Shown here piece by piece: positions 1 to 64,000 of a stretch of 64,000 nt of DNA (its first letter is position 1; each line of letters opens with the position of its first letter). The notes beneath the pieces are model-generated. The model was not told the origin of the DNA. It saw only the letters and a program-made list of their open reading frames with translations, and made no database searches. The position numbers were made by a program, and so were the translations under genes. The stretch is from Verrucomicrobiota bacterium (GTDB taxonomy: Bacteria; Verrucomicrobiota; Verrucomicrobiia; Opitutales; Opitutaceae): positions 1 to 64,000 of the forward strand of contig JAUWBF010000009.1 in the NCBI GenBank assembly GCA_030601755.1, given 5' to 3'.

Positions 1-404
1 AACTTGAGGAGATTGCCGCCGTGCTCGAGCGCGGCCTCGATATCACTCGGGGTGGCGATGCCGGGGCCAAACGGAATACCGGCCGCCTCGGCGGCGGCCA
101 TGACGCGGTGATTGGTGCCGGGGGCGACGGCGAAGTCGGCGCCGGCGTCCTTGACCTGCTTCACCTGGTCGGGGGTCAGCACGGTGCCCGCGCCGACGAG
201 CAGCTCAGGCAGGTGGGTCTTGATCTCGCGCAGCGCCTCAAGTCCGGCCGCGGTGCGGAGGGTGAGCTCGAGCGAGGTGATGCCGCCGGCCTGCAGGGCC
301 TTGGCGACGGGCACGGCGTCTTCCTTGCGGTCGACGACGAGGACGGCGATGACGCCGCCGCTGACAATGGTGGAGAGAAGGGAGGGGCTGAATGCGATGC
401 TCAT
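1..404 (-). CDS. eda: KDPG/KHG aldolase, C-terminus cut by window edge
   Basis: Class I aldolase that splits 2-keto-3-deoxy-6-phosphogluconate into pyruvate and glyceraldehyde 3-phosphate, the last step of the Entner-Doudoroff and uronate routes. The 134 visible residues carry the family motifs SLELTLRT (general-base Glu46), VGAGTVL and a PGIATPSD segment. By alignment from memory with E. coli Eda, the last complete codon (Lys134) falls at the Schiff-base lysine, so the gene is cut just at its active site. The ATG at 404 gives the usual short N-terminus. It pairs functionally with uronate isomerase at 33103, although 33 kb away. It is transcribed away from the FGE gene. The family assignment is firm; the substrate (KDPG, KHG or KDPGal) cannot be told apart. 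Confidence 0.93.
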   Translation of the reverse strand, partial: MSIAFSPSLLSTIVSGGVIAVLVVDRKEDAVPVAKALQAGGITSLELTLRTAAGLEALREIKTHLPELLVGAGTVLTPDQVKQVKDAGADFAVAPGTNHRVMAAAEAAGIPFGPGIATPSDIEAALEHGGNLLK

Positions 405-891
405 GGTGGTGGAGGGGAAGTGATCCTTCCGGTTAACGCCAAGGGTGACAACGTGTTTTGCGGCGCAAAATTCAGACCGTAAAATCGGCGGATACGTGCA
501 TCTTCAGACACGCTTCCATGCATCTAAGGAGAGTCTTGTTCGGCCTGATGCTGATGTCGATGGGGTCGGCCCTTGAGCCGGCCCGTATCGAAAAACATGT
601 CGATTGCTTCGTCTGCAGAGAGCGGCATCCGGTAGCGGCCCGTATTTCGACGCCGCCAATCGACATTATCGGGCTCTGTCCAGGAGGCCTTGCGCGAAGA
701 GGCCTTTGCAGATGAGAAACTTGAGGAATGGGGCAGCCTCGGTGGTTGCCCGTGAACGAGCGGATAATGAGCATTGGACAGGAGGCTCTAGCGCGTTTCC
801 GGGCGACGTTCCCTAGATCGACCCGGTTGGTGATTCTTGCGCCGGCGGGTCTTGGGTTTGACGCCGCATGGTCAGGCGGGAAACTTGCTTG
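405..891. other. Intergenic region, no supported gene
   Basis: I find no intact gene in these 487 bases between divergent eda and FGE. Plus-strand pieces around 625-680 and 680-742 read as protein-like in two different frames (for example LREEAFADEKLEEWGSLGGC before a TGA at about 743). This could be the decayed end of a lost gene, but it is too short to name. Promoters for the two flanking genes must lie here; I see no clear boxes. Confidence 0.4.
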
Positions 892-1845
892 ATGGACCAA
901 CCCGGAAGCTGCTGTGCACCCGCCCGTGAAGGCGGCTCCTCTTGTGCCGAACAACCTGAGTTCGCACGCGTGAACACGGGCTCGACCAACGGCATGAAGC
1001 TCATCACCGGCGGCAGGTTCCTGATGGGCAACGAGCGCGACTACGGCTTCCCGTCCGACGGCGAGGGGCCGGTGCACGAGGTCGAGCTGACGCCGTTTTG
1101 GATCGACGCGACCACGGTGACCAACGAGCAGTTCAACGACTTTGTGAACGCCACCGGTTACAAGACCGAGTCGGAGCGCTTTGGCTGGTCGTTCGTTTTC
1201 GAGGGGCATCTGACGCCGAAACAATTGCAGACCGCCGTTAAGGGGCGAGTGGTGGGCTCCGAGTGGTGGTGCCGCATCGATGGCGCCGATTGGCGTCACC
1301 CCGAGGGCCCCGGCTCCAACATCAAGAAGCGCTGGGCGCACCCTGTCGTGCAGGTCACTTGGCACGACGCCGTCGCTTACGCGCAGTGGGCCGGCAAGCG
1401 TCTCGCCACCGAGGCCGAGTGGGAGTTCGCCGCGCGCGGCGGGGCACCTCACCTGCATCGTTTCCCTTGGGGCGACGAACTGGAGCCGGGCGGCCGGCAC
1501 ATGATGAATGTCTGGCAGGGCGTGTTTCCCACTAAAAACATCGAGGCCGACGGCTACTATGGTCCGGCACCGGCCAAGAGTTTTCGCGCCAACGGTCACG
1601 GCCTCTACAACATGACTGGCAACGTCTGGGAGTGGTGCTGGGACTGGTTCGACCACACGTATTACCAGCGCAGTCCGTCGACCAATCCCGCAGGCCCTTG
1701 CCACGGCGACCGGCGTGTCATGCGCGGCGGCAGCTACCTCTGCCACGCGAGTTATTGCAACCGCTACCGGGTCGACGCGCGCAACTCCAACACGCCGGAC
1801 AGCGCGACGACCAACCTCGGTTTCCGCTGCGTGCGCGACGTGTGA
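892..1845 (+). CDS. Formylglycine-generating enzyme (aerobic sulfatase-modifying factor, SUMF1 family)
   Basis: Oxygen-dependent enzyme that oxidises the active-site cysteine of type I sulfatases to C-alpha-formylglycine. The protein of 317 residues carries an early SCCAPAR motif common in bacterial FGEs, the core FGE-sulfatase fold (NMTGNVWEWCWDWF) and the C-terminal RGGSYLCHASYC block. Cys284 and Cys289 match the catalytic copper-binding cysteine pair of true FGEs by their five-residue spacing, which separates this from catalytically dead relatives. The ATG at 892 was preferred to one at 868 because it starts just before the Cys-Cys motif and has a purine-rich stretch upstream; the other adds eight residues. 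It converges on the anaerobic maturase gene downstream. No sulfatase is visible in the window, so it must act in trans. Confidence 0.93.
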   Translation: MDQPGSCCAPAREGGSSCAEQPEFARVNTGSTNGMKLITGGRFLMGNERDYGFPSDGEGPVHEVELTPFWIDATTVTNEQFNDFVNATGYKTESERFGWSFVFEGHLTPKQLQTAVKGRVVGSEWWCRIDGADWRHPEGPGSNIKKRWAHPVVQVTWHDAVAYAQWAGKRLATEAEWEFAARGGAPHLHRFPWGDELEPGGRHMMNVWQGVFPTKNIEADGYYGPAPAKSFRANGHGLYNMTGNVWEWCWDWFDHTYYQRSPSTNPAGPCHGDRRVMRGGSYLCHASYCNRYRVDARNSNTPDSATTNLGFRCVRDV

Positions 1846-1888
1846 CCGCGCGCCGCGAGTGGCCGATGGCCGGTTGCGCGGGCGCCGT

Positions 1889-3148
1889 TCAGTTCAGCAT
1901 GCCCATGATCTCCGCCGGCGTGCGGCCAGTGCGGTAGAGCTGAGCCATCAAGCGCATGGGCCGATCGACGTGGGCGAAGAAACCGAGGTAGTCGTCGCAC
2001 AGGTAATTGAGTCCGGGCTCGCCATCCGCGGTGCGTTCGAAGCGGTGTTTGGGGCAGCCGCCCGCGCAGGCGAAGTGCATGGGACAGTCGAGGCAGCGGC
2101 GGGGCAGAGAATCAAGTTTGCCCAGGCCGAACGCGACCTGCCGGTCGGAGTCGACCAAGGCGGCCAGCGGCTCCTTGAGGATGTTGCCGAGGCGATGGTC
2201 GGGATAGACGTAGTGGTCGCAGGAATACAGATCGCCGTTGTGCTCGACGGCGAGCGCGCGGCCGCAGGTCTCGGCGTGCACGCAGATGCCGCCGGGCAGG
2301 CCCAGCCACTTGCCCAGCGCCACGTCGAAGAGCTGGATGTGGACGCGGCCCACGTCGTGCCGCACCCAGCGGTCGAAGATCGCCGAGAGGAACCGGCCGT
2401 AGTCGCCGGGCTTCACCGACCACGGCGTCATCCGCGGAGAGGCCGCCGACGGTTTGTCGACCGCCGCGGCGGGAGCGGGTCGCGGGCCCTCCGGAGGGGA
2501 GGCGAGCGACAGGCGCCAGTCGGTCGCGCGGGCATCGGGCCGGCGCTCGACGATGGGGATGAACTGCAGGAAGGTGGAGCCGATGCCGCGCAGGAACCGG
2601 TAGATCTCGAGCGGTTTTTGCGCGGTCTCGCGGTTGACACAGGTTAGGGTGTTGAAGTCGACCTGGTGTCGTTTGAGCGCTTCGATGCCACCCATGACGG
2701 CGTCGAAGGTGGGCTTGCCGCCCTTATTGACACGATACTTGTCGTGCAGGGCGCGCGGACCGTCGATGCTGACACCGACCAGAAAGCCGTGCTCTTTGAA
2801 GAACGCGGCCCACTCGTCGTCGAGGCACGTGCCATTGGTCTGAAAGGCGTTCTCGATGACGCGGCCGGCGCCGTATCGCTTTTGCAGGGCCACCGCCTTG
2901 CGAAAGAAGTCGACGCCCATGAGCGTGGGCTCGCCGCCTTGCCAGCCGAAGACCACTGGAGCGTCGCCAGGATTGGCCGCGATGTAGTCGCGCACCAACG
3001 TCTCAAGAGTCTCGTCAGTCATGCGAAAGCGCGTCCCGCGGTCGAAGAGCTGTTCCTTTTCCAGATAAAAACAGTAGGTGCAGTCCAAGTTGCACGCCGG
3101 CCCTGCGGGCTTGATCATCAGGTGAAAAGGGGCCTTCGCGGTGCTCAT
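1889..3148 (-). CDS. Anaerobic sulfatase-maturating enzyme (radical SAM, SPASM domain)
   Basis: Oxygen-independent counterpart of FGE, converting a sulfatase active-site Cys or Ser to formylglycine with S-adenosylmethionine and iron-sulfur clusters. In 419 residues I see the radical SAM motif CNLDCTYC (Cys19, 23, 26) close to the N-terminus, the GWQGGEPTLMG strand, and a C-terminal SPASM domain from Cys295 (CGRALAVEHNGDLYSCDHY, then CLDCPMHFACAGGC). A Pro/Ala-rich insert near residues 215-245 looks lineage-specific. The ATG at 3148 fits the family start MSTAKAPFHLMIKP; upstream in-frame sequence is not protein-like. It lies tail to tail with the FGE gene, 43 bases apart, so the cell can mature sulfatases with or without oxygen. 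Confidence 0.93.
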   Translation of the reverse strand: MSTAKAPFHLMIKPAGPACNLDCTYCFYLEKEQLFDRGTRFRMTDETLETLVRDYIAANPGDAPVVFGWQGGEPTLMGVDFFRKAVALQKRYGAGRVIENAFQTNGTCLDDEWAAFFKEHGFLVGVSIDGPRALHDKYRVNKGGKPTFDAVMGGIEALKRHQVDFNTLTCVNRETAQKPLEIYRFLRGIGSTFLQFIPIVERRPDARATDWRLSLASPPEGPRPAPAAAVDKPSAASPRMTPWSVKPGDYGRFLSAIFDRWVRHDVGRVHIQLFDVALGKWLGLPGGICVHAETCGRALAVEHNGDLYSCDHYVYPDHRLGNILKEPLAALVDSDRQVAFGLGKLDSLPRRCLDCPMHFACAGGCPKHRFERTADGEPGLNYLCDDYLGFFAHVDRPMRLMAQLYRTGRTPAEIMGMLN

Positions 3149-3321
3149 GGCGTAGAACCTGTATTTTGCCGGATGCTCGACGCACCCGAAATTACAAAGG
3201 ACTCGGACGGGGGGCGGCAAACGCAGTTAGTAGGCTGTTTATCCGTGGGTATAACGAACCGTTCCTGCGAAGACAAAAAACGCCCTTCCCGGACGGCCCT
3301 CTGAGTAAGTCGCCAAGGCGG

Positions 3322-4173
3322 TCACTCGATCGTCTTGGCGACGGCTTGCTCAAGCAGATCACCGGCGAGCTTGTCGGCGGACAGGTTTTGCGCGGCGGCG
3401 GCCTTCTCGATCTTGGCGAGTTCGCGCAGACTGAGCTTCATGCGCACGTTGGTCTGGTAGGCGTCGGGAATATCGAGCCAGGTTTCCTCGGTGGTGGCGA
3501 GCTGACGGTCATCGAGGCCGAAGGCGGCGAGGACGCCACGGGCCATCATGAGATTGCCGTAGATGTTCATGTGCACGCCGTCGGTGGTGAGGGAGCGCTT
3601 GATGCCGGCGGCTTCAAGCTTCTGCTGCTCGGCAAACATGTCGGCGTTCAGATCGGCAAGGGGGAGGCTGCGCTCCTTGGCAAGGTCACGAAGGAAGTCG
3701 TTGTAGCCGACCAGCGTCGTGTTCTTGTCGTTGGTGACGGGCAGGCTGATCTGGGTCGCGGTGAGGATGACGACCTTCACGCCGGCGTCGCGGCACTGGT
3801 CGACGATGGCGGTGATGTTCTTTTTGTAGTCCTCGAGCAGGATGCCGGCGCCGCGAGACTGGTGCCAGACGTCGTTGACGCCGCAGCTGAGGGTGAGCCA
3901 GTCGGGTTTCTGGGCGAGTATGCCTGGCAGGCGTTTCAGCATCTGGTCGGATTTGTGACCGCTGATGCCGGCGGGGATGACCTTGATGTCGACGCCGTTG
4001 GCTCTCAGGCCACTTTCGACGAGACGGACGTAGCCGCCGGGCGTCGAGGCGCCTTGGTGGGTGATTGAATCGCCTAGGAAGGCGACGCTTTCCCCAGATT
4101 TGACGAGAATGTCCGCGTGCAGTGACGCGGAGGCGATCAGGCAGGAGGCAAGGAGGCAGGCAAGGAGGCGCAT
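3322..4173 (-). CDS. Secreted SGNH/GDSL-family hydrolase
   Basis: Probable esterase or deacetylase acting outside the cytoplasm; family members often strip acetyl groups from polysaccharides. The 283-residue product begins with a Sec signal peptide (MRLLACLLASCLIASASLHA, cleavage near residue 20). It then shows block I FLGDSITHQG (nucleophile Ser36), a block II glycine in ISGHKSD, block III GVNDVW and block V DGVHMN (Asp198, His201), so the full catalytic set is present. The ATG at 4173 was chosen because it opens the signal peptide. It is the last gene of the minus-strand run heparinase-GH5-PEP-CTERM, 131 bases below the heparinase-like gene. The substrate is not known. Confidence 0.9.
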   Translation of the reverse strand: MRLLACLLASCLIASASLHADILVKSGESVAFLGDSITHQGASTPGGYVRLVESGLRANGVDIKVIPAGISGHKSDQMLKRLPGILAQKPDWLTLSCGVNDVWHQSRGAGILLEDYKKNITAIVDQCRDAGVKVVILTATQISLPVTNDKNTTLVGYNDFLRDLAKERSLPLADLNADMFAEQQKLEAAGIKRSLTTDGVHMNIYGNLMMARGVLAAFGLDDRQLATTEETWLDIPDAYQTNVRMKLSLRELAKIEKAAAAQNLSADKLAGDLLEQAVAKTIE

Positions 4174-4304
4174 GGAATGGTGGTCAGGGTTGAAGGCGCG
4201 TGGGCGCGATGCATCACGCGGGGAATGCATATCAAGGCAAACCACCGTCGGAAGTGCAGTCATACACAATGCCAACGTTTGCAGTGCGCGACGGTGGGCG
4301 GCGC

Positions 4305-6130
4305 TTATTTGTCGTCGAGTTCCGCGCGCACGACCAGCGAGTGCACCGGTCTGTCCACGGTGAACAGAACGCTCACTCGGCGCAGGTCTGCGGGCGGCTG
4401 GTCCCAGGCGTTGGGCGCGTTGGAGGCGTCCTCGTCGACCACTTGGAATGCCGTGTCGGCGGTGACGGTGAGGCGAAGCGTTCGGCCATCTTGGGTGAGC
4501 ACTGCCCCCGAGGGGCTAACGTCGACCCTAGCCTGCGTTATCCAGGAAAAACGATAGACCGCGCCCGGCTTTGCGTTTGCCAATGTGTCGCGAAACTCGG
4601 CCGATTTGGGAGAATCCACCCGCAGTTTGCGTCGCAGTCGGCCAACTTGCCCGGCGTAGAGCGGCGTCAGGTCGATCTCCGCGGCGCGTGCCTCCGCATC
4701 GAAGGCGGTCAACGGAGCAGTGGCCGTTTCAATCGGGAGAGCGTCGTCGATCAGAGGTATCGAATGTGCATCCGGACCAACCACAAAGACCCGCCAGCGG
4801 TCCTCGCCAAACAGGCTCAGGCCATGCGCCTCGACGTGCGCATAGCGAGGCATGCCGCAGTCGATCGCCCAGCGCACGCCGTCCAGCTCCATGATGAAGG
4901 AGCCGACGTCCATGTGTCCGTGGCTGGAGCGTGGCGATCCGCCCTTGATGGCCACGCAGAGAGCGTCGCGTCCGACTCCCGAGCGAAACACCGCGAGCGG
5001 ACTCTCGCCGCCGGTCGACCAGGCCTCCGGCGCGGCGAGCTCGCCGGCTGTCAGGCCGTCGGCGGGCATCCACAACAGCGCGAGCGGCAGGAAGCGTGAC
5101 GGGAATCCGGGCTGACGGCCCTCGGCGATTGCTTGCCGGAAAGCCGTCGCGGCCGCGGTCAGGCGGGCGGCCTCGTCCGCAACAATACCCGGGCAATTGG
5201 TCTCGCGGGCAAACCAATACTGCTCGGGCGCAAACTCGCGCCTTGGTCTGCAATCGCCGAAGTTGAGAAAGTCACCCGATGGCGCGGTGAGCGTGTTGAA
5301 GGCAGCGCCGCTTTGCAGGAACGCCCGGTTGGTCGCCAGCTCGCCGGCCGAGCCCTCGCCGGTTCGCAGCGCCTCGATCAGCAGCAGATGATAGGCGGTG
5401 CCGTAGCCCCAATACATCGGCCCCTCGACATAGGCTCCGTCCGGTTCGTAGCTCGGGAAAATATCCGGTGTGTTGCGTCGCGCGCGGGCGATGGCGCGTG
5501 CGGCCAGCTCCGGTTCGTCCTCGCGGACGACGAGGGCGGCGAGCGTCAGGCCGGCCTCGCACACCTGCAGCCAGTTGTTGGCCGGAGTGCGCCGCCGCCA
5601 CCAGTGCGAATCGTCGTCGCCGGGGCGCAACGCATGCGACACGAGCGCGTCGTGAATCGCGGAACGACCGGCCGGGCTGAGCTCGTCGTGTAGCCAGTCA
5701 TAACCGATGGCCATGGCGGTGGCCGCCTCGGCCACGTCCAGGAAGTGCGACGGGTTCCAATCGCTGAAAGCCGCCAGCGCCAGCATTTCCTTTTCCGCGC
5801 GGGTCGACCACCGGCTGTCTCCAGTCAACCGATACATCATCGCGAAGCCGAGCACGCGGCGAAGGGCCGTCCGACTGGTGTCCAGCAGACGCCGGCCGAC
5901 CATCACGCGCTCGACGGACGGAGCGTCGTGGTCAAACTCGGCCACGGCTCGCACGAGCTCAAGCACCTCGCGCTCCGGCCCGTCTCGCGTCACGGCCGCA
6001 CGCAACCGCTCGAAGTCGGAGTCGTTAGCCAGAAGGCGTGGGTGCCGTCCGTGGATGGAGTGGGGACGGCTTGGCTGAGCAGGGGCATGAGCAACAAAAA
6101 CGGGACAACGCGAACGAACAGACAGGGCAT
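4305..6130 (-). CDS. Heparinase II/III-like polysaccharide lyase, frame break after signal peptide
   Basis: Putative secreted lyase of uronic-acid-containing polysaccharides. The mature part begins at HPRLLANDSDFERLR and runs through an all-helical toroid (NNWLQVCEAG, EGPMYWGYG) to the family's conserved SSHGHMDVGSF block and a beta-rich C-terminus; total about 600 residues, normal for the family. The continuous open frame begins at a GTG at 6146 and has no signal peptide. In the neighbouring frame, an ATG at 6130 encodes a textbook one (MPCLFVRVVPFLLLMPLLSQ followed by AVP, a likely cleavage site). The two frames would join by a one-base change between about 6041 and 6100. This could be a real mutation or a base-call error. 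It lies 62 bases below the GH5 gene. Confidence 0.82.
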
Positions 6131-6192
6131 GGGTAATGCACGCCACTAGACCACCGTAGCATCCGGAGGCAGTAATATTCGTCGCGCCCGTT

Positions 6193-7275
6193 TTAACTCA
6201 CGGCGACCGGTCTCAGTCCCAGCGCCGCCACGACCTCGACATCGGGAGCGCGCACGCCGGCATCATCGCGTGGCGCGACGGCGAAACACCCCGAGTAGTC
6301 CCACATGGTCCAGCCGATGCCGTTGTCCGCGAGCGCCCCCGACACATCCCGCAGCCATGCCAGACGCGACGCGCGCGGGCTGAAATCGCGATAGACGCCA
6401 AACTCGTTGCAAGTGAGCGGCAGACCATGTCGCTCGGCCCAGGCCACCGCCGGTTGCACGAACGCGTGGTAGGTCGCGGCGCTCCAGCCGATCTCCACGT
6501 ATTCCCGCAGGTGGCGAAGCGCGTTTGCATCGGTGATGCCGCGCATAAACTCCGCGACGAAGGCGGCGTCGGCCGGGTAGGTCAGCCCCTTGGTCAGCAT
6601 TGCCCACGGCGGCGACCAGCTCGCGCCCTGATGCGTGAACGCGATGGGGTCGTAGAGGTGGAAATTGGCGATGACGTTGCCGTCGTCCGGAGGCGTGAGC
6701 TTGAGCAGTTCCGGCACGGGCGAGCACTTGTCGCCCGAGATGATGAGCGTGTTCAACGGAGCCTCGGCGCGGATGGCGGCGACCGTGGTGTTTTGCAGGT
6801 CGTTCCAGCGGGCGGCGTCGTTGATGCAGGGCTCGTTGAGGATTTCCAAAAACACACGCTCCGGGTCGAGCGGGGCGATGGCCGCGGCGAGTTGCCGCCA
6901 GAGATCGACGAAGGCCTCCGCCGTGGCCGGCGACGCGGCCAGCTCGCGTTTGAACGGATCCTCCGGATGCACGTCGATGATCACGGCTAGCCCATGGCCG
7001 ATCAGGCGGACGATGTTTCGCAGGATGCGGTCAAGGTAATCGCGCGGCAACATGCCGCCGGTCGCGCCGGCCAGCAGCGGCTCGCAGGCGATCGGCAGTC
7101 GCACGTGGTCGAAGCCCATGTCCGCCACAAGCGCGAGGTCGTTCTCGCGGATGTAGGCGTCGAAGTGCCCCGCGGTGTAACCGGGTTCCCAATACACCTG
7201 GGAAAACCAGTGGCTGAGGTTGACGCCGCGCCGCAGGCGGGCGGCGCGGTCAAACACGGCGGAATGCTGGATCAT
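6193..7275 (-). CDS. Glycoside hydrolase family 5 (cellulase-like) enzyme
   Basis: Retaining (beta/alpha)8 hydrolase likely to cut a beta-linked glucan or mannan. The protein of 360 residues starts MIQHSAVF and shows RRGVNLSHWF, the HVRLPI strand, the acid/base motif LEILNEPC (Glu148) and the nucleophile motif LTCNEFGVY (Glu291). There is no signal peptide at the chosen ATG (7275), so it may act on imported oligosaccharides. A longer reading frame exists but overlaps the PEP-CTERM gene above, so the internal ATG was preferred. The gap to that gene is 37 bases, suggesting cotranscription. The subfamily and substrate cannot be settled by eye. Confidence 0.9.
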   Translation of the reverse strand: MIQHSAVFDRAARLRRGVNLSHWFSQVYWEPGYTAGHFDAYIRENDLALVADMGFDHVRLPIACEPLLAGATGGMLPRDYLDRILRNIVRLIGHGLAVIIDVHPEDPFKRELAASPATAEAFVDLWRQLAAAIAPLDPERVFLEILNEPCINDAARWNDLQNTTVAAIRAEAPLNTLIISGDKCSPVPELLKLTPPDDGNVIANFHLYDPIAFTHQGASWSPPWAMLTKGLTYPADAAFVAEFMRGITDANALRHLREYVEIGWSAATYHAFVQPAVAWAERHGLPLTCNEFGVYRDFSPRASRLAWLRDVSGALADNGIGWTMWDYSGCFAVAPRDDAGVRAPDVEVVAALGLRPVAVS

Positions 7276-7312
7276 TGATGGAAAAGATGGATGCGTCGCG
7301 ACCGCCTGAGCG

Positions 7313-8125
7313 TCAGCGACGCCGGCGACGGCGTCCGCTGACAAATGCAAGGCCGCACAGGCCGGCGAACAGCCCGGCGACTGAGGGCTCGGGAATGGCG
7401 GCGAGTGAAGTGATCTCGACGTAGCCGCCGCCGATATCGGTGACCAGCAGGCCGGCGCCGACGCCGTCACGCACACGTCCGCCGATCAAGGACTCGGCGG
7501 CGGACACGGAGCTCAGCAATTGCAGCCGGGAGTCGGCGCTGTTCATGAAAATCGCACCGGCGGATGCGGAGGAATAGGGAGTCGCGGTGTCGAAGCGCAC
7601 GGTGATGTCGCCGAGGTTCATGCCCCAGGAACCGACCGTGCCGCCAAACCCGGTGATGGCCGACGCGAGCTGGAGGGTGCCGCCGCCGTCGACGGTGACG
7701 TTCTGGCTGCGTTGGTAAAAGCTGTTGGCGAGCACCAACGTGTTGCCCGACGCGACGGTCCAGTTGCCGGTGTAGCGTTGCTCAAACGACATGCTCAGCG
7801 TGTTTGTTCCCGCGCCCGCGCTGGTGAGCTGGGTCAGGTTGCCGAAGGGCGAACCGGTCAGGGTCCAGCCGGCCGATTGAAAGTTGATGCCCAGTATGCT
7901 GCGACCTGCGGAGAGATTGACCGTCCCTGCGGTGACGGTCGCGTTGAAGACCGCGGTGTCTCCGTAGTCGTTGTTGGCCGGAACCGTGTTGCCGCTCCAG
8001 TTCAGCGCGGTGGTGAACTCGCCATCTCCGGCCTCGCCGTCCCACGTGCGGTTGGCGGCGACGAGCGTCGTGCAGAGCGCGGAGAGCGTAAACAGAGCGG
8101 CGGAGGCGATCAGGGGTGTTTTCAT
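7313..8125 (-). CDS. PEP-CTERM secreted protein with autotransporter-type beta repeats
   Basis: Exported, envelope-sorted protein of 270 residues. It has a Sec signal peptide (MKTPLIASAALFTLSALC onwards), then NRTWDGEAGDGEFTTALNW, the opening seen in autotransporter-associated beta-strand repeat proteins, a Ser/Thr/Gly-rich beta-helix-like body, and a C-terminal sorting tail: PEPS from residue 245, a hydrophobic stretch and RRRRRR. Such tails are processed by exosortases; none is encoded in this window. It is the first gene of a run with GH5, heparinase-like and SGNH genes, and a shared promoter-like motif lies 72 bases upstream. The role is unknown; surface binding of polysaccharide or matrix formation is a guess. 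Confidence 0.88.
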   Translation of the reverse strand: MKTPLIASAALFTLSALCTTLVAANRTWDGEAGDGEFTTALNWSGNTVPANNDYGDTAVFNATVTAGTVNLSAGRSILGINFQSAGWTLTGSPFGNLTQLTSAGAGTNTLSMSFEQRYTGNWTVASGNTLVLANSFYQRSQNVTVDGGGTLQLASAITGFGGTVGSWGMNLGDITVRFDTATPYSSASAGAIFMNSADSRLQLLSSVSAAESLIGGRVRDGVGAGLLVTDIGGGYVEITSLAAIPEPSVAGLFAGLCGLAFVSGRRRRRR

Positions 8126-8196
8126 GATAGGTATGGGCTTGGGGTGACTAAGAGAGGCGGGGAACCCATATTGATACTCCCTGCCGCCGGAGTTGG

Positions 8197-8234
8197 GTTA
8201 ATGCGTAGCCGACCCGTGATGTGTCTATCCCTGA
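8197..8234 (-). promoter_or_regulatory. Shared bipartite promoter motif, copy 1
   Basis: On the minus strand: TCAGGGATAGACACA, 17 nt, ATTAAC. It directly abuts the stop codon of the MFS gene and points at the PEP-CTERM gene starting at 8125. The same layout occurs at 18393, 21334 and 22373. Confidence 0.6.
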
Positions 8235-9701
8235 TCAGGTCGTGGCGGGCGATGGAGCGGTTCCCGTCGGAGCCGGCGGCGTAAAGCCGTTCTGACCGCC
8301 GAGCTTCTTCCACTCGCGGTAAAGCAACCAGGTGAAGACAAAGGCCGCGCCCTGGAACGCGAAGTTCCACACCGGCAGGAACCGGTAGCAGTATTCGGGA
8401 TCCGGATGCAGCCTGCCGACCAGATCGAAGTAGGCGCCGCAGGCCACGCCGCCCACGATCAACGCGCCGGAGCGCACGAGCGCGTTGGCCGATGAGAACT
8501 GTCCGTAGCGGTCCATCGGAAACACCTTCATCAGGGCCGGCAGCTCCGAGGCCGCGTAGAGCGTGTGGATCGGCAGGCTGGTGACCGCGAGCACGACGAA
8601 GATCCACGGCACCCACTCCGCCGCGATGTCCGGCCGCAGCATCGCGAACGTGATCGAGAACGGCCCCATGAACGCCTGCAGGCCGATCGCCAGCAGCATC
8701 ACGCGCAGCGGGTGCTTGCGGTCGGCGAGGATGCCGGCCGGGTAGAGCAGGGCCACGCCGACGATGCCGCAAACGCCCGAGACCTTGCCGATGAAGCCGA
8801 AGTCGAGACCGAGGTATCGGGTCTGGTAAAGCAGCACGTAGGAGCCGGAGGCCCACGTCATGGCCACGCAGGCGTTGGCCAGAAAGATGAACCAGTAGAA
8901 ACGATGCGTGAAACACTCGGTGGCGTAGGTGCGCAGCGCGGCGCGAAATCCCCGGCGCTCGCCCACGTAGGCCGGCGGCGGCGGATAGTCGCCCTCGCGG
9001 ACCTTCCAGCACATCATGAGAAACGCCACGAGGTAGAGCAGCCCCGCGATCAGGAAGATCTGCTGCATGTGCGTCTCGGCGTATTTCAGCACGAAGAAGT
9101 TGTAGCCCGCGCCCGCGCAGGAGCCGACCACGCGGAACAACGCCATGAAGCGCGCGAGGAAGACGTGCGGGACCACGTCGTTGAACAGGTAGTAGTAGAC
9201 CGACGTGATGAAGAGATTGAAGAACTGGAAGCAGACCATGAACACGCCGATGACGACCAGCATGACGGTCATTTCAGAGAAGCGGCCGTGCAGCGCGATG
9301 TCGTGCAGCCAGCGGCCGATGGGCACCGCGTAGCCGAGCAGGATCAGGAACAGCACGAGAAACGGTGTCGCTCCGAACAGGAACGGAATGCGCCGGCCCC
9401 AGCGGCTGCGAAACCGGTCGCTGCGAAAGCTGATGACCGGGTTGATCGCCGCCGACATGATGTTGGGGATGGTCGTGACGATCAGTCCCAGCGACCAGTT
9501 GGGCGCGCCGATGCCGTTGAGTTTGATCGGCAGGATGCTGGGCACGACCGTCTCCATGAGCGTGAAGCAGAAGTCGCCCCACAGGAGAAAGAGGAAGAGC
9601 GTGATGAGCCCCGCCTTGGTGTAGCTGAGCGTGCCGACCTTGAAGCGGTCGGCGTCGGCGGACGGGTTGATGGATGCGGCGGGGGATGCGTTGGCGGACA
9701 T
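8235..9701 (-). CDS. MFS transporter, probable oligosaccharide/sugar uptake
   Basis: Inner-membrane secondary transporter of 488 residues with about twelve hydrophobic segments. The loop after the second helix pair reads SDRFRSRWGRRIPFL, the classic MFS cytoplasmic loop 2-3 signature and close to the glycoside-pentoside-hexuronide:cation symporter style. A repeated helix-loop pattern is seen in the second half (YPAGILADRKHPLRVM). It ends the operon read GH1-GH16-prepilin-like-small secreted protein, 127 bases below the last of these, which suggests it imports the sugars those enzymes release. The ATG at 9701 gives a short hydrophilic N-terminus. The substrate is inferred from context only. 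Confidence 0.85.
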   Translation of the reverse strand: MSANASPAASINPSADADRFKVGTLSYTKAGLITLFLFLLWGDFCFTLMETVVPSILPIKLNGIGAPNWSLGLIVTTIPNIMSAAINPVISFRSDRFRSRWGRRIPFLFGATPFLVLFLILLGYAVPIGRWLHDIALHGRFSEMTVMLVVIGVFMVCFQFFNLFITSVYYYLFNDVVPHVFLARFMALFRVVGSCAGAGYNFFVLKYAETHMQQIFLIAGLLYLVAFLMMCWKVREGDYPPPPAYVGERRGFRAALRTYATECFTHRFYWFIFLANACVAMTWASGSYVLLYQTRYLGLDFGFIGKVSGVCGIVGVALLYPAGILADRKHPLRVMLLAIGLQAFMGPFSITFAMLRPDIAAEWVPWIFVVLAVTSLPIHTLYAASELPALMKVFPMDRYGQFSSANALVRSGALIVGGVACGAYFDLVGRLHPDPEYCYRFLPVWNFAFQGAAFVFTWLLYREWKKLGGQNGFTPPAPTGTAPSPATT

Positions 9702-9828
9702 GGGAAAACAACGGAGGCGAGCCCCGGGCGTCTGGCCGGGGAGGGCACGGGAAACGAATCGCGGCCCAAGCGAGCCGGCGCGGCGAGGTCGGTGTGGGCG
9801 GCAGTTGGAGGCGTGGGGCCGCGCGAAG

Positions 9829-10596
9829 TCAGTTGCTGGCCGAAGGCGGCAGAACCTCGGCGATCTTCCTCAGCCGCAGATCGACGGGCGCCGGGTCGTC
9901 TTCAGTGGGCGGAGGATCGATCAAGAAAAGGGTCAGCCGGGTGTCGCGAGCCAGCATCTGGGTGCTGCTGACGATCGGCCGCCATTGGCCGGTCACCAGC
10001 GTGGCGACCTGGAGCTTGGTGCGATAAGTCTCGGGATAGGGAATCACGGCGCTCTTGAACGGATCGAGCGTGGTCGACTTGGCTCCAAACATGACGGCGG
10101 AGGGACGGCGCGAAAAACTGATGACGCGCAAATGATCGGCGGGATGGGTCGACGCGGAGTCGTCCAGGACCATCGGCAGAAACTCCAGGGGACCTCCGTC
10201 GGGTGCGCGTGGTGCATTCGACGGCAGCAGATAGGCTGGCACGAGGATGATGACGCGCGGTGTGGGCGGCTGGTCGGCCCCCGAGGAGCGCGGCGGGAGC
10301 CTAAGCTGGGCGACGATGATCTTGGCAGGGGGGAGCTTGGGGTCTGGATTGTCGACCAGTCGGTAAAGGGAAAGTTCGCCGTCGAGCGGGATCGGATAAG
10401 GGCGGGAGTAGGTGGTCGTGGGAAAGTCGACGGTGTTCGTGGTGCGCGGGTCGACGTCGTAGCGCAGCGGTTCGGTCGGCCCGAGCGATACCACGCGAAA
10501 GGTGTCGGGTCGCGGCGCCGCCTGGGCGTTGGCGATGGATACGCCGAAGCAGACAAGCACGGCCGGCAGGATCAGATGTCGGAAGGTGAGAGCCAT
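9829..10596 (-). CDS. Secreted protein of unknown function next to prepilin-like protein
   Basis: I do not recognise this 255-residue protein. It starts with a Sec signal peptide (MALTFRHLILPAVLVCFGVS, cleavage after ANAQA) and continues as a proline-rich, charged domain without cysteines or clear motifs. Its start overlaps the end of the giant prepilin-like gene by 25 bases, so the two are almost certainly translated together and may act together. The ATG at 10596 was chosen because it opens the signal peptide; a longer upstream frame lies inside the neighbouring gene and looks like a shadow. It is probably periplasmic or outer-membrane associated. Confidence 0.75.
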   Translation of the reverse strand: MALTFRHLILPAVLVCFGVSIANAQAAPRPDTFRVVSLGPTEPLRYDVDPRTTNTVDFPTTTYSRPYPIPLDGELSLYRLVDNPDPKLPPAKIIVAQLRLPPRSSGADQPPTPRVIILVPAYLLPSNAPRAPDGGPLEFLPMVLDDSASTHPADHLRVISFSRRPSAVMFGAKSTTLDPFKSAVIPYPETYRTKLQVATLVTGQWRPIVSSTQMLARDTRLTLFLIDPPPTEDDPAPVDLRLRKIAEVLPPSASN

Positions 10597-13500
10597 CGGA
10601 AGGAGACGATTTTGTATTGGCGACCGAACCGCTGGCTGAGCGTGCCGTCGGCGGGCGTGTCCGCGGGATTGAGGGAGTCCTCCACGTAGTCGGGCATGCG
10701 CTGCACGACGGCCTCGCACCACGCCTGAGAGTTGACGGTCTCGTTGACCGGATTGACCGATTCACCGTAGGCGCGAACGGTGAAGGTGTCCGAGCGGGCG
10801 GAAAGACCGCCGCCGATCGCCGCAAGCACGTCGGCCTGAGTGAGGAACTTCGGAGCATTGGCCGAGGAGGCGCGCTGCGGGGTTTTTTCGGGCGTGTCGT
10901 TCACGTCGCCGCGGGCGAGGGGCAGCGAGTAGTAGGTAAGCGTGCCGGGCGGCAGGTCGCCGATCGTGCGGGTGTTGCCCCAAAACGAGGAGCCGGCGAA
11001 ATCATTGCTGGCGTAGGCGGTGGGGGTGCTCGCGGGCGTGGCGTCGATGGCGGCCTGCAGCGCGCCCTTCATGCCGATGAGAAAGGTCTGCTTTTGCTCG
11101 GCGGTGAGTCCCGACTGCACGGCGTAGGGAGCTGTCGATTGCACGAAGGAGGCGTTGTCGACGAGCCGGCGGTTGACGAAATCGGCGAGGGAGACAAACG
11201 GGCCACGCGCTCGGATTTCCGCGACGAGGTTGCGCGCCAGCTGGGCGATCTGCTCGGGCGAGAGCACTCGGTAACCTTTCCAGAGCGCGTCCATGTCGGC
11301 GCCTTCGTAGTAACCGTAGGCGGTGGTGGTGCCGGAGGGCGCGGCCACCTGCGAGACGCCGGAGGGCAGTCCGGGGCCGGAGTCGGGATCGAGAAAGCGG
11401 GAGAAGGCCACTCCCAGCGCGGGGCCCGAGGCGTTGGTCTCGGGGTCGTAGGCCAGTTGGTTCAACCCTCCGAGAACGGCGCGCCAAGCCTGCTCGGAGG
11501 TTGAGTTGATGTTGAAGCCGCCGGCGAGCAGCAGGTGGGACGCGGCGGCGTCCGCGTCGGACTGCAGTTCGGAGTCCGAGGGCGAGCCGATGCGGACCAA
11601 CCGGGGATTGTCGAGCGTTTGGGGCACGTTGCCGGAAACGGGCACGGTGGAGAAAAAATAACGATCCCAGAGTGTCCTATTAAGCAGCCAGGAAGCATCG
11701 TAGTAACGCATCTGACGGTTCGCGACGTCCACGGGCGCGCTGCCGGTGGACTCGAGCAGGCGGTTGGTGTTGAGGATGCGAAAATCCGCGATGGCGTTGC
11801 CCACCGGGTAGGCCGGATAGCTGCCGGCCAGCGACAGGTTGGCGTGTTGCAGATGGGCGATGGACATGAGCGGTTGTCCGGCCTCGCGAACCTCAAAGAG
11901 GCTGGCGTTCACCGACCGGCCGGTGCGCAGGTCGCGGTCGAGGCTGATGCCCGCCGAGGCGTGTTCGAAGTCGACGGTGTTCTCTAGGAACCACACGGGC
12001 CAGGCGTCGGAGGACGTCGTGATCTTTGAATAGTATGGAGTCACGTGATTGGGATCGCGACGGGTGCGGAAGAGGTAGGGGGCGCGGATGTTGCCCTGCG
12101 CGATCCAGCGGTAGCGCGGGATGCCGGCGCCGTATTGATCGTTGAGCACGTAGCCGCGGCCGATGGCGGAAAAGATCGACATGGTGAACCACTTCAAGTC
12201 GGGCTCGCGAATGGCGGATGGTCGGGGGAGGGGAGCGGCGGACGCGAGGATGTTGCCGGGATTGTCGATGGCCGCGTAGTCCACGCGCTGAATGGTCTGA
12301 TACCACGCGTTGCGGGTGTGGTCCCAGTCGCCGTCATTGTGGGCGGAAGGCGTGGCGCCCGCCTCGCCGAGGTAGATGGCGGTGTGGCCGTTCTGACCGT
12401 TGCGCAGGCCGTCGCGGGCGACGGTTTGGAAATCATGTCGATAATCCTCGGCGGTGACGACGGCGCCTGTGTCGATCGACGCGTAGTTGTGGGAGTTCAG
12501 GCCGGGGAGCATCGTGTTCGTGCCCGGCAGATAGGCTGATTGGCCCCCAAGGGTGAACATCAGGCTCTCGCCCGCCTCCAGGGCGGGGCATTCGACACGG
12601 AAGCGAAAGTAACGGACCGGGTAGTCGGTGCCGGCGGGCTTGGGCGTGGTGATGTCGCGGAGATTAAACGAGATCTTGTCGACCCAATTGCGCGTGGTCG
12701 GGGTCGCCGGATCGGGGTGATCGACCTGCAGCATCATCTCGCCGCCGGTATTGCGCATGAAGCCCACGCCGATCTCGTAGGAACGGCCGGCCATGCGCTT
12801 GTTGTAGGGATTCCACAGCACGGCCACGGGGTAGACGTTCAGCCGGATGCTGGTGCCCTCGGGCACATGGCCGTCGGTGTCGGTCGCAACCGTGGCGTCG
12901 GCCTCGAAGCTGAAGCCGAGCGACGTGTAGGTGAGGATCGGATACACCCCGATTTCGCCGGCGGCCCCGCTGTCGTAAACGGGACGGCGGGGCGTGATCA
13001 CGCCGGCGGTCGCGGTCGTCGCGTAGTGTGAGCGCAGGTGTCCCCAACTGGGGATGAAGGTGGTGTTCTCGGCGGCGTTGTCGGGCACCCAGAGGCGGTC
13101 GGTGTTGTCGGGGCCCTCGGCGTCGTTGGCGAGGATTCTGGTCAGGTCGTGTCTCAGTCCGCCGGCGTAGGTGTCGGAGAGCACGGAAAGGGAGGAGGCG
13201 GTGACGTCGTGAAAGCGATGTTTGAGGGCGGCGGCCATGCTGTCCGCATCATCGGAGCCCATGATGGTCTGGGTGGGCGTGACGACATCGGCGACCGAGT
13301 CAAAACCGGGGTCATAGACACCGGCGATCCGGGGCGAGTCGAGCGCTCCGGCGTCGACGCCGGAGACCATGAGCTCGACCGCGGCGCGGCTGGCGCTCGC
13401 AAAGGCCCGGCGCTTTTGCCCGAGTTGCTCTCCGCTGGTCAGCGACGGGTCGGTGCCGGCGAGCGGGAGGTTGACGCGGGCCTTGGCGCCCTCGTCGCCG

Positions 13501-14309
13501 ACCCACCAGGCGTAGCGGCCGATGGTGACGGGACCGGTTTGACCGGGAGCCTCGGCTTGGATGTCAACCGCGGGAGCCACGACATAGTCGGCCGGCACGT
13601 TGGAGTCATCAAGGGCGGAATCGACGCTGTTGCCGCCGACAAGCAGGCGCCCGGGAGTGGTGCCGGCAATGGGGCTGGCGAGGGTGATGTCCGTGGAGGT
13701 TGCGGGAGTGGAAACGGTGAGCCCGGAGATCGTGGCGTCAGGAGAAAATCGGATGCCGGTGGGCGAGGTGGTGATCTGACCGCTGTCACCCACATCGCCG
13801 GTGCTCCGGCGGGGATCGAAATCGGTCTGCTCGTTGCCGCTGACCAGCCAGTTGATCAGGCGCGCGGAGGAGCCGTGCGCGTCGACGTTGGAGGTGTTGG
13901 TCAGCGCCGCTTGGATGGCGGAGGGCGTGTCGTCGTAATCGGCGGCGACGGAGCTGCCGTAGGCGCCGACCCAGTGGGGGTTGGGCGCGTCGGCGCCGTG
14001 CTCGAGGTCGGCGCGGGCGGTGGTGCGCTGGTCGGGGCCGGTGTATTTCTGCAACTCGCCGACGGCGATGTTGAGCGCCATGAGCGCGTTCTGGCGGGCC
14101 TGCGAGAGTTGCTGGCTGTTGGCGGCGACCTGTGTCTCGACCCGCGTGAGCGCGGCGAGGGAAACGAGGATCAACACGAGGAACGCGACGAGCGTGATGG
14201 TGATGAGCAGCGCGAAGCCTTCGCGGGCCGCGCGGGGGCGGGGGCAACCCGGGGTCCGCGGGCCGGTGTCGGCGGGGCGACCGGAGGACTGTGGGGGGCG
14301 GCGGGTCAT
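10572..14309 (-). CDS. Giant prepilin-like protein (Verru_Chthon cassette protein A type)
   Basis: The 1245-residue product has a type IV prepilin-like start: a basic leader, Gly31-Phe32 (the position of prepilin peptidase cleavage), then about 22 hydrophobic residues (FALLITITLVAFLVLILVSL) and RVETQVAANSQQLSQARQNA. The following ALNIAVGELQKYTGPDQR is the signature I associate with the Verrucomicrobia-specific 'Verru_Chthon cassette protein A' family. The remaining 1100 residues are Ser/Thr/Asp-rich and probably extracellular. Other cassette members (B, C, D prepilins) are not adjacent here. The gene is the third in a GH1-GH16 operon and may form a surface or secretion structure used in polysaccharide attack; that role is inference. 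The leader glycine is present, but the usual pilin Glu at +5 is not. Confidence 0.82.
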   Translation of the reverse strand: MTRRPPQSSGRPADTGPRTPGCPRPRAAREGFALLITITLVAFLVLILVSLAALTRVETQVAANSQQLSQARQNALMALNIAVGELQKYTGPDQRTTARADLEHGADAPNPHWVGAYGSSVAADYDDTPSAIQAALTNTSNVDAHGSSARLINWLVSGNEQTDFDPRRSTGDVGDSGQITTSPTGIRFSPDATISGLTVSTPATSTDITLASPIAGTTPGRLLVGGNSVDSALDDSNVPADYVVAPAVDIQAEAPGQTGPVTIGRYAWWVGDEGAKARVNLPLAGTDPSLTSGEQLGQKRRAFASASRAAVELMVSGVDAGALDSPRIAGVYDPGFDSVADVVTPTQTIMGSDDADSMAAALKHRFHDVTASSLSVLSDTYAGGLRHDLTRILANDAEGPDNTDRLWVPDNAAENTTFIPSWGHLRSHYATTATAGVITPRRPVYDSGAAGEIGVYPILTYTSLGFSFEADATVATDTDGHVPEGTSIRLNVYPVAVLWNPYNKRMAGRSYEIGVGFMRNTGGEMMLQVDHPDPATPTTRNWVDKISFNLRDITTPKPAGTDYPVRYFRFRVECPALEAGESLMFTLGGQSAYLPGTNTMLPGLNSHNYASIDTGAVVTAEDYRHDFQTVARDGLRNGQNGHTAIYLGEAGATPSAHNDGDWDHTRNAWYQTIQRVDYAAIDNPGNILASAAPLPRPSAIREPDLKWFTMSIFSAIGRGYVLNDQYGAGIPRYRWIAQGNIRAPYLFRTRRDPNHVTPYYSKITTSSDAWPVWFLENTVDFEHASAGISLDRDLRTGRSVNASLFEVREAGQPLMSIAHLQHANLSLAGSYPAYPVGNAIADFRILNTNRLLESTGSAPVDVANRQMRYYDASWLLNRTLWDRYFFSTVPVSGNVPQTLDNPRLVRIGSPSDSELQSDADAAASHLLLAGGFNINSTSEQAWRAVLGGLNQLAYDPETNASGPALGVAFSRFLDPDSGPGLPSGVSQVAAPSGTTTAYGYYEGADMDALWKGYRVLSPEQIAQLARNLVAEIRARGPFVSLADFVNRRLVDNASFVQSTAPYAVQSGLTAEQKQTFLIGMKGALQAAIDATPASTPTAYASNDFAGSSFWGNTRTIGDLPPGTLTYYSLPLARGDVNDTPEKTPQRASSANAPKFLTQADVLAAIGGGLSARSDTFTVRAYGESVNPVNETVNSQAWCEAVVQRMPDYVEDSLNPADTPADGTLSQRFGRQYKIVSFRWLSPSDI

Positions 14310-14332
14310 GGCTGGGGTGGGAGGTGCGGACC

Positions 14333-14356
14333 GGCGTCCGGCCAGTGCCGGACGCC
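14333..14356 (-). other. Intercistronic perfect hairpin
   Basis: GGCGTCCGGC, a 4-nt loop, GCCGGACGCC: ten perfect pairs between the GH16 stop and the ATG of the giant prepilin-like gene, about 24 bases before that ATG. There is no T-run, so it is not a standard terminator. It may shield or process the mRNA, or lower expression of the large downstream gene. Confidence 0.5.
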
Positions 14357-14399
14357 GACGGAGGGTGTCGGGGCGGGGTTGTTTTGTTCTAATCGGGTG

Positions 14400-16859
14400 T
14401 CAGAGGCGGCTCTTGAGCTGCCAGGCGCGGACGTAGTCGACCTGGAAGAAGTCGGGGAGCTTGGAGAGGTCGACGTTCTTGGTGGCCCAGCCGCCGACCT
14501 GGGTGTTGAGCTTGAGGTAGGCGGGAACGTTGGAGACGCGCTCGTCGGCGTATTCCACGACCTTCTTGCCGTCGATATACCAGGTGAGCTTGCCGGGTTC
14601 CCAGAGCAGGCCGAAGTTGTGCCAGCCGTCGGGCGTGGGGCCGAAGTAGACGTGGCTGGTGCCCCAGGCCTTGTGGTCGGCGCCGTAGCCGTCCCAGTGC
14701 AGGGCGACGTTGTTGCGGCCGGGGCCCCACTCGGTGAGGTGCTCGAGGATGTCGATCTCCATGGCGCCGTTGCCGGTGTCGCGGCGTTGCCACTGGTTGA
14801 GTCCGGAGGCGGCTCTGCGGTCGGGCATCATCCAGAAGGCGGGCCAGAGGCCGCGGGCGGTGGGCAACTTCACGCGGGCCTCGAAGTAGCCATAGAGCTG
14901 GGTCCACTTGTCGTAGCTCTGGACGAGGCCGGAGGCGTAGTCGCGGGTGCCGAGCTTGGGGTCGTTGTTTTCATGGCCGAATTTTTTCTCGGTCTTGATG
15001 GAGAGCACGCCGTCGGCGACGGAGAGGTTTTCGGGCACGTAGCGGACGAGCTGGCCGGGCTGGGGACCGTCCCACGGGAAGCGCGGGGTCCAGAGCTTGT
15101 CGTTCAACCGGTCGCCGTCGAAGTTTTCGTCGAGGGTGCGAACCCAGTCGCCGTCGACCGGCGGACGTTCGCCGAGCCAGGCGGGCGGGGTGACGGGCAC
15201 GTCGCGGTCGGCGGGCGAGGTGAGCGCGACGCCGTCCTTGGCGGCGGCGGGCGAGCCGTGGGCCTTGAGGTCGGAGAGGATGAGGGTGGTGTCGGCCTTG
15301 GGGCGGACGATGAAGACCTGGATGGCGATGATGCGTTTCGGGTTGAGCGGGAAGGCGGGCGCGCCGTTCTGCTGGCCGAAGGTGAGGGAGAGGGCCTTGG
15401 TCTCGTGGGCGCCGACGGTGATCTGCTCGGTGTTCCAGGGCTCGGTCTTCCAGTGGCCGGGGTTGTCGACGCGCATGAAAACGGTGACCTTGCGATCGTT
15501 GGGGTTGGTCACGTCGACGGTGACGCCGCCGAAGGCAGAGAGGTCCCAGCCGCCCTTGGGCATGGGAAACTGGATGTTCGGATAGTTGGAACCGGCCTGG
15601 AAGGTGACCTTGATGGCGCCGTCTTCAAGCAAGGCGGAGGACTCGGAGTAGTTGAAACCGGCGAGCTTGTTCTTGGACAGGTCGAGGAGTTCGCCGCCGA
15701 TGGAGGGCGAGAAGGTGGCGTCCTGGCCGGCGGAGGCGGCGGGAGCGGGTGCGGCCGCGTCGCTTGAAGCGGTGGCGGCGCTCGCGGTGCCGAAGGGGAC
15801 GATGTTCCGCACGAGGATGGCGGCGTCGGCCTTGGGGCGAGAGACGAAGAGCTTGAGGTTGCTTATGCGCGAGGAGTCGAGGGCGTATCCGGGATTTCCA
15901 TACGACTTGCCGAAGACGACTTTCACGGTCTTCGTTTCTCCGGGGGATATCCAGGCGTCGCCGGTGTTCCAGGGCGACTGGCGCCAGTCGCCGGGGTTGT
16001 CGGCGCGGAGGTTGACCTGGAGGCGGGACTGGCCGGCGTTGGTGACCTCGGCCTGGATGCCGGCGAAACCGGTGAGGTCGAGACGTCCGCCGGCGAGCGG
16101 GAAGTCGAGGCCGGGGTAGTCGCCGCCGTTGGGGAAGGCGACCTTGAGGGCGTCGCCCTCGACGGAGAGCACCGGATTCTTCTCGGTGCGGATGGAGGCG
16201 AGGTTGTCGGCGGTCGGCTTGAAGACCGGCGTGCCGGCGGCGGCGGGCTTGGAGGCGGGCTCACCGGTGGAGGCCGCCGGAGCCGACGCGGCGGTGGCGG
16301 CCGGCGCGGTGCCGAAGGGACGAAGGTTGCGCACGAGGATGGCCGCCTCGGTCTTGGGGTTGGCGGCGAAGAGCTTGACGTTGCTCACGCGGGACGGATC
16401 GAGGGCGTAGCCGGGGTTGCCGTAGGACTGGCCGAAGGTGACCTTGAGGGTCTTGGACTCTCCGGGGGCGATCCAGATGTTGTTGGTGTTCCAGGGGGAC
16501 TTGCGCCAGTCGCCGGGGTTGTCGGCGCGAAGGTTGATGTTGAGGCGCTCCTGACTGGTGTTGGCGATGTCGAGCTGGATGCCGGCGTGGCCGGAGAGGT
16601 CGCGCATGCCGCCGATGGGGAAGTCGAAGCCGGGGTAATCGGAGCCGGCGGGAAAGACGACGCGCAGCGCACCGGTGGCGGCGTCGAAGGAAACCGAGGC
16701 GTTTTTCTCGGTTTGAATCGCGGCGAAGTTGTCAGCGGTGGCGGTGTAGAGCGGGGTTTCGGCGGCGCGCGCTACGGCGAACGTCGTGGCGAGCACGAGC
16801 GCGACGAAGGCGGAGCGAAGGAGGGGCGAGGGGGTTGGACGGATCATGGAGAAAGTCAT
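14400..16859 (-). CDS. Secreted GH16 glycoside hydrolase with three N-terminal carbohydrate-binding-like repeats
   Basis: Endo-acting enzyme, by family a laminarinase, agarase, carrageenase or porphyranase type. In 819 residues: Sec signal peptide (about 1-32), three tandem domains of roughly 150 residues (about 34-185, 210-350, 375-540) and a GH16 jelly-roll (about 570-819). Domains 1 and 2 repeat NLRADNPGDWR.SPWNT and FG.SYGNPGYALD; domain 3 is more diverged (MRVDNPGHWKTEPWNT). They are joined by Ala/Pro/Ser linkers. Similar DNPG.-.NT domains occur in agarases. The GH16 active site is EIDILE (Glu701, Asp703, Glu706), the beta-bulge form. It starts inside the GH1 stop (ATGA overlap), so the two are translationally coupled; a second ATG lies four codons in. 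Confidence 0.92.
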   Translation of the reverse strand: MTFSMIRPTPSPLLRSAFVALVLATTFAVARAAETPLYTATADNFAAIQTEKNASVSFDAATGALRVVFPAGSDYPGFDFPIGGMRDLSGHAGIQLDIANTSQERLNINLRADNPGDWRKSPWNTNNIWIAPGESKTLKVTFGQSYGNPGYALDPSRVSNVKLFAANPKTEAAILVRNLRPFGTAPAATAASAPAASTGEPASKPAAAGTPVFKPTADNLASIRTEKNPVLSVEGDALKVAFPNGGDYPGLDFPLAGGRLDLTGFAGIQAEVTNAGQSRLQVNLRADNPGDWRQSPWNTGDAWISPGETKTVKVVFGKSYGNPGYALDSSRISNLKLFVSRPKADAAILVRNIVPFGTASAATASSDAAAPAPAASAGQDATFSPSIGGELLDLSKNKLAGFNYSESSALLEDGAIKVTFQAGSNYPNIQFPMPKGGWDLSAFGGVTVDVTNPNDRKVTVFMRVDNPGHWKTEPWNTEQITVGAHETKALSLTFGQQNGAPAFPLNPKRIIAIQVFIVRPKADTTLILSDLKAHGSPAAAKDGVALTSPADRDVPVTPPAWLGERPPVDGDWVRTLDENFDGDRLNDKLWTPRFPWDGPQPGQLVRYVPENLSVADGVLSIKTEKKFGHENNDPKLGTRDYASGLVQSYDKWTQLYGYFEARVKLPTARGLWPAFWMMPDRRAASGLNQWQRRDTGNGAMEIDILEHLTEWGPGRNNVALHWDGYGADHKAWGTSHVYFGPTPDGWHNFGLLWEPGKLTWYIDGKKVVEYADERVSNVPAYLKLNTQVGGWATKNVDLSKLPDFFQVDYVRAWQLKSRL

Positions 16860-18283
16860 TTGCCGGCGGTGGCGAGCGCGGCGGGGGTGAAGGGTGACGC
16901 GGAGTCGACGGAAGGAGTTTGGTGCAGGCTGGCGCCGTTGCTACGGATGACGTCCCGATACCAATAACCGGAGTCCTTGATGGTGCGAACCTGGGTGGCG
17001 TAATCGACGTGGACGAGGCCGAAGCGGTGCTTGTAGCCCTCGGCCCACTCGAAGTTGTCCATCACGGACCATTGGAAATAGCCGCGCACGTCGACGCCCT
17101 CGGCGATGGCGCGCTCGAGGCCGAGCAGGTAGCGCTGCAGGAAGTCGATGCGGTGGCCGTCGTGCACGCGGCCGTCGAGCGCCACCCAGTCGGGCAGCGA
17201 GAGGCCGTTCTCGGTGATGACGACGGGAAGCTTGTAGCGTTCGTGCAGGAACTTCGTTCCCCAGTAGAGGGCGTCGTCGGTGCGCTTCCAGAGAAAGTGG
17301 GTGTGAGGAAAACCCGCGCCGACATCGGCGACCTCGTGCCGCCCGTCGGCGCCGGCCTTGGTCGGGGTCGCGTGGTAGATGTTGCAGCCGTAGAAATCGA
17401 GAGGCTGCTTGATGATGTCGAAGTCGGAGTCCTTGAAGCGCGGCGCGTTCTTGCCGTAGGCGCGCAGGCCCTGCTCCGGGTAGGAGCCGAGCACGGGGGC
17501 GTCGCCCCACCAGCGGTTGTTCCAGCAGTGTTCGCCCCAGACGTCGTCCATGCCGGCGTAGGCGGCGGCGATGTCCTCGGGCTTGTCGGTGACGGGATAG
17601 TGCACCGAGCCGACCGGCGCCCAGCCGATGATCGGGCGGGTCTTGGCACGCGAGCGGATGGTCTGCACCGCGAGGCCGTGGGCGAGCAGGGCGTTGTGGC
17701 CGGCCTGCAACACCTCGCGCAGGCCGAGCTTGAGGCCGGGCGCGTGCTCGCCGTGCAGGTGGCCGAGGCCTATGAAACACTGCGGCTCGTTGAGTGTGAT
17801 CCAGTGCGAGACACGGTCGGACAGACGGTCGATGATGACGGCGGTGTATTCGGAAAACCACTTCGGGCTGTCGGGGTTGAGCCAGCCGCCGCGCATGAAC
17901 AGGTCGGTGGGGTAGTCCCAATGGAAAAGCGTCACCCACGGCTGGATGCCCGCGGCGAGCAACTCGTCGACGAGGCGGTCATAGAAGCCGAGGCCGGCCT
18001 CGTTGACCTTGCCGACGCCGGCCGGGATCACGCGCGGCCATGACACGGAGAGGCGGTAGGCCTGCAGGCCCATCCTGGCCATGAGCGCGACATCGTCCTG
18101 ATAACGGTTGTAGTGGTCGCAGGCGACGTCGCCGGTGTGTCCGTCCCAGACGCGTCCCTTTTGATGCGCGAGCATATCCCAGACGGACTCGCCTTTGCCG
18201 TCGGCGTTCCAAGCGCCTTCGATCTGGTAGGACGCCGCGGCGGCGCCCCAAGTGAAGTTGGAGGGGAATGAGGAACAATTCAT
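16856..18283 (-). CDS. GH1 beta-glucosidase
   Basis: Retaining exo-glycosidase that would trim beta-linked oligosaccharides inside the cell, since there is no signal peptide. The 475-residue protein opens with FPSNFTWGAAAASYQIEGAW, the GH1 N-terminal signature, and carries acid/base Glu166 in TLNEPQ and nucleophile Glu358 in ITENG. The ATG at 18283 gives the normal GH1 start. It is the first gene of the operon with GH16, whose ATG overlaps its stop. It is a close paralogue of the GH1 part of the divergent GH1-AraC fusion: they share HYNRY, GKVN-AGLGFYDRLVDELLAAG and GEHAPGLKL almost throughout. A shared promoter-like motif lies 110 bases upstream. Confidence 0.95.
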   Translation of the reverse strand: MNCSSFPSNFTWGAAAASYQIEGAWNADGKGESVWDMLAHQKGRVWDGHTGDVACDHYNRYQDDVALMARMGLQAYRLSVSWPRVIPAGVGKVNEAGLGFYDRLVDELLAAGIQPWVTLFHWDYPTDLFMRGGWLNPDSPKWFSEYTAVIIDRLSDRVSHWITLNEPQCFIGLGHLHGEHAPGLKLGLREVLQAGHNALLAHGLAVQTIRSRAKTRPIIGWAPVGSVHYPVTDKPEDIAAAYAGMDDVWGEHCWNNRWWGDAPVLGSYPEQGLRAYGKNAPRFKDSDFDIIKQPLDFYGCNIYHATPTKAGADGRHEVADVGAGFPHTHFLWKRTDDALYWGTKFLHERYKLPVVITENGLSLPDWVALDGRVHDGHRIDFLQRYLLGLERAIAEGVDVRGYFQWSVMDNFEWAEGYKHRFGLVHVDYATQVRTIKDSGYWYRDVIRSNGASLHQTPSVDSASPFTPAALATAGK

Positions 18284-18392
18284 GGCGTTGATGGAAGGAG
18301 TGGACGAAAAGAGTCGCAGACTGGGGGAGGCGGGGCTGTAGGCACGGGGCGTCGGGCAACATCCACAGCATAGCACCGCGGGCGTCCGTGGA

Positions 18393-18430
18393 GTTAGGCG
18401 ACTACTGATGCATTATGTGTCATTACCTGA
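18393..18430 (-). promoter_or_regulatory. Shared bipartite promoter motif, copy 2 (bidirectional region)
   Basis: On the minus strand: TCAGGTAATGACACA, 17 nt, CCTAAC, pointing at the GH1-GH16 operon. It sits in the 265-base AT-rich gap shared with the GH1-AraC fusion gene. Just upstream, ATCAGAATAATCAGGTAA is a tandem ATCAG-type repeat that could be an AraC-type binding site. Confidence 0.6.
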
Positions 18431-18548
18431 TTATTCTGATCATTTTCATAGCCGATTCGAGGTGGCGTCGTCAGGTATGAACCTTCTTTGGTGATTGCCG
18501 TTTCCCTGTCGGGTGATGCTGTAGCAGAGACTCCACCCCGTTTACTCC

Positions 18549-20321
18549 ATGAGCTTTCCGACCAATTTTTGCTGGGGCGCCGTGGCTTCGGCCTACCAAA
18601 TCGAAGGCGCCTGGGACGCCGACGGCAAGGGCCCCTCCGTCTGGGACACTTTCACCAGCCGGCGCGGCCATGTTTGGGAAGGGCAGACCGGACGGACCGC
18701 CTGCGACCACTACAATCGTTACCGCGAGGACGTCGCATTGATGTCGGCCATGGGCCTGCAGGCCTACCGTCTGTCCGTGTCGTGGTCGCGCGTGATGCCC
18801 GAGGGCACGGGCAAGGTGAACGCGGCCGGTCTCGGCTTCTATGACCGCCTCGTCGACGAGTTGCTCGCCGCGGGCATCCAGCCGTGGGTGACGCTCTTCC
18901 ACTGGGACTTTCCTTATCAGCTGTTTTTGCGCGGCGGCTGGCTCAATCCCGACAGCCCGTCATGGTTTGCCAAATACGCGGCCGCCGTGGTCGACCGTCT
19001 GTCCGATCGGGTAACGCACTGGATGACGCTCAACGAGCCGCAGTGCTTCATCGGTCTCGGCCACGCCAGCGGCGAACATGCGCCCGGCCTCAAGCTCGAC
19101 TTGCCGGAGGTCCTGCTCGCCGGCCACCACGCGCTGCTCGCCCACGGGCGCGCCGTCGAGGTGATCCGCGAGCGCGCGAAGCGCAAGCCCATCGTCGGCT
19201 GGTCGCCGGCCGGCACCATCTACTACCCCGCCACGGAATCGCCCGAGGACATCAACGCCGCCCGGTTGGCCACGCGCTCCATCTGGCCGGATGGCGTTTG
19301 GAACAACCGCTGGTGGGGCGACCCGGTGGTCTTCGGTTCCTACCCCGAGGAGGGTCTGCGGGTTTATGGCGACGCCGCGCCGCGCGCGACCAAGGCCGAC
19401 ATGAAGACCATCCATCAGCCGATCGACTTCTACGGCTGCAACATCTTCCAAGGCGACGCGATCAAGGCCGGTGCCGACGGCACGCCCGTGCTCGCCCCGC
19501 TGCCCCCCGGTCACCCGCGCACGCTCTACCTGTGGAGCCAGACCCCGCAGGCGCTCTATTGGGGCGCCAAGTTCCTGCAGGAACTTTACCGGCTGCCGAT
19601 CGTGATCACCGAAAACGGCATGTCCAACTGCGACATGGTCGGCCATGATGGCCGTGTGCACGACCAGGTGCGCATCGAGTTCATGATCGCCTACCTGTTG
19701 CAGCTGCGCCGCGCCCTCGCCGAGGGCGTCGACGTGCGCGGCTACTTCGCGTGGTCGTTGATGGATAACTTCGAGTGGCAGGAGGGCTACAAGCACCGCT
19801 TCGGCCTCGTGCATGTCGACTTCGTCACGCAAAAGCGCACCCTCAAGGAATCGGCCCACTGGTATCGCGAGGTCATTCAGACCAACGGTCAGGCCCTCGA
19901 ACAATACGCGGCGGTCGACTCGCCGACGCAACCCTACGTCGTCCAGGAAACCCTGCGTTACGTGGCGGCCAACATCGGCCAGCCTTTCAACATTAAGGAC
20001 ATCGCCTCGCATCTGCGCTGCCACCCGGACTTCCTGAGCCGCAAGTTCAAGCAGCACATGCAAAGTGACCTGAGCGACCACATCCGTCGCGCCCGTATCG
20101 CGCACGCCGGCGAACTCTTGCGTCAACCCGGCATGACCATCGACGACGTCGCCGAGCGCTCGGGGTTTTCCGACCGCATTCACTTCACCAAGGTCTTTCG
20201 TCGCATCATCGGCCAGACGCCCGGACAATTCCAGAAACGCCATCGCGCCTCTCCGGAAGCGACGGCGCTGGCGGCCACGGCCGGCATCCCCCAGTCGCGC
20301 AATCCGCGCTCGTCCGTCTGA
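18549..20321 (+). CDS. GH1 beta-glucosidase fused to an AraC/XylS-type DNA-binding domain
   Basis: The 590-residue protein is a complete GH1 enzyme (residues 1 to about 455) followed without a stop by a full AraC-type double helix-turn-helix domain (about 463-565). The GH1 part keeps acid/base Glu163 (TLNEPQ) and nucleophile Glu355 (ITENG), so it looks catalytically competent. The C-terminal part shows the first helix pair (FNIKDIASHLRCHPDFLSRK) and the second with the AraC family signature (IDDVAERSGFSDRIHFTKVF, then GQTPGQF). There is no signal peptide, so it is cytoplasmic. It is divergent from, and paralogous to, the first gene of the GH1-GH16 operon, the usual place for a local regulator. 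I infer a one-component regulator whose sensor is a glycosidase; binding and hydrolysis are unproven. Confidence 0.93.
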   Translation: MSFPTNFCWGAVASAYQIEGAWDADGKGPSVWDTFTSRRGHVWEGQTGRTACDHYNRYREDVALMSAMGLQAYRLSVSWSRVMPEGTGKVNAAGLGFYDRLVDELLAAGIQPWVTLFHWDFPYQLFLRGGWLNPDSPSWFAKYAAAVVDRLSDRVTHWMTLNEPQCFIGLGHASGEHAPGLKLDLPEVLLAGHHALLAHGRAVEVIRERAKRKPIVGWSPAGTIYYPATESPEDINAARLATRSIWPDGVWNNRWWGDPVVFGSYPEEGLRVYGDAAPRATKADMKTIHQPIDFYGCNIFQGDAIKAGADGTPVLAPLPPGHPRTLYLWSQTPQALYWGAKFLQELYRLPIVITENGMSNCDMVGHDGRVHDQVRIEFMIAYLLQLRRALAEGVDVRGYFAWSLMDNFEWQEGYKHRFGLVHVDFVTQKRTLKESAHWYREVIQTNGQALEQYAAVDSPTQPYVVQETLRYVAANIGQPFNIKDIASHLRCHPDFLSRKFKQHMQSDLSDHIRRARIAHAGELLRQPGMTIDDVAERSGFSDRIHFTKVFRRIIGQTPGQFQKRHRASPEATALAATAGIPQSRNPRSSV

Positions 20322-20385
20322 GCGCAAGCGGACAGGCGGTCTGTCACGTCGCGGTGAACACCGCCCGTGCTCTCGCGCGCCGGAT

Positions 20386-20416
20386 GCAAAAAGCCCCGCC
20401 GGTTTCGCGGGGGGGC
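20386..20416 (-). terminator. Rho-independent terminator of PEP-CTERM gene 2
   Basis: GC-rich stem AGCCCC..GGGGCT with a bulge, followed on the minus strand by TTTTTGC. It lies 50 bases beyond the stop of the gene at 20466 and also faces the end of the GH1-AraC gene. Confidence 0.75.
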
Positions 20417-20465
20417 TGATGATTGTTGCGATGGCGTCTTGGTGGGGAACGCGCGGCCGACTCGC

Positions 20466-21287
20466 TCAGGCGCGTCGGCGACGTTTGACCGCGGTCATTC
20501 CCAGCGCGGCCAGGCCGCCGAGCAGCGCGAAGGCGGAGGGCTCGGGGATGGCGGACGGTGTGACGCTGAAGTTGTCGAAATCAATGATCGAGGAACCGCT
20601 GCCGATGCCGATGCGATTACGGTAACCAAAATTCGTGCCGGTGAGCGGCGTGAGGTCGGTGGCCGTGGCGGACGTGCCGATCTGGGCGTTGCCGGCGGCG
20701 TTGAACAGGCCAAGCGTCATGCTGAGGCTTCCGTTCTCCGCGTAGGTGCCCTCCAGTCGCATGGTGTAGGTCGTGCCGGTGGTGATCGCCAGGGTGCCGC
20801 TGGCGTTGTCGTCGGCCAACCCGTTGGCGTTGGTGTAGCCCGTGGTGTCTCCCAGGGCGACGATTCGCAGGCGGCCCACCTCGCTGCCGGAACTGTGGCC
20901 ATAGACCAAGTCCGCCAAGTAGTATGACGTCGATGAATTGCTGCCGGCAAAGGTGGATGAAAGCGAGAACAGGCCCATGCCCAGCGTGGCGCCGTTGCCG
21001 TTGATGCTGCCGGTCTGCTGCACCGTGAACTGAGTCTCCAGCACGAAGTCGGTGCCGGCCACGCCGGTGATCGAGAGGCTGGCGGACGAGGGGGTGATGG
21101 TGTGGTTGGCGTAGTTGTGCCGATACGCGCCGCCGTTGAGCGCCCATTCGGCGTCGGTCGTCTCGGTGGTGAACGCCGTGTTGGCACCGGTGCCGCTGAA
21201 GTCGTTCGTGTAGGGAATGGTCGCCGCGGCGAGCTGGAGGCCGCCGGCGAGCAGCGTCAGGGTGAAAAGCGTGATGCAGGTCTTCAT
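20466..21287 (-). CDS. PEP-CTERM secreted protein 2
   Basis: Exported protein of 273 residues: Sec signal peptide (MKTCITLFTLTLLAGGLQLA, cleavage near AAA), a beta-rich Ser/Thr/Gly/Asn body with a lectin-like or jelly-roll look (DFVLETQFTVQQTG, then DFDNFSVTP near the end), and the sorting tail AIPEPSAFALLGGLAALG ending in KRRRRA. It is a single-gene unit with its own shared promoter-like motif 47-84 bases upstream and its own terminator. The body resembles that of the next gene (IIDFDNFSVTPSAIPEPS versus FTVVDNFTLNTASIPEPS), so they are probably distant paralogues. The molecular role is unknown. Confidence 0.88.
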   Translation of the reverse strand: MKTCITLFTLTLLAGGLQLAAATIPYTNDFSGTGANTAFTTETTDAEWALNGGAYRHNYANHTITPSSASLSITGVAGTDFVLETQFTVQQTGSINGNGATLGMGLFSLSSTFAGSNSSTSYYLADLVYGHSSGSEVGRLRIVALGDTTGYTNANGLADDNASGTLAITTGTTYTMRLEGTYAENGSLSMTLGLFNAAGNAQIGTSATATDLTPLTGTNFGYRNRIGIGSGSSIIDFDNFSVTPSAIPEPSAFALLGGLAALGMTAVKRRRRA

Positions 21288-21333
21288 GGGGAGGGTAATG
21301 TGCCCGCATCCTACCATGCCGCCGCCACGCGAC

Positions 21334-21371
21334 GTTAACGCAGGCCTGATGGGAAATGTGTCATTTTCCGA
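21334..21371 (-). promoter_or_regulatory. Shared bipartite promoter motif, copy 3
   Basis: On the minus strand: TCGGAAAATGACACA, 17 nt, GTTAAC, 46 bases before the ATG of the PEP-CTERM gene at 21287. Confidence 0.6.
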
Positions 21372-21454
21372 TCCCGGGTGCGCTTGGGGCCGAAGAACGT
21401 GATGGCAACCGACCGGGCGCGCCGGCGTGGTCGCCGGCCTGATCACGCGGAGCA

Positions 21455-21483
21455 TAAAAAACCCCGCCGAGAACACGGCGGGG
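21455..21483 (-). terminator. Rho-independent terminator of PEP-CTERM gene 3
   Basis: Perfect stem CCCCGCCG / CGGCGGGG with a 6-nt loop, followed on the minus strand by TTTTTTA, 24 bases past the stop of the gene at 21508. Confidence 0.85.
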
Positions 21484-21507
21484 CTGGTGGTTGGCATCAT
21501 CGCCGGT

Positions 21508-22325
21508 TCAAGCCCGGCGACGACAGGAGCCGGCCGCGAGGCCCAGCACGCCCAGGCCGCCCAACAAAGCGGCGGCCGAGGGTTCGGGGATGCTGGCGGT
21601 GTTGAGCGTGAAATTGTCGACCACCGTAAAGTTGTTGATGTTGCCCTGCGTGCCGAGCCGCAGACCGACCTTGTTGCCGGTGCCGCCAAAGGAGGGACTG
21701 CTGTCGACGATGCTGTTGAAGGTGCCAATCACGCTCTTGGTGGTGGCGTCAAGGATGGTGGCGGTGAACGCGATGCTGGTGCCGGCGGTGGCGTCCACGC
21801 TCAGGTTAAACGTGTAGAAGGTGTCGCTCGCGAAACCGGCGGACAGGGTGGGGGAGGTGCCGGCGCTGGTAAGCTGCTGCGTGGTTCCCACCTGGGCGCC
21901 GACGGTCGTGCCCGAGGTGGTGGCGCCCTCGAAGATGCGCAGGTCGGCCTGGCTCGTGGACCCGTTCTTGTTGATGCGAAACACGGCGAGATAGCCGGTG
22001 GTGTCGTTCACGTTGGTGAGAAAGCCGACGCTGTCGCCGCCAAACGAGGTCGGGAGGGTGGTGAACTTCGCGTCAAAGGAAAGCGAGAAGTCCTCGGTGT
22101 TGTCGGCGGACGGGAATACGGGATTGTAAACCGCGATGCCGGACAGCGAGGAGGCGTTGTTGAATTGCAGCGCTCCGCTGTTGACGGTGAGGCGGTCGGC
22201 GTTGGACGTCTCGGTGAAGTTGTCGGCGTATTGGGTGCCGGAGAAATCGAACGCCGTGGTGCCGGCAAACGCAGAGGCGCTGATCGAGGCCGCAAGCACG
22301 GCCAGTGGGGCAGTAATTTATTCAT
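21508..22325 (-). CDS. PEP-CTERM secreted protein 3, frame break inside signal peptide
   Basis: The body (FDFSGTQYADNFTETSNADR onward) and the tail SIPEPSAAALLGGLGVLG ending CRRRA mark a PEP-CTERM protein of about 270 residues. The ATG at 22325 reads MNKLL and then runs out of frame. One base away, the correct frame reads ITAPLAVLAASISASAFAG, clearly a signal peptide core, but it is preceded by a stop (TAA at 22320-22318). Lengthening the AAA at codon 3 by one A would give MNKITAPLAVLAAS, a perfect Sec signal. As sequenced, only a GTG at 22299 opens the frame and gives a truncated signal. It is either a real inactivation or switch, or a base-call error. It has a promoter motif upstream and a terminator downstream. 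Confidence 0.75.
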
Positions 22326-22372
22326 GATGAGTCTTGGGACTAGGGGATATTACCAGTGTCCCGTGTCATGGC

Positions 22373-22410
22373 GTTAATGTGTTGCTGATACAGTGTGTGT
22401 CTTTTCCTGA
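22373..22410 (-). promoter_or_regulatory. Shared bipartite promoter motif, copy 4
   Basis: On the minus strand: TCAGGAAAAGACACA, 17 nt, ATTAAC, 47 bases before the ATG at 22325 of the third PEP-CTERM gene. Confidence 0.6.
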
Positions 22411-22548
22411 CCAAGGGCGGGCCGGACGTGTCTTTGTCGGTTTTGGGTGTGATGCCGCGCACGTCGGATTCATCTGAGCCTTGTGGTGGCGTGGGTTTTT
22501 GTTTTGCGCGACGGCGGCGGGTTCTTCACAACGCACCTCTCTTTCCCT

Positions 22549-23775
<1,227 letters not shown>

Positions 23776-23798
23776 GCCGGCCGGCACTGCAATCATCC

Positions 23799-23828
23799 AA
23801 GGCGCGTCCGCAGGGGCGCGCCTTTTTT
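23799..23828 (+). terminator. Rho-independent terminator of argG
   Basis: Perfect stem AAGGCGCG / CGCGCCTT with a 10-nt loop, then a run of six T, 24 bases past the argG stop. Confidence 0.9.
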
Positions 23829-23862
23829 GCGTTCGTTTCCGGCGCGCCGACTGACGCCGGCG

Positions 23863-24876
23863 TCAACCCGTTACCCAGCGGCCGGGGATGTGCACGCGGA
23901 AAGGCAGGCCGGTCCGGTCGATCAGGCTGCGTTGCATCTCGAGCAGCAGCAGCTCGAGCGCGGTCTCGGCCATCTGCGGCAGGTTCAGGTCGATGCCTTG
24001 CAGGCCGCCGTGCTCCCGGACATTGAACAACGCGAGCGCCGGCGGATTCTTCAGCCGCGCGTTCGGGCCGATCACGCAGCGCGGGCTGGCGATCACGGCG
24101 TCGAACTTGTAGTGCTCGCACCATGACAAGTAGAGGGATTCGTCCTCCGGGCCGGACTCCTCCGCCAGTTCCAGCGGCGGCAGCGCGTCCGCATCCAGTC
24201 CCGCCAGCTCTTTCTCGATGTGATAGGCCGCCCTCCAGGCATGTCCGGTGCGCCAAGCGTGCAGCTGGCGATAAATCAGTCCGATGCGCCGGCGGCCTTG
24301 TTCGCGCAGTTTTTTCCAGGCGAGGCGCAGGTTGCCGTAGTAGTCGGCCTGCACGCAGTGGTGGTTGTGATAGAGGTGTTCAGGTCCGAAGGTCACCACC
24401 TGGAATTCCGGTCCGATCCCGATCGGTCGAGGCTCGCGGACGGTCAGGCTGGGCGGCGCGATCAACACGCCGGTGATCCCCCGGTTGCGCAACAGGCGCA
24501 GGACGGCGCCGGTCCGCTCCCCCTCGGTGCCGACCCAGTGTTGCGACAGCTTCAGCCCGCGGGCCTTGGCGGCCGCCTCGAGGTAGCGTTTCCAGTCGCG
24601 GTGATACTGGGTCTCCCGCGAGCCGGTGGCTGTCGACCAGTTGTGCAGCAGGGCGATGGTGTCCCAGCGCGATGAAACCTGCGACCGTTGCCAACGATAG
24701 TCGGCGAGGGCGCGCATCGCGGGGTCCGGACGGTAGCCGAGCTCCGCCGCCTTGGCCTGCACGCGCTCACGGGTGGTCGCGGCGATGTCCTTGTGGTTGC
24801 GCAGCGCCATCGACACGGCCTGCACGCTCAGTCCGGTCTCGCGGGCGATGGTTTTCAGGGTGACGCGTCCGGGCAT
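23863..24876 (-). CDS. LacI-family transcriptional regulator
   Basis: Cytoplasmic DNA-binding sugar sensor of 337 residues. It has the N-terminal LacI helix-turn-helix (VTLKTIARETGLSVQAVSMAL, residues 5-25) and hinge (YRPDPAMRALADYRW), then a periplasmic-binding-protein-like ligand domain (GITGVLIAPPS, FQVVTFGPEHLYHNHHCVQAD, GLQGIDLNLPQMAETALELL). The HTH uses SVQAVSMALR in the recognition helix, a subgroup common in Verrucomicrobia. It is divergent from the SSS symporter and GH9-like gene. A perfect 14-bp palindrome sits 8 bases upstream of its own start, so self-control and control of the divergent operon are likely. The effector is unknown. Confidence 0.93.
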   Translation of the reverse strand: MPGRVTLKTIARETGLSVQAVSMALRNHKDIAATTRERVQAKAAELGYRPDPAMRALADYRWQRSQVSSRWDTIALLHNWSTATGSRETQYHRDWKRYLEAAAKARGLKLSQHWVGTEGERTGAVLRLLRNRGITGVLIAPPSLTVREPRPIGIGPEFQVVTFGPEHLYHNHHCVQADYYGNLRLAWKKLREQGRRRIGLIYRQLHAWRTGHAWRAAYHIEKELAGLDADALPPLELAEESGPEDESLYLSWCEHYKFDAVIASPRCVIGPNARLKNPPALALFNVREHGGLQGIDLNLPQMAETALELLLLEMQRSLIDRTGLPFRVHIPGRWVTG

Positions 24877-24883
24877 GGCTTTT

Positions 24884-24897
24884 CTTTAACGTTAAAG
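24884..24897. promoter_or_regulatory. Palindromic LacI-type operator
   Basis: CTTTAACGTTAAAG is a perfect 14-bp palindrome with a central CG, the form expected of a LacI-family operator. It lies between the LacI gene (start 24876) and the divergent symporter (start 24972), so it can control both. Confidence 0.75.
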
Positions 24898-24971
24898 GAA
24901 ACAAAGTCCTGTTCGTCGAGAAGTCGAGGGGCGAACATGGCGTGGTTACGCGACCCGTCCCGTTTCCCTGC

Positions 24972-26645
24972 ATGCAAACCCCCGACTGGATCGTCCTGTT
25001 CCTGATGTTGCTGGCCACGCTGTGCGTGGGCCTTTCGCTCTCGCGGCTGGTCAAGAGCAGCTCGGATCTCTTCGCCGCGGGCGGGCGTTCGCCGTGGTGG
25101 TTGAGCGGGCTGAGCGCGTTCATGACGATGTTCTCGGCCAACACCTTCGTGGTGTGGGGCGGCATCGCCTACCGGCACGGTCTGGTGGCGGTGGTGATCA
25201 ACGCGTGCTACGGCATCGCGGCGCTGCTGGCGGGCTACACGGTCGCGGGACGCTGGAAGCGCCTGGGTATCCGCACGCCGGCGGAATACGTCGAGCGCCG
25301 CTTCGGTCGGCCCGCGCTGCATTTCTACACGTGGTTCATGATGGCGTTTCGCATCGTCGGCACGGGCGGAGCGCTCTACGCGATCGCCACGTTGATGCTG
25401 GCGGCGATGGGCGACGGCGGCGCGGTCATGTCCCCGGCCAAGCTCAACGCGGCCATCGTGGTGTTCGCGGTGATCGTGATCGGCTACACCATGATGGGCG
25501 GACTGTGGGCGGTGTTGGTGACCGACACGTTGCAGTTCATCATCCTGAATCTCGCGGTGCTGGTGGTGATCCCGCTGGCGTTTGCCGATGTCGGCGGATT
25601 GTCCGCGGTGTCGAGCCGGTTGCCCGAGGGATTTCTCAACCTGACCGGCGACCGCTACACCTGGTTCTTTTTGGTCGGGTGGGTGGCCATCCACTACTTC
25701 ATGATCGGCGCGGAGTGGGCGTTTGTGCAGCGCTACCTGTGCGTGCCCACGCCGCGCGACGCGCGCAAGTCGGCCTTTCTCTTCGGCGGGCTCTACCTGG
25801 TCAGCCCGTTGATCTGGCTGCTGCCGCCGATGCTGTGGCGCATCCGTTCGCCGATCCCCGAGGGCGCGGCGCCGGACACGGTCACGCGGATGGCCGAGAC
25901 CGCCTACATCCTCTCCTGCAAGGCGGTGCTGCCGGTGGGCATGCTGGGTCTGATGCTGGCGGCCTTGTTCTCGGCCACGGCGAGCATGATCTCGTCGCAG
26001 CTCAACGTGTTTTCCGGCGTGCTGACCGAGAACATCTACCGTCCGCTGGTGAAAACCGACGACGAGGGCAGACTGCTGCGCGCGGGCCGGCTGTTCACCT
26101 GCGTGCTCGGTCTGGTGATCGCGGGTATCGCGATCGCGACGCCTTATCTGGGCGGCGCGGCCAGGCTGATCATCTCCGTCACCGAATTGATGGTGACCCC
26201 GTTGCTGGCACCGGTGCTGGCGTCGCTGTTCATCCGGCGCATCCGCACGTCGGCGATCGCCTGGACGGTCGGGCTGTGTTTCCCGCTGGGCCTGACGGTG
26301 CGGTTCACGGACTGGTTCACGAACACGCCGCTGGCGAACCCGACGTTTGCCGGGGTGGGGTTGCCGCTGTTGATCGTGTTGACGCTGGCCTTCAGGCCGG
26401 GTGGCGAGGGGGTGGTGTTTGAGCCCGCGATCAAAGACCGCGCGGGCGCCGGCGCGGAGGAACCGGCCGATGTCTCCGGGCATGTGCTGCCGCTCAAGAT
26501 CGTGGCGTTGTGCCTGGGTTTTTGTGGCGCGCTGTTGCTCGCGCTGATGTCGCTGAATCCGGACCACGTGGTTTTGCTGGCCGGCTTTGCGGCTGCGCAA
26601 CTGCTGCTGGCGGCGGTGCTGTGGCGAAAGACCCGCGCGGTCTGA
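24972..26645 (+). CDS. SSS-family sodium:solute symporter
   Basis: Inner-membrane Na+-coupled importer of 557 residues with thirteen or more hydrophobic segments. Family features: an early SLSRLVKSSSDLFAAGGRS loop before helix 2, SANTFVVWGG, RFGRPALHFYTWF, and the conserved SATASMISSQLNVFSGVLTENIYR segment in the second half. The ATG at 24972 starts MQTPDWIVLF; a GTG 30 bases earlier would add ten residues and is less likely. It is followed after only 12 bases by the GH9-like secreted enzyme and regulated by the divergent LacI protein, which suggests that it imports a product of that enzyme. The solute is not identified. Confidence 0.93.
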   Translation: MQTPDWIVLFLMLLATLCVGLSLSRLVKSSSDLFAAGGRSPWWLSGLSAFMTMFSANTFVVWGGIAYRHGLVAVVINACYGIAALLAGYTVAGRWKRLGIRTPAEYVERRFGRPALHFYTWFMMAFRIVGTGGALYAIATLMLAAMGDGGAVMSPAKLNAAIVVFAVIVIGYTMMGGLWAVLVTDTLQFIILNLAVLVVIPLAFADVGGLSAVSSRLPEGFLNLTGDRYTWFFLVGWVAIHYFMIGAEWAFVQRYLCVPTPRDARKSAFLFGGLYLVSPLIWLLPPMLWRIRSPIPEGAAPDTVTRMAETAYILSCKAVLPVGMLGLMLAALFSATASMISSQLNVFSGVLTENIYRPLVKTDDEGRLLRAGRLFTCVLGLVIAGIAIATPYLGGAARLIISVTELMVTPLLAPVLASLFIRRIRTSAIAWTVGLCFPLGLTVRFTDWFTNTPLANPTFAGVGLPLLIVLTLAFRPGGEGVVFEPAIKDRAGAGAEEPADVSGHVLPLKIVALCLGFCGALLLALMSLNPDHVVLLAGFAAAQLLLAAVLWRKTRAV

Positions 26646-26657
26646 TCCGACTTTATA

Positions 26658-28988
26658 ATGAAAAAAATCGTCACGCTTCTTTTTGCCCTGCCCGTGCTCT
26701 CGATCGCGGCCGAGCTGCGGCCGGTCAGGTTGATCGATGCCGTCGCCGACACCGAGCGTCCGGGCGCGCCCGCAACCTTGGTCATCGACGGTCGGACGGA
26801 CGACGCATCGCGCTGGCTGAGCGCGAAACGGACCGGCGGGCATTGGCTCGAGGTGACACTGGCCGGGCCGGTCCGACTGGGCGGCTTGCATGTGTTTTCC
26901 GGATACGAGGGACGCGATGCGCCCGCGGATTTCACGGTGCGGTTTTGGCGGGACGGCGACTGGCGCGACATCCCGTCCGCGATGGTCACGGGCAACACCC
27001 GCACGGCGTTGGCGTTGTCCTTCGACGAAAACGCCGAGGTGACGACCGACCGGCTGCGGCTCGTCATCACCCGCACGCCGGGCGGCGTCGCCCGTGTGGC
27101 GGAGGTGGTCGCGTGGCCTTACGATCCGGCGGGGGTGCCGGCGATCGGGGCCGGGGACACGCTGGCCGGATTGCCGACGATTTTTTTGAATCAAAGCGGC
27201 TTCGACGAGGACGCGCCCAAGCGGTTCACGTTGCCCGGATCCGCGGACAAGGAGGTGCCGTTCGTCATTCGCGCGGCGGAGGGCGGAGACGCGTTGTTTC
27301 AAGGCGTGGCGCGAAGCGGGGTGGGGGACTTCACCGCGTTTGAACCGCACGATGATCGCGACTACGTGGTCGAGGCCGACGGACATCGGTCGGCGCCGTT
27401 TCGCATTGGACCGTGGTGGCTGGAACGCGTCACCTATCAGGGCGCGGTCGACTTCATGATCGACAGCCGGCACTATGTCGGCAGCGACCGTGAAAAACGT
27501 GTCTGGTCCTATGCGTGGCGCGACGCGCATCATTTCGGCTGGGAGCTCAACACGCTGGTTCCGCAGTGGCTGTCGAACCCGTCGGCCTACGAACGTATGC
27601 CGCGCCAGATCCAGTATGAGGCGCCGGCGGATCCTTCGCTCTGGGGGCGGCTTGAGCCGCCCAAACCGGATGCGCCCGACATCGTGAAGCTCATCCACTG
27701 GGGCGCCGACGTGATCGTCACCCAGGGCACGACGCATGAGATGCTGAAGGCGCAGCTCGCCTACTTCCTCTACGCGTGGCCGATGTTGCGGGATTACCTG
27801 CCGGAGCAAAATTACACGGTTGTCCGCGACTTCGCGTTCGCGCATTGGGCCGACGCCTCGGCGGATCGGGACGACTACCGTCACGACGAGAGCCCCGAGC
27901 ACGATCTGCTCGCGCTAAAAACCAAGGTCGGCACGACCAAGGGCGCCTACCCGCCGGGCTTCTCGATCGAACCGAATCTCATGATGCACGAAGTGGCGCT
28001 GCGCGAAGGGCGCGCCGATGCCGGTGTCTATCTGCAGGCGGCGTTGCGGCAGGCGGACTGGATCGTCCGCGAGCTGGACTGGAACGATCCGTTGACAACC
28101 AAGGGACAGCGGGTCGGCGAGTTTCTCACCATGACGGGATTGGCGCACCTGCTGGCGGTTTATCCCGGGCAGGCGCCGGCGGGTTTGCGTGCGAAGATCA
28201 ACGACTGGGCGGATGTCGTGATCCGTCGTTCCGGCAATTTATGGGACTTTCGCAAGCTCGGCGACGAGCCCGACCAATGGACGCCGACCGGCCCCAAGCC
28301 CTCGATGTGGAACGAGGTCGGCAATGTCGTCGGCCTGCCCGCCGCCATCCTCGCGGCGCTGCCCTACGTGGATGATCCGGCCAAGGCCGACCGGCTCGAC
28401 CAGATTCTTTGGGCGCACTTTGACGCGATGTTCGGGCGCAACCCGGTCGGCCGGCATTTCGGCTACAAGGCGTCCGACGAAATCGAGGGCGTGGAACGCG
28501 GTTGGTTCAGCCAATACATCGGAGGCAACGGCAAGCTGGAGCACGCGCGCTTCGTGTTGGATGGATGTCCGAAAAACGCACACTACCCGTTCAACCCCTC
28601 CATCGGAAATGTCGGTTGGACGGAGGGATGGGTTCAGCACAACACACCGTTTAACCTGAGCCTGGCCTACTTGGCGAAGGCGCGTTCGGCGTTGTCCGCC
28701 AAGCTCGATGGAGACCGGTTGGACGTCACGCTCGTCGCGCCTTTGAACTTTGATTACGACCGGCGGGAGTCCGGCACGGTTGTGGTCACGGCCTCGTCCG
28801 GAGACCGGCGTTTGCTCGTGGTGGAGGAGCAGGGAAACAGCGCTGCTGCGTTTGTCGGACACCTGAAGATCGCCCAGGACGGCGCGGTCGCGGCGGATGA
28901 CGGCCGCGTGACGCTGGCACCCGGAGATTCGGTGACGGTGTCATATGGTTTCGGCTATTATGGACGGACGGTCACGTTGCGACGTTGA
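26658..28988 (+). CDS. Secreted multidomain protein: discoidin-like, CelD_N Ig-like and GH9-like helical domain
   Basis: The 776-residue protein has a short Sec signal peptide (MKKIVTLLFALPVLSIAA), an F5/8-type (discoidin, CBM32-like) domain at about 20-155, a linker, and an Ig-like domain at about 170-255 (IFLNQSGFDEDAPKRF, FQGVARSGVGDF) like the CelD N-terminal domain of GH9 cellulases. A long helical region follows, with WNEVGNVVGLPAAILAAL, GRNPVGRHFGYKASDE and a final beta domain. I do not see the canonical GH9 catalytic Asp pair (DAGD), so it may be a divergent or distinct hydrolase on the same scaffold. It is cotranscribed with the SSS symporter and converges on a LacI gene. The glycosidase role is inferred. 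Confidence 0.75.
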   Translation: MKKIVTLLFALPVLSIAAELRPVRLIDAVADTERPGAPATLVIDGRTDDASRWLSAKRTGGHWLEVTLAGPVRLGGLHVFSGYEGRDAPADFTVRFWRDGDWRDIPSAMVTGNTRTALALSFDENAEVTTDRLRLVITRTPGGVARVAEVVAWPYDPAGVPAIGAGDTLAGLPTIFLNQSGFDEDAPKRFTLPGSADKEVPFVIRAAEGGDALFQGVARSGVGDFTAFEPHDDRDYVVEADGHRSAPFRIGPWWLERVTYQGAVDFMIDSRHYVGSDREKRVWSYAWRDAHHFGWELNTLVPQWLSNPSAYERMPRQIQYEAPADPSLWGRLEPPKPDAPDIVKLIHWGADVIVTQGTTHEMLKAQLAYFLYAWPMLRDYLPEQNYTVVRDFAFAHWADASADRDDYRHDESPEHDLLALKTKVGTTKGAYPPGFSIEPNLMMHEVALREGRADAGVYLQAALRQADWIVRELDWNDPLTTKGQRVGEFLTMTGLAHLLAVYPGQAPAGLRAKINDWADVVIRRSGNLWDFRKLGDEPDQWTPTGPKPSMWNEVGNVVGLPAAILAALPYVDDPAKADRLDQILWAHFDAMFGRNPVGRHFGYKASDEIEGVERGWFSQYIGGNGKLEHARFVLDGCPKNAHYPFNPSIGNVGWTEGWVQHNTPFNLSLAYLAKARSALSAKLDGDRLDVTLVAPLNFDYDRRESGTVVVTASSGDRRLLVVEEQGNSAAAFVGHLKIAQDGAVAADDGRVTLAPGDSVTVSYGFGYYGRTVTLRR

Positions 28989-29012
28989 TTCCCGCTTGGT
29001 GACCCGGCCGTT

Positions 29013-30095
29013 TTATCCCAGTCGCTTGAGCAGCTCCATCGCGGGCGGGCCGAGCTTGCGCGTGGAGTCGCCGGTGATCCAGCGGCCCTCGACCAGCAGC
29101 CGGATCGGCGTGCCGGGGGCGCCGCGCTCGCCGGATTGAAACAGACTGATCAACAGCTCCACCGCGCGCGCGCCGATCTGGCGTTCCTGCTGGTCGATGC
29201 CCGTCCAGCCCGCGTCGTGGATGCGCGAGAGCGTCGCCACCGACACCTCGGACGGCACGCCGAAACCCGCCGCGTCGAGCCAGCCGCGCACTTCCGACAC
29301 GGTCGAGATGATCGCGGTGGGACGGTGCCGGCGAAACCACTCGAGGAACGCCTCGCGGTGCTTGTTGACGTTGGCCGGCTCGTCGCGGCCGTTGATCGCG
29401 AACAGCGGCACGCGGTGCGCCTCGTCCTGGATGCCTTGGAAAAAACAGTAGGGCGACTCGAAGTTGTGCTCGGTGCGGCGCAGCGTGTCCGTCGCGCTCA
29501 CCATGCCGATGCGCTCGTGGCCCAGCGCCGCTAGCTCGCGCAGGCTCATCAGCGTTGTGCTGTGCTGGTGGTTGCTGATGACGTGCAGGCGCGGCTGTGT
29601 GAGCGAATAGCCGATCGAGACGCAGGCGAAGCCCTCGAGATCCAAGGTGACTTTGCTGTTGGGGTCGGGCTGCGGCGCGAACACCAGCCCGCGGATGTTG
29701 CGCGTGGTCAGCACCTCGCGGGCGCGACGCGCGGTCATGCCCGGCTCCGCCAGCCAAAACTCCTCCAAGCGGAAACCCATCGTCGCGGCGAAGTCACGCG
29801 CACCCTCAAGGTAGGCACGGATGTGCAGCGCCTCGTCGTAGTCCTTGCGATTTTTGAAGGTGTTCACCCACGCGAACGTCGACTGGTAGGACGGCGGGTG
29901 CTGCTTGCGCCGGTAGTGGCTCAGCGCCGTCAGCATCGGGTCGGGCGCGTAGCCAAGTTCCTTGGCCTTGGCGCGGATGCGCGCGCGCTTGGCCGGCTCG
30001 ACGTAGGTGTCGTTTTTCAAGGCCCTCCACGCGGTGGAAACATGCACGCCGGCGGCGGCGGCGACTTGCTTCAGGGTGACACGGGGGTGGTTCAT
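29013..30095 (-). CDS. LacI-family transcriptional regulator
   Basis: Sugar-responsive regulator of 360 residues. N-terminal HTH (VTLKQVAAAAGVHVSTAWRAL) and the linker LGYAPDPMLTALSHYRRKQ are typical of a Verrucomicrobial LacI subgroup whose recognition helix reads STAWRAL. The ligand domain follows (NIRGLVFAPQPDP, GFACVSIGYSLTQPRLHVISNHQHS, GWTGIDQQERQIGARAVELL). The ATG at 30095 gives the exact family start; upstream frame sequence is unrelated. It is divergent from the Gfo/Idh oxidoreductase operon (128 bases between starts), which it probably controls, and convergent with the GH9-like gene. An inverted repeat CATGCGAAAA / TTTTCGCATG spans its start region. Confidence 0.93.
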   Translation of the reverse strand: MNHPRVTLKQVAAAAGVHVSTAWRALKNDTYVEPAKRARIRAKAKELGYAPDPMLTALSHYRRKQHPPSYQSTFAWVNTFKNRKDYDEALHIRAYLEGARDFAATMGFRLEEFWLAEPGMTARRAREVLTTRNIRGLVFAPQPDPNSKVTLDLEGFACVSIGYSLTQPRLHVISNHQHSTTLMSLRELAALGHERIGMVSATDTLRRTEHNFESPYCFFQGIQDEAHRVPLFAINGRDEPANVNKHREAFLEWFRRHRPTAIISTVSEVRGWLDAAGFGVPSEVSVATLSRIHDAGWTGIDQQERQIGARAVELLISLFQSGERGAPGTPIRLLVEGRWITGDSTRKLGPPAMELLKRLG

Positions 30096-30158
30096 GCGAA
30101 AAATGAGACTGTTTGCAGAATCGCACCGTCGCGACGGGCAAGGCAACCTTTTCGCATG
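30093..30158. promoter_or_regulatory. Inverted repeat in LacI / oxidoreductase intergenic region
   Basis: CATGCGAAAA (30093-30102, including the LacI start codon) and TTTTCGCATG (30149-30158) form a perfect 10-bp inverted repeat with a 46-base spacer between two divergent genes. It could be paired half-operators, but chance cannot be excluded. Confidence 0.3.
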
Positions 30159-30223
30159 GTAATTCTCCTGTTGTCGGCGCGATATGATTCCGCCGACTCA
30201 AACCCTCCTCCCGTTTTCCATCT

Positions 30224-31384
30224 ATGAAAAAAGTCCGCATTGGCATCGTTGGCATTGGCAACATGGGCACCACGCACGCCCGCAATATCCTCGCCGGGAA
30301 GATCGAACGCCTTGAACTCACGGCCGTGGCCGACTCCGATCCCGCGAAGCTCGCCCGCGTCCCGCAGGTCAAGGGCTTCGCGACCGCCGACGCGATGATG
30401 GCGTCCGGCCTCATCGACGCGATCCTCATCGCCACCCCGCACTACGACCACACCACCATCGGCATCAAGGCCCTCAAGGCCGGCCTGCACGTGCTCGTGG
30501 AAAAGCCCCTCTCCGTCCACCGCGCCGACTGCGAGCGCCTCATCGCCGCGCACACGAACAAGAAGCAGGTGTTCGCCGCGATGTTCAACCAGCGCACCGA
30601 CCACTACTACCTCAAGATCCGCGACCTCATCATGAGCGGCGAGCTCGGCGAGATCCGCCGCGTCAACTGGATCATCACCGACTGGTTCCGCACCGAGACC
30701 TACTACGCCTCCGGCGGCTGGCGCGCCACCTGGGAAGGCGAGGGCGGCGGCGTGTTGCTCAACCAGTGCCCGCACAACCTCGACCTCTTCCAGTGGATGT
30801 TCGGCCTGCCCGTCACGCTCCGCGCCAACTGCCAGTTCGGCAAATACCACGACATCGAGGTCGAGGACGACGTCACCGCGACCATGACCTTCAAGAACGG
30901 CGCCACCGGCGTCTTCATCACCTCCACCGGCGAGGCCCCCGGCACCAACCGCCTCGAGATCACCGCCGAGCGCGGCAAGGTCGTCTACGAAAAGGACAAG
31001 ATCACCTATACCCGCAACGTGCAGAAGATGTCCGAGTTTAGCCGCACCACCTCCGAGTCCTTCGGCCGCCCCGACGTGTGGGAAGTCTCCATCGCCGCGC
31101 CCAGTCACGGCGAGCAGCACAACGGCATCCTGAAGAACTTCACCGACGCCATCCTCGACGGCACCCCGCTCATCGCCCCCGCCGCCGAGGGCATCCACTC
31201 CGTCGAGCTGGCCAACGCCATGCTCATGTCCGCCTGGACCGACAAGGAGATCACCTTCCCGATCGACGGCAAAAAATACGAACGCCTGCTCAAGGCCAAG
31301 ATCGCCGCCTCCAAGGGCTCGAAGAAAAAGAAAAAGGTCGTCAAGGTCACCAACGACGACTTCTCCAAGTCGTTCAAAGGCTAA
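30224..31384 (+). CDS. Gfo/Idh/MocA-family NAD(P)-dependent oxidoreductase
   Basis: Cytoplasmic sugar or inositol dehydrogenase-type enzyme of 386 residues. Rossmann dinucleotide-binding motif GIVGIGNMG (residues 7-15), the family's EKP motif (Glu93-Lys94-Pro95 in VLVEKPLS) and a GGGVLLNQCPHNLDLF segment, where the conserved His is kept. A Lys-rich tail (KKKKKVVKV) near the C-terminus is unusual. It starts an operon with a sugar phosphate isomerase/epimerase 27 bases downstream, a common pairing for the oxidation-epimerisation of unusual sugars, and is divergent from a LacI regulator. The exact substrate is unknown; rare sugar or uronate derivatives fit the neighbouring uronate isomerase. Confidence 0.93.
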   Translation: MKKVRIGIVGIGNMGTTHARNILAGKIERLELTAVADSDPAKLARVPQVKGFATADAMMASGLIDAILIATPHYDHTTIGIKALKAGLHVLVEKPLSVHRADCERLIAAHTNKKQVFAAMFNQRTDHYYLKIRDLIMSGELGEIRRVNWIITDWFRTETYYASGGWRATWEGEGGGVLLNQCPHNLDLFQWMFGLPVTLRANCQFGKYHDIEVEDDVTATMTFKNGATGVFITSTGEAPGTNRLEITAERGKVVYEKDKITYTRNVQKMSEFSRTTSESFGRPDVWEVSIAAPSHGEQHNGILKNFTDAILDGTPLIAPAAEGIHSVELANAMLMSAWTDKEITFPIDGKKYERLLKAKIAASKGSKKKKKVVKVTNDDFSKSFKG

Positions 31385-31411
31385 CCCCGCAAACCCACGA
31401 CCCGCTCATCC

Positions 31412-32185
31412 ATGAAACTCTCCCAAGTCGCCATCCAGCTCTACACCCTTCGCGATCACTGCAAGACCGTCGAGGACTTTGCCGCCACCATGAAAAAGGT
31501 GAAGGCCATCGGCTACACCGCGGTTCAGGTCTCCGGCGTCGGCCCGATCCCCGAGGAGCAGATCGTCGCCGCCTGCAAGGCTGAGGGCCTGACCATCTGC
31601 GCCACCCACGAGCCCGGCGCCAAGATCCTCGACGACACCGAGGCCGTCATCGAGCGCCTGCGCAAGCTCGGCACCAAGCTCACCGCCTATCCGTTCCCGG
31701 CCGGCATCGACTTCGACAACCCCGAGCACGTCGACACCCTCATCAAGAAGCTCGACGCCGCCGGTGCCAAGTTCCGCGCCGCGGGCATGAAGCTCGGCTA
31801 CCACAATCACGCCAACGAATTCTACCGCCCCGCCGGTGGGAAAACCTTTCTGGAGCGCGTCTACGACGAGACCTCGCCGGAGAATGTCGTGGCCGAACTC
31901 GACGTGTTTTGGGTCCAGCGCGGCGGCGGCGACGTCGTCGAATGGGTCAAGCGCGTCGCGGGCCGCACCCCCTTCATTCACCTCAAGGACTTCAAGGTGG
32001 CGCCCAACGGCGACATCAACTTCTGCGAGGTCGGCGCCGGCACCCTCGACTTCAAGCGCATCGTCGCCGCGGCCGAGGCCGGCGGCTGCGAATGGTTCAT
32101 CGTCGAGCAGGACAGCTGCCCCGGCGATCCCTTCGACTCCATCAAGCAGAGCTTCGACTACATCAAGGCGAACCTCGTCGCCTGA
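31412..32185 (+). CDS. Sugar phosphate isomerase/epimerase (xylose isomerase-like TIM barrel)
   Basis: TIM-barrel enzyme of 257 residues that would interconvert ketoses or keto-sugar derivatives with a divalent metal. Family features: MKLSQVAIQLYTLRDHCKT at the start, FRAAGMKLGYHNHANEF with metal-site His, VVAELDVFWVQRGG, PFIHLKDFK and a C-terminal EWFIVEQDSC, which together place the usual Glu/Asp/His metal ligands. The length is normal. It is cotranscribed with the Gfo/Idh/MocA oxidoreductase (27-base gap) and closed by a strong terminator at 32204, so these two form a compact unit. Substrate unknown. Confidence 0.92.
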   Translation: MKLSQVAIQLYTLRDHCKTVEDFAATMKKVKAIGYTAVQVSGVGPIPEEQIVAACKAEGLTICATHEPGAKILDDTEAVIERLRKLGTKLTAYPFPAGIDFDNPEHVDTLIKKLDAAGAKFRAAGMKLGYHNHANEFYRPAGGKTFLERVYDETSPENVVAELDVFWVQRGGGDVVEWVKRVAGRTPFIHLKDFKVAPNGDINFCEVGAGTLDFKRIVAAAEAGGCEWFIVEQDSCPGDPFDSIKQSFDYIKANLVA

Positions 32186-32203
32186 TATTCCCTCCTCCCG
32201 GCA

Positions 32204-32234
32204 AACACCGGCCGCAAGGCCGGTGTTTTTGTTT
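32204..32234 (+). terminator. Rho-independent terminator after epimerase gene
   Basis: Perfect stem AACACCGGCC / GGCCGGTGTT with a GCAA loop, followed by TTTTGTTT. It separates the two-gene oxidoreductase unit from the next two genes. Confidence 0.92.
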
Positions 32235-32256
32235 ACCTCCCCTCCGTTCCCCGCCC

Positions 32257-33069
32257 ATGAAGTCATCCCTTTCCCTCGTCTCCCTGCTGTCCCTCGCGCT
32301 CGCGTTGCTGGCTGCGCCGCTTCGTGCCGCCCCGTCCACCGCGCACGCCACCGGCGGAGGCGGCGTGCTGCTCACCGGCGCGTCCTTCGCCTCGAAGGAA
32401 AACACCTGGTTCGAGATGGGCTGCCGCAGCGTCGGCGTCACCGCCATCAACCGCGCCATCGGCGGCGAGGCCATCGCCAACACCGCCAACCGCATGGACA
32501 AGGGCACGCTCTACTCGCCCGAGGAACTCGAGACCATGGACGCCCTTGTCATCATGCAGGTGCACGACAAGGACGTGTTCGATCCCTCTCAGCTCAAGGA
32601 CGCCTGGACCGATTACGAGACGCCCTTCAAAAAGACCAACTACGCCGCCGCCTACGACTACGTCATCAAGCGCTACATCGCCGAGTGCTACGCCCTGCGA
32701 GAAAAACCCGGCTCCCGCTTTTACCAGACCCAGTCCGGCAAACCGCCCGTCATCATCCTCTGCACGCACTGGCATGACGCCCGCGTGACCTACAACACCA
32801 CCATCCGCCAGCTCGCCGCCAAGTGGGGGCTGCCGCTCGTCGAGTTCGACAAATACATCGGCTTTTCCAAGGACACCCCGCACCCCGTGACGGGCAAGCA
32901 GGTCAGCCTGCTCTACGCCACCGACACGCAGACGATCGACGGCGTCACCTACGGCTGGCATCCCAAACGCGGCGAGGATTCCTACGTCCAGCAACGCATG
33001 GCCGCCATCTTCGCCGACACCCTGCGCCGCGTGCTGCCCGTCCGCCCGGCCGTCTCTGCCGCCGAATAA
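32257..33069 (+). CDS. Secreted SGNH-like protein (DUF5040 type)
   Basis: Exported protein of 270 residues with a Sec signal peptide (MKSSLSLVSLLSLALALLAA, cleavage after RAA). It has an SGNH-like block I (LLTGASFASKENTW, with Gly-Ala-Ser in place of GDS), VIMQVHDKD where block III would be, VIILCTHWHDAR, and a C-terminal GWHPKRGEDSYVQ that could hold the catalytic His. I associate this pattern with the DUF5040 family, but only from memory. The ATG at 32257 opens the signal peptide. It sits between the epimerase terminator and uronate isomerase (33 bases downstream), so it may be a carbohydrate esterase in uronate-polymer use. Function unproven. Confidence 0.75.
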   Translation: MKSSLSLVSLLSLALALLAAPLRAAPSTAHATGGGGVLLTGASFASKENTWFEMGCRSVGVTAINRAIGGEAIANTANRMDKGTLYSPEELETMDALVIMQVHDKDVFDPSQLKDAWTDYETPFKKTNYAAAYDYVIKRYIAECYALREKPGSRFYQTQSGKPPVIILCTHWHDARVTYNTTIRQLAAKWGLPLVEFDKYIGFSKDTPHPVTGKQVSLLYATDTQTIDGVTYGWHPKRGEDSYVQQRMAAIFADTLRRVLPVRPAVSAAE

Positions 33070-33102
33070 CCAACGGCTCTCCGTCAACCGACTCTCCTTC
33101 AC

Positions 33103-34527
33103 ATGTCCCACGCCCAACCCTTCCTCCACGACGACTTCCTGCTCACCACCGAGTGGGCCCGCAAGCTCTACCACGAGCACGCCAAAAACCAGCCGATCTA
33201 CGACTACCACTGCCACCTGCCGCCCGACCAGATCGCGGCCAACAAGCAGTTCCGCAACCTTGCCGAGATCTGGCTCGGCGGCGACCACTACAAGTGGCGC
33301 GCCCTGCGCACCGCCGGCGTCGACGAGGAGCTCATCACCGGCTCCGCGTCCGACTACGACAAGTTCCTGGCCTTCTGCCGCGTCGTGCCCCAACTCGTGC
33401 GCAACCCGCTGCACCACTGGTCGCACCTCGAACTCCGCCGCTATTTCGGCATCGACCTGCTCATCAACGAGGCCAACGCCCCGAAAATCTGGGAGCTGGC
33501 CAACGCCAAGCTCGCCACGCCCGAGTTCACCACCCAAGGCATCCTCACCGCGCACAAGGTCGCCGTCGTCTGCACCACCGACGACCCCGCCGACACCCTC
33601 GAACACCACGTTGCCATCGCCAAGTCCGGCCTCCGGACCAAGGTCTACCCGACGTTCCGCGCCGACAAGCTCATGGCGGCCAACAACCCCGCCGTCTTCA
33701 ACGCCTGGTGCGACGTGCTCGCCACCCGCGCCGAGCTCCCGATCAAGTCCCTCGCCGATCTCCTCGAGGCCCTTGATCGCCGCCACGCCTTCTTCCACTC
33801 CGTCGGCGGACGTCTCTCCGACCACGGACTGGAAAACCTGCCCGAGGCCGACTGCACCGAGGCCGAGGCCGCCGCCATCTTCGACGGCATCCGCGCCGGC
33901 AAGGCCGCCTCCGCCGCCGACACCGCCAAGTGGGTGTGGTTTGTCATGCTCTTCCTCGGACGCCTCGACACCAAGCGCGGCTGGACCAAGCAGCTCCACC
34001 TCGGCGCCCTGCGCAACAACAACAGCCGCCTGCTCAAGCGCCTCGGCGCCGACGCCGGCGTGGACTCCATCGGCGACTTCCCGCAGGCCCGCGCGCTCTC
34101 GCGCTACCTCGACGCGCTCGACCGCGAGAACGCGCTGCCGAAGATCGTGCTCTACAACCTCAACCCCGCCGACAACTATGTCTTCGCGACCATGGTCGGC
34201 AACTTCCAGGACGGCACCATCCCCGGCAAGCTGCAGTTCGGCAGCGGCTGGTGGTTCCTCGACCAGAAGGAAGGCATGGAGTGGCAGATCAACGCGCTTT
34301 CGCAGCTCGGCCTGCTGTCGAAGTTCGTCGGCATGCTCACCGATTCGCGCAGCTTCCTGTCGTATCCGCGTCATGAATACTTCCGTCGCATCCTCTGCGG
34401 CATGATCGGCGCCGACGTCGAGGCCGGCCTGATCCCCGCCGACGAGGCCGCGCTCGGCATGCTGGTGCGCGACATCAGCTACAACAACGCCGCCGGCTTC
34501 TTCGGCCTGGAAGTCGCCGCCGGCTGA
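33103..34527 (+). CDS. uxaC: Uronate isomerase
   Basis: Cytoplasmic enzyme of the amidohydrolase superfamily converting D-glucuronate to D-fructuronate and D-galacturonate to D-tagaturonate, the first step of uronate catabolism. The 474-residue length and start (FLHDDFLLTTEWARKLYHEH) are those of UxaC. It carries the metal-site HCH motif (His36, His38 in YDYHCHLPP), the PLHHWSHLELRRYFGI block and a C-terminal MLTDSRSFLSYPRHEYFRR. It follows the SGNH-like gene by 33 bases, probably one transcript. KDPG aldolase at the left edge would complete the pathway; the intervening reductase, dehydratase and kinase are not in the window. Confidence 0.96.
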   Translation: MSHAQPFLHDDFLLTTEWARKLYHEHAKNQPIYDYHCHLPPDQIAANKQFRNLAEIWLGGDHYKWRALRTAGVDEELITGSASDYDKFLAFCRVVPQLVRNPLHHWSHLELRRYFGIDLLINEANAPKIWELANAKLATPEFTTQGILTAHKVAVVCTTDDPADTLEHHVAIAKSGLRTKVYPTFRADKLMAANNPAVFNAWCDVLATRAELPIKSLADLLEALDRRHAFFHSVGGRLSDHGLENLPEADCTEAEAAAIFDGIRAGKAASAADTAKWVWFVMLFLGRLDTKRGWTKQLHLGALRNNNSRLLKRLGADAGVDSIGDFPQARALSRYLDALDRENALPKIVLYNLNPADNYVFATMVGNFQDGTIPGKLQFGSGWWFLDQKEGMEWQINALSQLGLLSKFVGMLTDSRSFLSYPRHEYFRRILCGMIGADVEAGLIPADEAALGMLVRDISYNNAAGFFGLEVAAG

Positions 34528-34535
34528 TCGCACAA

Positions 34536-34615
34536 GGAGAACGGACATTCCTGTCCGTTCCCCCTGACGTGAACTCGGCCGGCCGATGTGGAACGGACAG
34601 GAATGTCCGTTCTCC
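34536..34615. repeat. Palindromic intergenic element A
   Basis: A perfect 26-bp inverted repeat (34536-34561 and 34590-34615) around a 28-base spacer. Each arm itself folds (ACGGACATTCCTGTCCGT is a near-palindrome), giving a cloverleaf-like layout typical of REP/BIME elements. It follows uxaC by 8 bases. Confidence 0.8.
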
Positions 34616-34746
34616 GGGCTCTCGCCGTCTGCTAATCCAGCGCTCTCCAAGGTCTCGTCCTCGCATGGCGGACAAAAATTCATGAGGTGGTCGAAAAAGC
34701 GCTTGCGCTCACCGTTCGAAACTTGCTTCCTTTCACCTCTTCCCAA

Positions 34747-34823
34747 GCAGACGTAGCTCAATTGGATAGAGCATCTGACTACGAATCAGAAGGTTAGGGG
34801 TTCGATTCCCTTCGTCTGCACCA
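34747..34823 (+). tRNA. tRNA-Arg (anticodon ACG)
   Basis: Acceptor stem GCAGACG / CGTCTGC, D-arm GCTCAATTGGATAGAGC, anticodon arm TCTGACTACGAATCAGA with ACG at 34781-34783, T-arm with GGTTCGATTCC and an encoded CCA end (34821-34823). The first anticodon base would be edited to inosine, reading CGU/CGC/CGA. Confidence 0.97.
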
Positions 34824-34830
34824 GTTTTTA

Positions 34831-34862
34831 AGCCCGCTTACCGCAAGGTGGCGGGCTTTTTT
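34831..34862 (+). terminator. Terminator after tRNA-Arg
   Basis: Stem AGCCCGC / GCGGGCT with ACC/GGT inner pairs, then six T, eight bases after the tRNA CCA end. Confidence 0.9.
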
Positions 34863-34994
34863 GCGCAGTGCTTCGGCGAGGCAGGTGGCGAATGGCTTCG
34901 CGGGGAAATGTCCGCCGATGGTCGAACGCTTCCATTGATCGTGGTTCACGCGATGCGCGGCCGTGGCGTCTGGTGATTCATCGGTGGCGGACGC

Positions 34995-35027
34995 AAAAAA
35001 ACCGCCGGGGGCCAGGGCCCGGCGGTT
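34995..35027 (-). terminator. Terminator of the hibernation factor gene
   Basis: Stem CCGCCGGG / CCCGGCGG, followed on the minus strand by TTTTTTTGC, 60 bases past the stop of the gene at 35087. Confidence 0.9.
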
Positions 35028-35086
35028 TTGCTCACAGGAGTCCCCGCGCGGGGCGCGGGGCAGTTGGTTGTCGGTCGGTAGGCGGC

Positions 35087-35461
35087 TCAGGCGACCTTCG
35101 GAAGGACGGCGGCGAGCTCGACGGGATGCGGGTTGTTGCGCTTGACCTTGGCGAGGCGCGAGTTGCGCCGGAGCATGCGGTCCAGCTTGTCGACCAGCAG
35201 GGCGACGGATTTGTGGCACTCGTTGGTGGCGACGGAGGCGTTCAGCTCGAGGCCTTGCAGCTTGATGTGGCCCTTGGCGGTGAAGCGCTTGCCGACCTCT
35301 TGCTTGAGGTCGGACTCGAGTTCCACGCGCATGCGGATGATGCGGGTTTCGTGGCGGAACAGGCGGTCGACCTTCTCTTGGACAAAGGTTTTCAGGGACG
35401 GCGTCAGCTCGAGGTGAATGCCGGAGACGATCAGTTCTTTCGATTCGTTTAGTCTGTTCAT
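35087..35461 (-). CDS. hpf: Ribosome hibernation promoting factor, short form (HPF/RaiA family)
   Basis: Small ribosome-binding protein that blocks the decoding site and favours inactive ribosomes in stationary phase. The 124-residue product shows the S30AE fold pattern: IVSGIHLELTPSLKTFVQEKVDRLFRH at the start (beta-alpha), then RMRVELESDLKQEVGKRFTAKGHI (two beta strands) and a long basic helix (VALLVDKLDRMLRRNSRLAKVKR). It lacks the C-terminal dimerisation domain of long HPF, so it is a short-type member. The ATG at 35461 has no competing start. It is a single-gene unit with its own terminator, divergent from an SDR gene. Confidence 0.92.
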   Translation of the reverse strand: MNRLNESKELIVSGIHLELTPSLKTFVQEKVDRLFRHETRIIRMRVELESDLKQEVGKRFTAKGHIKLQGLELNASVATNECHKSVALLVDKLDRMLRRNSRLAKVKRNNPHPVELAAVLPKVA

Positions 35462-35516
35462 GTCTACTTTCGGTTGTGGGTTGTCCTGGCCAAATTAATC
35501 CGCTGCCTTGGCGCGC

Positions 35517-36344
35517 ATGTCATCCATCGCCACAGCGTTCGCTTCATACACGGCCGTCATCGTGACGGGGGGGTCTTCCGGTATCGGCAGGGCGTTCATG
35601 GAACGTGTGGTGAAGTTGAAACCAGAGCTGTGTTTTGGCAACCTCTCACGGCGCGAACCGGAGATAAAAAACAGTGAGCTTAAGCTACGCCACTTTCCCT
35701 GCGATCTGGCCGACCGGGGGGAACTCCCCACGCGGATTTCCGAGGTATTACAATGGCTTAAGAACGACGTTCCGGCCGGTAAGATTCTGCTGGTCAACAA
35801 CAGCGGATTCGGCGGCTACGGGCGATTCAACGAGATCAATATCGACCATCAGTTGGGGATGATCGACGTCAACGTGAGCGCCGTCGTCGCCCTCACCGCC
35901 GGCCTGCTGCCGGTGCTGCGCGAGCGGGGCGGCTGCGTGGTCACGGTGGCCTCGACCGCCGCCTTTCAGCCGACGCCGTTTCTGGCCACCTACGGTGCCA
36001 CCAAGGCCTTTGTTTTGCACTGGAGCCTCGCGCTCAACGAGGACCTGCGCGGCAGCGGCGTCACCGCGCTGGCGGTGTGCCCGGGGCCGACCTCGACGGA
36101 GTTTTTCAAACGCGCCGGCCTTAAGCAGGGCGCGGTGTCGGACTCCGTCGGCCAGACGACCGGGGAGGTCGTGGACGAGGCGCTGGCCGCGTTCGCGGCG
36201 GGTCGCGCGCAGGTCGTCACCGGTTGGAAGAACAAGCTCATGGTCTTCGGAGCGTCGTTGTTGCCGAAGCCGTGGATCGCACGGCTGGCGGCGCGCATCT
36301 TGGCGCGTTACCGGCTCGCCATGGTCAAGTCGTCCTCCGCATGA
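35517..36344 (+). CDS. Short-chain dehydrogenase/reductase (SDR), classical type
   Basis: NAD(P)-dependent oxidoreductase of 275 residues. The cofactor motif TGGSSGIG is near residue 20, an NNSGFGGYG stretch replaces the usual NNAG, the active-site Ser lies in VASTAAF, and YGATK holds the catalytic Tyr and Lys. The C-terminal hydrophobic helix segment (KNKLMVFGASLLPKPWIARL) is like that of the DltE/YqjQ-type short-chain reductases. The ATG at 35517 was chosen over an in-frame TTG three codons earlier. Its TGA overlaps the ATG of the pseudouridine synthase gene (ATGA), so the two are translationally coupled. Substrate unknown. Confidence 0.92.
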   Translation: MSSIATAFASYTAVIVTGGSSGIGRAFMERVVKLKPELCFGNLSRREPEIKNSELKLRHFPCDLADRGELPTRISEVLQWLKNDVPAGKILLVNNSGFGGYGRFNEINIDHQLGMIDVNVSAVVALTAGLLPVLRERGGCVVTVASTAAFQPTPFLATYGATKAFVLHWSLALNEDLRGSGVTALAVCPGPTSTEFFKRAGLKQGAVSDSVGQTTGEVVDEALAAFAAGRAQVVTGWKNKLMVFGASLLPKPWIARLAARILARYRLAMVKSSSA

Positions 36345-37183
36345 GCGCCGACGACCAGGGCGTCGCCGGCGAGGCGAGTTTCAACGGGCGCGATTTCCCC
36401 AAAGTGCGCGCCTGCGCCTGGCCGCCGCGCCCGCCGCCCGATCCGTCGAAGATCCGGCTGATCGCGCCTGACGAGCTGACCGCGTGGACGGTTTTCGAGG
36501 ACGAGCGCCTCTTCGTGGTCAACAAGCCTGGCGACGTGGTCTGCCATCCGTCCAAGGCCGGTCCTTGGTCGAGCCTCGTCGGCGCGGTGAGGGAGGGGAA
36601 GGGCTTTGAGAAATCCCACCTTATCTTTCGCCTGGATCGCGAGACGAGCGGTGTCGTGGTCTTCGCCAAGGACGAGCGCACCGCGAGTCGTCTGCAAAAG
36701 GCGATGCAGGAGCGTCGCGTGCGCAAAACCTATCAAACCATTCTCACCGGACACCTTGCCGCCGCCGTCACGGTCGATCAGCCGCTGGGCGATGATCTGG
36801 CGAGTCCGGTGTTCGTGAAGACCTGCGTGCGTCCCGACGGCAAGCCCGCGGTCACGCATTTCGAACCGGTGTGCGCGGCCAACGGGTTCACGTTGGCCCG
36901 CGTGCGTCTGGAGACGGGCCGCAAGCATCAGATTCGCGCGCACGCGCAGTGGCTCGGGCACTCGGTTGTCGGCGACAAAATCTACGGTCCCGACGCGCGG
37001 TGTTACCTCGACTTCATCGATCGCGGCTACACGCCCGAACTCGCGGCGAAGTTGCTGCTGCCGCGCCAAGCCCTGCACTGCGCCGAGATCGACCTGCGCG
37101 AGACGGGGCTCGACTACGTGCTGACCGCGCCGCTGGCCTGGGACTTGGTGGCGTTCTGCCGCGAGCGCGGCCTGCCGGTGTAG
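36341..37183 (+). CDS. RluA-family RNA pseudouridine synthase
   Basis: Cytoplasmic enzyme converting specific uridines in rRNA or tRNA to pseudouridine. The 280-residue protein lacks an S4 domain. It has VFEDERLFVVNKPGDVVCHPS (the family's strand with NKP), the catalytic FRLDRETSG motif (Asp99), RVRKTYQTILTG and RLETGRKHQIRAHAQWLGHSVVGD. The ATG at 36341 overlaps the SDR stop by four bases (ATGA). A frame reading further upstream would run through the SDR gene and is not homologous. The target uridine cannot be predicted. Genes downstream are separated by palindromic repeats. Confidence 0.93.
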   Translation: MSADDQGVAGEASFNGRDFPKVRACAWPPRPPPDPSKIRLIAPDELTAWTVFEDERLFVVNKPGDVVCHPSKAGPWSSLVGAVREGKGFEKSHLIFRLDRETSGVVVFAKDERTASRLQKAMQERRVRKTYQTILTGHLAAAVTVDQPLGDDLASPVFVKTCVRPDGKPAVTHFEPVCAANGFTLARVRLETGRKHQIRAHAQWLGHSVVGDKIYGPDARCYLDFIDRGYTPELAAKLLLPRQALHCAEIDLRETGLDYVLTAPLAWDLVAFCRERGLPV

Positions 37184-37228
37184 CAGCGTGCGCCGTCCCC
37201 GGCGCAGTGGCCTTCAGGCAGACATTCA

Positions 37229-37285
37229 CCACGGATGGGCACGGATTGATCGGTGCGCATCCGCGATTATCCGAGTGATCCGTGG
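37229..37285. repeat. Palindromic intergenic element B
   Basis: CCACGGATGGGCACGGAT at the left and ATCCGAGTGATCCGTGG at the right form an imperfect inverted repeat. The arms use the short direct unit CACGGAT, the style of repeats seen widely between Verrucomicrobial genes. Confidence 0.7.
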
Positions 37286-37333
37286 TCAAAATCCTTGGCC
37301 GAAGTGTCCGGGACCAAACCGTCGATCGCATTG

Positions 37334-37403
37334 GCCACAAAAGGCGCAAAAGACGCAGAAGACGGAGGACTTGGATTTTTGCGTCTTCTGCGCCTTTTGT
37401 GGC
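37334..37403. repeat. Palindromic intergenic element C
   Basis: GCCACAAAAGGCGC (37334-37347) and GCGCCTTTTGTGGC (37390-37403) are perfect inverted arms that extend imperfectly inward (AAAGACGCAGAAG / TTGCGTCTTCT). The centre GACGGAGGACTTGGA resembles the centres of elements G and H. Together with element B it fills most of the 406-base gap 37184-37589, in which I see no gene. Confidence 0.75.
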
Positions 37404-37589
37404 TAAGGCTCCATGTGTTCGGATGCATCGCCCGGCGACCTCAAACCAGCGTCTTGGAGACAAGTCGCTCCACCAAAAAGCTACTCACTTAGACTGATCC
37501 GTGAATCCATGGTTTCCCCTGAGGAATAATTTGCTGTTAGGTTTTGAGCGAAGAGCCCCAACCACCGTCCCCTTACCGATTTCATCGCC

Positions 37590-37937
37590 ATGCAAAACGA
37601 ATCCGAATTGGCCAAGAGTCTCCTGCGCATCCGTGACAACGGCTTCCCGTCACCGCTGACTTCACTCTTCGGCCGCAAGCCGGTTCATCTTCTGCGCTAC
37701 TTGGTCTTCGGCGGACTGGTCTGCCTGCTGGCTGAGCTCTGGTCCGACGTGGAGAGCCGCGCGTTCCTGTTAGGCCTCTTGGGATTTTTTGTCGGAGCCA
37801 TTTTCAAGGAAATGACCTTCGTGAATAAAATCCGCGCGAACTGGGGCTTTACCCGGAAGGTCACGAACTGGGAATTGGTCGAGCGACTGGCCGAGGGCAC
37901 GCCGCTACCTCCGCCGCCGCTGCCGGACGCAAAGTGA
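37590..37937 (+). CDS. Small membrane protein of unknown function
   Basis: I do not recognise this 115-residue protein. It has a hydrophilic N-terminus (MQNESELAKSLLRIRDNGF), two closely spaced hydrophobic segments (about 32-46, LLRYLVFGGLVCLLA, and 56-72, AFLLGLLGFFVGAIF), a basic stretch and a proline-rich tail (PLPPPPLPDAK). It is therefore probably an inner-membrane hairpin with both ends in the cytoplasm. A normal codon pattern, a clear ATG and isolation between repeat elements support a real gene. There is no operon partner, and no function can be given. Confidence 0.65.
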   Translation: MQNESELAKSLLRIRDNGFPSPLTSLFGRKPVHLLRYLVFGGLVCLLAELWSDVESRAFLLGLLGFFVGAIFKEMTFVNKIRANWGFTRKVTNWELVERLAEGTPLPPPPLPDAK

Positions 37938-38071
37938 AGGGTGTCCGTGTTTTCGTTTGTGCACCGTGAGCGCCTATAGGCGCATCGAGTCGCGTGATCA
38001 AAACAGCCAAGCCGTGAGACCGTTTCTTTGCGCCTTTTTGCGGCGATAAATGGCTCGAGAGGATTGGGCGC

Positions 38072-38140
38072 CGTAGGGGCCGAGCTCGCTCGGCCCGTTG
38101 GACGTTTCTCATACCGGATCTCGCGAGCGAGACCCCTACG
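38072..38140. repeat. Palindromic intergenic element D
   Basis: CGTAGGGGCCGAGCTCGCTC at the left and GCGAGCGAGACCCCTACG at the right make an imperfect inverted repeat; the left arm itself is a hairpin (GGCCGAG.CTCGGCC). The same family recurs at 61178 (element L). A further CGTAGCGAAACG..CGGAGCG-like piece follows up to the dppF stop. Confidence 0.75.
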
Positions 38141-38176
38141 TGGTGACTCGCGTAGCGAAACGGCTCCGCCGCTCCG

Positions 38177-38929
38177 CTACAGGCTGAAGACGCTGTCGCG
38201 CAGGGTGCGGGTGTAGTCGGTCTGCGGGTTGGCCAGGACGGTGTTGGCGGCGCCTTGTTCGACGATCTCGCCGGACTTGAGCACGATCAGGCGTTGGCAA
38301 AACTCGGCGGCGACGGCGAGGTCGTGCGTGATGAAGAGGTAGGCGAGTCCGTGGCTCGCGCGCAGCTCGCGCAGGAGGTCGAGGATGTCGGCCTGCACCG
38401 ACACATCGAGGGCCGAGACGGCCTCGTCGCAGATGACGACCTCGGGGCGGGCGGCGAGGGCGCGGGCGATGGCGATGCGCTGGGCCTGTCCGCCGGAAAA
38501 CGCGTGCGGGTGGCGGTCGGCGTGCTCGGCCTTGAGGCCGACCTGCGCGAGCAGTTCGCCCACGGCGTCGCGGGCGTCGGCCGGGGGGAGTCCGCGCAGC
38601 AGGCGTAGCGGCGTGGCGAGTTGTTCGCGGATGGCGAGGCGGGGGTTGAGGCTTTCGACGGGGTCTTGGAAGACGTATTGCACGCGGCGGTGAAACCCGA
38701 GGCGGTCGCGGGCGAGCCAGTCGGCGACGGGTCGCTGGTGCAGGGTGGCCGCGCCGCCGGTCGCGTCGTCGAGTCCGGCCCAGATGCGGGCGAGGGTGGA
38801 CTTGCCCGAGCCGGACTCGCCGACGACGCCGACGATCTCGCCGGCGGAGACCGCGGCGGTCACACCACGCAACGCATGCGCGGGCGGGCGTCCGGGGTAG
38901 GTCTTGGTGAGTTTTTCAGCGGAGAGCAT
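38177..38929 (-). CDS. dppF: Peptide ABC transporter ATP-binding protein (DppF/OppF type)
   Basis: Cytoplasmic ATPase of a di/oligopeptide importer, 250 residues. Walker A GESGSGKST, Q-loop YVFQDPVESLNPR, signature FSGGQAQRIAIARAL, Walker B VVICDEAVSALDVSVQ and switch His in FITHD are all intact. The C-terminal oligopeptide extension (about 70 residues in typical OppF) is short here, ending soon after ANPQTDYTRTL. It is the last gene of the minus-strand unit dppA-dppB-dppCD-dppF; a 267-base gap filled by elements E and F separates it from the fused permease-ATPase gene. The substrate is inferred from family only. Confidence 0.92.
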   Translation of the reverse strand: MLSAEKLTKTYPGRPPAHALRGVTAAVSAGEIVGVVGESGSGKSTLARIWAGLDDATGGAATLHQRPVADWLARDRLGFHRRVQYVFQDPVESLNPRLAIREQLATPLRLLRGLPPADARDAVGELLAQVGLKAEHADRHPHAFSGGQAQRIAIARALAARPEVVICDEAVSALDVSVQADILDLLRELRASHGLAYLFITHDLAVAAEFCQRLIVLKSGEIVEQGAANTVLANPQTDYTRTLRDSVFSL

Positions 38930-38959
38930 GGGACGGAGGTGTTTCTTACAAAAGATAAC

Positions 38960-39017
38960 GAAGGAAACGAAGAAGGGGGCAGAGAGTCTGTTGATCTTCG
39001 TTCTCTTCGTTTCCTTC
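38960..39017. repeat. Palindromic intergenic element E
   Basis: GAAGGAAACGAAG (38960-38972) and CTTCGTTTCCTTC (39005-39017) are perfect inverted arms, built from the short unit AACGAAG. Confidence 0.7.
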
Positions 39018-39096
39018 TGTGAAATATGTTCGACGGTTTGTTTTTTTGTGAGCGTTCGTGTCTCGGTGGGCGGAGAATCGAATGGCGGATTTTTTA

Positions 39097-39183
39097 AACC
39101 ACGGAGGGCACGAAGAACACGGAGGTCGGAAGGGAAGAGTAGCAGGGTTTTGTCTGCTGGGTCTCTCTGTGCTCTCCGTGGTT
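39097..39183. repeat. Palindromic intergenic element F
   Basis: AACCACGGAG (39097-39106) and CTCCGTGGTT (39174-39183) are perfect ends with imperfect inner pairing (GGGCACGAAGAACACGGAGG against CTCTCTGTGCTC). Same style as element G. Confidence 0.7.
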
Positions 39184-39196
39184 AATAATTCTGAAA

Positions 39197-40840
39197 TCAC
39201 AGTCGTGGGGATTTGGATACGAGGGCTTGGGCGTAGGGGTGTTGGGGATTGGCGAGGACCTCGGCGGTTGGGCCGGCTTCGACGAGCTCGCCGTGGCGGA
39301 GGACGACGAGGTGGTGGCAGACGGCCTTCACCACGCCGAGGTCGTGGCTGATGAAGAGCAGCGCGAGGCCGCGCTTCTTTTGCAGGTCCAGGAGGAGGTC
39401 GATGACCTTCTTCTGCACGGTGGCGTCGAGCGCGGTGGTGGGTTCGTCGGCGCCGATGAGGTCGGCGTCGTTGGCCAGCGCCATGGCGATGACCACGCGC
39501 TGGCGTTGCCCGCCGGAGAGTTGGTGCGGGTGGCGGTCGAGGTAGTCGGCGGCGGGCGCGAGGCCGACTTCCTCGAGCAGGGCGGCGGCGCGCTTGCGGG
39601 CCTCGGCGGCGGTGAGACCCTGGTGGGCTCGCAGGGTCTGGCCGACCTGCGCGGCGAGCGTGAGCAGCGGGTTGAGCGTGGAGCGCGGGTTTTGGAAGAT
39701 GTAGGCGATGCGGCGGCCGCGCAGTGCGCGGAGCTGGGACGGCGTGGCGGTGAGCACGTCGTGTCCGTCGAAGCGGATCGCGCCGCCGGTGATAACGCCG
39801 GGCGGCGAAGCGACGAGACGGGCAAGCGAGAGGGCGGTCACGGATTTGCCCGAACCGGATTCGCCGACGAGGCCGAGCGTCTGGCCGTGCTCGAGGGTAA
39901 AGCCGACGCCCTTGACGGTGGGCTGGTCGTTGAAGGCGACGCGGAGGTCGTCGACGTGGAGCAGAGGCTTGTTTGTAGAAAGCGTGGAAAACGGTGCGAT
40001 CACGGTCGTGGCCGCGCCGGGAGCGCCGGCGGGGGCGTGGCGGAGGCGCGGGTCGAGTCGGTCGCGCAGGTGGTCGCCGAGGAGGTTGAGCGCGAGCACG
40101 AGCACGAGGATGACGAGGCCGGGCAGCAGGGCCACGCCGGGAGCGACGAGCATGAGCTGGCGGCCGTCGGCGAGCAGCGAGCCGAGGTCGGCCTGCGGGG
40201 CCTGCGCGCCTAGTCCGAGGAAGCTGAGACCGGCGGTCTCGAGGAGCATCCAGCCAAAGGTGGTCGAGCCGGTGACGATGATGGTCGGCAGCACGTTGGG
40301 CAGAATCTCGTGCCGCAGGATGCCGAGGTGCGAGCGGCCGGAGAGTCGCGCGGCCTCGACGAAGCTCTGGCGCGCGAGTCCGAGGGTGACGCCGCGGGTG
40401 GTGCGGGCGAAGAAGGGGATGTTGACGACCGCGATGGCGGCGAGGCCGTTGAGCAGTCCGGGGCCAAGCGTGGCGACGATGGCGAGCGCGAGGATGAGGT
40501 AGGGAAACGCCATCAGGAAATCGATGGCCCGCATGATGACGCCGTCGGTGCGGCCGCCCTTGTAGCCGGCGACGATGCCGAGCACCGAGCCGACGGTGAG
40601 CGCGAGCAACGTGGCCGCGAGCGCGGCGGCGAGGCTGAGGCGCAGGCCGGCGACGAGGCGGGCGAGCAGGTCGCGTCCGAGCAAATCGGTGCCGAGCAGG
40701 TGTCCCTCGGAAAACCACGGCAGCAGGCGACGATCGAGCTGCGTGGCGGCGGGATCGGGCAGCGGCAGCCACGGCGCGAACAGCGCGAGGAGTGCGGCGA
40801 CGACGAGCACGCCGATGCAAATGCGCGGGACGAGCTTCAT
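39197..40840 (-). CDS. Peptide ABC transporter permease-ATPase fusion (DppC-DppD)
   Basis: One 547-residue chain joins an inner-membrane permease (about 1-265) to its ATPase (about 290-547). The permease half has GTDLLGRDLLARLVAGLRLSL and the EAA loop ARLSGRSHLGILRHEILPNV, both typical of DppC. The ATPase half has Walker A GESGSGKS, Q-loop YIFQNPRSTLNP, signature LSGGQRQR, Walker B LIGADEPTTALD and FISHD. The link is an Ala/Pro-rich stretch (RHAPAGAPGAATT). The ATG at 40840 starts the permease signal-anchor; an upstream extension would come from the repeat element. Such fusions are known in other bacteria. The heterodimeric partner ATPase is the dppF product. Confidence 0.93.
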   Translation of the reverse strand: MKLVPRICIGVLVVAALLALFAPWLPLPDPAATQLDRRLLPWFSEGHLLGTDLLGRDLLARLVAGLRLSLAAALAATLLALTVGSVLGIVAGYKGGRTDGVIMRAIDFLMAFPYLILALAIVATLGPGLLNGLAAIAVVNIPFFARTTRGVTLGLARQSFVEAARLSGRSHLGILRHEILPNVLPTIIVTGSTTFGWMLLETAGLSFLGLGAQAPQADLGSLLADGRQLMLVAPGVALLPGLVILVLVLALNLLGDHLRDRLDPRLRHAPAGAPGAATTVIAPFSTLSTNKPLLHVDDLRVAFNDQPTVKGVGFTLEHGQTLGLVGESGSGKSVTALSLARLVASPPGVITGGAIRFDGHDVLTATPSQLRALRGRRIAYIFQNPRSTLNPLLTLAAQVGQTLRAHQGLTAAEARKRAAALLEEVGLAPAADYLDRHPHQLSGGQRQRVVIAMALANDADLIGADEPTTALDATVQKKVIDLLLDLQKKRGLALLFISHDLGVVKAVCHHLVVLRHGELVEAGPTAEVLANPQHPYAQALVSKSPRL

Positions 40841-40868
40841 CGGGCGAGACGGAGTGTTCCGGAATGTG

Positions 40869-41060
40869 GCCACGGAGAGCACGGAGCTCGGACACAGAGT
40901 TCACGGAGGAAGGATGAGTTTTGGAAGAGGTGCCCACGAAACACACAAAAAGACACGAAAGTCGGAGGGTTTGGAATTTCGTGAGTTTTTGTGTGTTTCG
41001 TGGGCAAAAGGGCTCGATGGTTTGAACTCTGTGTCGGAGCTCCGGCTTGGCTCTGTGGCA
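40869..41060. repeat. Palindromic intergenic element G (nested)
   Basis: Nested inverted repeats: an outer pair (GGAGCTCGGACACAGAGTTC near 40884 against GAACTCTGTGTCGGAGCTCC near 41025) encloses a perfect inner pair of 20 bases (40932-40951 and 40986-41005, GCCCACGAAACACACAAAAA and complement). It fills the dppB to dppCD gap. The inner part recurs at 42046 and the outer part at 43690. Confidence 0.85.
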
Positions 41061-41084
41061 AAAGGGTTCGAATCGTTTGGCGCT

Positions 41085-42032
41085 TCATCGGTCGAGGCGG
41101 GGGTCGAGCCAGCGCTGGAGCACGTCGGCGGCGAGGTTGAGGACGACGTAGCCGGCGGCGACCACGAGGATGCAGCCCTGGGCGAGCAGCACGTCGCGGG
41201 TGGAGATGGCGGCGACGATGGCGCGGCCGATGCCGGGCCAGGCGAAGATGGTTTCCACATAGACCGCGCCGCCGAGCAGGTAGCCGGCCTGCAATGCGAG
41301 CACGGGTATCATGGGCACGAGGGCGTTGCGGAACGCGTGTCCGAAGAGGACGGTGCGCTCGGGCAGGCCTTGGGCGCGGGCGGTGCGCACAAAGTCTTGG
41401 CGCAGCACCTCGAGCATCTGCCCGCGCATGAGCCGGGCGACGATGGCGCTGGTGACGAGCGTGAGCGTGAGCGCCGGCAGCGCGAGGTGGGCGAGCAGGT
41501 CGGGCGCGCCGCCGTCACCGGTGACCGAATACAGGCCGCTGGCGGGGAACCACGGCAGCCACACGGCGAACAGCAGCACGAGGACAAGCCCGAGGGCGAA
41601 GGACGGCGTGGAGATGCCGGCGAGCACGGCGAAGGTGAGCGTGCGGTCGACCCAGGTGGACTGGCGCAGGGCCATGATCGCGCCCGCGCCGAGTCCGAGC
41701 AGGCAGGTGAGGAGGAAGGCGGTGCCGGCGAGCAGCAGGGTGGCGCCGAGGCGCTCGAAGACCTCGTCGGCGACGGGGCGGCTGAGGCTGTGGGCGGTGC
41801 CGAGGTCGCCTTGGAGGATGTTGCCGAGCCAGGCGGCGTATTGCGCCGGCAGCGGACGGTCGAGGGCCATCTCGGCGCGGAGCGCGGTCAGGTTCTCCTC
41901 GTTGGCGAACGGGCCGAGGATCGCCTGCGCGGTGTCGCCGGGGATGAGCGCCATGAGCAGGAACACCACCAGCGAGACACCGAGGAGGATCGGTATCAGC
42001 AGGAGGAGTCGGCGGACGAGGTAGGGGAGCAT
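41085..42032 (-). CDS. dppB: Peptide ABC transporter permease (DppB type)
   Basis: Inner-membrane permease of 315 residues with six hydrophobic segments. It begins MLPYLVRRLLLLIPILLGVS, the usual DppB N-terminal helix, and contains GDLGTAHSLSRPVADEVFERL and the EAA loop VRTARAQGLPERTVLFGHAFRNAL that contacts the ATPase. The C-terminus (FAWPGIGRAIVAAISTRD) is family-typical. The ATG at 42032 was chosen because upstream in-frame sequence is repeat element H. It lies second in the dpp unit, flanked on both sides by palindromic elements of the same kind, so mRNA processing between genes is possible. Confidence 0.93.
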   Translation of the reverse strand: MLPYLVRRLLLLIPILLGVSLVVFLLMALIPGDTAQAILGPFANEENLTALRAEMALDRPLPAQYAAWLGNILQGDLGTAHSLSRPVADEVFERLGATLLLAGTAFLLTCLLGLGAGAIMALRQSTWVDRTLTFAVLAGISTPSFALGLVLVLLFAVWLPWFPASGLYSVTGDGGAPDLLAHLALPALTLTLVTSAIVARLMRGQMLEVLRQDFVRTARAQGLPERTVLFGHAFRNALVPMIPVLALQAGYLLGGAVYVETIFAWPGIGRAIVAAISTRDVLLAQGCILVVAAGYVVLNLAADVLQRWLDPRLDR

Positions 42033-42045
42033 TTTCCGGAGTTGG

Positions 42046-42120
42046 GCCCACGAAATACACGAAAGAACACGAAAGTCGGAGGGGCTGAAATTTTCGTGAG
42101 CTTTCGTGTTTTTCGTGGGC
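42046..42120. repeat. Palindromic intergenic element H
   Basis: GCCCACGAAATACACGAAAG at the left and CTTTCGTGTTTTTCGTGGGC at the right form a nearly perfect inverted repeat. The centre GTCGGAGGGGCTGAAA matches that of element G (GTCGGAGGGTTTGGAA), so these are dispersed copies of one family. Confidence 0.85.
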
Positions 42121-42126
42121 AAAAAA

Positions 42127-43794
42127 TCAGTGTTTGGTGGCTTGGTTGAGGCGGAAGAGGAAGGACGGTTCGAGGCGGAGGTCTTGCACGCGCTGGGACG
42201 CGACGACGTTTTGGCGCCAGTTGCAGACGAAGACCCACGGGGCGTCGGCGTGGACGATGTGTTGGATTTTTCGATACAACGCGGCGCGGGTGGCGGCGTC
42301 GGTTTCGCGGCGGGCTTTTTCGAGCAGGGCGTCGACCTCGGGGTTTTGATAATAACCGGAGTTGAAGCCGCCTTGCTCGGGCGTGGCGGCGGAGCGGAGC
42401 GTGAGGTAGGGGAGCGTGTCGGGGTCGTTGGTCATCCAGGCCATCTGCGCGAGGTCGGCGTCCTCGCCGAGGCCGGCATTCACCTTGGCGAGGTAGGTGT
42501 TCCACTCGTAGGTCTCGATGCGCACGCGCAGGCCGGCGGCGGCGAGGTCGGCCTGGATGGCCTCGGCCATGGCCTTGGGGGCGAGCATGCCGGAGCCGCC
42601 CTCGGTGGCCCAGAGCGTGACCTCCGCGCCATCGGCGCCGGCCTCGCGGATGAGGCGGCGGGCTTCGTCGGGGTCGTGGGGATAGGGCGCGAGGTCGTCG
42701 GCGTGGGCGGGGCCGAATGCGGCGGGCACGGGTCCGGCGGCGACGGTGGCGGTGTCTTGCAGGAGGTGTTCGACGAGCGCGGTTTTGTTGATCGCGAGAT
42801 TGGCGGCCCGGCGGACGCGTTGATCGGCGAAGGGGCCGTGGCGGGTGTTGAGGATCAGGAACCAGAGGTGCGGGCCGGCGGCCTCGATGACCTGAAAGTC
42901 GTCGCGGTCGCGGAAGGCGCCGATCATCTCGACGGGGCTCTCGGTGATGACATCGACGTCGCCGGCGAGCAGTTCGGTGAGGCGGGTATTGTCGTCGGTG
43001 AGCGGGCGGAAGATCACGCGGCGGAGTTGCGCGGCGGGTTGCCAGGTGTCGTCGGCGCGGAGGAGTTCGACGCGGCGGTTGGCGTCCCAGCGGGAGAACT
43101 TGAACGGGCCGGTGCCGACGGGGTGGCGGCCAAAGTCGGCGCGGTATTTTTTGACGGCGGTTGGCGAGACGATCTTGCCGGTCGGGTAGGCGAGGTTGGC
43201 GAGGAAGGGGGCGAACGGTTCCTTGAGGTGAAAGACGACGGTGGCCGCGTCGGGCGTATCGACGCGGTCGATACTGGCGAAAAAGAACGCGAGCGGGAAC
43301 GGCCCGGTGTCGGCCTCGGGGTGGTCGGGATCGAGCAGGCGCTCAAAGGTGTAGCGCACGGCGGCGGCGTCGCAGGGCGTGCCGTCGTGGAAGCGCACGC
43401 CGGGGCGCAGGCGGAAGGTGTAGGCGAGGCCGTCGGGCGAGACGGTCCAGGATTCGGCGAGGGCGGGCTCGATCTCGAGCGTGCCGGAGCGGAAGCGCAC
43501 GAGTCCGTCGTAGAGGTTTTCGATGAGGCGAAAATCGCTGGCGGCGGTGGCGGCCTGCGGGTCGAGCGTGCGCGGCTCGGCGGACTGCGCGACGACGAGC
43601 GTGTCGGCGGGCGTGGCTTGCCGGGAGCAGGCGGGGAGGAAGACGAGGGTCAGGAACGCGGCGAGTGCAGGGAGGATGCGCCACGGATTTTTGCCACAGA
43701 GCCAAGCCGGAGCTCGGACACAGAGGGCACGGAGGAAAGGCGGCCGGAGAAGAGCCGCAAAAGAACGCAGAGATCGCAAAGACAAAGGCTCCAA
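42127..43794 (-). CDS. dppA: Peptide ABC transporter substrate-binding lipoprotein (DppA/OppA type), start disrupted by repeat
   Basis: Family 5 solute-binding protein, lipid-anchored and probably periplasmic. The lipobox LPACS follows the hydrophobic stretch ILPALAAFLTLVF, then TLVVAQSAEPRTLDPQAATA and ENLYDGLVRF open the mature fold; FKFSRWDANR and a PYLTLRSAA-type C-terminus fit the family. The signal n-region reads GKNPWRIL, but its start codon is missing: in the place of an ATG before KNPWR is GGC, which is the end of element I (TTTTGCCACAGAGCC on the other strand). The only in-frame starts lie further up inside the element (TTG at 43794, others shortly after). Either translation now starts there or the gene is silenced. 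First gene of the dpp unit. Confidence 0.85.
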   Translation of the reverse strand: MEPLSLRSLRSFAALLRPPFLRALCVRAPAWLCGKNPWRILPALAAFLTLVFLPACSRQATPADTLVVAQSAEPRTLDPQAATAASDFRLIENLYDGLVRFRSGTLEIEPALAESWTVSPDGLAYTFRLRPGVRFHDGTPCDAAAVRYTFERLLDPDHPEADTGPFPLAFFFASIDRVDTPDAATVVFHLKEPFAPFLANLAYPTGKIVSPTAVKKYRADFGRHPVGTGPFKFSRWDANRRVELLRADDTWQPAAQLRRVIFRPLTDDNTRLTELLAGDVDVITESPVEMIGAFRDRDDFQVIEAAGPHLWFLILNTRHGPFADQRVRRAANLAINKTALVEHLLQDTATVAAGPVPAAFGPAHADDLAPYPHDPDEARRLIREAGADGAEVTLWATEGGSGMLAPKAMAEAIQADLAAAGLRVRIETYEWNTYLAKVNAGLGEDADLAQMAWMTNDPDTLPYLTLRSAATPEQGGFNSGYYQNPEVDALLEKARRETDAATRAALYRKIQHIVHADAPWVFVCNWRQNVVASQRVQDLRLEPSFLFRLNQATKH

Positions 43795-43854
43795 TACTGG
43801 GGTTTAGGTATTATTCCGTTGGTTTGAACTCCGTGGCACTCTGTGTCCGAGCTC
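43690..43854. repeat. Palindromic intergenic element I, overlapping the dppA start
   Basis: GAGCTCGGACACAGAGGGCA (from 43710) pairs with its near-complement at 43829-43854 (CTCCGTGGCACTCTGTGTCC). The flank TTTTGCCACAGAGCCAAGCC matches the edge of element G. A perfect hairpin CTTTTCCCG / CGGGAAAAG follows at about 43857-43877. The element covers the 5' end of dppA. Confidence 0.8.
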
Positions 43855-43892
43855 GACTTTTCCCGCAGCGGGAAAAGTGCTCTCAGTGTCCC

Positions 43893-45077
43893 TTACCCCG
43901 ACTCCTTCGTTTCGTCGGGTTGGGTTTGTTTGATGGGTTCGGCGCCTTTGCGGGTTTCGCTGTCGACCTCGACGCGGCGGGTCTTGGGGAAGGCGTCGAG
44001 GGAGGTGAGGGAGGTTTTCTGCGAGGCGTAGAGCGGGCGTTGCAACGCGTAGGCGACGCAGAGGCGGGCGACGCTTTCGAGGGCGTGGATGTTGGTGCGC
44101 TCGTAGCCGTGCGAGGCGTCGACGCCGAAGGTGATGAGTGCGGTGCGGATGTCGTTGCCGGCGTCGAGGGCGGCGGCACTGTCGCAGCGGTAGTATTTGA
44201 AGATGTCGCGGCGATGGGGGATGCCGTTGTTCTCGCAGAGGTGCAGCAGGTGGTGCGTGAGGTGGTAGTCGAAGGGACCGGTGGAGTCGGCCATGGCGAC
44301 GGTGACGCCGAACTCGGAGGAGTTTTGCCCGGGGGCGCAGGTGCCGTTGTCGATCGAGACGAGCTCGGCGACGTCGCCGTAGAGCACGGACGAGGCGCCG
44401 GAGCCGACCTCTTCCGAGATGGTGAAGATGAGGTGCAGGTCGACGGGCAGTTTCGCCTCGTGGTCGACGAGCCACTTGGCGGCGGTGAGCAGGGCGGCGA
44501 CGCCGGCCTTGTCGTCGAGGTGGCGGGCGGCGACGTAGCCGTTGGGGAAGATCTCAACGTTGGAGTCGAAGCCGACGAAGTCGCCGACGTTGAAGCCGGC
44601 GGCGGCGAGGTCGGCGGTGGACTCGAGTTTCTCGTCGACGCGCAGCTCGACCTGGTCCCAGCCGACGGGCTGGGTGTCGATGCCGTCGTTGTAGGTGTGG
44701 CCGGAGGCCTTGAGCGGGAGAACCTGGCCGCGGTAGATGTGGTCGTCGGTGAAGACGGACACGCGCGCGCCCTCGGCGAAGCGGGCGGACCAGTGGCCGA
44801 CGGGCACGAGGGCGAGGCGGCCGTTGGCCTTGAGCTCCTTGACCTGCGCTCCGAGGGTGTCGACGTGGGCGACGAGGGCGCGGTCGGGGCTGTAGCTGGC
44901 GCCGCCGATGGTGGCGCGGATGGCGCCGCGGCGGGTGAGGTCGAAGCCGATGCCGAGCTCCTTGAGCAGGGTGCAGACCTCGCGCACGACGGGGTCGGTG
45001 TAGCCGCTCGGGCTGTGGATGCCGAGGAGCTTGAGGAGCACGCGGCGGAGGTAGTCGGTGTCGAGTTCGCAGTTCAT
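43893..45077 (-). CDS. M42-family peptidase of the NAGGN osmoprotectant operon
   Basis: Metallo-aminopeptidase-type protein of 394 residues; the subfamily is the one that accompanies N-acetylglutaminylglutamine amide biosynthesis genes. The visible metal-site signature is ALVAHVDTLGAQV (His71, Asp73), followed by RHLDDKAGVAALLTA and FTISEEVGSGAS with the catalytic Glu pair; DASHGYERTNIHAL supplies a late His. Its ATG overlaps the stop of the synthetase gene (ATGA), so expression is coupled. Its role in the pathway is not established; trimming or recycling of the osmolyte is the usual suggestion. A hydrophilic tail (ETRKGAEPIKQTQPDETKES) is unlike the core. Confidence 0.92.
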   Translation of the reverse strand: MNCELDTDYLRRVLLKLLGIHSPSGYTDPVVREVCTLLKELGIGFDLTRRGAIRATIGGASYSPDRALVAHVDTLGAQVKELKANGRLALVPVGHWSARFAEGARVSVFTDDHIYRGQVLPLKASGHTYNDGIDTQPVGWDQVELRVDEKLESTADLAAAGFNVGDFVGFDSNVEIFPNGYVAARHLDDKAGVAALLTAAKWLVDHEAKLPVDLHLIFTISEEVGSGASSVLYGDVAELVSIDNGTCAPGQNSSEFGVTVAMADSTGPFDYHLTHHLLHLCENNGIPHRRDIFKYYRCDSAAALDAGNDIRTALITFGVDASHGYERTNIHALESVARLCVAYALQRPLYASQKTSLTSLDAFPKTRRVEVDSETRKGAEPIKQTQPDETKESG

Positions 45078-46771
45078 GACCGGGTGTCGCCGGCGGTGGC
45101 GGCGCAGTGGTTTTTCAGGTGCGGGAAGAGCAGGTCGATGAAGCGCTCGGCGGTGGGCTGGGGCTCGTGGTTGGCGAGGCCGGGGCGTTCGTTGGCCTCG
45201 ATGATGACGTAGCGGTCGCCCTCGACGTCGGGCACCATGAGGTCGAGCCCGACGACGGGGATCTCGAGCACGCGGGCGGCCTCGACGGCGGCCTTGGCGA
45301 GGGCGGGGGAGAGGCGCGCGGTGACGTCGTGGATGGTGCCGCCGGTGTGGAGGTTGGCGGTGCGGCGCACGGTGAGGGCGACGCCGTCGGGCAGGACGTC
45401 GGAGAGTTCATGGCCGTTTTCGCGGACGCAGCGTTCGGTGTCGTCGTCCATGGGGATGGAGCTTTCGCCGCCGGTAGCGGCCTCGCGGCGGCGGCTGACG
45501 CGCTCGATGAGTTCGCGCACGGTGTGTTTGCCGTTGCCGGTGACCTCGGCGGGGCGGCGGATGGCTGCGGCGACGACCTCGTAGTTGATGACCACGACGC
45601 GCAGGTCCATGCCCTCACAGAACTGCTCGACGAGCACCTGGTCGTCGAACTCGGCGGCGGCGACGACGGCGCGCTCGACCTGTTCGGGCGTGCGGAGGTC
45701 GACGAAGACGCCCTTGCCCTGTTCGCCGCGCAGGGGTTTCACGACGACGCTGCGGTGCTTGCGCAGGAAGGCGAGGGTGGCGGGCAGGTCGGCGTGCACG
45801 ATCTGCGCGGGGGCGGAGAGGCCGGCGCCGACGAGGAGGTCGCGGGTGAGTTGTTTGTCGTCGCAGCGCGCGAGGGCGATGGCCGAGGTGAGGTCGGTGA
45901 GCGACTCGCGGCAGGTGACGCGGCGGTTGCCGAGGCTGAGGCGAAAGTAGCCGCGGGGCGGGTCGAGCGGCTCCACGGAGATGCCGCGGCGGAGGGCCTC
46001 GTTGATGAGGATGCGGGCGTAAGGGTTGTAGCCTTCCTGCGAGTGACGCGGGATGAAGAGTTTTTCGTTGATCTGGTTGCGCCGCTTGATGGCGAAGACG
46101 GGCACGCGGCGGAAGCCGAGTTTTTCGTAGAGGGCGACGGCGACGGTGTTGTCGTGCAGGACGGAGAGGTCGAGGATGTCGCGTCCGCGATTTTTGAGTT
46201 CGGTGGCGACGGCGTGCACGAGGGCGGCGCCGATGCCGGGGAACTCGGCCTGCGGGTCGACGGCGAGGGCCCAGAGGCTGCCGCTGTTTTGCAGGTCGGG
46301 GAAGCAGGCGGCGTGGTCGACCATGAGGGTGACGCCGAGGATCTCGCCGCTGTCGGGGTGGCGGGCGACGTGGTAGCGGAAACGTTCGTCGGTGCGCTGG
46401 GACCAGACGAGCTCGCTGTCGAGCGGCACCATGTGGAGGGCGCTGTAGATGCGGTTGATGGCGTCGAGGTCTTCCTTGTGCTCGAGGTGGCCGAGGACGA
46501 AGGGCGCGACCAGGTCGGCGGGCGGCGCGTAGGGGGCGAGGTCGAGCCGGTAGGTGTTGGACGGATCGAGGAAGAGGTCCTGCGGGGCCGAGTTGAGGAT
46601 GAGGTGCGGGTCGTTGATGTAGAAGGCGATGTCGCGGCGGCCCGGGCGCTCGGCGAGCACGGCCTGCGCGACCTGCTCGGGCGTGGGAAAGGTGTGGGCG
46701 AAGATCAGACGGCCCCAGCCGACATCGAGGATGACCTCGGTGCCGCCGGAGGATGGACTCGGAGCGGTCAT
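45074..46771 (-). CDS. ngg: N-acetylglutaminylglutamine synthetase (GNAT plus ATP-grasp)
   Basis: Bifunctional enzyme that acetylates glutamine and joins a second glutamine to make the dipeptide precursor of the osmolyte NAGGN. In 565 residues I see an N-terminal region, a GNAT acetyltransferase domain (about 95-230, LWALAVDPQAEFPGIGAALVHA as acetyl-CoA loop, then NTVAVALYEKLGFRRV), and an ATP-grasp domain (about 285-555, VVKPLRGEQGKGVFVDL, VLVEQFCEGMDLRVVVIN, VVGLDLMVPD, VIIEANERPGL). This domain order is specific to the family. The gene is 53 bases below the amidotransferase gene and overlaps the M42 peptidase gene, giving the conserved three-gene unit. Confidence 0.95.
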   Translation of the reverse strand: MTAPSPSSGGTEVILDVGWGRLIFAHTFPTPEQVAQAVLAERPGRRDIAFYINDPHLILNSAPQDLFLDPSNTYRLDLAPYAPPADLVAPFVLGHLEHKEDLDAINRIYSALHMVPLDSELVWSQRTDERFRYHVARHPDSGEILGVTLMVDHAACFPDLQNSGSLWALAVDPQAEFPGIGAALVHAVATELKNRGRDILDLSVLHDNTVAVALYEKLGFRRVPVFAIKRRNQINEKLFIPRHSQEGYNPYARILINEALRRGISVEPLDPPRGYFRLSLGNRRVTCRESLTDLTSAIALARCDDKQLTRDLLVGAGLSAPAQIVHADLPATLAFLRKHRSVVVKPLRGEQGKGVFVDLRTPEQVERAVVAAAEFDDQVLVEQFCEGMDLRVVVINYEVVAAAIRRPAEVTGNGKHTVRELIERVSRRREAATGGESSIPMDDDTERCVRENGHELSDVLPDGVALTVRRTANLHTGGTIHDVTARLSPALAKAAVEAARVLEIPVVGLDLMVPDVEGDRYVIIEANERPGLANHEPQPTAERFIDLLFPHLKNHCAATAGDTRS

Positions 46772-46824
46772 GGTGGTATCGGGAAAATTGATACGGGCGG
46801 ACGAAGGGAGGGGGCGGCGCGCGG

Positions 46825-48600
46825 TCAGGCGTCGACGTGGCGTTGCAGCCAGAGTTCGAGCAGGGCGATCTGCCAGAGTTCGGAACCGCCGAGGGGCGTG
46901 ATGTGGTCCTCGGGCGCGGCGAGGAGTTTTTCAACGTAAGGGCGGTTGAAGAGACCGCGGCGGCGGGCGGCGTCGTTGGTGACGGCGTCGCGGGCCATCT
47001 CGAGGAAGTCGCCGCGCAGGTATTTGAGCGCGGGCACGGGGAAGTAGCCCTTGGGGCGGTCGATGACCTCGGAGGGAATGACGCGGCGGCCGGCTTCCTT
47101 GAGGATGTATTTGCCGCCGTCGGCGATCTTGAGATGCGCGGGCACGGTGGCGGCGAACTCGATGACCTCGTGGTCGAGAAAGGGCACGCGGGCCTCGAGG
47201 CTGGCGGCCATGGTGTTGTTGTCGACACGCTTGACCGGGTCGTCGACGAGCATGACGAGCGCGTCGAGCCGCATGGCCTGGTCGATGGGCTGGCCGGCGC
47301 CGGGACGGGCGAAGTGGTCCTTCACGAAGGCGCGGGCGTGGTCGGCTTCGACGAGCGACGGGTTGACCGCCTCGCGGTAGCCGACGAAGTCGCGGTCGAA
47401 GAAGTGGCGCGCGTAGGTGTCGAGGGCGTTCTGCGAGTCGAGCATGGGCGGATACCAGTGGTAACCGCCAAAAATCTCGTCGGCGCCCTGACCGCTCTGC
47501 ACGACCTTCACGTGCTTGGCGACTTCCTGCGAGAGGAGGTAGAAACCGATGTTGTCGTGGCTGACCATGGGCTCGGACATCTGGCCGATGCAGTCGCGCA
47601 GCGAGGGCAGGGCGCGGGTGGAGTCGATGAAGAGCTTGTGGTGCTTGGTGCCGAATTTTTTGACGATGACGTCGGAGTATTTGAATTCGTCGCCTACTTC
47701 CTGCCCGATGGTCTCGAAGCCGATGGAGAACGTCTCCAGCGCGGAGTGGTTTTGCTCGCAGATTAGCCCGGTGATGAGGCTCGAGTCGAGCCCGCCGGAG
47801 AGCAGCACGCCGACGGGCACGTCGGCCACGAGGCGGCGTTTGACGGCGCGGCGCATGACGTCGAGCGTGGCCTCGATCCAGTCGTTCTTGGACCAGGCGG
47901 TCTGGTCGGCGCGGGTGTCGTAGTCGAGAGTCCAATACGACTTGAGGTCGAACGCGCCGTCGGGCTCCAGCGTGGCGACGGTGCCGGGCGGGAGTTTTTT
48001 GACGCCCTTAAGGATCGTGCGGGCGGGCGGCACCACCGAGTGAAAGCTCATGTAGTGGTTGAGCGCGACGGGATCGATGGCGGTGTCGACGCCGCCGGCC
48101 TTGAGCAGCGCGGGCAGGGTGGAGGCGAAGCGAAAGGTGTCTGGGTTGTGCGTGTAGTAGAGGGGTTTTATGCCGACGCGGTCGCGGGCGATCACCACGC
48201 GGCCGGAGTCGCGCTCGTGGATGGCGAAGGCGAACATGCCGTTGAAGCGCTTCACGCAGTCGGCGCCCCACTTGTGGTAGGCCTTGAGGATGACCTCGGT
48301 GTCGCCGTGGCTGAAGAACCGATAGCCGTGTCCCTGCAGCTCGGCGCGCAGCTCGGGGTAGTTGTAGATCGCGCCGTTGAAGACCAAGGTCAGGCCGAGT
48401 TCGGTGTCGACCATCGGTTGCTGCGCGGCCTCGGTGAGATCAATGATTTTGAGACGCCGGTGCCCAAAGGCCACCCGCCCGCGTTTCACGAGTCCATCGG
48501 CGTCGGGACCGCGCGGGGCCATGCAACCGGACATCTTGGCGACGGCGTCGAGGTCGGCCTCGGCGCCCTTGAATCGGACTTCTCCGCAAATTCCACACAT
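46825..48600 (-). CDS. asnO: N-acetylglutaminylglutamine amidotransferase (asparagine synthetase-like)
   Basis: Class II glutamine amidotransferase that turns the acetylated dipeptide into its C-terminal amide, the compatible solute NAGGN. The 591-residue protein starts MCGICGEV with nucleophile Cys2 after Met removal, has APRGPDADG and GHRRLKIIDLTEAAQQPM in the glutaminase domain, and SGGLDSSLITGL as the ATP pyrophosphatase loop in the synthetase domain. It looks like asparagine synthetase B, but its position before ngg and the M42 gene identifies it. It heads the operon; the AT-rich region upstream to 48888 should hold an osmotically controlled promoter. Confidence 0.94.
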   Translation of the reverse strand: MCGICGEVRFKGAEADLDAVAKMSGCMAPRGPDADGLVKRGRVAFGHRRLKIIDLTEAAQQPMVDTELGLTLVFNGAIYNYPELRAELQGHGYRFFSHGDTEVILKAYHKWGADCVKRFNGMFAFAIHERDSGRVVIARDRVGIKPLYYTHNPDTFRFASTLPALLKAGGVDTAIDPVALNHYMSFHSVVPPARTILKGVKKLPPGTVATLEPDGAFDLKSYWTLDYDTRADQTAWSKNDWIEATLDVMRRAVKRRLVADVPVGVLLSGGLDSSLITGLICEQNHSALETFSIGFETIGQEVGDEFKYSDVIVKKFGTKHHKLFIDSTRALPSLRDCIGQMSEPMVSHDNIGFYLLSQEVAKHVKVVQSGQGADEIFGGYHWYPPMLDSQNALDTYARHFFDRDFVGYREAVNPSLVEADHARAFVKDHFARPGAGQPIDQAMRLDALVMLVDDPVKRVDNNTMAASLEARVPFLDHEVIEFAATVPAHLKIADGGKYILKEAGRRVIPSEVIDRPKGYFPVPALKYLRGDFLEMARDAVTNDAARRRGLFNRPYVEKLLAAPEDHITPLGGSELWQIALLELWLQRHVDA

Positions 48601-48888
48601 AATTAAGTTTACTACTGAGAACCCACTCTGGGAATCTCGCCAGTAAAAACCTGAAATGGCGTCCCTATTGTATTGATGATAAGTTGTTAAAAAAATGCTG
48701 ATGGAGGTTTGTTTCCGAACTGATCGGACTTTAGGCGTTTGTTTCGGATAAGATTTATTTATGCCTTGTTGTTCCTGTCGATAACCTCAGCTGATCCTCT
48801 GCGCAGGCCTCGCCACATACTTCGCGAACCCCTCCGCCCGTGCGCTTTCGCGGTTGCGAAATCAGGGCGGGGCACTGTCTTGGCACAC
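48601..48888. promoter_or_regulatory. AT-rich divergent promoter region
   Basis: These 288 bases between the NAGGN operon and the MBL-ribD operon are much richer in A/T than the surroundings (for example TAAGTTGTTAAAAAAATG and AAGATTTATTTATGCC). No gene is supported. I take it as the site of the divergent promoters, but cannot place boxes with confidence. Confidence 0.5.
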
Positions 48889-49539
48889 GTGTTGAAACTG
48901 CACGTTCTCCCCTCCGGCCTCATCCAGACCAACGCCTACCTGCTGACCGACGCCACGTCGGGCGAGGCCGTGCTCATCGACGCGCCCGGCAAGGTCTGGG
49001 CCAAGGTCGAGCCGATCCTCGCCGCCGAGGGCTGCCGCCTCGTCCAGCTCTGGCTCACGCACGGCCACTGGGATCACATGGAGGGCGGCGCCGAGGTCGT
49101 GCGCGCGACCGGAGCCAAGACCGTTGCGCATCGCGACGACCAGGTGCTCATCGAGACGCCGCAGGTCATGGAGGAGCGCCTGGTCGGCATGATCGGCATG
49201 CGCGTGAAACTCGAGCCCGTCATCGTCGACCGCTGGGTCGTCGACGGCGACCGCATCGACGCGCTCGGTCACGACGTCGAGGTGCGGCACGTGCCGGGGC
49301 ATTGTCCGGGCAACATCCTTTTTCACTTCGCGGCCAACGGCACCGCCTTCGTCGGCGACGCGCTCTTCGCCGGCAGCGTGGGCCGCACCGACCTGCCGGG
49401 CGGCGACACGCAGACCTTGCTCAACGCCATCCGCGAACGCATTTACACGTTGCCCGACGCCACCATCGTCTACCCCGGGCACGGCGGCTCGACCACCGTC
49501 GGACGCGAAAAACAAACCAACCCCTACGTGCGCGCATGA
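48889..49539 (+). CDS. MBL-fold metallo-hydrolase (glyoxalase II-like)
   Basis: Cytoplasmic zinc or iron hydrolase of 216 residues. Metal motif LTHGHWDHMEG (His58, His60, Asp62, His63), then VRHVPGHCPGNILFH, FVGDALFAGSVGRTDLPGGD and a final VYPGHGGSTTVGREK, the exact pattern of the YcbL/GloB-like group. The start is taken as GTG 48889 (MLKLHVLPSG); a TTG three codons earlier is possible, and longer frames add non-homologous sequence. Its stop overlaps the ribD ATG (ATGA). The natural substrate may be a glutathione or other thioester, which is not determined. Confidence 0.9.
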   Translation: MLKLHVLPSGLIQTNAYLLTDATSGEAVLIDAPGKVWAKVEPILAAEGCRLVQLWLTHGHWDHMEGGAEVVRATGAKTVAHRDDQVLIETPQVMEERLVGMIGMRVKLEPVIVDRWVVDGDRIDALGHDVEVRHVPGHCPGNILFHFAANGTAFVGDALFAGSVGRTDLPGGDTQTLLNAIRERIYTLPDATIVYPGHGGSTTVGREKQTNPYVRA

Positions 49540-50711
49540 TCCCCAATCCTCCAGCCAACGAAGAACACGAGGTCTTCATGCGCCGAGCCATCGAGCTCGC
49601 GCGCCACGGCTGGGGTCGCACGCATCCCAATCCCCTCGTCGGCGCCGTCATCGTTGAAAACGGCCAGCTCGTCTCCGGCGGCTGGCACGCGCAGGACGGC
49701 GGCCCGCACGCCGAGCGCGTCGCGCTTGCCGCGCTCGGCCGCCCGCCCAAGCCCGGAGCCACCCTCTACGTCACGCTCGAACCGTGCTCCACCCACGGCC
49801 GCACCGGTGCCTGCTGTGACCTCATCAAAGAGGCCGGCATCAAGCGCGTCGTCATCGGCGCCACCGACCCCAACCCCGCCCACGCCGGTCGTGCGGTCGA
49901 CGTCCTCCGCGACGCCGGCGTCGAGGTCGTCGTCGGCGTCTGCGAACGCGCCTGTCGCGACCTCAACCTCATCTTCAACCACTGGATCACCACCGGCACC
50001 CCGCTCATCGCCGGCAAGGTCGCCGTCACCCTCGACGGCAAGTCCGCCTGCCGCACCGGCGAGTCCAAGTGGATCACCGGCGATGAGTCCCGCGCCGACG
50101 TGCACCACTGGCGCCGCTACTTCCCCGCCATCGCCGTCGGGGCCATGACCGTGCTCCGCGACAATCCCCGCCTCACCGCCCGCTCCCCCGACGGCGAGGA
50201 GTGGTGCCCGGTGCGTTTTGTGTTCGACGGACTCCTGCGCACTGTCATCGACCGCCACCTGCCCTCCGTTTACACCGACGAGTTTCACGAGCGCACCATC
50301 GTCGTCACCACGCCGCACGGCGGCCTCGGCTACGTGCGCAAGCTCCGCGAGATGGGCGTGCAGGTCTGGGTCATGGAGTCCGGCAGCCAGCGCGTGCCCT
50401 TCCAGAGCTTTCGCCAAAAATGCGCCGAGGAACGCATCGCCGGCGTCTACGTCGAAGGTGGCGCGCAACTGCTCAGCGAACTCGTGCGCGCCCGCCAGTT
50501 GGACTACCTCTTCAGCTACCGCGCGCCCATCCTCTTCGCCGACGACAAGGCCAAGGGCATGCTCAGCGGCCTGCGCCCCGACACCCCCGGCCACGCCATC
50601 CGCCTCGAGGACACGCGCCACAACACCTTTGGCGACGACGCGCTCCTGCGCGGCCACGTCGTCTATCCCGAAAAACTCCTCTTGGATGAAACTGTATTTA
50701 GCCTCCGGTAA
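49536..50711 (+). CDS. ribD: Riboflavin biosynthesis deaminase/reductase
   Basis: Bifunctional enzyme performing steps two and three of riboflavin synthesis. In 391 residues the N-terminal deaminase domain has the zinc motif HAE (His58, Glu60) and PCSTHGRTGAC (Cys84, Cys93); the reductase domain follows from about 160 (PLIAGKVAVTLDGKSACRTG, WITGDESRADVHHWR, VYVEGGAQLLSELV). The ATG at 49536 overlaps the MBL stop by four bases, and the C-terminus overlaps the ITPase start by 26 bases. The rest of the rib pathway is not in the window, and I see no FMN riboswitch upstream. Confidence 0.95.
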   Translation: MIPNPPANEEHEVFMRRAIELARHGWGRTHPNPLVGAVIVENGQLVSGGWHAQDGGPHAERVALAALGRPPKPGATLYVTLEPCSTHGRTGACCDLIKEAGIKRVVIGATDPNPAHAGRAVDVLRDAGVEVVVGVCERACRDLNLIFNHWITTGTPLIAGKVAVTLDGKSACRTGESKWITGDESRADVHHWRRYFPAIAVGAMTVLRDNPRLTARSPDGEEWCPVRFVFDGLLRTVIDRHLPSVYTDEFHERTIVVTTPHGGLGYVRKLREMGVQVWVMESGSQRVPFQSFRQKCAEERIAGVYVEGGAQLLSELVRARQLDYLFSYRAPILFADDKAKGMLSGLRPDTPGHAIRLEDTRHNTFGDDALLRGHVVYPEKLLLDETVFSLR

Positions 50712-51288
50712 CGCCCATAAGGCGCAGGAGATGGACGCCCTTGCCCGCGCCGGCGGCCTCGACCTGCAAATCGTCTCCGCCCGCGAGGTCGGCGGCATGC
50801 CCCTCGTGGCCGAGGACACCGGCACCTTCGCCGGCAACGCCGCGAAAAAAGCCCGCGCCCTCAAGGCCAAGCTCCCGCCCGACGCGTGGGTGCTCTCCGA
50901 CGACAGCGGCATCTGCGTCGACGAACTCGGCGGCGCGCCCGGCGTCGAGTCCGCCTACTACGCCGGCCCGGCCGGCGACGGCGCGGCCAACCTGCGCAAG
51001 CTCGTCGACGTCCTGCGCGGCGTGCCCGCGGAGCGCCGCGGTGCGCACTTCATGTGCGTGCTCGTGCTGCTTGGCCCCGGCGACGCGGAGCACGTCTTCG
51101 TCGGCCGTTGCGACGGCCGCCTTCTGGACGAACCGCGCGGCGGCGGCGGCTTCGGCTACGACCCGCTCTTCGTGCCCGCCGGCGAGACTGCCAGTTACGC
51201 CGAGCTTGGCGAGGACGTCAAAAACCGCACCAGCCACCGCGCCCGCGCCTGGGCAAACTTTGCGGCCTGGTGGTCGGCCCGCGCGTAG
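50686..51288 (+). CDS. rdgB: Non-canonical purine NTP pyrophosphatase (RdgB/HAM1 family)
   Basis: Hydrolyses ITP, dITP and XTP to monophosphates, keeping damaged purines out of nucleic acids. The 200-residue protein begins MKLYLASGNAHKAQEM, the family start, with VAEDTGTFAGNAAKKARAL, WVLSDDSGICVDELGGAPGV and GGGGFGYDPLFVPAG as the conserved blocks. The fourth block normally reads ..SHRA.A, seen here as TSHRARAWA. The ATG at 50686 lies 26 bases inside ribD, so translation is coupled. The last gene of the MBL-ribD-rdgB unit; it converges on tsaE. Confidence 0.95.
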   Translation: MKLYLASGNAHKAQEMDALARAGGLDLQIVSAREVGGMPLVAEDTGTFAGNAAKKARALKAKLPPDAWVLSDDSGICVDELGGAPGVESAYYAGPAGDGAANLRKLVDVLRGVPAERRGAHFMCVLVLLGPGDAEHVFVGRCDGRLLDEPRGGGGFGYDPLFVPAGETASYAELGEDVKNRTSHRARAWANFAAWWSARA

Positions 51289-51357
51289 CCGGCGGCGCGG
51301 CTTCCCGCGCACTTCGCAACCGAGCAGAAAGTCGGAGTCACGGCCGGATGCCGTCGG

Positions 51358-51388
51358 ATAAATACTAACCAGATACGTTAGTATTTAT
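51358..51388. terminator. AT-rich perfect inverted repeat between convergent genes
   Basis: ATAAATACTAAC, 7 nt, GTTAGTATTTAT: twelve perfect pairs, strikingly A/T-rich in this genome. Its place between the convergent rdgB and tsaE genes suggests a bidirectional terminator, but without GC pairs or flanking T-runs that is uncertain. A protein-binding site is the alternative. Confidence 0.5.
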
Positions 51389-51450
51389 GTGTTGGACGCA
51401 GCCGCGCGAGCACACGCGGTCGTGTCTGCGACGCCTTGGCTTTATCTGTT

Positions 51451-51906
51451 TCAGACGGTGCCGCCCGCCAGCAGGCGCACGGTATGGCGCTCGTCGGGCA
51501 GGATGCCCAGCTCCACATGCCAGGCGTCGGCCGGGATCCATGCGTCGATCTTCGACGGCCACTCGACCGCCAGGCACCACGGCGACGTCAAAAAGTCCTC
51601 CAGCATCAGCTCCTCGATCTGGTCGGGGTGCTCCAGACGGTAGGCGTCGAGGTGGACGAGCGTGCGTTTGCTGCCGCGGTGGAGCGTGAAGATGTTGAAC
51701 GTCGGGCTGGTCACGTGGCCCGCCACGCCGAAACCCGCTGCGAGGCCCTGCACGAAGGTCGTCTTGCCCACGCCGAGGTCGCCGTGCAACGCGAGCACGC
51801 AGTCGGGCGGCAACGCCTCGGCCAGCCGCGCGGCCAGCGCGCGCGTCTCCTCGGCGGTGGCGGTGGTCGCCCCGGCGCGCAGTTCAACGAAGATGCTCGA
51901 ATCCAT
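51451..51906 (-). CDS. tsaE: tRNA threonylcarbamoyladenosine biosynthesis ATPase
   Basis: P-loop ATPase of the TsaB-TsaD-TsaE complex that makes t6A37 in tRNA. The 151-residue product has Walker A HGDLGVGKTTF (residues 41-51), VTSPTFNIFTLHRG, VHLDAYRL (Walker B Asp) and CLAVEWPSKI, all conserved blocks. The ATG at 51906 starts MDSSIFVELR and overlaps the thiL end by 23 bases. It is the last gene of the seven-gene pyr run. The length agrees with the family. Confidence 0.94.
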   Translation of the reverse strand: MDSSIFVELRAGATTATAEETRALAARLAEALPPDCVLALHGDLGVGKTTFVQGLAAGFGVAGHVTSPTFNIFTLHRGSKRTLVHLDAYRLEHPDQIEELMLEDFLTSPWCLAVEWPSKIDAWIPADAWHVELGILPDERHTVRLLAGGTV

Positions 51907-52810
51907 CGTAGTTCTCCAGCCGGAGCGCGCCGTCCGGTGCTTGGTTCTTGGATACAAACCGCCCGATGCGCGTGAGCGCCACGCGCGGGAAGGCCTTGCG
52001 CCAGGCGGCGTCAAACGCGGCGAGATCGGTTCGCGCCGACAGCGTGAAGACCAGCTCGTAGTCCTCGCCGTCGCAGAGCGCGGCGCGCGTGTCGCAGCCG
52101 CGGTGGCGGGGCAGGGCGGCCTCGTCGAGCGCCGGCTCGCAGCCGTCGGGCGTGAGCGAGCGCAGGTCCTTGGCGAGACCGTCGCTGAGGTCCATCATCG
52201 AGCGGACTTCCTTGCGCTCGGCCAGCCAGCGGCCCTCGGGCAGGCGCGGGGTGAATTTCCAATGGCGTCCGCTCGGCAGGCTGCCGCCGAGCTGGCCGGT
52301 CACGCAGATCCAGTCGCCGCGGCGGGCGCCCGCGCGGGTGAGCACGCGCGGGCCGGCCTCGCCGATCAGCGTGAGCGTGGCGCACAGGCCGCCGCGGTGG
52401 TGGGCGATGTCTCCGCCGACGATGGCGACGCCGTGGCGGCGGGCCTCCCTGGCGAGCGCGCGATAAAAGGCCTCCAGCCAGTCGAGCCGCACGGCGTGGT
52501 CAAGGGCGAGGGCGATCACCGCGGCGCGCGGGGTGCCGCCCATGGCGGCGATGTCGCTGAGATTGCGCTTCATCAGCTTGGCCCCGGCGGCGGCGGGCGG
52601 CATGGAGGCGTCGACGTGCTCGCCGAAGATGACCGGGTCGACGGTGACGAGCTGGCGTCCGCGTGGGCGCGGCAGCACCGCGCAGTCGTCGCCGATGCCG
52701 GCCGCGCCGCGCGGGGTCGCCTTGCCCAGCCAGCGTGAGATGGCCGCGATCAGGCGGCGCTCGCCCAGCGAGGCGACTGATTCGGCGGGATTGTCGGTGA
52801 AGGGATTCAT
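51884..52810 (-). CDS. thiL: Thiamine-monophosphate kinase
   Basis: ATP-dependent kinase forming thiamine diphosphate, cytoplasmic. The 308-residue product shows GERRLIAAISRW, the GIGDDCAVLP metal and substrate motif near residue 40, VTVDPVIFGEHVD, NLSDIAAMGGTPRAAVIAL and MMDLSDGLAKDLRSL, the five ThiL blocks. It starts one base after the CPBP protease stop and overlaps tsaE, so it is a coupled member of the pyr-to-tsaE run. No other thiamine gene or TPP riboswitch is visible here. Confidence 0.95.
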   Translation of the reverse strand: MNPFTDNPAESVASLGERRLIAAISRWLGKATPRGAAGIGDDCAVLPRPRGRQLVTVDPVIFGEHVDASMPPAAAGAKLMKRNLSDIAAMGGTPRAAVIALALDHAVRLDWLEAFYRALAREARRHGVAIVGGDIAHHRGGLCATLTLIGEAGPRVLTRAGARRGDWICVTGQLGGSLPSGRHWKFTPRLPEGRWLAERKEVRSMMDLSDGLAKDLRSLTPDGCEPALDEAALPRHRGCDTRAALCDGEDYELVFTLSARTDLAAFDAAWRKAFPRVALTRIGRFVSKNQAPDGALRLENYDGFEHLR

Positions 52811-52811
52811 G

Positions 52812-53648
52812 TCACTGGCCGGCGCCGCAGAGCACGAGGAGGATGGTGTTCAGGTTGAACAGCGCGTGCGCCGTGATCGGCACGATCAACCGGCCGGTGT
52901 ATTCGTAGGCCAGCGCAAAAAATATCCCCAGCAGAAACAGCGGCAGGAAGGACGCGAGATTGGCGTGCAGCGCCGCAAAGATCACCGCCGGCAGCAGCAG
53001 GGCGATCCAGCGGGGCAGTCGGTCGCGCAGAAAACGAAACAACCCCGCGCGAAACACGATCTCCTCGGTGAGCGGGGCGAGCAGCACGGCGACAAAGGTG
53101 AGCGCCAAAATCTGCCCGGGCGCGTCGGCCTTGGCGAACAGCTCGATCAACTCCTGTTGCGGCGCGTCGATGCCGAGGGCGTCGAGTGCGCTCAGCCAGA
53201 GAAAACTCGCGCCAATGGTGATGGGCACGATGGCCGCGAAGACCCTGGCTCCTTCCCAAAACGGACGGCGCACGGGAGGCGGAGGCGGGTTTACGGTGAC
53301 GGGCAACCGGACCCCGCGTGGTCGCAGGAACCATAACGCCGAGATCAGGGCGCCCAGCAGCACGCCGATCTGAAAACCGCCCCCGGGCACGAGCAGTTGC
53401 CACAGCGTGTCGTTGAGCCCGCCGAAGAGCTGCACGAGCAGGGTCTGCACGAGGACGGCGGTGACCACGGTCAACAGCGCGGCCAGTCCAAAGTCCTCGC
53501 CGCGCACGGGCCAGCGGGCGAGGCGGGTCGGCGCGTGGCGGTGGCGCCAGTAACGCCACTGGACCGTCAGCCCGAGCAGACAAAGCGCCGCCTGCGCGCC
53601 GGAGGCGATCAGCAGCGGTGTCTGGGCCGACGGCAGCGTGGCGTTCAT
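52812..53648 (-). CDS. CPBP-family intramembrane metalloprotease
   Basis: Integral inner-membrane glutamic-type protease of 278 residues with about seven hydrophobic segments. Motif 1 is TEEIVFRAGLF (Glu195, Glu196, Arg200), motif 2 has His228 in FAALHANLASFLPLFLLGI, and motif 3 is HALFN (His261, Asn265), so the active-site set is complete. The ATG at 53648 begins MNATLPSAQT, eight bases below the outer-membrane-like gene. Bacterial members mature peptides or support cell envelope processes. Its place between an envelope protein and thiL is not informative about substrate. Confidence 0.92.
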   Translation of the reverse strand: MNATLPSAQTPLLIASGAQAALCLLGLTVQWRYWRHRHAPTRLARWPVRGEDFGLAALLTVVTAVLVQTLLVQLFGGLNDTLWQLLVPGGGFQIGVLLGALISALWFLRPRGVRLPVTVNPPPPPVRRPFWEGARVFAAIVPITIGASFLWLSALDALGIDAPQQELIELFAKADAPGQILALTFVAVLLAPLTEEIVFRAGLFRFLRDRLPRWIALLLPAVIFAALHANLASFLPLFLLGIFFALAYEYTGRLIVPITAHALFNLNTILLVLCGAGQ

Positions 53649-53656
53649 TCGGAGGG

Positions 53657-54916
53657 CTACCAGGACCGGTTCCACTCGAGGCGCAGCGCGCCCGAGTTGT
53701 AGCCGTCGGCGATGTCGGACTCGAGCACCAGCGCGAGCGACTGGCGCTCGCCGAGGCGACCCTCCAGACCGGCGCCGAGCGTATGATAGGAGTCGATGGC
53801 GGCGTCGTTGAGAAACCGGGTGTTCACGTAGTAGCCGGACAGATACAGCGGTCGGCCGAGCCGGGTGAGCAGGCGAACGCCGTTCTTGACGATGACCTGC
53901 TCGATGTCGCTCTCGAACTCGAAGTCCTGCAATTGAAGCGGCAGTCCCTGATGGTAGGTCGCCTGATTGATGATGCTGACGATCAACGAGGGGGCCACGC
54001 GCACGTCGAGGCTGCTGACGAGTCCGCCGTAGCAAACGATGGCGCCGGAAACCGCATCGAAGGAGGCGCGGCTCTGCGCGCCGCCCACCGGAGTCAGCCG
54101 GTAGCCGACGGCGCGCTCGGCGTCCATGCGCAGGAACTGCACGGGCATGGCGATGTAGGCTCCCCCGCCGAAGATTTCCGTGCCCTCGATGTCAACGTAG
54201 TCGGCATGCACGGGCAGCTCGAGGCGCACGCGGTCTCCGAGATCGACGCCGAGCAGGTTGGCGCCGAAGCGGTATTGGTTCGCGTGATACGAGCGGCCGG
54301 CGATGGTGAGGTCGGCGGTGCGGCTGGTCACGGCGACCGCCTGCCGGCGGAAACGGGCCGCGGGCGTCTCGCCGTCAAACGAGAGCGTGGCGGGCGCGCT
54401 CAGGCCGTGGTTGAAAAACACGGCGCGCGCGGCCGAGGCGGTGTTGGAGTCGGGATTGCCATCGGTCACGCTGGCCGCCGAGCGGGCGCGCGCGTAGGTC
54501 CGCAGGCGGGCCACGATGTCGGCGCCCTCGCTCTTGAGGAAGTCACGGACCTTGTCGCGCACCTCCCGTTCGCTCGATCCGGTGAAGTCGCGCCGGAAGT
54601 TGATGCCGGGGATCTCCAAAGTGGCGGCGGTGCCGGCGCCGTTGAGCGCGACGTTGATGGCGCTGGGCACGCCGAGGAAAGTGATGCTGGCGTCGAAGTC
54701 GGTGCCGGCGAACGCGGCGAACTCGCCGTCGCGCTCGATGGTGCGATCAATCAGGTCGAGCATCGCGCTGTCGCCCTCGCGGATCGTCAGCACGCCGTTG
54801 GTCGCCTCGGCGACGAAGAGCGGAGCGGCGCGGCCCGCGGTGGTGACCGCGAGCAACGCGCCGAGCAGGGTCACGGCGCGGCGCACGGTGAATGACTGCC
54901 TGGCGACGGCGGTCAT
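53657..54916 (-). CDS. Secreted, probably outer-membrane beta-rich protein of unknown function
   Basis: I do not recognise this 419-residue protein. It has a Sec signal peptide (VARQSFTVRRAVTLLGALLA, cleavage after GRAA), a first domain (about 30-170) with EGDSAMLDLIDRTIERDG, and a second half rich in alternating strands (YVDIEGTEIFGGGAYIAMPV, LPLQLQDFEFESDI, YLSGYYVNTRFLNDAA) that ends RLEWNRSW, an aromatic C-terminus like that of outer-membrane beta-barrels. The ATG overlaps the pyrC stop (TGATG), so translation is coupled. No function can be given; it may be an unrelated hitchhiker in the operon. Confidence 0.8.
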   Translation of the reverse strand: MTAVARQSFTVRRAVTLLGALLAVTTAGRAAPLFVAEATNGVLTIREGDSAMLDLIDRTIERDGEFAAFAGTDFDASITFLGVPSAINVALNGAGTAATLEIPGINFRRDFTGSSEREVRDKVRDFLKSEGADIVARLRTYARARSAASVTDGNPDSNTASAARAVFFNHGLSAPATLSFDGETPAARFRRQAVAVTSRTADLTIAGRSYHANQYRFGANLLGVDLGDRVRLELPVHADYVDIEGTEIFGGGAYIAMPVQFLRMDAERAVGYRLTPVGGAQSRASFDAVSGAIVCYGGLVSSLDVRVAPSLIVSIINQATYHQGLPLQLQDFEFESDIEQVIVKNGVRLLTRLGRPLYLSGYYVNTRFLNDAAIDSYHTLGAGLEGRLGERQSLALVLESDIADGYNSGALRLEWNRSW

Positions 54917-56205
54917 CAGCGGATGGTCTTGCCGTCGTAGACGATCTTGCCGTCGACGATGGTGGTCTTGACGCGGCCCTTCAGCTCCTTGCCGTGCCAG
55001 GGGCTGTTGGCGGACTTGCTGAAGCCGGCCTTGGCGTCGTAGGTCCACTTTTCGTTGGGATCGAAGAGGCAGATGTCGGCGGCGGCGCCCTCGGCGAGCG
55101 TGCCGACGTCGAGGCCGACGATGGCGGCGGGCTTGCGCGTCATGAGGTCGACCACGGTGGTGAGCTTGAACTTGTTCTGCTTCACAAGCACGTCGAGGGT
55201 GACGGCGAGGGCGGTCTCGAGGCCGAGGATGCCGTTGGGCGCATAGTCGAACTCCTTGTCCTTCTCGTAGTCGGTGTGCGGGGCGTGGTCGGTGGCGATG
55301 ATGTCGATGGTGCCGTCCTTGAGGCCCTCGATGATGGCGAGCCGATCCTCCTCGGTGCGGAGGGGCGGGTTCATCTTGAAGTGGGTGTCGTAGGTCGCGA
55401 GTTGGTCGTCGGTCAGCGCGATGTGGTGCGGGGTGGCCTCGGCGGTGACGGAGACGCCGCGGGACTTGGCGCGGCGGAGGATCTCCACGGAGTTGCGCGA
55501 GGAGATGTGCTGCATGTGGATGCGGGCGCCGGTGTAGGTGGCGAGGATGACGTTGCGGGAGACGATGATGTCCTCGGCGGCGTTGGGCCAGCCGCGCAGG
55601 CCGAGCTTGGTGGACATGACGCCCTCGTTCATGACGGCGCCGACGGTCATGGAGTGGTCCTGGCAATGGTCCATGAGCGGCAGGTCGAACATCTTGGCGT
55701 ATTCGCAGGCGCGGCGCATCAGCTCGTTGGACTGCACGCAGTCGCCGTCGTCGGTGATGGCGACGACGCCGGCGCGGGCGAGCGAGCCGATGGGCGCGAG
55801 GGCCTGGCCCTTCATGCCGACGGTGATGCAGCCGGTTTGATGGACCTTGATGCAGGCGGTGCGCGCGATGGAGTCCTTGATGAGCTGGATGGTGCCGGCG
55901 GTGTCCGCGACCGGGGAGGTGTTGGGCATGCAGACGACGGTGGTGAAACCGCCGGCGGCGGCCGCGCGGGAGCCGGTCTCGATGGTCTCCTTGTGCATCT
56001 GGCCGGGTTCGCGGAAGTGCACGTGGATGTCGACGAGGCCGGGGCAGGCGACGAGGCCTTCGGCGTCGATCTTCCTGGCCGACTTCTTGTCGGCGGCGGA
56101 GAGGCTGGCGACGATCTTGCCGTTCTTGACGAAGAGGTCGCCGACCGAGTCGCGCTTGGAGGCGGGGTCGATGACGCGGGCGTTTTGAATCCAGAGGGAG
56201 GGCAT
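54916..56205 (-). CDS. pyrC: Dihydroorotase
   Basis: Zinc amidohydrolase closing the dihydroorotate ring in pyrimidine synthesis. The 429-residue protein has the class I metal motif DIHVHFREPG (His61, His63), GGFTTVVCMPNTSPV, and MNPPLRTEEDRLAIIEGL followed by DIIATDHAPH, with the catalytic Asp in TDHAPH. The ATG at 56205 is in family register. It lies 37 bases below pyrB, as in operons where active or inactive DHOase pairs with aspartate transcarbamylase. The retained His and Asp residues indicate an active enzyme. Confidence 0.96.
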   Translation of the reverse strand: MPSLWIQNARVIDPASKRDSVGDLFVKNGKIVASLSAADKKSARKIDAEGLVACPGLVDIHVHFREPGQMHKETIETGSRAAAAGGFTTVVCMPNTSPVADTAGTIQLIKDSIARTACIKVHQTGCITVGMKGQALAPIGSLARAGVVAITDDGDCVQSNELMRRACEYAKMFDLPLMDHCQDHSMTVGAVMNEGVMSTKLGLRGWPNAAEDIIVSRNVILATYTGARIHMQHISSRNSVEILRRAKSRGVSVTAEATPHHIALTDDQLATYDTHFKMNPPLRTEEDRLAIIEGLKDGTIDIIATDHAPHTDYEKDKEFDYAPNGILGLETALAVTLDVLVKQNKFKLTTVVDLMTRKPAAIVGLDVGTLAEGAAADICLFDPNEKWTYDAKAGFSKSANSPWHGKELKGRVKTTIVDGKIVYDGKTIR

Positions 56206-56242
56206 GGCGGTCTATTCCAAAAAAGGTTGAGAAGGAAGTGGC

Positions 56243-57190
56243 TCAGTCGGCGGCGACGACGTTTTCGGGTTGACCGCCGGAGCAGAGGTAGAGGACGGCC
56301 ATGCGCACGGCGATGCCGTTGGTCACCTGGTCGAGGATCACGCTGCGCTCGCCGTCGGCGAGCTCGCTGTCGATCTCGACGCCGCGGTTGATGGGGCCGG
56401 GGTGCATGATGATGGCCTCGGGGGCGAGCCAGCCGGCGCGGGTCTTGTTGAGGCCGAACAGGGAGGTGTATTCGCCGAGCGAGGGGAACATGGCGGCGGT
56501 CTGGCGCTCGTGCTGTATCCGGAGGAGCATGACGACCTCGGCGTCGGCGAGGGCGCGGCGCAGGTCGTGCGATACGGTGACACCGAGCGGCTCGAACTCG
56601 CGCGGGACGAGGGTCGAGGGACCGACGAGGGTGACGGCGGCGCCGAGCTTGACGAGGGCGTGGATGTTGGAGCGGGCCACGCGGCTGAAGAGGATGTCGC
56701 CGAGGATGACGACCTTCTTGCCGCGCAGGTCGTGGCCGAGGCGTTCGCGCATGGTGAAGGTGTCGAGCAGGCCCTGCGTGGGGTGCTCGTGCGAACCGTC
56801 GCCGGCGTTGATGACCGGGATGTTGAGGATGTTGGAGAGGTAGAGCGGCGAGCCGGCGGCGGCGTGGCGGATGACGATCATGTCGGCGCCGAGCGCGGCG
56901 ATGTTTTCGGCGGTGTCGCGCAGGGTCTCGCCCTTGGTGGTCGAGGAGCTGGCGCCGTCGAAGGCGATGACGTCGGCGGAGAGGCGCTTGGCGGCCATGT
57001 CGAACGCCATGCGGGTGCGGGTGCTGGGCTCGAGGAAGAGGTTGACGATGGTCTTGCCGCGCAGGGCGGGAACCTTCTTCACGCTGCGCTTGAGGATCTT
57101 CTTAAACGCGGCGGCGGTGTGGTGGATCTGGTCGATCTCGGTGACGGTGAGTTCTTCCAGGGTGAGCAGGTGGCGGCGGGTCCAGGGCAT
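56243..57190 (-). CDS. pyrB: Aspartate carbamoyltransferase catalytic subunit
   Basis: Condenses carbamoyl phosphate and aspartate, the first committed pyrimidine step. In 315 residues: carbamoyl-phosphate motif LEPSTRTRMAFDMA, the second-substrate loop SSSTTKGETLRDTA, GDGSHEHPTQGLLDTFT, and the aspartate motif IIMHPGPINRGVEIDSE. No regulatory subunit gene (pyrI) is nearby, so it belongs to the class working as trimer or with DHOase. The pyrR gene is 52 bases upstream and probably controls it. Confidence 0.96.
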   Translation of the reverse strand: MPWTRRHLLTLEELTVTEIDQIHHTAAAFKKILKRSVKKVPALRGKTIVNLFLEPSTRTRMAFDMAAKRLSADVIAFDGASSSTTKGETLRDTAENIAALGADMIVIRHAAAGSPLYLSNILNIPVINAGDGSHEHPTQGLLDTFTMRERLGHDLRGKKVVILGDILFSRVARSNIHALVKLGAAVTLVGPSTLVPREFEPLGVTVSHDLRRALADAEVVMLLRIQHERQTAAMFPSLGEYTSLFGLNKTRAGWLAPEAIIMHPGPINRGVEIDSELADGERSVILDQVTNGIAVRMAVLYLCSGGQPENVVAAD

Positions 57191-57242
57191 GGATGTGAAT
57201 GGATGATGTAAGATGGCTGATGGCCGATGGAGGCGGGGGCGG

Positions 57243-57773
57243 TCAGCGGGTCTTGGCGGGAACGATCTCGACGTGGTCGTGCGCGGGGTCCGAGGGATCG
57301 AGTTTCACGACGACTTTCTCCGTGCCGGTAACGTCGAGGGTGAGGCCGGTGTAGTCGGCGGCGACGGGCAGGAGGTGGCCTCCGCGTTCGATGAGGACGG
57401 CCAGTTCAACCTTGGCGGGGCGGCCGTGGTCGAAGAGTTCGTCGAGGGCGGCCTTGATGGTGCGGCCGGTGTGGAGCACGTCGTCGACGAGCACGACGGT
57501 GGCGCCGGTGACGTCGACGGGGATGACGGTCGGCTGGTATTCCTTGGGGATGGGCTGGTTGCCGATGTCGTCGCGGTGAAAGGAGATGTCGATGGTGCCG
57601 ACGGGGAATTGGGGAAGCTTGGCGCCGATGCGGCGGGCAAGTTCGATGCCGCCGTTGGCGACGCCGAGCAGGACGATGCGCTTGGTCTTGGCGTGACGAC
57701 GCGCGATCTCGGCGGCGAGTTGGTCGATGGCCTGGTGCAGCTCTGCGGAGGGGATGCGGTAGGATACGGGCAC
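57243..57773 (-). CDS. pyrR: Bifunctional pyr operon regulator / uracil phosphoribosyltransferase
   Basis: RNA-binding regulator of pyrimidine genes with weak UPRT activity. The 176-residue protein has the PRPP loop VVLVDDVLHTGRTIKAAL, DISFHRDDIG and LAVLIERGGHLLPVAADYTG, matching PyrR. The start is taken as GTG 57773 (MPVSYRIPSAELHQ); a longer frame begins at a TTG at 57851 but adds no conserved sequence. It heads the pyrR-pyrB-pyrC run. I looked in 57774-57981 for a PyrR-binding stem or an attenuator and saw nothing convincing. Confidence 0.93.
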   Translation of the reverse strand: MPVSYRIPSAELHQAIDQLAAEIARRHAKTKRIVLLGVANGGIELARRIGAKLPQFPVGTIDISFHRDDIGNQPIPKEYQPTVIPVDVTGATVVLVDDVLHTGRTIKAALDELFDHGRPAKVELAVLIERGGHLLPVAADYTGLTLDVTGTEKVVVKLDPSDPAHDHVEIVPAKTR

Positions 57774-57981
57774 AATGGGCAGCTTGTGCCTTGGCGGGCT
57801 GGCCGGTAAAGCGGAAATCCGGTGTGAAATTCTCCGCGCTGGGGATGCCAAGGTCCACGCAGCGGTGCGCTTTGATCATGATGTGTTTTACGAATCGGTC
57901 TTGTGCGCCGATGAATCTCGCCGAGACCAATCCTTGGTTTGGCCTCAGCATCGACTGCTCATCAGCCGCGCCACGGTTTGG

Positions 57982-58755
57982 TCATGCGGGGTTGCGCCAA
58001 GCGCGCGGACTGCGGCCGGTCTCGGTGCGGAGCACCTTGTTGAAATGGTGCAGATCGGGCAGACCGACCGACCAGGCGATTGATTTAACCGGCTGGTCAG
58101 AGTGGCGCAGCAATTCCAGCGCGCGGTTGACCCGGCAGCGGCGCAGGTGGGTCACCGGCGACACGCCGAGCCGTTCTTGGAAAATCCGGCCGAGGGTGTT
58201 GATCGACACGCCGCAGCGCCGTGCGACCTCCGCGATGCGCACGCGTTCCGACAGGTTGGATTCGAGCCGCACCAACGCGGTTTCCAGCACGCGATCCTCC
58301 TCGCTGCTACGCGCGGGTGCATCCTTGAGCGAGGCGAGTCCGAGCAGCACGTCCCATAATCGCACCGAGGCGCGCAGCGGCTCGGTTTTCCGAAAGGGTA
58401 GGGCGCGTTCCAGTAATTCACGCAGGCTGTTGAGTCGCGGATCCGGCGTCCAGAAGGCCGGCGCGACCGGACCGCGAAACGGCAGCCGGAAGTGGACGTA
58501 GAGATGGCGCGACGGTCCGAGATAGCGAAATCCCACCGTCATGTTGGCCGGCGCCAACGACACGCTGCCGGGCTCGATGGCGAAGGTGTGGTCGCCGATG
58601 CTCAGCTCACCCGCGTAGTCGTAGAAATGCAGCATCCACAGGTCAGTCAGCAGAAACGTTTCCCGTTCCACGGTGACGCCGTGCATAGCATGGGTCATGG
58701 CGACCAGTTCCGGTCGCTCGCCGAGTAGTTGATCAAAACTGGCCGAAGATTTCAT
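57982..58755 (-). CDS. AraC-family transcriptional regulator
   Basis: Cytoplasmic one-component regulator of 257 residues. The N-terminal half (about 20-120) is a cupin-like sugar-binding domain (GELSIGDHTFAIEPGSVSLAPA, LYVHFRLPF). The C-terminal AraC domain (about 155-255) has helix pair one (RVRIAEVARRCGVSINTLGRIF) and pair two (VKSIAWSVGLPDLHHFNKVL) ending GRSPRAWR. The ATG at 58755 starts MKSSASFDQ; upstream codons are unlikely coding. It is divergent from the GH42/GHL6-like gene, 89 bases between starts, with direct repeats in the gap, so it most likely controls that gene. Confidence 0.93.
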   Translation of the reverse strand: MKSSASFDQLLGERPELVAMTHAMHGVTVERETFLLTDLWMLHFYDYAGELSIGDHTFAIEPGSVSLAPANMTVGFRYLGPSRHLYVHFRLPFRGPVAPAFWTPDPRLNSLRELLERALPFRKTEPLRASVRLWDVLLGLASLKDAPARSSEEDRVLETALVRLESNLSERVRIAEVARRCGVSINTLGRIFQERLGVSPVTHLRRCRVNRALELLRHSDQPVKSIAWSVGLPDLHHFNKVLRTETGRSPRAWRNPA

Positions 58756-58760
58756 GGTGA

Positions 58761-58844
58761 AAAAATACCAGTAATGGATGAATCGCCACAAGCAAACCGG
58801 CTTTTGCAACGCGGACGCCAGTGGCAGTCTGTTTCAAAATACCA
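58761..58844. promoter_or_regulatory. Direct repeats AAAATACCA, candidate AraC binding sites
   Basis: AAAATACCA occurs at 58762-58770 and 58836-58844, 74 bases apart (about seven helical turns), in the gap between the AraC regulator and the divergent glycosidase. A third copy, AAAAAATACCA, lies just inside the glycosidase gene near 58932-58942. AraC proteins often bind such spaced direct repeats. Confidence 0.4.
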
Positions 58845-60884
58845 ATGAAAACCCCGCTGCGCTTTCGTCAGATCCATCTGGATTTCCACACCTCGCCGTT
58901 CATCGACGGCATCGGGTCCAAGTTTGATAAGAAAAAATACCAAGAGACGCTCAAGCGCGCCGCGGTCAATAGCGTGACGACTTTCGCCACCTGCCACCAC
59001 GGCTGGAGCTACTACGACACGCAGGTCGGCAAGCGTCACCCGGGCCTGAACTTCGACTTGCTGCGCGCCCAGTTCGAGGCGGCCAAGGAGATCGGTATCA
59101 ACGTTCCCATCTACCTCACCGCCGGCGTGCACAACATGGCCGCCGACGAGCATCCCGAGTGGCGCGAGGTCGGACCCGACGGGCGCTACGTCGGCTGGAC
59201 CCCCAACAACCTGCATGCGGGGTTCATGACGATGAGTTTCCACTCGCCGTATCTCGACTACCTCGTCGAGCAGGTGCAGGAAGTCGTGAGCCTGTTTCCC
59301 GAGGCCGACGGCATCTTTTTCGACATCATCAACCAGGGCGAGGACTGCTCGGTCTGGGGGCTGCGTCACATGCAGTCGAAGGGCCTCGATCCGCTGGTGC
59401 AGGCCGACCGTCAACAAAGCCGTCTCGACGCGTTGATGAAATACTACGCGCGCGCCACCGCCGCCGTGCGTGACATCGCGCCCGACATGCCGGTCTTCCA
59501 CAACAGCGGCCACGTAACGCCCGGCTTCCGCGAGATCCTTCCGTTCTTCAGCCACCTCGAGCTGGAGAGCCTGCCCACCGGCGGCTGGGGCTACGACCAT
59601 TTCCCGCAGTCCGCGAAATACGCGCAGAAGCTCGGCATGGATTACCTCGGCATGACCGGCAAGTTCCACACCACCTGGGGCGAGTTCGGCGGCTACAAGC
59701 ATCCCAACGCCCTGCGCTACGAGTGCGGCGCGATGCTGGCGTTCGGCGCCAAGTGCAGCGTGGGCGACCAACTGCATCCGACCGGTGAGATCGACGAGAG
59801 CACCTATGAAATCATCGGCGCGGCCTACCGTGAGGTCGCGGCCAAGGAACGCTTCGTTGAGGGCGCGCGCAATGTCGCCGACGTCGGACTGCTCAACAGC
59901 CAGTCGACCGACGGCCGGACCGCCTTCCTCACCCACGCCCGCGAGAAACCGGGCGACATCGGCGCCGGCCGCGTGTTGCTCGAGGAGCACGTGCTGTTCG
60001 ACATCCTCGACACGCGGATGGATTTCGCCGGTTACAAGCTGCTCATCCTGCCGGATGACGTCGTGGTTGACGCCGGGCTCGAGGCCAAGCTGCGCGCCTT
60101 TGTCGCGGCCGGCGGCAAGCTGTTGCTCAGCGGCGACAGTGCGGTGGATGGTGAGCGCGGCATGCTCTTCGACGTCGGCGCGGAGGTCGGCGCTCACTCG
60201 GAGTTTTCGCCCGACTACTGGAAACCTCGCGCCGACTTGGCGGTGCCCTTCGCCCGCAGCCCGATGGTCATGTATGGCCGCGCGCGCCGCGTGAAGGTCA
60301 CCGACGGAGAGTCGCTCGGCGACGTGTTCGATCCGTATTTCAACCGCGCCTGGGACCACTTTTGCAGCCACCAGCACACGCCCCCGCGCCCCGATCCGTC
60401 CGGCTTCGCCGCGGCGGTGCGCAAGGGCAACCTCGTCTATCTGGCGCACCCGGTGTTCTCGATCTACCGCGGTTTTGGCCAGGTCGCGCTGCGGCAAACC
60501 CTCGGCCGTCACCTCGACCTGCTGCTCGGCAAGGACCGTTCGGTGAAGTTGGAAAACTTCCCGAGCACCGGCCGCGTGACGCTCACTCATCAGCCCGCGG
60601 AGGGCCGTCACGTGCTCCACCTGCTCAACGGCATCACCATCAACCGCGGCGGCAGGACGGAGCTGCACGGCGGCACGGCGTCGGGCGGATTGGCGTCGTT
60701 CGAGGTGATCGAGGACGAACGTCCGCTGCACGACGTGAAGGTGCGCGTGCGCCTGCCGGGCAAGGTCGGCGCGGTGACGCTTGAGCCGCAGGGCGCGCCG
60801 GTGGAGTTTGTGCGCGACGGCGATTGGTTGTCGTTCACGGTCGATCACGTCGGCCTGCACCAGATGGTGGTTTTCCACGGTTGA
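58845..60884 (+). CDS. GHL6/GH42-like glycoside hydrolase with beta-galactosidase trimerisation-like domain
   Basis: Putative intracellular glycosidase, 679 residues. The start FRQIHLDFHTSPFIDGIG and TFATCHHGWSYYDTQVG fit the 'hypothetical glycosyl hydrolase 6' TIM-barrel family. EADGIFFDIINQGED and HTTWGEFGGYKHPNALRYE may hold catalytic acids. A Rossmann-like domain (about 375-560: YKLLILPDDVVVDAGLEAKL, GGKLLLSGDSAVDG) resembles the GH42 beta-galactosidase trimerisation domain. A final beta domain follows (VLHLLNGITINRGGRTEL). The ATG at 58845 was chosen; a GTG eight codons earlier is possible. There is no signal peptide. It is controlled by the divergent AraC gene. The substrate is unknown; alpha-fucosidase- or beta-galactosidase-like activity cannot be decided. 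Confidence 0.85.
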   Translation: MKTPLRFRQIHLDFHTSPFIDGIGSKFDKKKYQETLKRAAVNSVTTFATCHHGWSYYDTQVGKRHPGLNFDLLRAQFEAAKEIGINVPIYLTAGVHNMAADEHPEWREVGPDGRYVGWTPNNLHAGFMTMSFHSPYLDYLVEQVQEVVSLFPEADGIFFDIINQGEDCSVWGLRHMQSKGLDPLVQADRQQSRLDALMKYYARATAAVRDIAPDMPVFHNSGHVTPGFREILPFFSHLELESLPTGGWGYDHFPQSAKYAQKLGMDYLGMTGKFHTTWGEFGGYKHPNALRYECGAMLAFGAKCSVGDQLHPTGEIDESTYEIIGAAYREVAAKERFVEGARNVADVGLLNSQSTDGRTAFLTHAREKPGDIGAGRVLLEEHVLFDILDTRMDFAGYKLLILPDDVVVDAGLEAKLRAFVAAGGKLLLSGDSAVDGERGMLFDVGAEVGAHSEFSPDYWKPRADLAVPFARSPMVMYGRARRVKVTDGESLGDVFDPYFNRAWDHFCSHQHTPPRPDPSGFAAAVRKGNLVYLAHPVFSIYRGFGQVALRQTLGRHLDLLLGKDRSVKLENFPSTGRVTLTHQPAEGRHVLHLLNGITINRGGRTELHGGTASGGLASFEVIEDERPLHDVKVRVRLPGKVGAVTLEPQGAPVEFVRDGDWLSFTVDHVGLHQMVVFHG

Positions 60885-60891
60885 GTGTTTT

Positions 60892-60961
60892 GTAGGCCGC
60901 CTGCTTGCAGGCGCGTAAAACGTCCGACTTCGATCAACGCGCCTGCAAGCAGGTGGCCTAC
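60892..60961. repeat. Palindromic intergenic element K
   Basis: GTAGGCCGCCTGCTTGCAGG.. (60892-60916) and its complement (60937-60961) match at 24 of 25 positions around a 20-base spacer; each arm also has an inner palindrome (CCTGCTTGCAGG). It follows the glycosidase gene by 7 bases. Confidence 0.8.
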
Positions 60962-61028
60962 GGGTCCCACGGGCTCAACATTCTTGACGCGAGGGCGTTT
61001 GCCGTATGCCCTCTCCGGCCTACCCCCC

Positions 61029-61103
61029 GCGCCATTAGTATATCGGCTATTATGTGTGCTTCCCAAGCATGAGAGGTCGGTTCGACTCCGACATGGCGCA
61101 CCA
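61029..61103 (+). tRNA. tRNA-Gly (anticodon CCC)
   Basis: Acceptor stem GCGCCAT / ATGGCGC, D-arm with AGTATATCGGCTATTAT, anticodon loop TTCCCAA with CCC at its centre, T-arm GTCGGTTCGACTCCGAC and encoded CCA (61101-61103). The anticodon stem includes G-T pairs (TGTGC / GCATG), weaker than usual but normal for tRNA-Gly. Confidence 0.93.
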
Positions 61104-61106
61104 CAT

Positions 61107-61147
61107 GAAGCCCGGTCCTTTCCCCTGAGGACCGGGCTTCACCTTTT
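61107..61147 (+). terminator. Terminator after tRNA-Gly
   Basis: Perfect 13-bp stem GAAGCCCGGTCCT / AGGACCGGGCTTC with an 8-nt loop, followed by ACCTTTT, starting four bases past the tRNA. Confidence 0.85.
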
Positions 61148-61177
61148 CAGCATCGCACGGCCCGGGGGCCGGCGACC

Positions 61178-61268
61178 CGTAGGGGCCTTGCTCGCAAGGC
61201 CCGTTCGACGAACGCTGACGAGGGCCGCATGCCTTCGCGCAACGGGCCGAGCGAGCTCGGCCCCTACG
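61178..61268. repeat. Palindromic intergenic element L
   Basis: CGTAGGGGCCTTGCTCGCAA (from 61178) and TTGGCC-type complement ending GCTCGGCCCCTACG (61268) form a composite inverted repeat; both arms fold on themselves. The right arm equals the left arm of element D at 38072 in complement. It fills most of the gap before the haemoglobin gene. Confidence 0.8.
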
Positions 61269-61272
61269 AGGA

Positions 61273-61665
61273 TCAGGCCGACGGCTTGGTGCCGTAGAGC
61301 TCGATCATCGCGCGCAGGCGCTGGCCGATCATCTCGGCGCGTTCGATCATCTCGTCCGCCTCGCGCGGCGGCAGATGGATGCGGCAGTGGCGTTGCCACA
61401 GGCCGAGCCAGGCGAGGAAGTGCTTCTCCTCGAGGCCGAGCGGTGTGTGTTTCCACGGCATGCCGCCTGGGTAACGCGCGGGGCCGCCGGTGACGCCCGA
61501 CCAAAAGTCCGCGATCTTCTCCAGGTGTGCGGGCCAGTCGTCGATCTTGGCCGCGAAGATCGGCCCGATGTCGTTCTGCTGGCGGACGTCGGCGTAGAAA
61601 TACTTCAACAGCCGGAGGATGCCCTCACGGCCGCCGACGCGTTCGTAGAGTGTGGTTTCCGCCAT
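61273..61665 (-). CDS. Truncated haemoglobin, group III type
   Basis: Small haem-binding globin of 130 residues, cytoplasmic. It shows IGPIFAAKIDDWPAHLEKIADFWSGVTGG and PARYPGGMPWKHTPL, where the distal pocket and the CD-turn fit group III truncated haemoglobins, then HFLAWLGLWQRHCRIHLPP; the proximal His would be the one in EKHFLAW. Proposed roles for the group are oxygen or NO chemistry. It ends just beyond element L (five bases) and starts seven bases below the prfC stop, so cotranscription with prfC is likely. The precise group call is from memory. Confidence 0.85.
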   Translation of the reverse strand: MAETTLYERVGGREGILRLLKYFYADVRQQNDIGPIFAAKIDDWPAHLEKIADFWSGVTGGPARYPGGMPWKHTPLGLEEKHFLAWLGLWQRHCRIHLPPREADEMIERAEMIGQRLRAMIELYGTKPSA

Positions 61666-61671
61666 GCCGAC

Positions 61672-63309
61672 TCACTCGCGGGTCTGCTCGATGGGCATCT
61701 CGTGCAGTTTGATCTCAGGGTTTTTCTCGTTGAAGTAGTCGAGCGACCAGTCGTTGGGGAAGAGGACCACGGGATTGCCGAACTTGTCGGTGCCGAAGGC
61801 CACGCCGCCGGCGACGACGATCTCGTTGGGATTGGCCAGCGCCGGATGCGGCTCGGCCCAGCGGAGCAGCGTCCACGGCGCTGGCTCGAGGCGGGACTCG
61901 GCGTTGTATTCGGATTTCAAACGCGCCTGCACGACCTCGAATTGCAGCGGACCGACCGCCGCCAGCAGCGTGGCGCCGGGCGGGCAGTTGCGCGGGGTGA
62001 AGGATTGCACGACGCCTTCCTGCAGGAGCTGCTCGATGCCGGCGCGGTATTTCTTGGCGTCGCCGGAGTTCGGGTTGGAGATGTAGGCGAACACCTCGGA
62101 CGGGAAGCGCGGGATCTCGTCGTAGACGATGGAGCGGTCCTCGGTGAGGGTGTCGCCGATGCCGAAGGCGTCGTGGCCGACCAGGCCGATGACGTCGCCC
62201 GGCCAGGCCTCGTCGACGGTCTCGCGTTCCTGGCCGAAGAGCTTGTGCGAGGAGGAGAGGCGCACGGTCTTGCCGGTGCGCTGGTGCACGACGGTCATGT
62301 CGCGCTGGAACTTGCCGGAGCACACCCGGATGAACGCGATGCGGTCGCGGTGCTTCGGATCCATGTTGGCCTGGATTTTGAAAACGAAGCCGGAAAATTT
62401 GTCGTGCTCGGTTGGCACCTCGCGGGCCTCGGTCGGCGCCGGTAGTCCCGGCACGGATACGCTGACGGAGCGGCGGGTGGTCGGCGGGATGGAGTCGCGC
62501 AGGAAGTTTTCCAGCATGAGCTGCACGCCGAAGTTGTTGACCGCGGAGCCGAAGAAGACGGGGGTCTGCTTGCCGGTGTGCACGGCGTGGGCGTCGAAGG
62601 GCGCGCTGGCGCCGTCGAGCATGTCGATCTGCTCGGCGACCTCGTTGTAGGTGTAGTCGTCGAGCTTTTCGCGGACGAGGGGCGAGTCGAGGCCGGTGAC
62701 GTTGACGGGCGCGCGGAAGGAGCCGTGCGGCGTGCGCTCGAAGAGGTGGACCTGGTGGGCGCGGCGGTCATAGACGCCGCGGAAGGACGGACCGTTGCCG
62801 AGGGGCCAGGTGATGGGGCAGGGCTGGAGGCCGAGCACGCTCTCGAGTTCGTCGATCAGTTCGAGCGGGTCCTTGGTGGGCCGGTCGCACTTGTTCATGA
62901 ACGTGAAGATCGGCACGCCGCGGCGACGGCAGACCTCGAAGAGCTTGCGGGTCTGCGGCTCGATGCCCTTGGCGGAGTCGATGACCATGAGCGCGGCGTC
63001 GACGGCGGTGAGAACGCGGTAGGTGTCCTCGGAGAAGTCTTTGTGACCGGGAGTATCGAGCAGGTTGACCGCGCAGCCGGCGTAGTCGAACTGGAGCACG
63101 GTGGACGACACGGAGATGCCGCGCTGCTTCTCGAGTTCCATCCAGTCGGAGGTGGTCGAGCGCTGCTGTTTGCGCGCGGTGACGGAGCCGGCGAGGTGAA
63201 TGGCGTTTCCGTAGAGGAGGAACTTCTCGGTGAGCGTGGTCTTGCCGGCGTCGGGGTGCGAGATGATCGCGAAGGTGCGGCGGCGGGCGATTTCCTGGGC
63301 GGGCGTCAT
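61672..63309 (-). CDS. prfC: Peptide chain release factor 3
   Basis: Translational GTPase that recycles RF1 and RF2 after termination. The 545-residue protein begins MTPAQEIARRRTFAIISHPD with the P-loop HPDAGKTT (residues 18-25), switch II DTPGHKDFSEDTYR, NKCD and the RF3-specific SDWMELEKQRGISVSSTVLQFD. C-terminal domains carry PRFPSEVFAYISNPN and FTPRNCPPGATLLAAVGPLQFEV, typical of RF3. The ATG at 63309 is in family register; a longer upstream frame is not conserved. It lies seven bases above the truncated haemoglobin gene. Confidence 0.96.
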   Translation of the reverse strand: MTPAQEIARRRTFAIISHPDAGKTTLTEKFLLYGNAIHLAGSVTARKQQRSTTSDWMELEKQRGISVSSTVLQFDYAGCAVNLLDTPGHKDFSEDTYRVLTAVDAALMVIDSAKGIEPQTRKLFEVCRRRGVPIFTFMNKCDRPTKDPLELIDELESVLGLQPCPITWPLGNGPSFRGVYDRRAHQVHLFERTPHGSFRAPVNVTGLDSPLVREKLDDYTYNEVAEQIDMLDGASAPFDAHAVHTGKQTPVFFGSAVNNFGVQLMLENFLRDSIPPTTRRSVSVSVPGLPAPTEAREVPTEHDKFSGFVFKIQANMDPKHRDRIAFIRVCSGKFQRDMTVVHQRTGKTVRLSSSHKLFGQERETVDEAWPGDVIGLVGHDAFGIGDTLTEDRSIVYDEIPRFPSEVFAYISNPNSGDAKKYRAGIEQLLQEGVVQSFTPRNCPPGATLLAAVGPLQFEVVQARLKSEYNAESRLEPAPWTLLRWAEPHPALANPNEIVVAGGVAFGTDKFGNPVVLFPNDWSLDYFNEKNPEIKLHEMPIEQTRE

Positions 63310-63467
63310 GACGTGTAAACGGTCATGCAACAGCTTCCCGGGCCGCGCAGGAAGCCGAAAAACGGGGTGCGGCGGCCATGCCGGGCGCATGCGCACATCG
63401 GGACGGCCCGGTGCGCGCAGGTCGGAGCCTCCGCCGGCGGCTCGGCGCGCCAAGGGAAGGGCGTCGT

Positions 63468-63821
63468 TCAATCCTTAATCGCGGGTTTCCGTCGTTTGCG
63501 CCGGGCGGGTGGGGGGCGACCGCCGGCCGCCTGATACTGCATGGAGTATTTGCCGTGGCGCGAACGCACCGCCAACAGCAGGCGCACGGCGAGGTCGTTG
63601 GCGGCGGCCTCCTCGCGTTCGAAGATATGCTTGGCCGCGTCGGTCTCGGCGATCAGTCGATTGTAGTGCTCAAGCGCCTCCTGTGCGCGGACGATTTGTT
63701 CTTTGAGGAGTCGCACCGAGACCGCTTCAAAATCCAGATTGGGATCGAGATTGGCGAGCATGGCCGCACGGAGACGGGCTTTGTCGAGCAGGCGGGAACG
63801 TTGACGACGCAGGCGGGCCAT
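63468..63821 (-). CDS. Small basic coiled-coil protein of unknown function
   Basis: I do not recognise this 117-residue protein. It starts MARLRRQRSRLLDKARLRAA, continues as a long amphipathic helix (VRLLKEQIVRAQEALEHYNR, then AKHIFEREEAAANDLAVRLL) and ends in a very basic tail (PPPARRKRRKPAIKD). The composition suggests nucleic-acid or ribosome contact, but that is a guess. The ATG at 63821 was preferred over a longer frame with non-coding-like sequence. It is 158 bases above prfC on the same strand. In the rest of the window (63822-64000) I see nothing certain. Confidence 0.55.
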   Translation of the reverse strand: MARLRRQRSRLLDKARLRAAMLANLDPNLDFEAVSVRLLKEQIVRAQEALEHYNRLIAETDAAKHIFEREEAAANDLAVRLLLAVRSRHGKYSMQYQAAGGRPPPARRKRRKPAIKD

Positions 63822-64000
63822 GGAGAAAAAGGGGGCGAGAGGTTTTTTGTGAGACGCAGCGACTTCTGAGAACCCTGCGGTCGTTAACCTGTCGGCAAAA
63901 GCAAGAAACACTCCCACGCGGAGCTCCTGCGACGAAAAGCATAAGAATTCCCGGGAACCCGGAAACGCCTAACCCGAAGGTGCGAGCAGCCGACACAGCA

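Follow-up and report, generated by a model that had tools for sequence, protein, structure and literature searches.

A Predicted Giant GspK-Type Pseudopilin Associated with Polysaccharide-Degrading Enzymes in Verrucomicrobiota

Introduction

GspK-type pseudopilins, such as the tip minor pseudopilin GspK/XcpX of the type II secretion system (T2SS), are not known to carry a glutamate at mature position 5. Tip complexes of GspK, GspI, GspJ, and GspH have been described as recognising secretion substrates (PMC6211770).

The Verrucomicrobiota are major degraders of polymers, and recent papers describe selfish polymer uptake in some of them. MUL genes of Akkermansia have been assigned to pili and periplasmic complexes (PMC12418764), and a type IV-like pilus locus has been described together with selfish uptake in the Akkermansiaceae, where MUL2 is proposed to serve attachment (PMC13174399). 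In Verruconatronum, an operon induced by alginate includes a gene for a PulG-like pseudopilin, of which one genome has 67 homologues, and T2SS export of the alginate lyases has been proposed (PMC13274419).

Here, we describe a giant protein encoded on a 64,000-nucleotide stretch of a Verrucomicrobiota genome (the window: positions 1 to 64,000 of contig JAUWBF010000009.1, assembly GCA_030601755.1). Common ground with MUL1/MUL2 of Akkermansia lies in type IV-like pilus genes that are needed for polymer accumulation or attachment (PMC13174399, PMC12418764), whereas MUL2 comprises a PilM-type protein and a small pilin, and no giant GspK-type tip appears in the descriptions consulted. With the alginate operons of Verruconatronum, the common feature is a pseudopilin gene among polysaccharide genes that respond to the polymer itself; their pseudopilins are PulG-like, and a giant tip is not mentioned in the text consulted (PMC13274419).

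Results

The giant gene and its locus

A reading of the DNA letters by themselves (the sequence-only reading) had proposed a 1,245-residue protein with a prepilin-like leader ending at G31|F32, and the corresponding frame proved to be intact (Table 1). The predicted cleavage site lies after Gly31, giving the mature start F32-A-L-L-I. Residues 27–58 read AAREGFALLITITLVAFLVLILVSLAALTRVE, with a hydrophobic stretch following G31-F32, and mature position +5 is isoleucine rather than glutamate. Because the same leader, body, and downstream partner recur in homologues, the frame is not a chance ORF. Conservation is uneven along the protein: the C-terminal core is its best-conserved part and the head its least conserved long stretch, with 1.11 bits per column at residues 454–819 versus 2.75 in the last 97 residues. 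The segment LAGGFNINSTSEQAWRAVLGGLNQ resembles the N-x-N-T/A motif of GspK proteins, the helical segment with LSPEQIAQLARNLVAEIRARGPFVSLADF resembles their SAM-like part, and GGFNINSTSxxAW and IRxRGPFxSLxDF occupy the positions of comparable GspK motifs.

Table 1. Positions of the features discussed in the text (window coordinates, except for the last row).
Feature	Position	Strand	Basis or remark
GH5	6193..7476	-	ORF limits; true start probably internal
PEP-CTERM protein	7313..8125	-	
MFS sugar transporter	8235..9701	-	
Partner: secreted protein of 255 aa with a pair of Ig/transthyretin-like beta-sandwich domains	9829..10596	-	
Predicted giant GspK-like pseudopilin, 1,245 aa	10572..14309	-	ORF open, intact
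C-terminal core, residues 1156-1245, RSDTFxIRAYG...AWCEAxVQR...FRWL	10575..10844	-	predicted helix and antiparallel sheet
Helical segment with LSPEQIAQLARNLVAEIRARGPFVSLADF, residues 1010-1049	11163..11282	-	alignment, model
Conserved segment LAGGFNINSTSEQAWRAVLGGLNQ, residues 928-951	11457..11528	-	family alignment
Variable head, residues 454-819, with beta-sandwich-rich insert (~454-695)	11853..12950	-	model, conservation
Prepilin-type leader (residues 1-31) and start of N-terminal hydrophobic helix (32-59)	14133..14309	-	sequence; leader-only model matches
G+C hairpin, 10-11 bp, without U-run, between GH16 and giant	14333..14357	-	
GH16 endo-beta-glucanase-like, 819 aa, signal-peptide-like N-terminus, repeated N-terminal modules	14400..16859	-	
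GH1 beta-glucosidase	16856..18376	-	overlaps GH16 by 4 nt
GH1 fused to AraC-type DNA-binding domain	18549..20321	+	divergent
G-G-H-I-J-giant K-partner operon of locus L037 (contig C104), complete	1646-8794		

On the strand of the giant gene, GH1 and GH16 genes lie upstream, and genes for the partner, the MFS transporter, the PEP-CTERM protein, and GH5 lie downstream. Judged from gene spacing, cotranscription of the giant with the GH genes is plausible to likely, as had been proposed. A 90-nt gap that contains a hairpin without a U-run splits the GH16 and giant genes. The fold of this gap was not significant relative to shuffled sequences (z -1.6), and a promoter scan gave no match. SusCD systems of Bacteroidota share with this locus the proposed role only, polymer capture tied to locus-encoded enzymes; they differ in that no TonB receptor or SusC/SusD-like protein was found among the nine window proteins of the locus that were scanned. 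Genetic linkage to fitting GH genes, as expected of a Sus-like uptake system, is present.

The window GH16 carries three similar N-terminal modules of ~150 residues each, without a clear Pfam family. Full-length homologues of the divergent GH1–AraC fusion occur near giants at five other loci (L047, L048, L054, L059, and L067), a recurrence that suggests the fusion may be an enzyme-regulator of the locus.

Family membership

The giant had been likened to Verru_Chthon cassette protein A (TIGR02600). Against that model it scored 27.8 bits, with a cut-off of 332.3, over residues 31–93 only; the GspK model NF037980 gave 22 bits (cut-off 130) over residues 30–94, and a Pfam search of the giant gave no match. 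None of eight matches to TIGR02600 in the window's own genome rose above the cut-off, and a profile–profile comparison (hhalign) with five aligned true TIGR02600 members matched over 72 N-terminal columns only. Because both the sequence match and the profile comparison are confined to the leader and N-terminus, we place the giant outside TIGR02600.

The two families resemble each other in size, leader, phylum, and the presence of several copies per genome, and in both some copies are associated with B-, C-, and D-like pilins. They differ in that no similarity is detectable beyond the first ~70 residues, in the absence of a partner gene from the true cassettes examined, and in the genomes of the sample in which they occur. 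Of 145 genomes sampled across the phylum, 2 encode true TIGR02600 proteins, and the giant family was detected in neither of these; it was detected at E 1e-15 in at least 37 of the 145 (19 of 82 genera), with at most five candidates scored per genome. The literature searched mentions neither "TIGR02600" nor "Verru_Chthon cassette." The sequence-only reading was right about the lack of cassette genes B, C, and D at the window locus, but not for the genome as a whole, whose best B- and C-like matches, below cut-off, adjoin a giant paralogue on contig C104. These neighbors, the leader match, and the similar size would be expected if the giant were a cassette protein A that works as in an ABCD cassette; the score far below cut-off, the leader-only alignment, and the orphan state of the window copy rule out family membership on sequence grounds, and we regard this explanation as very improbable; an equivalent place in the machine would still be compatible with the data.

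Predicted structure

An AlphaFold2 model of residues 60–1245 was built with 72 family members in the alignment (pLDDT 87.0, pTM 0.91). Foldseek returned nothing significant for this model; when its candidates were compared by VIA-align, GspK of ETEC (3ci0_K) ranked first, with Z 13.2 and rmsd 3.6 over 248 of 280 residues that span model positions 1–1186, and the runner-up reached Z 3.2. The GspK fold is thus predicted over the whole body, interrupted by ~900 inserted residues that include the beta-rich head. The head itself had no significant fold match (best Foldseek E 0.02 at probability 0.05), and glycan binding is therefore not predicted from structure. Weak CBM and lectin rows in the Foldseek output for the giant were discarded (probability <0.15).

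When the profile of the giants was compared with the lone sequence of the conventional GspK encoded in the genome, no match resulted, and the GspK assignment is consequently based on fold, leader, and synteny. Together, the leader, the predicted fold, and the gene order around the C104 paralogue identify the giant, with high confidence for a model-based assignment, as a GspK-type pseudopilin and tip subunit, a narrower identity than the "surface protein" proposed initially. It shares with GspK/XcpX a leader type without Glu5, the predicted whole-domain fold, and, in the C104 paralogue, the position behind G-H-I-J. It differs in being four times larger, with an inserted variable head, in its score below the cut-off of the GspK model (22 vs 130 bits), and in that giants are mostly orphan, multi-copy per genome, and accompanied by a near-constant small secreted partner. 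By this prediction, a widespread uncharacterised family gains a structural identity.

Paralogues and pilin genes

The window's genome (3.55 Mb, 152 contigs) encodes seven complete giants and three contig-end fragments. A genome collection yielded homologues in a further 565 stretches or more, from which 77 loci, all from Verrucomicrobiota, were taken for a survey of neighborhoods. Five prepilin genes lie ahead of the C104 giant (917–919 aa), and a partner follows it. The best NCBIfam matches of these prepilins are GspG, GspG, GspH, Verru_Chthon B (then XpsI/GspI), and Verru_Chthon C, all below curated cut-offs, and their order with the giant, G-G-H-I-J-K, is the T2SS order G-H-I-J-K. At the same locus (L037), a hairpin and T-run separate the J-like gene from the giant.

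The last position in a G-H-I-J-K series is absent at the window, present for the C104 paralogue, and apparently present at L103; among ~90 giants, these two alone have several pilin genes in a row in the 6 kb upstream of them. Nearly all others are orphans, the window copy being an orphan K paired with its partner. Such isolation would suit a membrane-anchored periplasmic enzyme or scaffold with a borrowed prepilin leader, but the predicted GspK fold extends beyond the leader to the whole protein and C104 and L103 keep their pilin operons, so that we regard a function outside a pilus as extremely improbable.

A conventional T2SS is encoded elsewhere in the genome, with its own 374-aa GspK on contig C123 (63 bits against NF037980, cut-off 130). 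There are also several GspE/PilB-type ATPases, one prepilin peptidase match, and one clear set of partner pseudopilins, the G-G-H-I-J series of C104 with its own giant K. The contrast in copy number between orphan giants and pilin runs suggests, at the level of gene content, that one pilin set may be shared by many giant tips; the further pilins in the genome and the conventional T2SS with its own GspK speak against the sharing of one pseudopilus.

The secreted partner

A small secreted partner whose start overlaps the end of the giant gene had been noted before. Its ATG at 10594–10596 gives a 25-nt overlap, its N-terminus forms a hydrophobic helix, and the pairing is conserved next to homologues. 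A partner gene lies immediately next to 75 of the 83 giants with room downstream (window's genome included), mostly overlapping or within ~20 nt and commonly with overlaps of 25, 11, or 4 nt; in the window's genome, a gene of this family comes next wherever the contig leaves room. Some of the eight giants without it look broken or divergent. In its model (pLDDT 91.6), the partner folds into two beta-sandwiches whose best structural matches are PepT2 and PepT1 extracellular domains (Z 10–13), with AlgF domains matching the second domain (Z 8–9); these model-based matches would indicate shape and not function. A PDB sequence search with three profiles matched neither the giant nor the partner.

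At L062 and L068, the place of the partner is taken by a similar membrane-like protein in both (WRTLxLLGLxLGLxTLLxYxNSFxAGLTLDNKVVL), and L040 carries a tandem pair of partner genes behind a single giant fragment (11904–13420, minus strand).

Association with polysaccharide-degrading enzymes

The proposed association with polysaccharide-degrading enzymes was borne out within the window's genome, across other genomes, and on the giant tree. In the window's genome, giants on C102 (on both sides), C35, and C101 have GH5 neighbors, that of C35 also a GH3; C132 adds two esterases, one SASA and one BD-FAE-type, and C128 a fucose-isomerase-like enzyme together with a CBM96 protein. Regions no farther than 10 kb from a giant cover 4.1% of this genome and hold six of its 13 GH5 domains (binomial p 6.7e-6; counted by contig 4/9, p 3e-4). 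No enzyme adjoins the giants of C99 and C104, which stand next to housekeeping genes. In other genomes, 119 near neighbors encoded on the same strand as the giant were assigned to families, and the lists, of up to 25 families each, include GH1 (5), GH5 (3), and GH16, GH94, GH125, and rhamnosidase (2 each), with more besides; none of these enzyme families was among those listed for 111 random genes, a control drawn from the window's genome only.

GH1 and GH16 genes like those of the window adjoin eight relatives (L046, L047, L048, L049, L054, L055, L059, and L067, the GH16 of L067 being a more distant homologue), with changed gene order and across genera. Mapped onto a tree of the conserved core, the GH1-plus-GH16 label requires 2 changes versus 8.6 for shuffled labels (0 of 500 shuffles as low). 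One Rariglobus MAG has giants both with and without GH1/GH16 neighbors, which indicates that the enzyme link tracks the giant subtype rather than the organism. On this evidence, a link between giants and polysaccharide loci is very probable.

Enzyme content that follows the giant clade would also be expected of an export tip, a giant K that picks co-encoded enzymes such as the GH16 for a T2SS-like piston, with a head that recognises proteins instead of polysaccharide. Export is the main rival to a surface function since GspK-I-J-H complexes have been described as recognising exported proteins (PMC6211770), and the T2SS export proposed for alginate lyases of Verruconatronum points the same way (PMC13274419).

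DNA inversion in genus g21

In g21, another genus in another family of the same class (genomes of 2.2–3.3 Mb), a DNA switch was seen at nine giant loci of six genomes. A 13-bp site, ACGGATTCTAAAT or ACGGATTCCAAAT, flanks the leader half of the gene (~316 codons) in two opposed copies, one inside the gene near codon 316 and one, inverted, 0.2–0.3 kb upstream of the start; L182 and L188 each have one diverged copy, and the first base of one copy differs in L184 and L186. Beside pstB, genomes G021 and G111 are ON, with the leader joined to the body, and G033 and G027 are OFF, with the leader flipped away; between the two states, flanking bases are exchanged exactly at the site. Beside pyrG, a single leader is flanked by two divergent bodies. 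In three genomes (L184, L186, and L188), identity between these bodies is 40–64% across a large part of the head, whereas residues 800–1000 are essentially identical, in L186 and L188 right to the end; L184, which borders the end of a contig, has a frameshift after ~residue 1100. The two bodies of L182 and those of L187 are identical almost throughout. The core site ACGGATTCTAAAT had only one match in 1.4 Mb of other loci, and the inversion site was not found in the window or on the contigs of its paralogues.

Inversion in g21 varies the head and leaves the GspK core constant, as would be expected of an exposed recognition module, and it favors a surface-exposed head. In the PilV shufflon of plasmid R64, DNA inversion swaps the outer part of a pilus-tip protein. 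That shufflon and other invertible adhesins share with g21 the exchange of the outer part of a tip protein by inversion; g21 differs in flipping the leader half between two divergent bodies, and the switch was observed in g21 alone and not in the window's genome. Invertons are known in Akkermansia (PMC11892184), and some of the g21 switches may already be catalogued if g21 is Akkermansia.

Inversion that turns a gene ON or OFF or swaps its head is a common trait of adhesins exposed on the surface and would be difficult to square with a cargo sorter, and the g21 giants adjoin pst or pyrG with no enzyme cargo within the stretch examined. An export tip is, on balance, unlikely. Phase variation in relatives would also suit a generic pilus-tip adhesin for surfaces or particles, polymer-regulated and moving no substrate itself, for which the attachment role proposed for MUL2 of the Akkermansiaceae provides a parallel (PMC13174399). 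The tight pairing of giant subtypes with enzyme sets, however, suggests substrate matching beyond general adhesion, and a purely adhesive tip appears improbable.

L189 and L190 join flanks of the pstB and pyrG loci, which suggests recombination between the two.

Discussion

The constant core, the switched head, and the enzyme linkage by subtype lead us to propose a recognition tip. We slightly favor a model in which the giant is a GspK-type tip whose recognition head is swappable per locus on a shared pseudopilus and grips polymer. Points against it are giants that stand next to housekeeping genes and lack an enzyme neighbor (C99 and C104, and the pst and pyrG loci of g21), the missing fold match for the head, and an inversion switch that was not observed in the window's genome. 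That the head is an exposed recognition module is, by itself, probable; import or gripping of polymer specifically is possible but doubtful. Extended to the phylum, the model would have Verrucomicrobiota use interchangeable giant tips and partners on a shared pseudopilus for polymer capture or import, with the head switched by inversion in some lineages; this wider version is tentative.

In the proposed mechanism, polymer would induce the locus, which supplies its own tip and partner, and a single prepilin peptidase would cleave the leader of the giant. Its GspK core, composed of the N-terminal helix, a helical sub-domain, and the C-terminal sheet, would cap a T2SS- or type IV-like pseudopilus shared with other tips, and the large inserted head would carry out recognition, binding polymer at the surface. 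Given the GH16 and GH1 neighbors, the polymer at the window locus would probably be beta-glucan. Extension and retraction may hold or draw the polymer to the outer membrane, where the GH16 would cut it, and the GH1 and the MFS carrier would handle the products.

The idea of a surface apparatus that grips or imports polysaccharide, raised in the sequence-only reading, is thus consistent with prepilin-type export, the enzyme association, the conserved partner, and the identity of the giant as a predicted apparatus part, while its Sus-like role would be an extrapolation. By analogy, gripping or import by the giant has precedents in the phylum: the MUL genes, selfish uptake, and the alginate-operon pseudopilin. 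A multi-copy family of giant tips linked to particular enzyme sets is a concrete, testable candidate for the component that recognises the polymer in such uptake.

A 680-aa secreted protein without a Pfam family recurs at two surveyed loci (L038, 7657–13456; L039, 12277–15914), in each case adjoining a second secreted protein of ~535 aa, which is PEP-CTERM-like in L038. L038 further encodes a prepilin as well as a LacI regulator, and in L039 the ~535-aa protein adjoins the partner of a giant.
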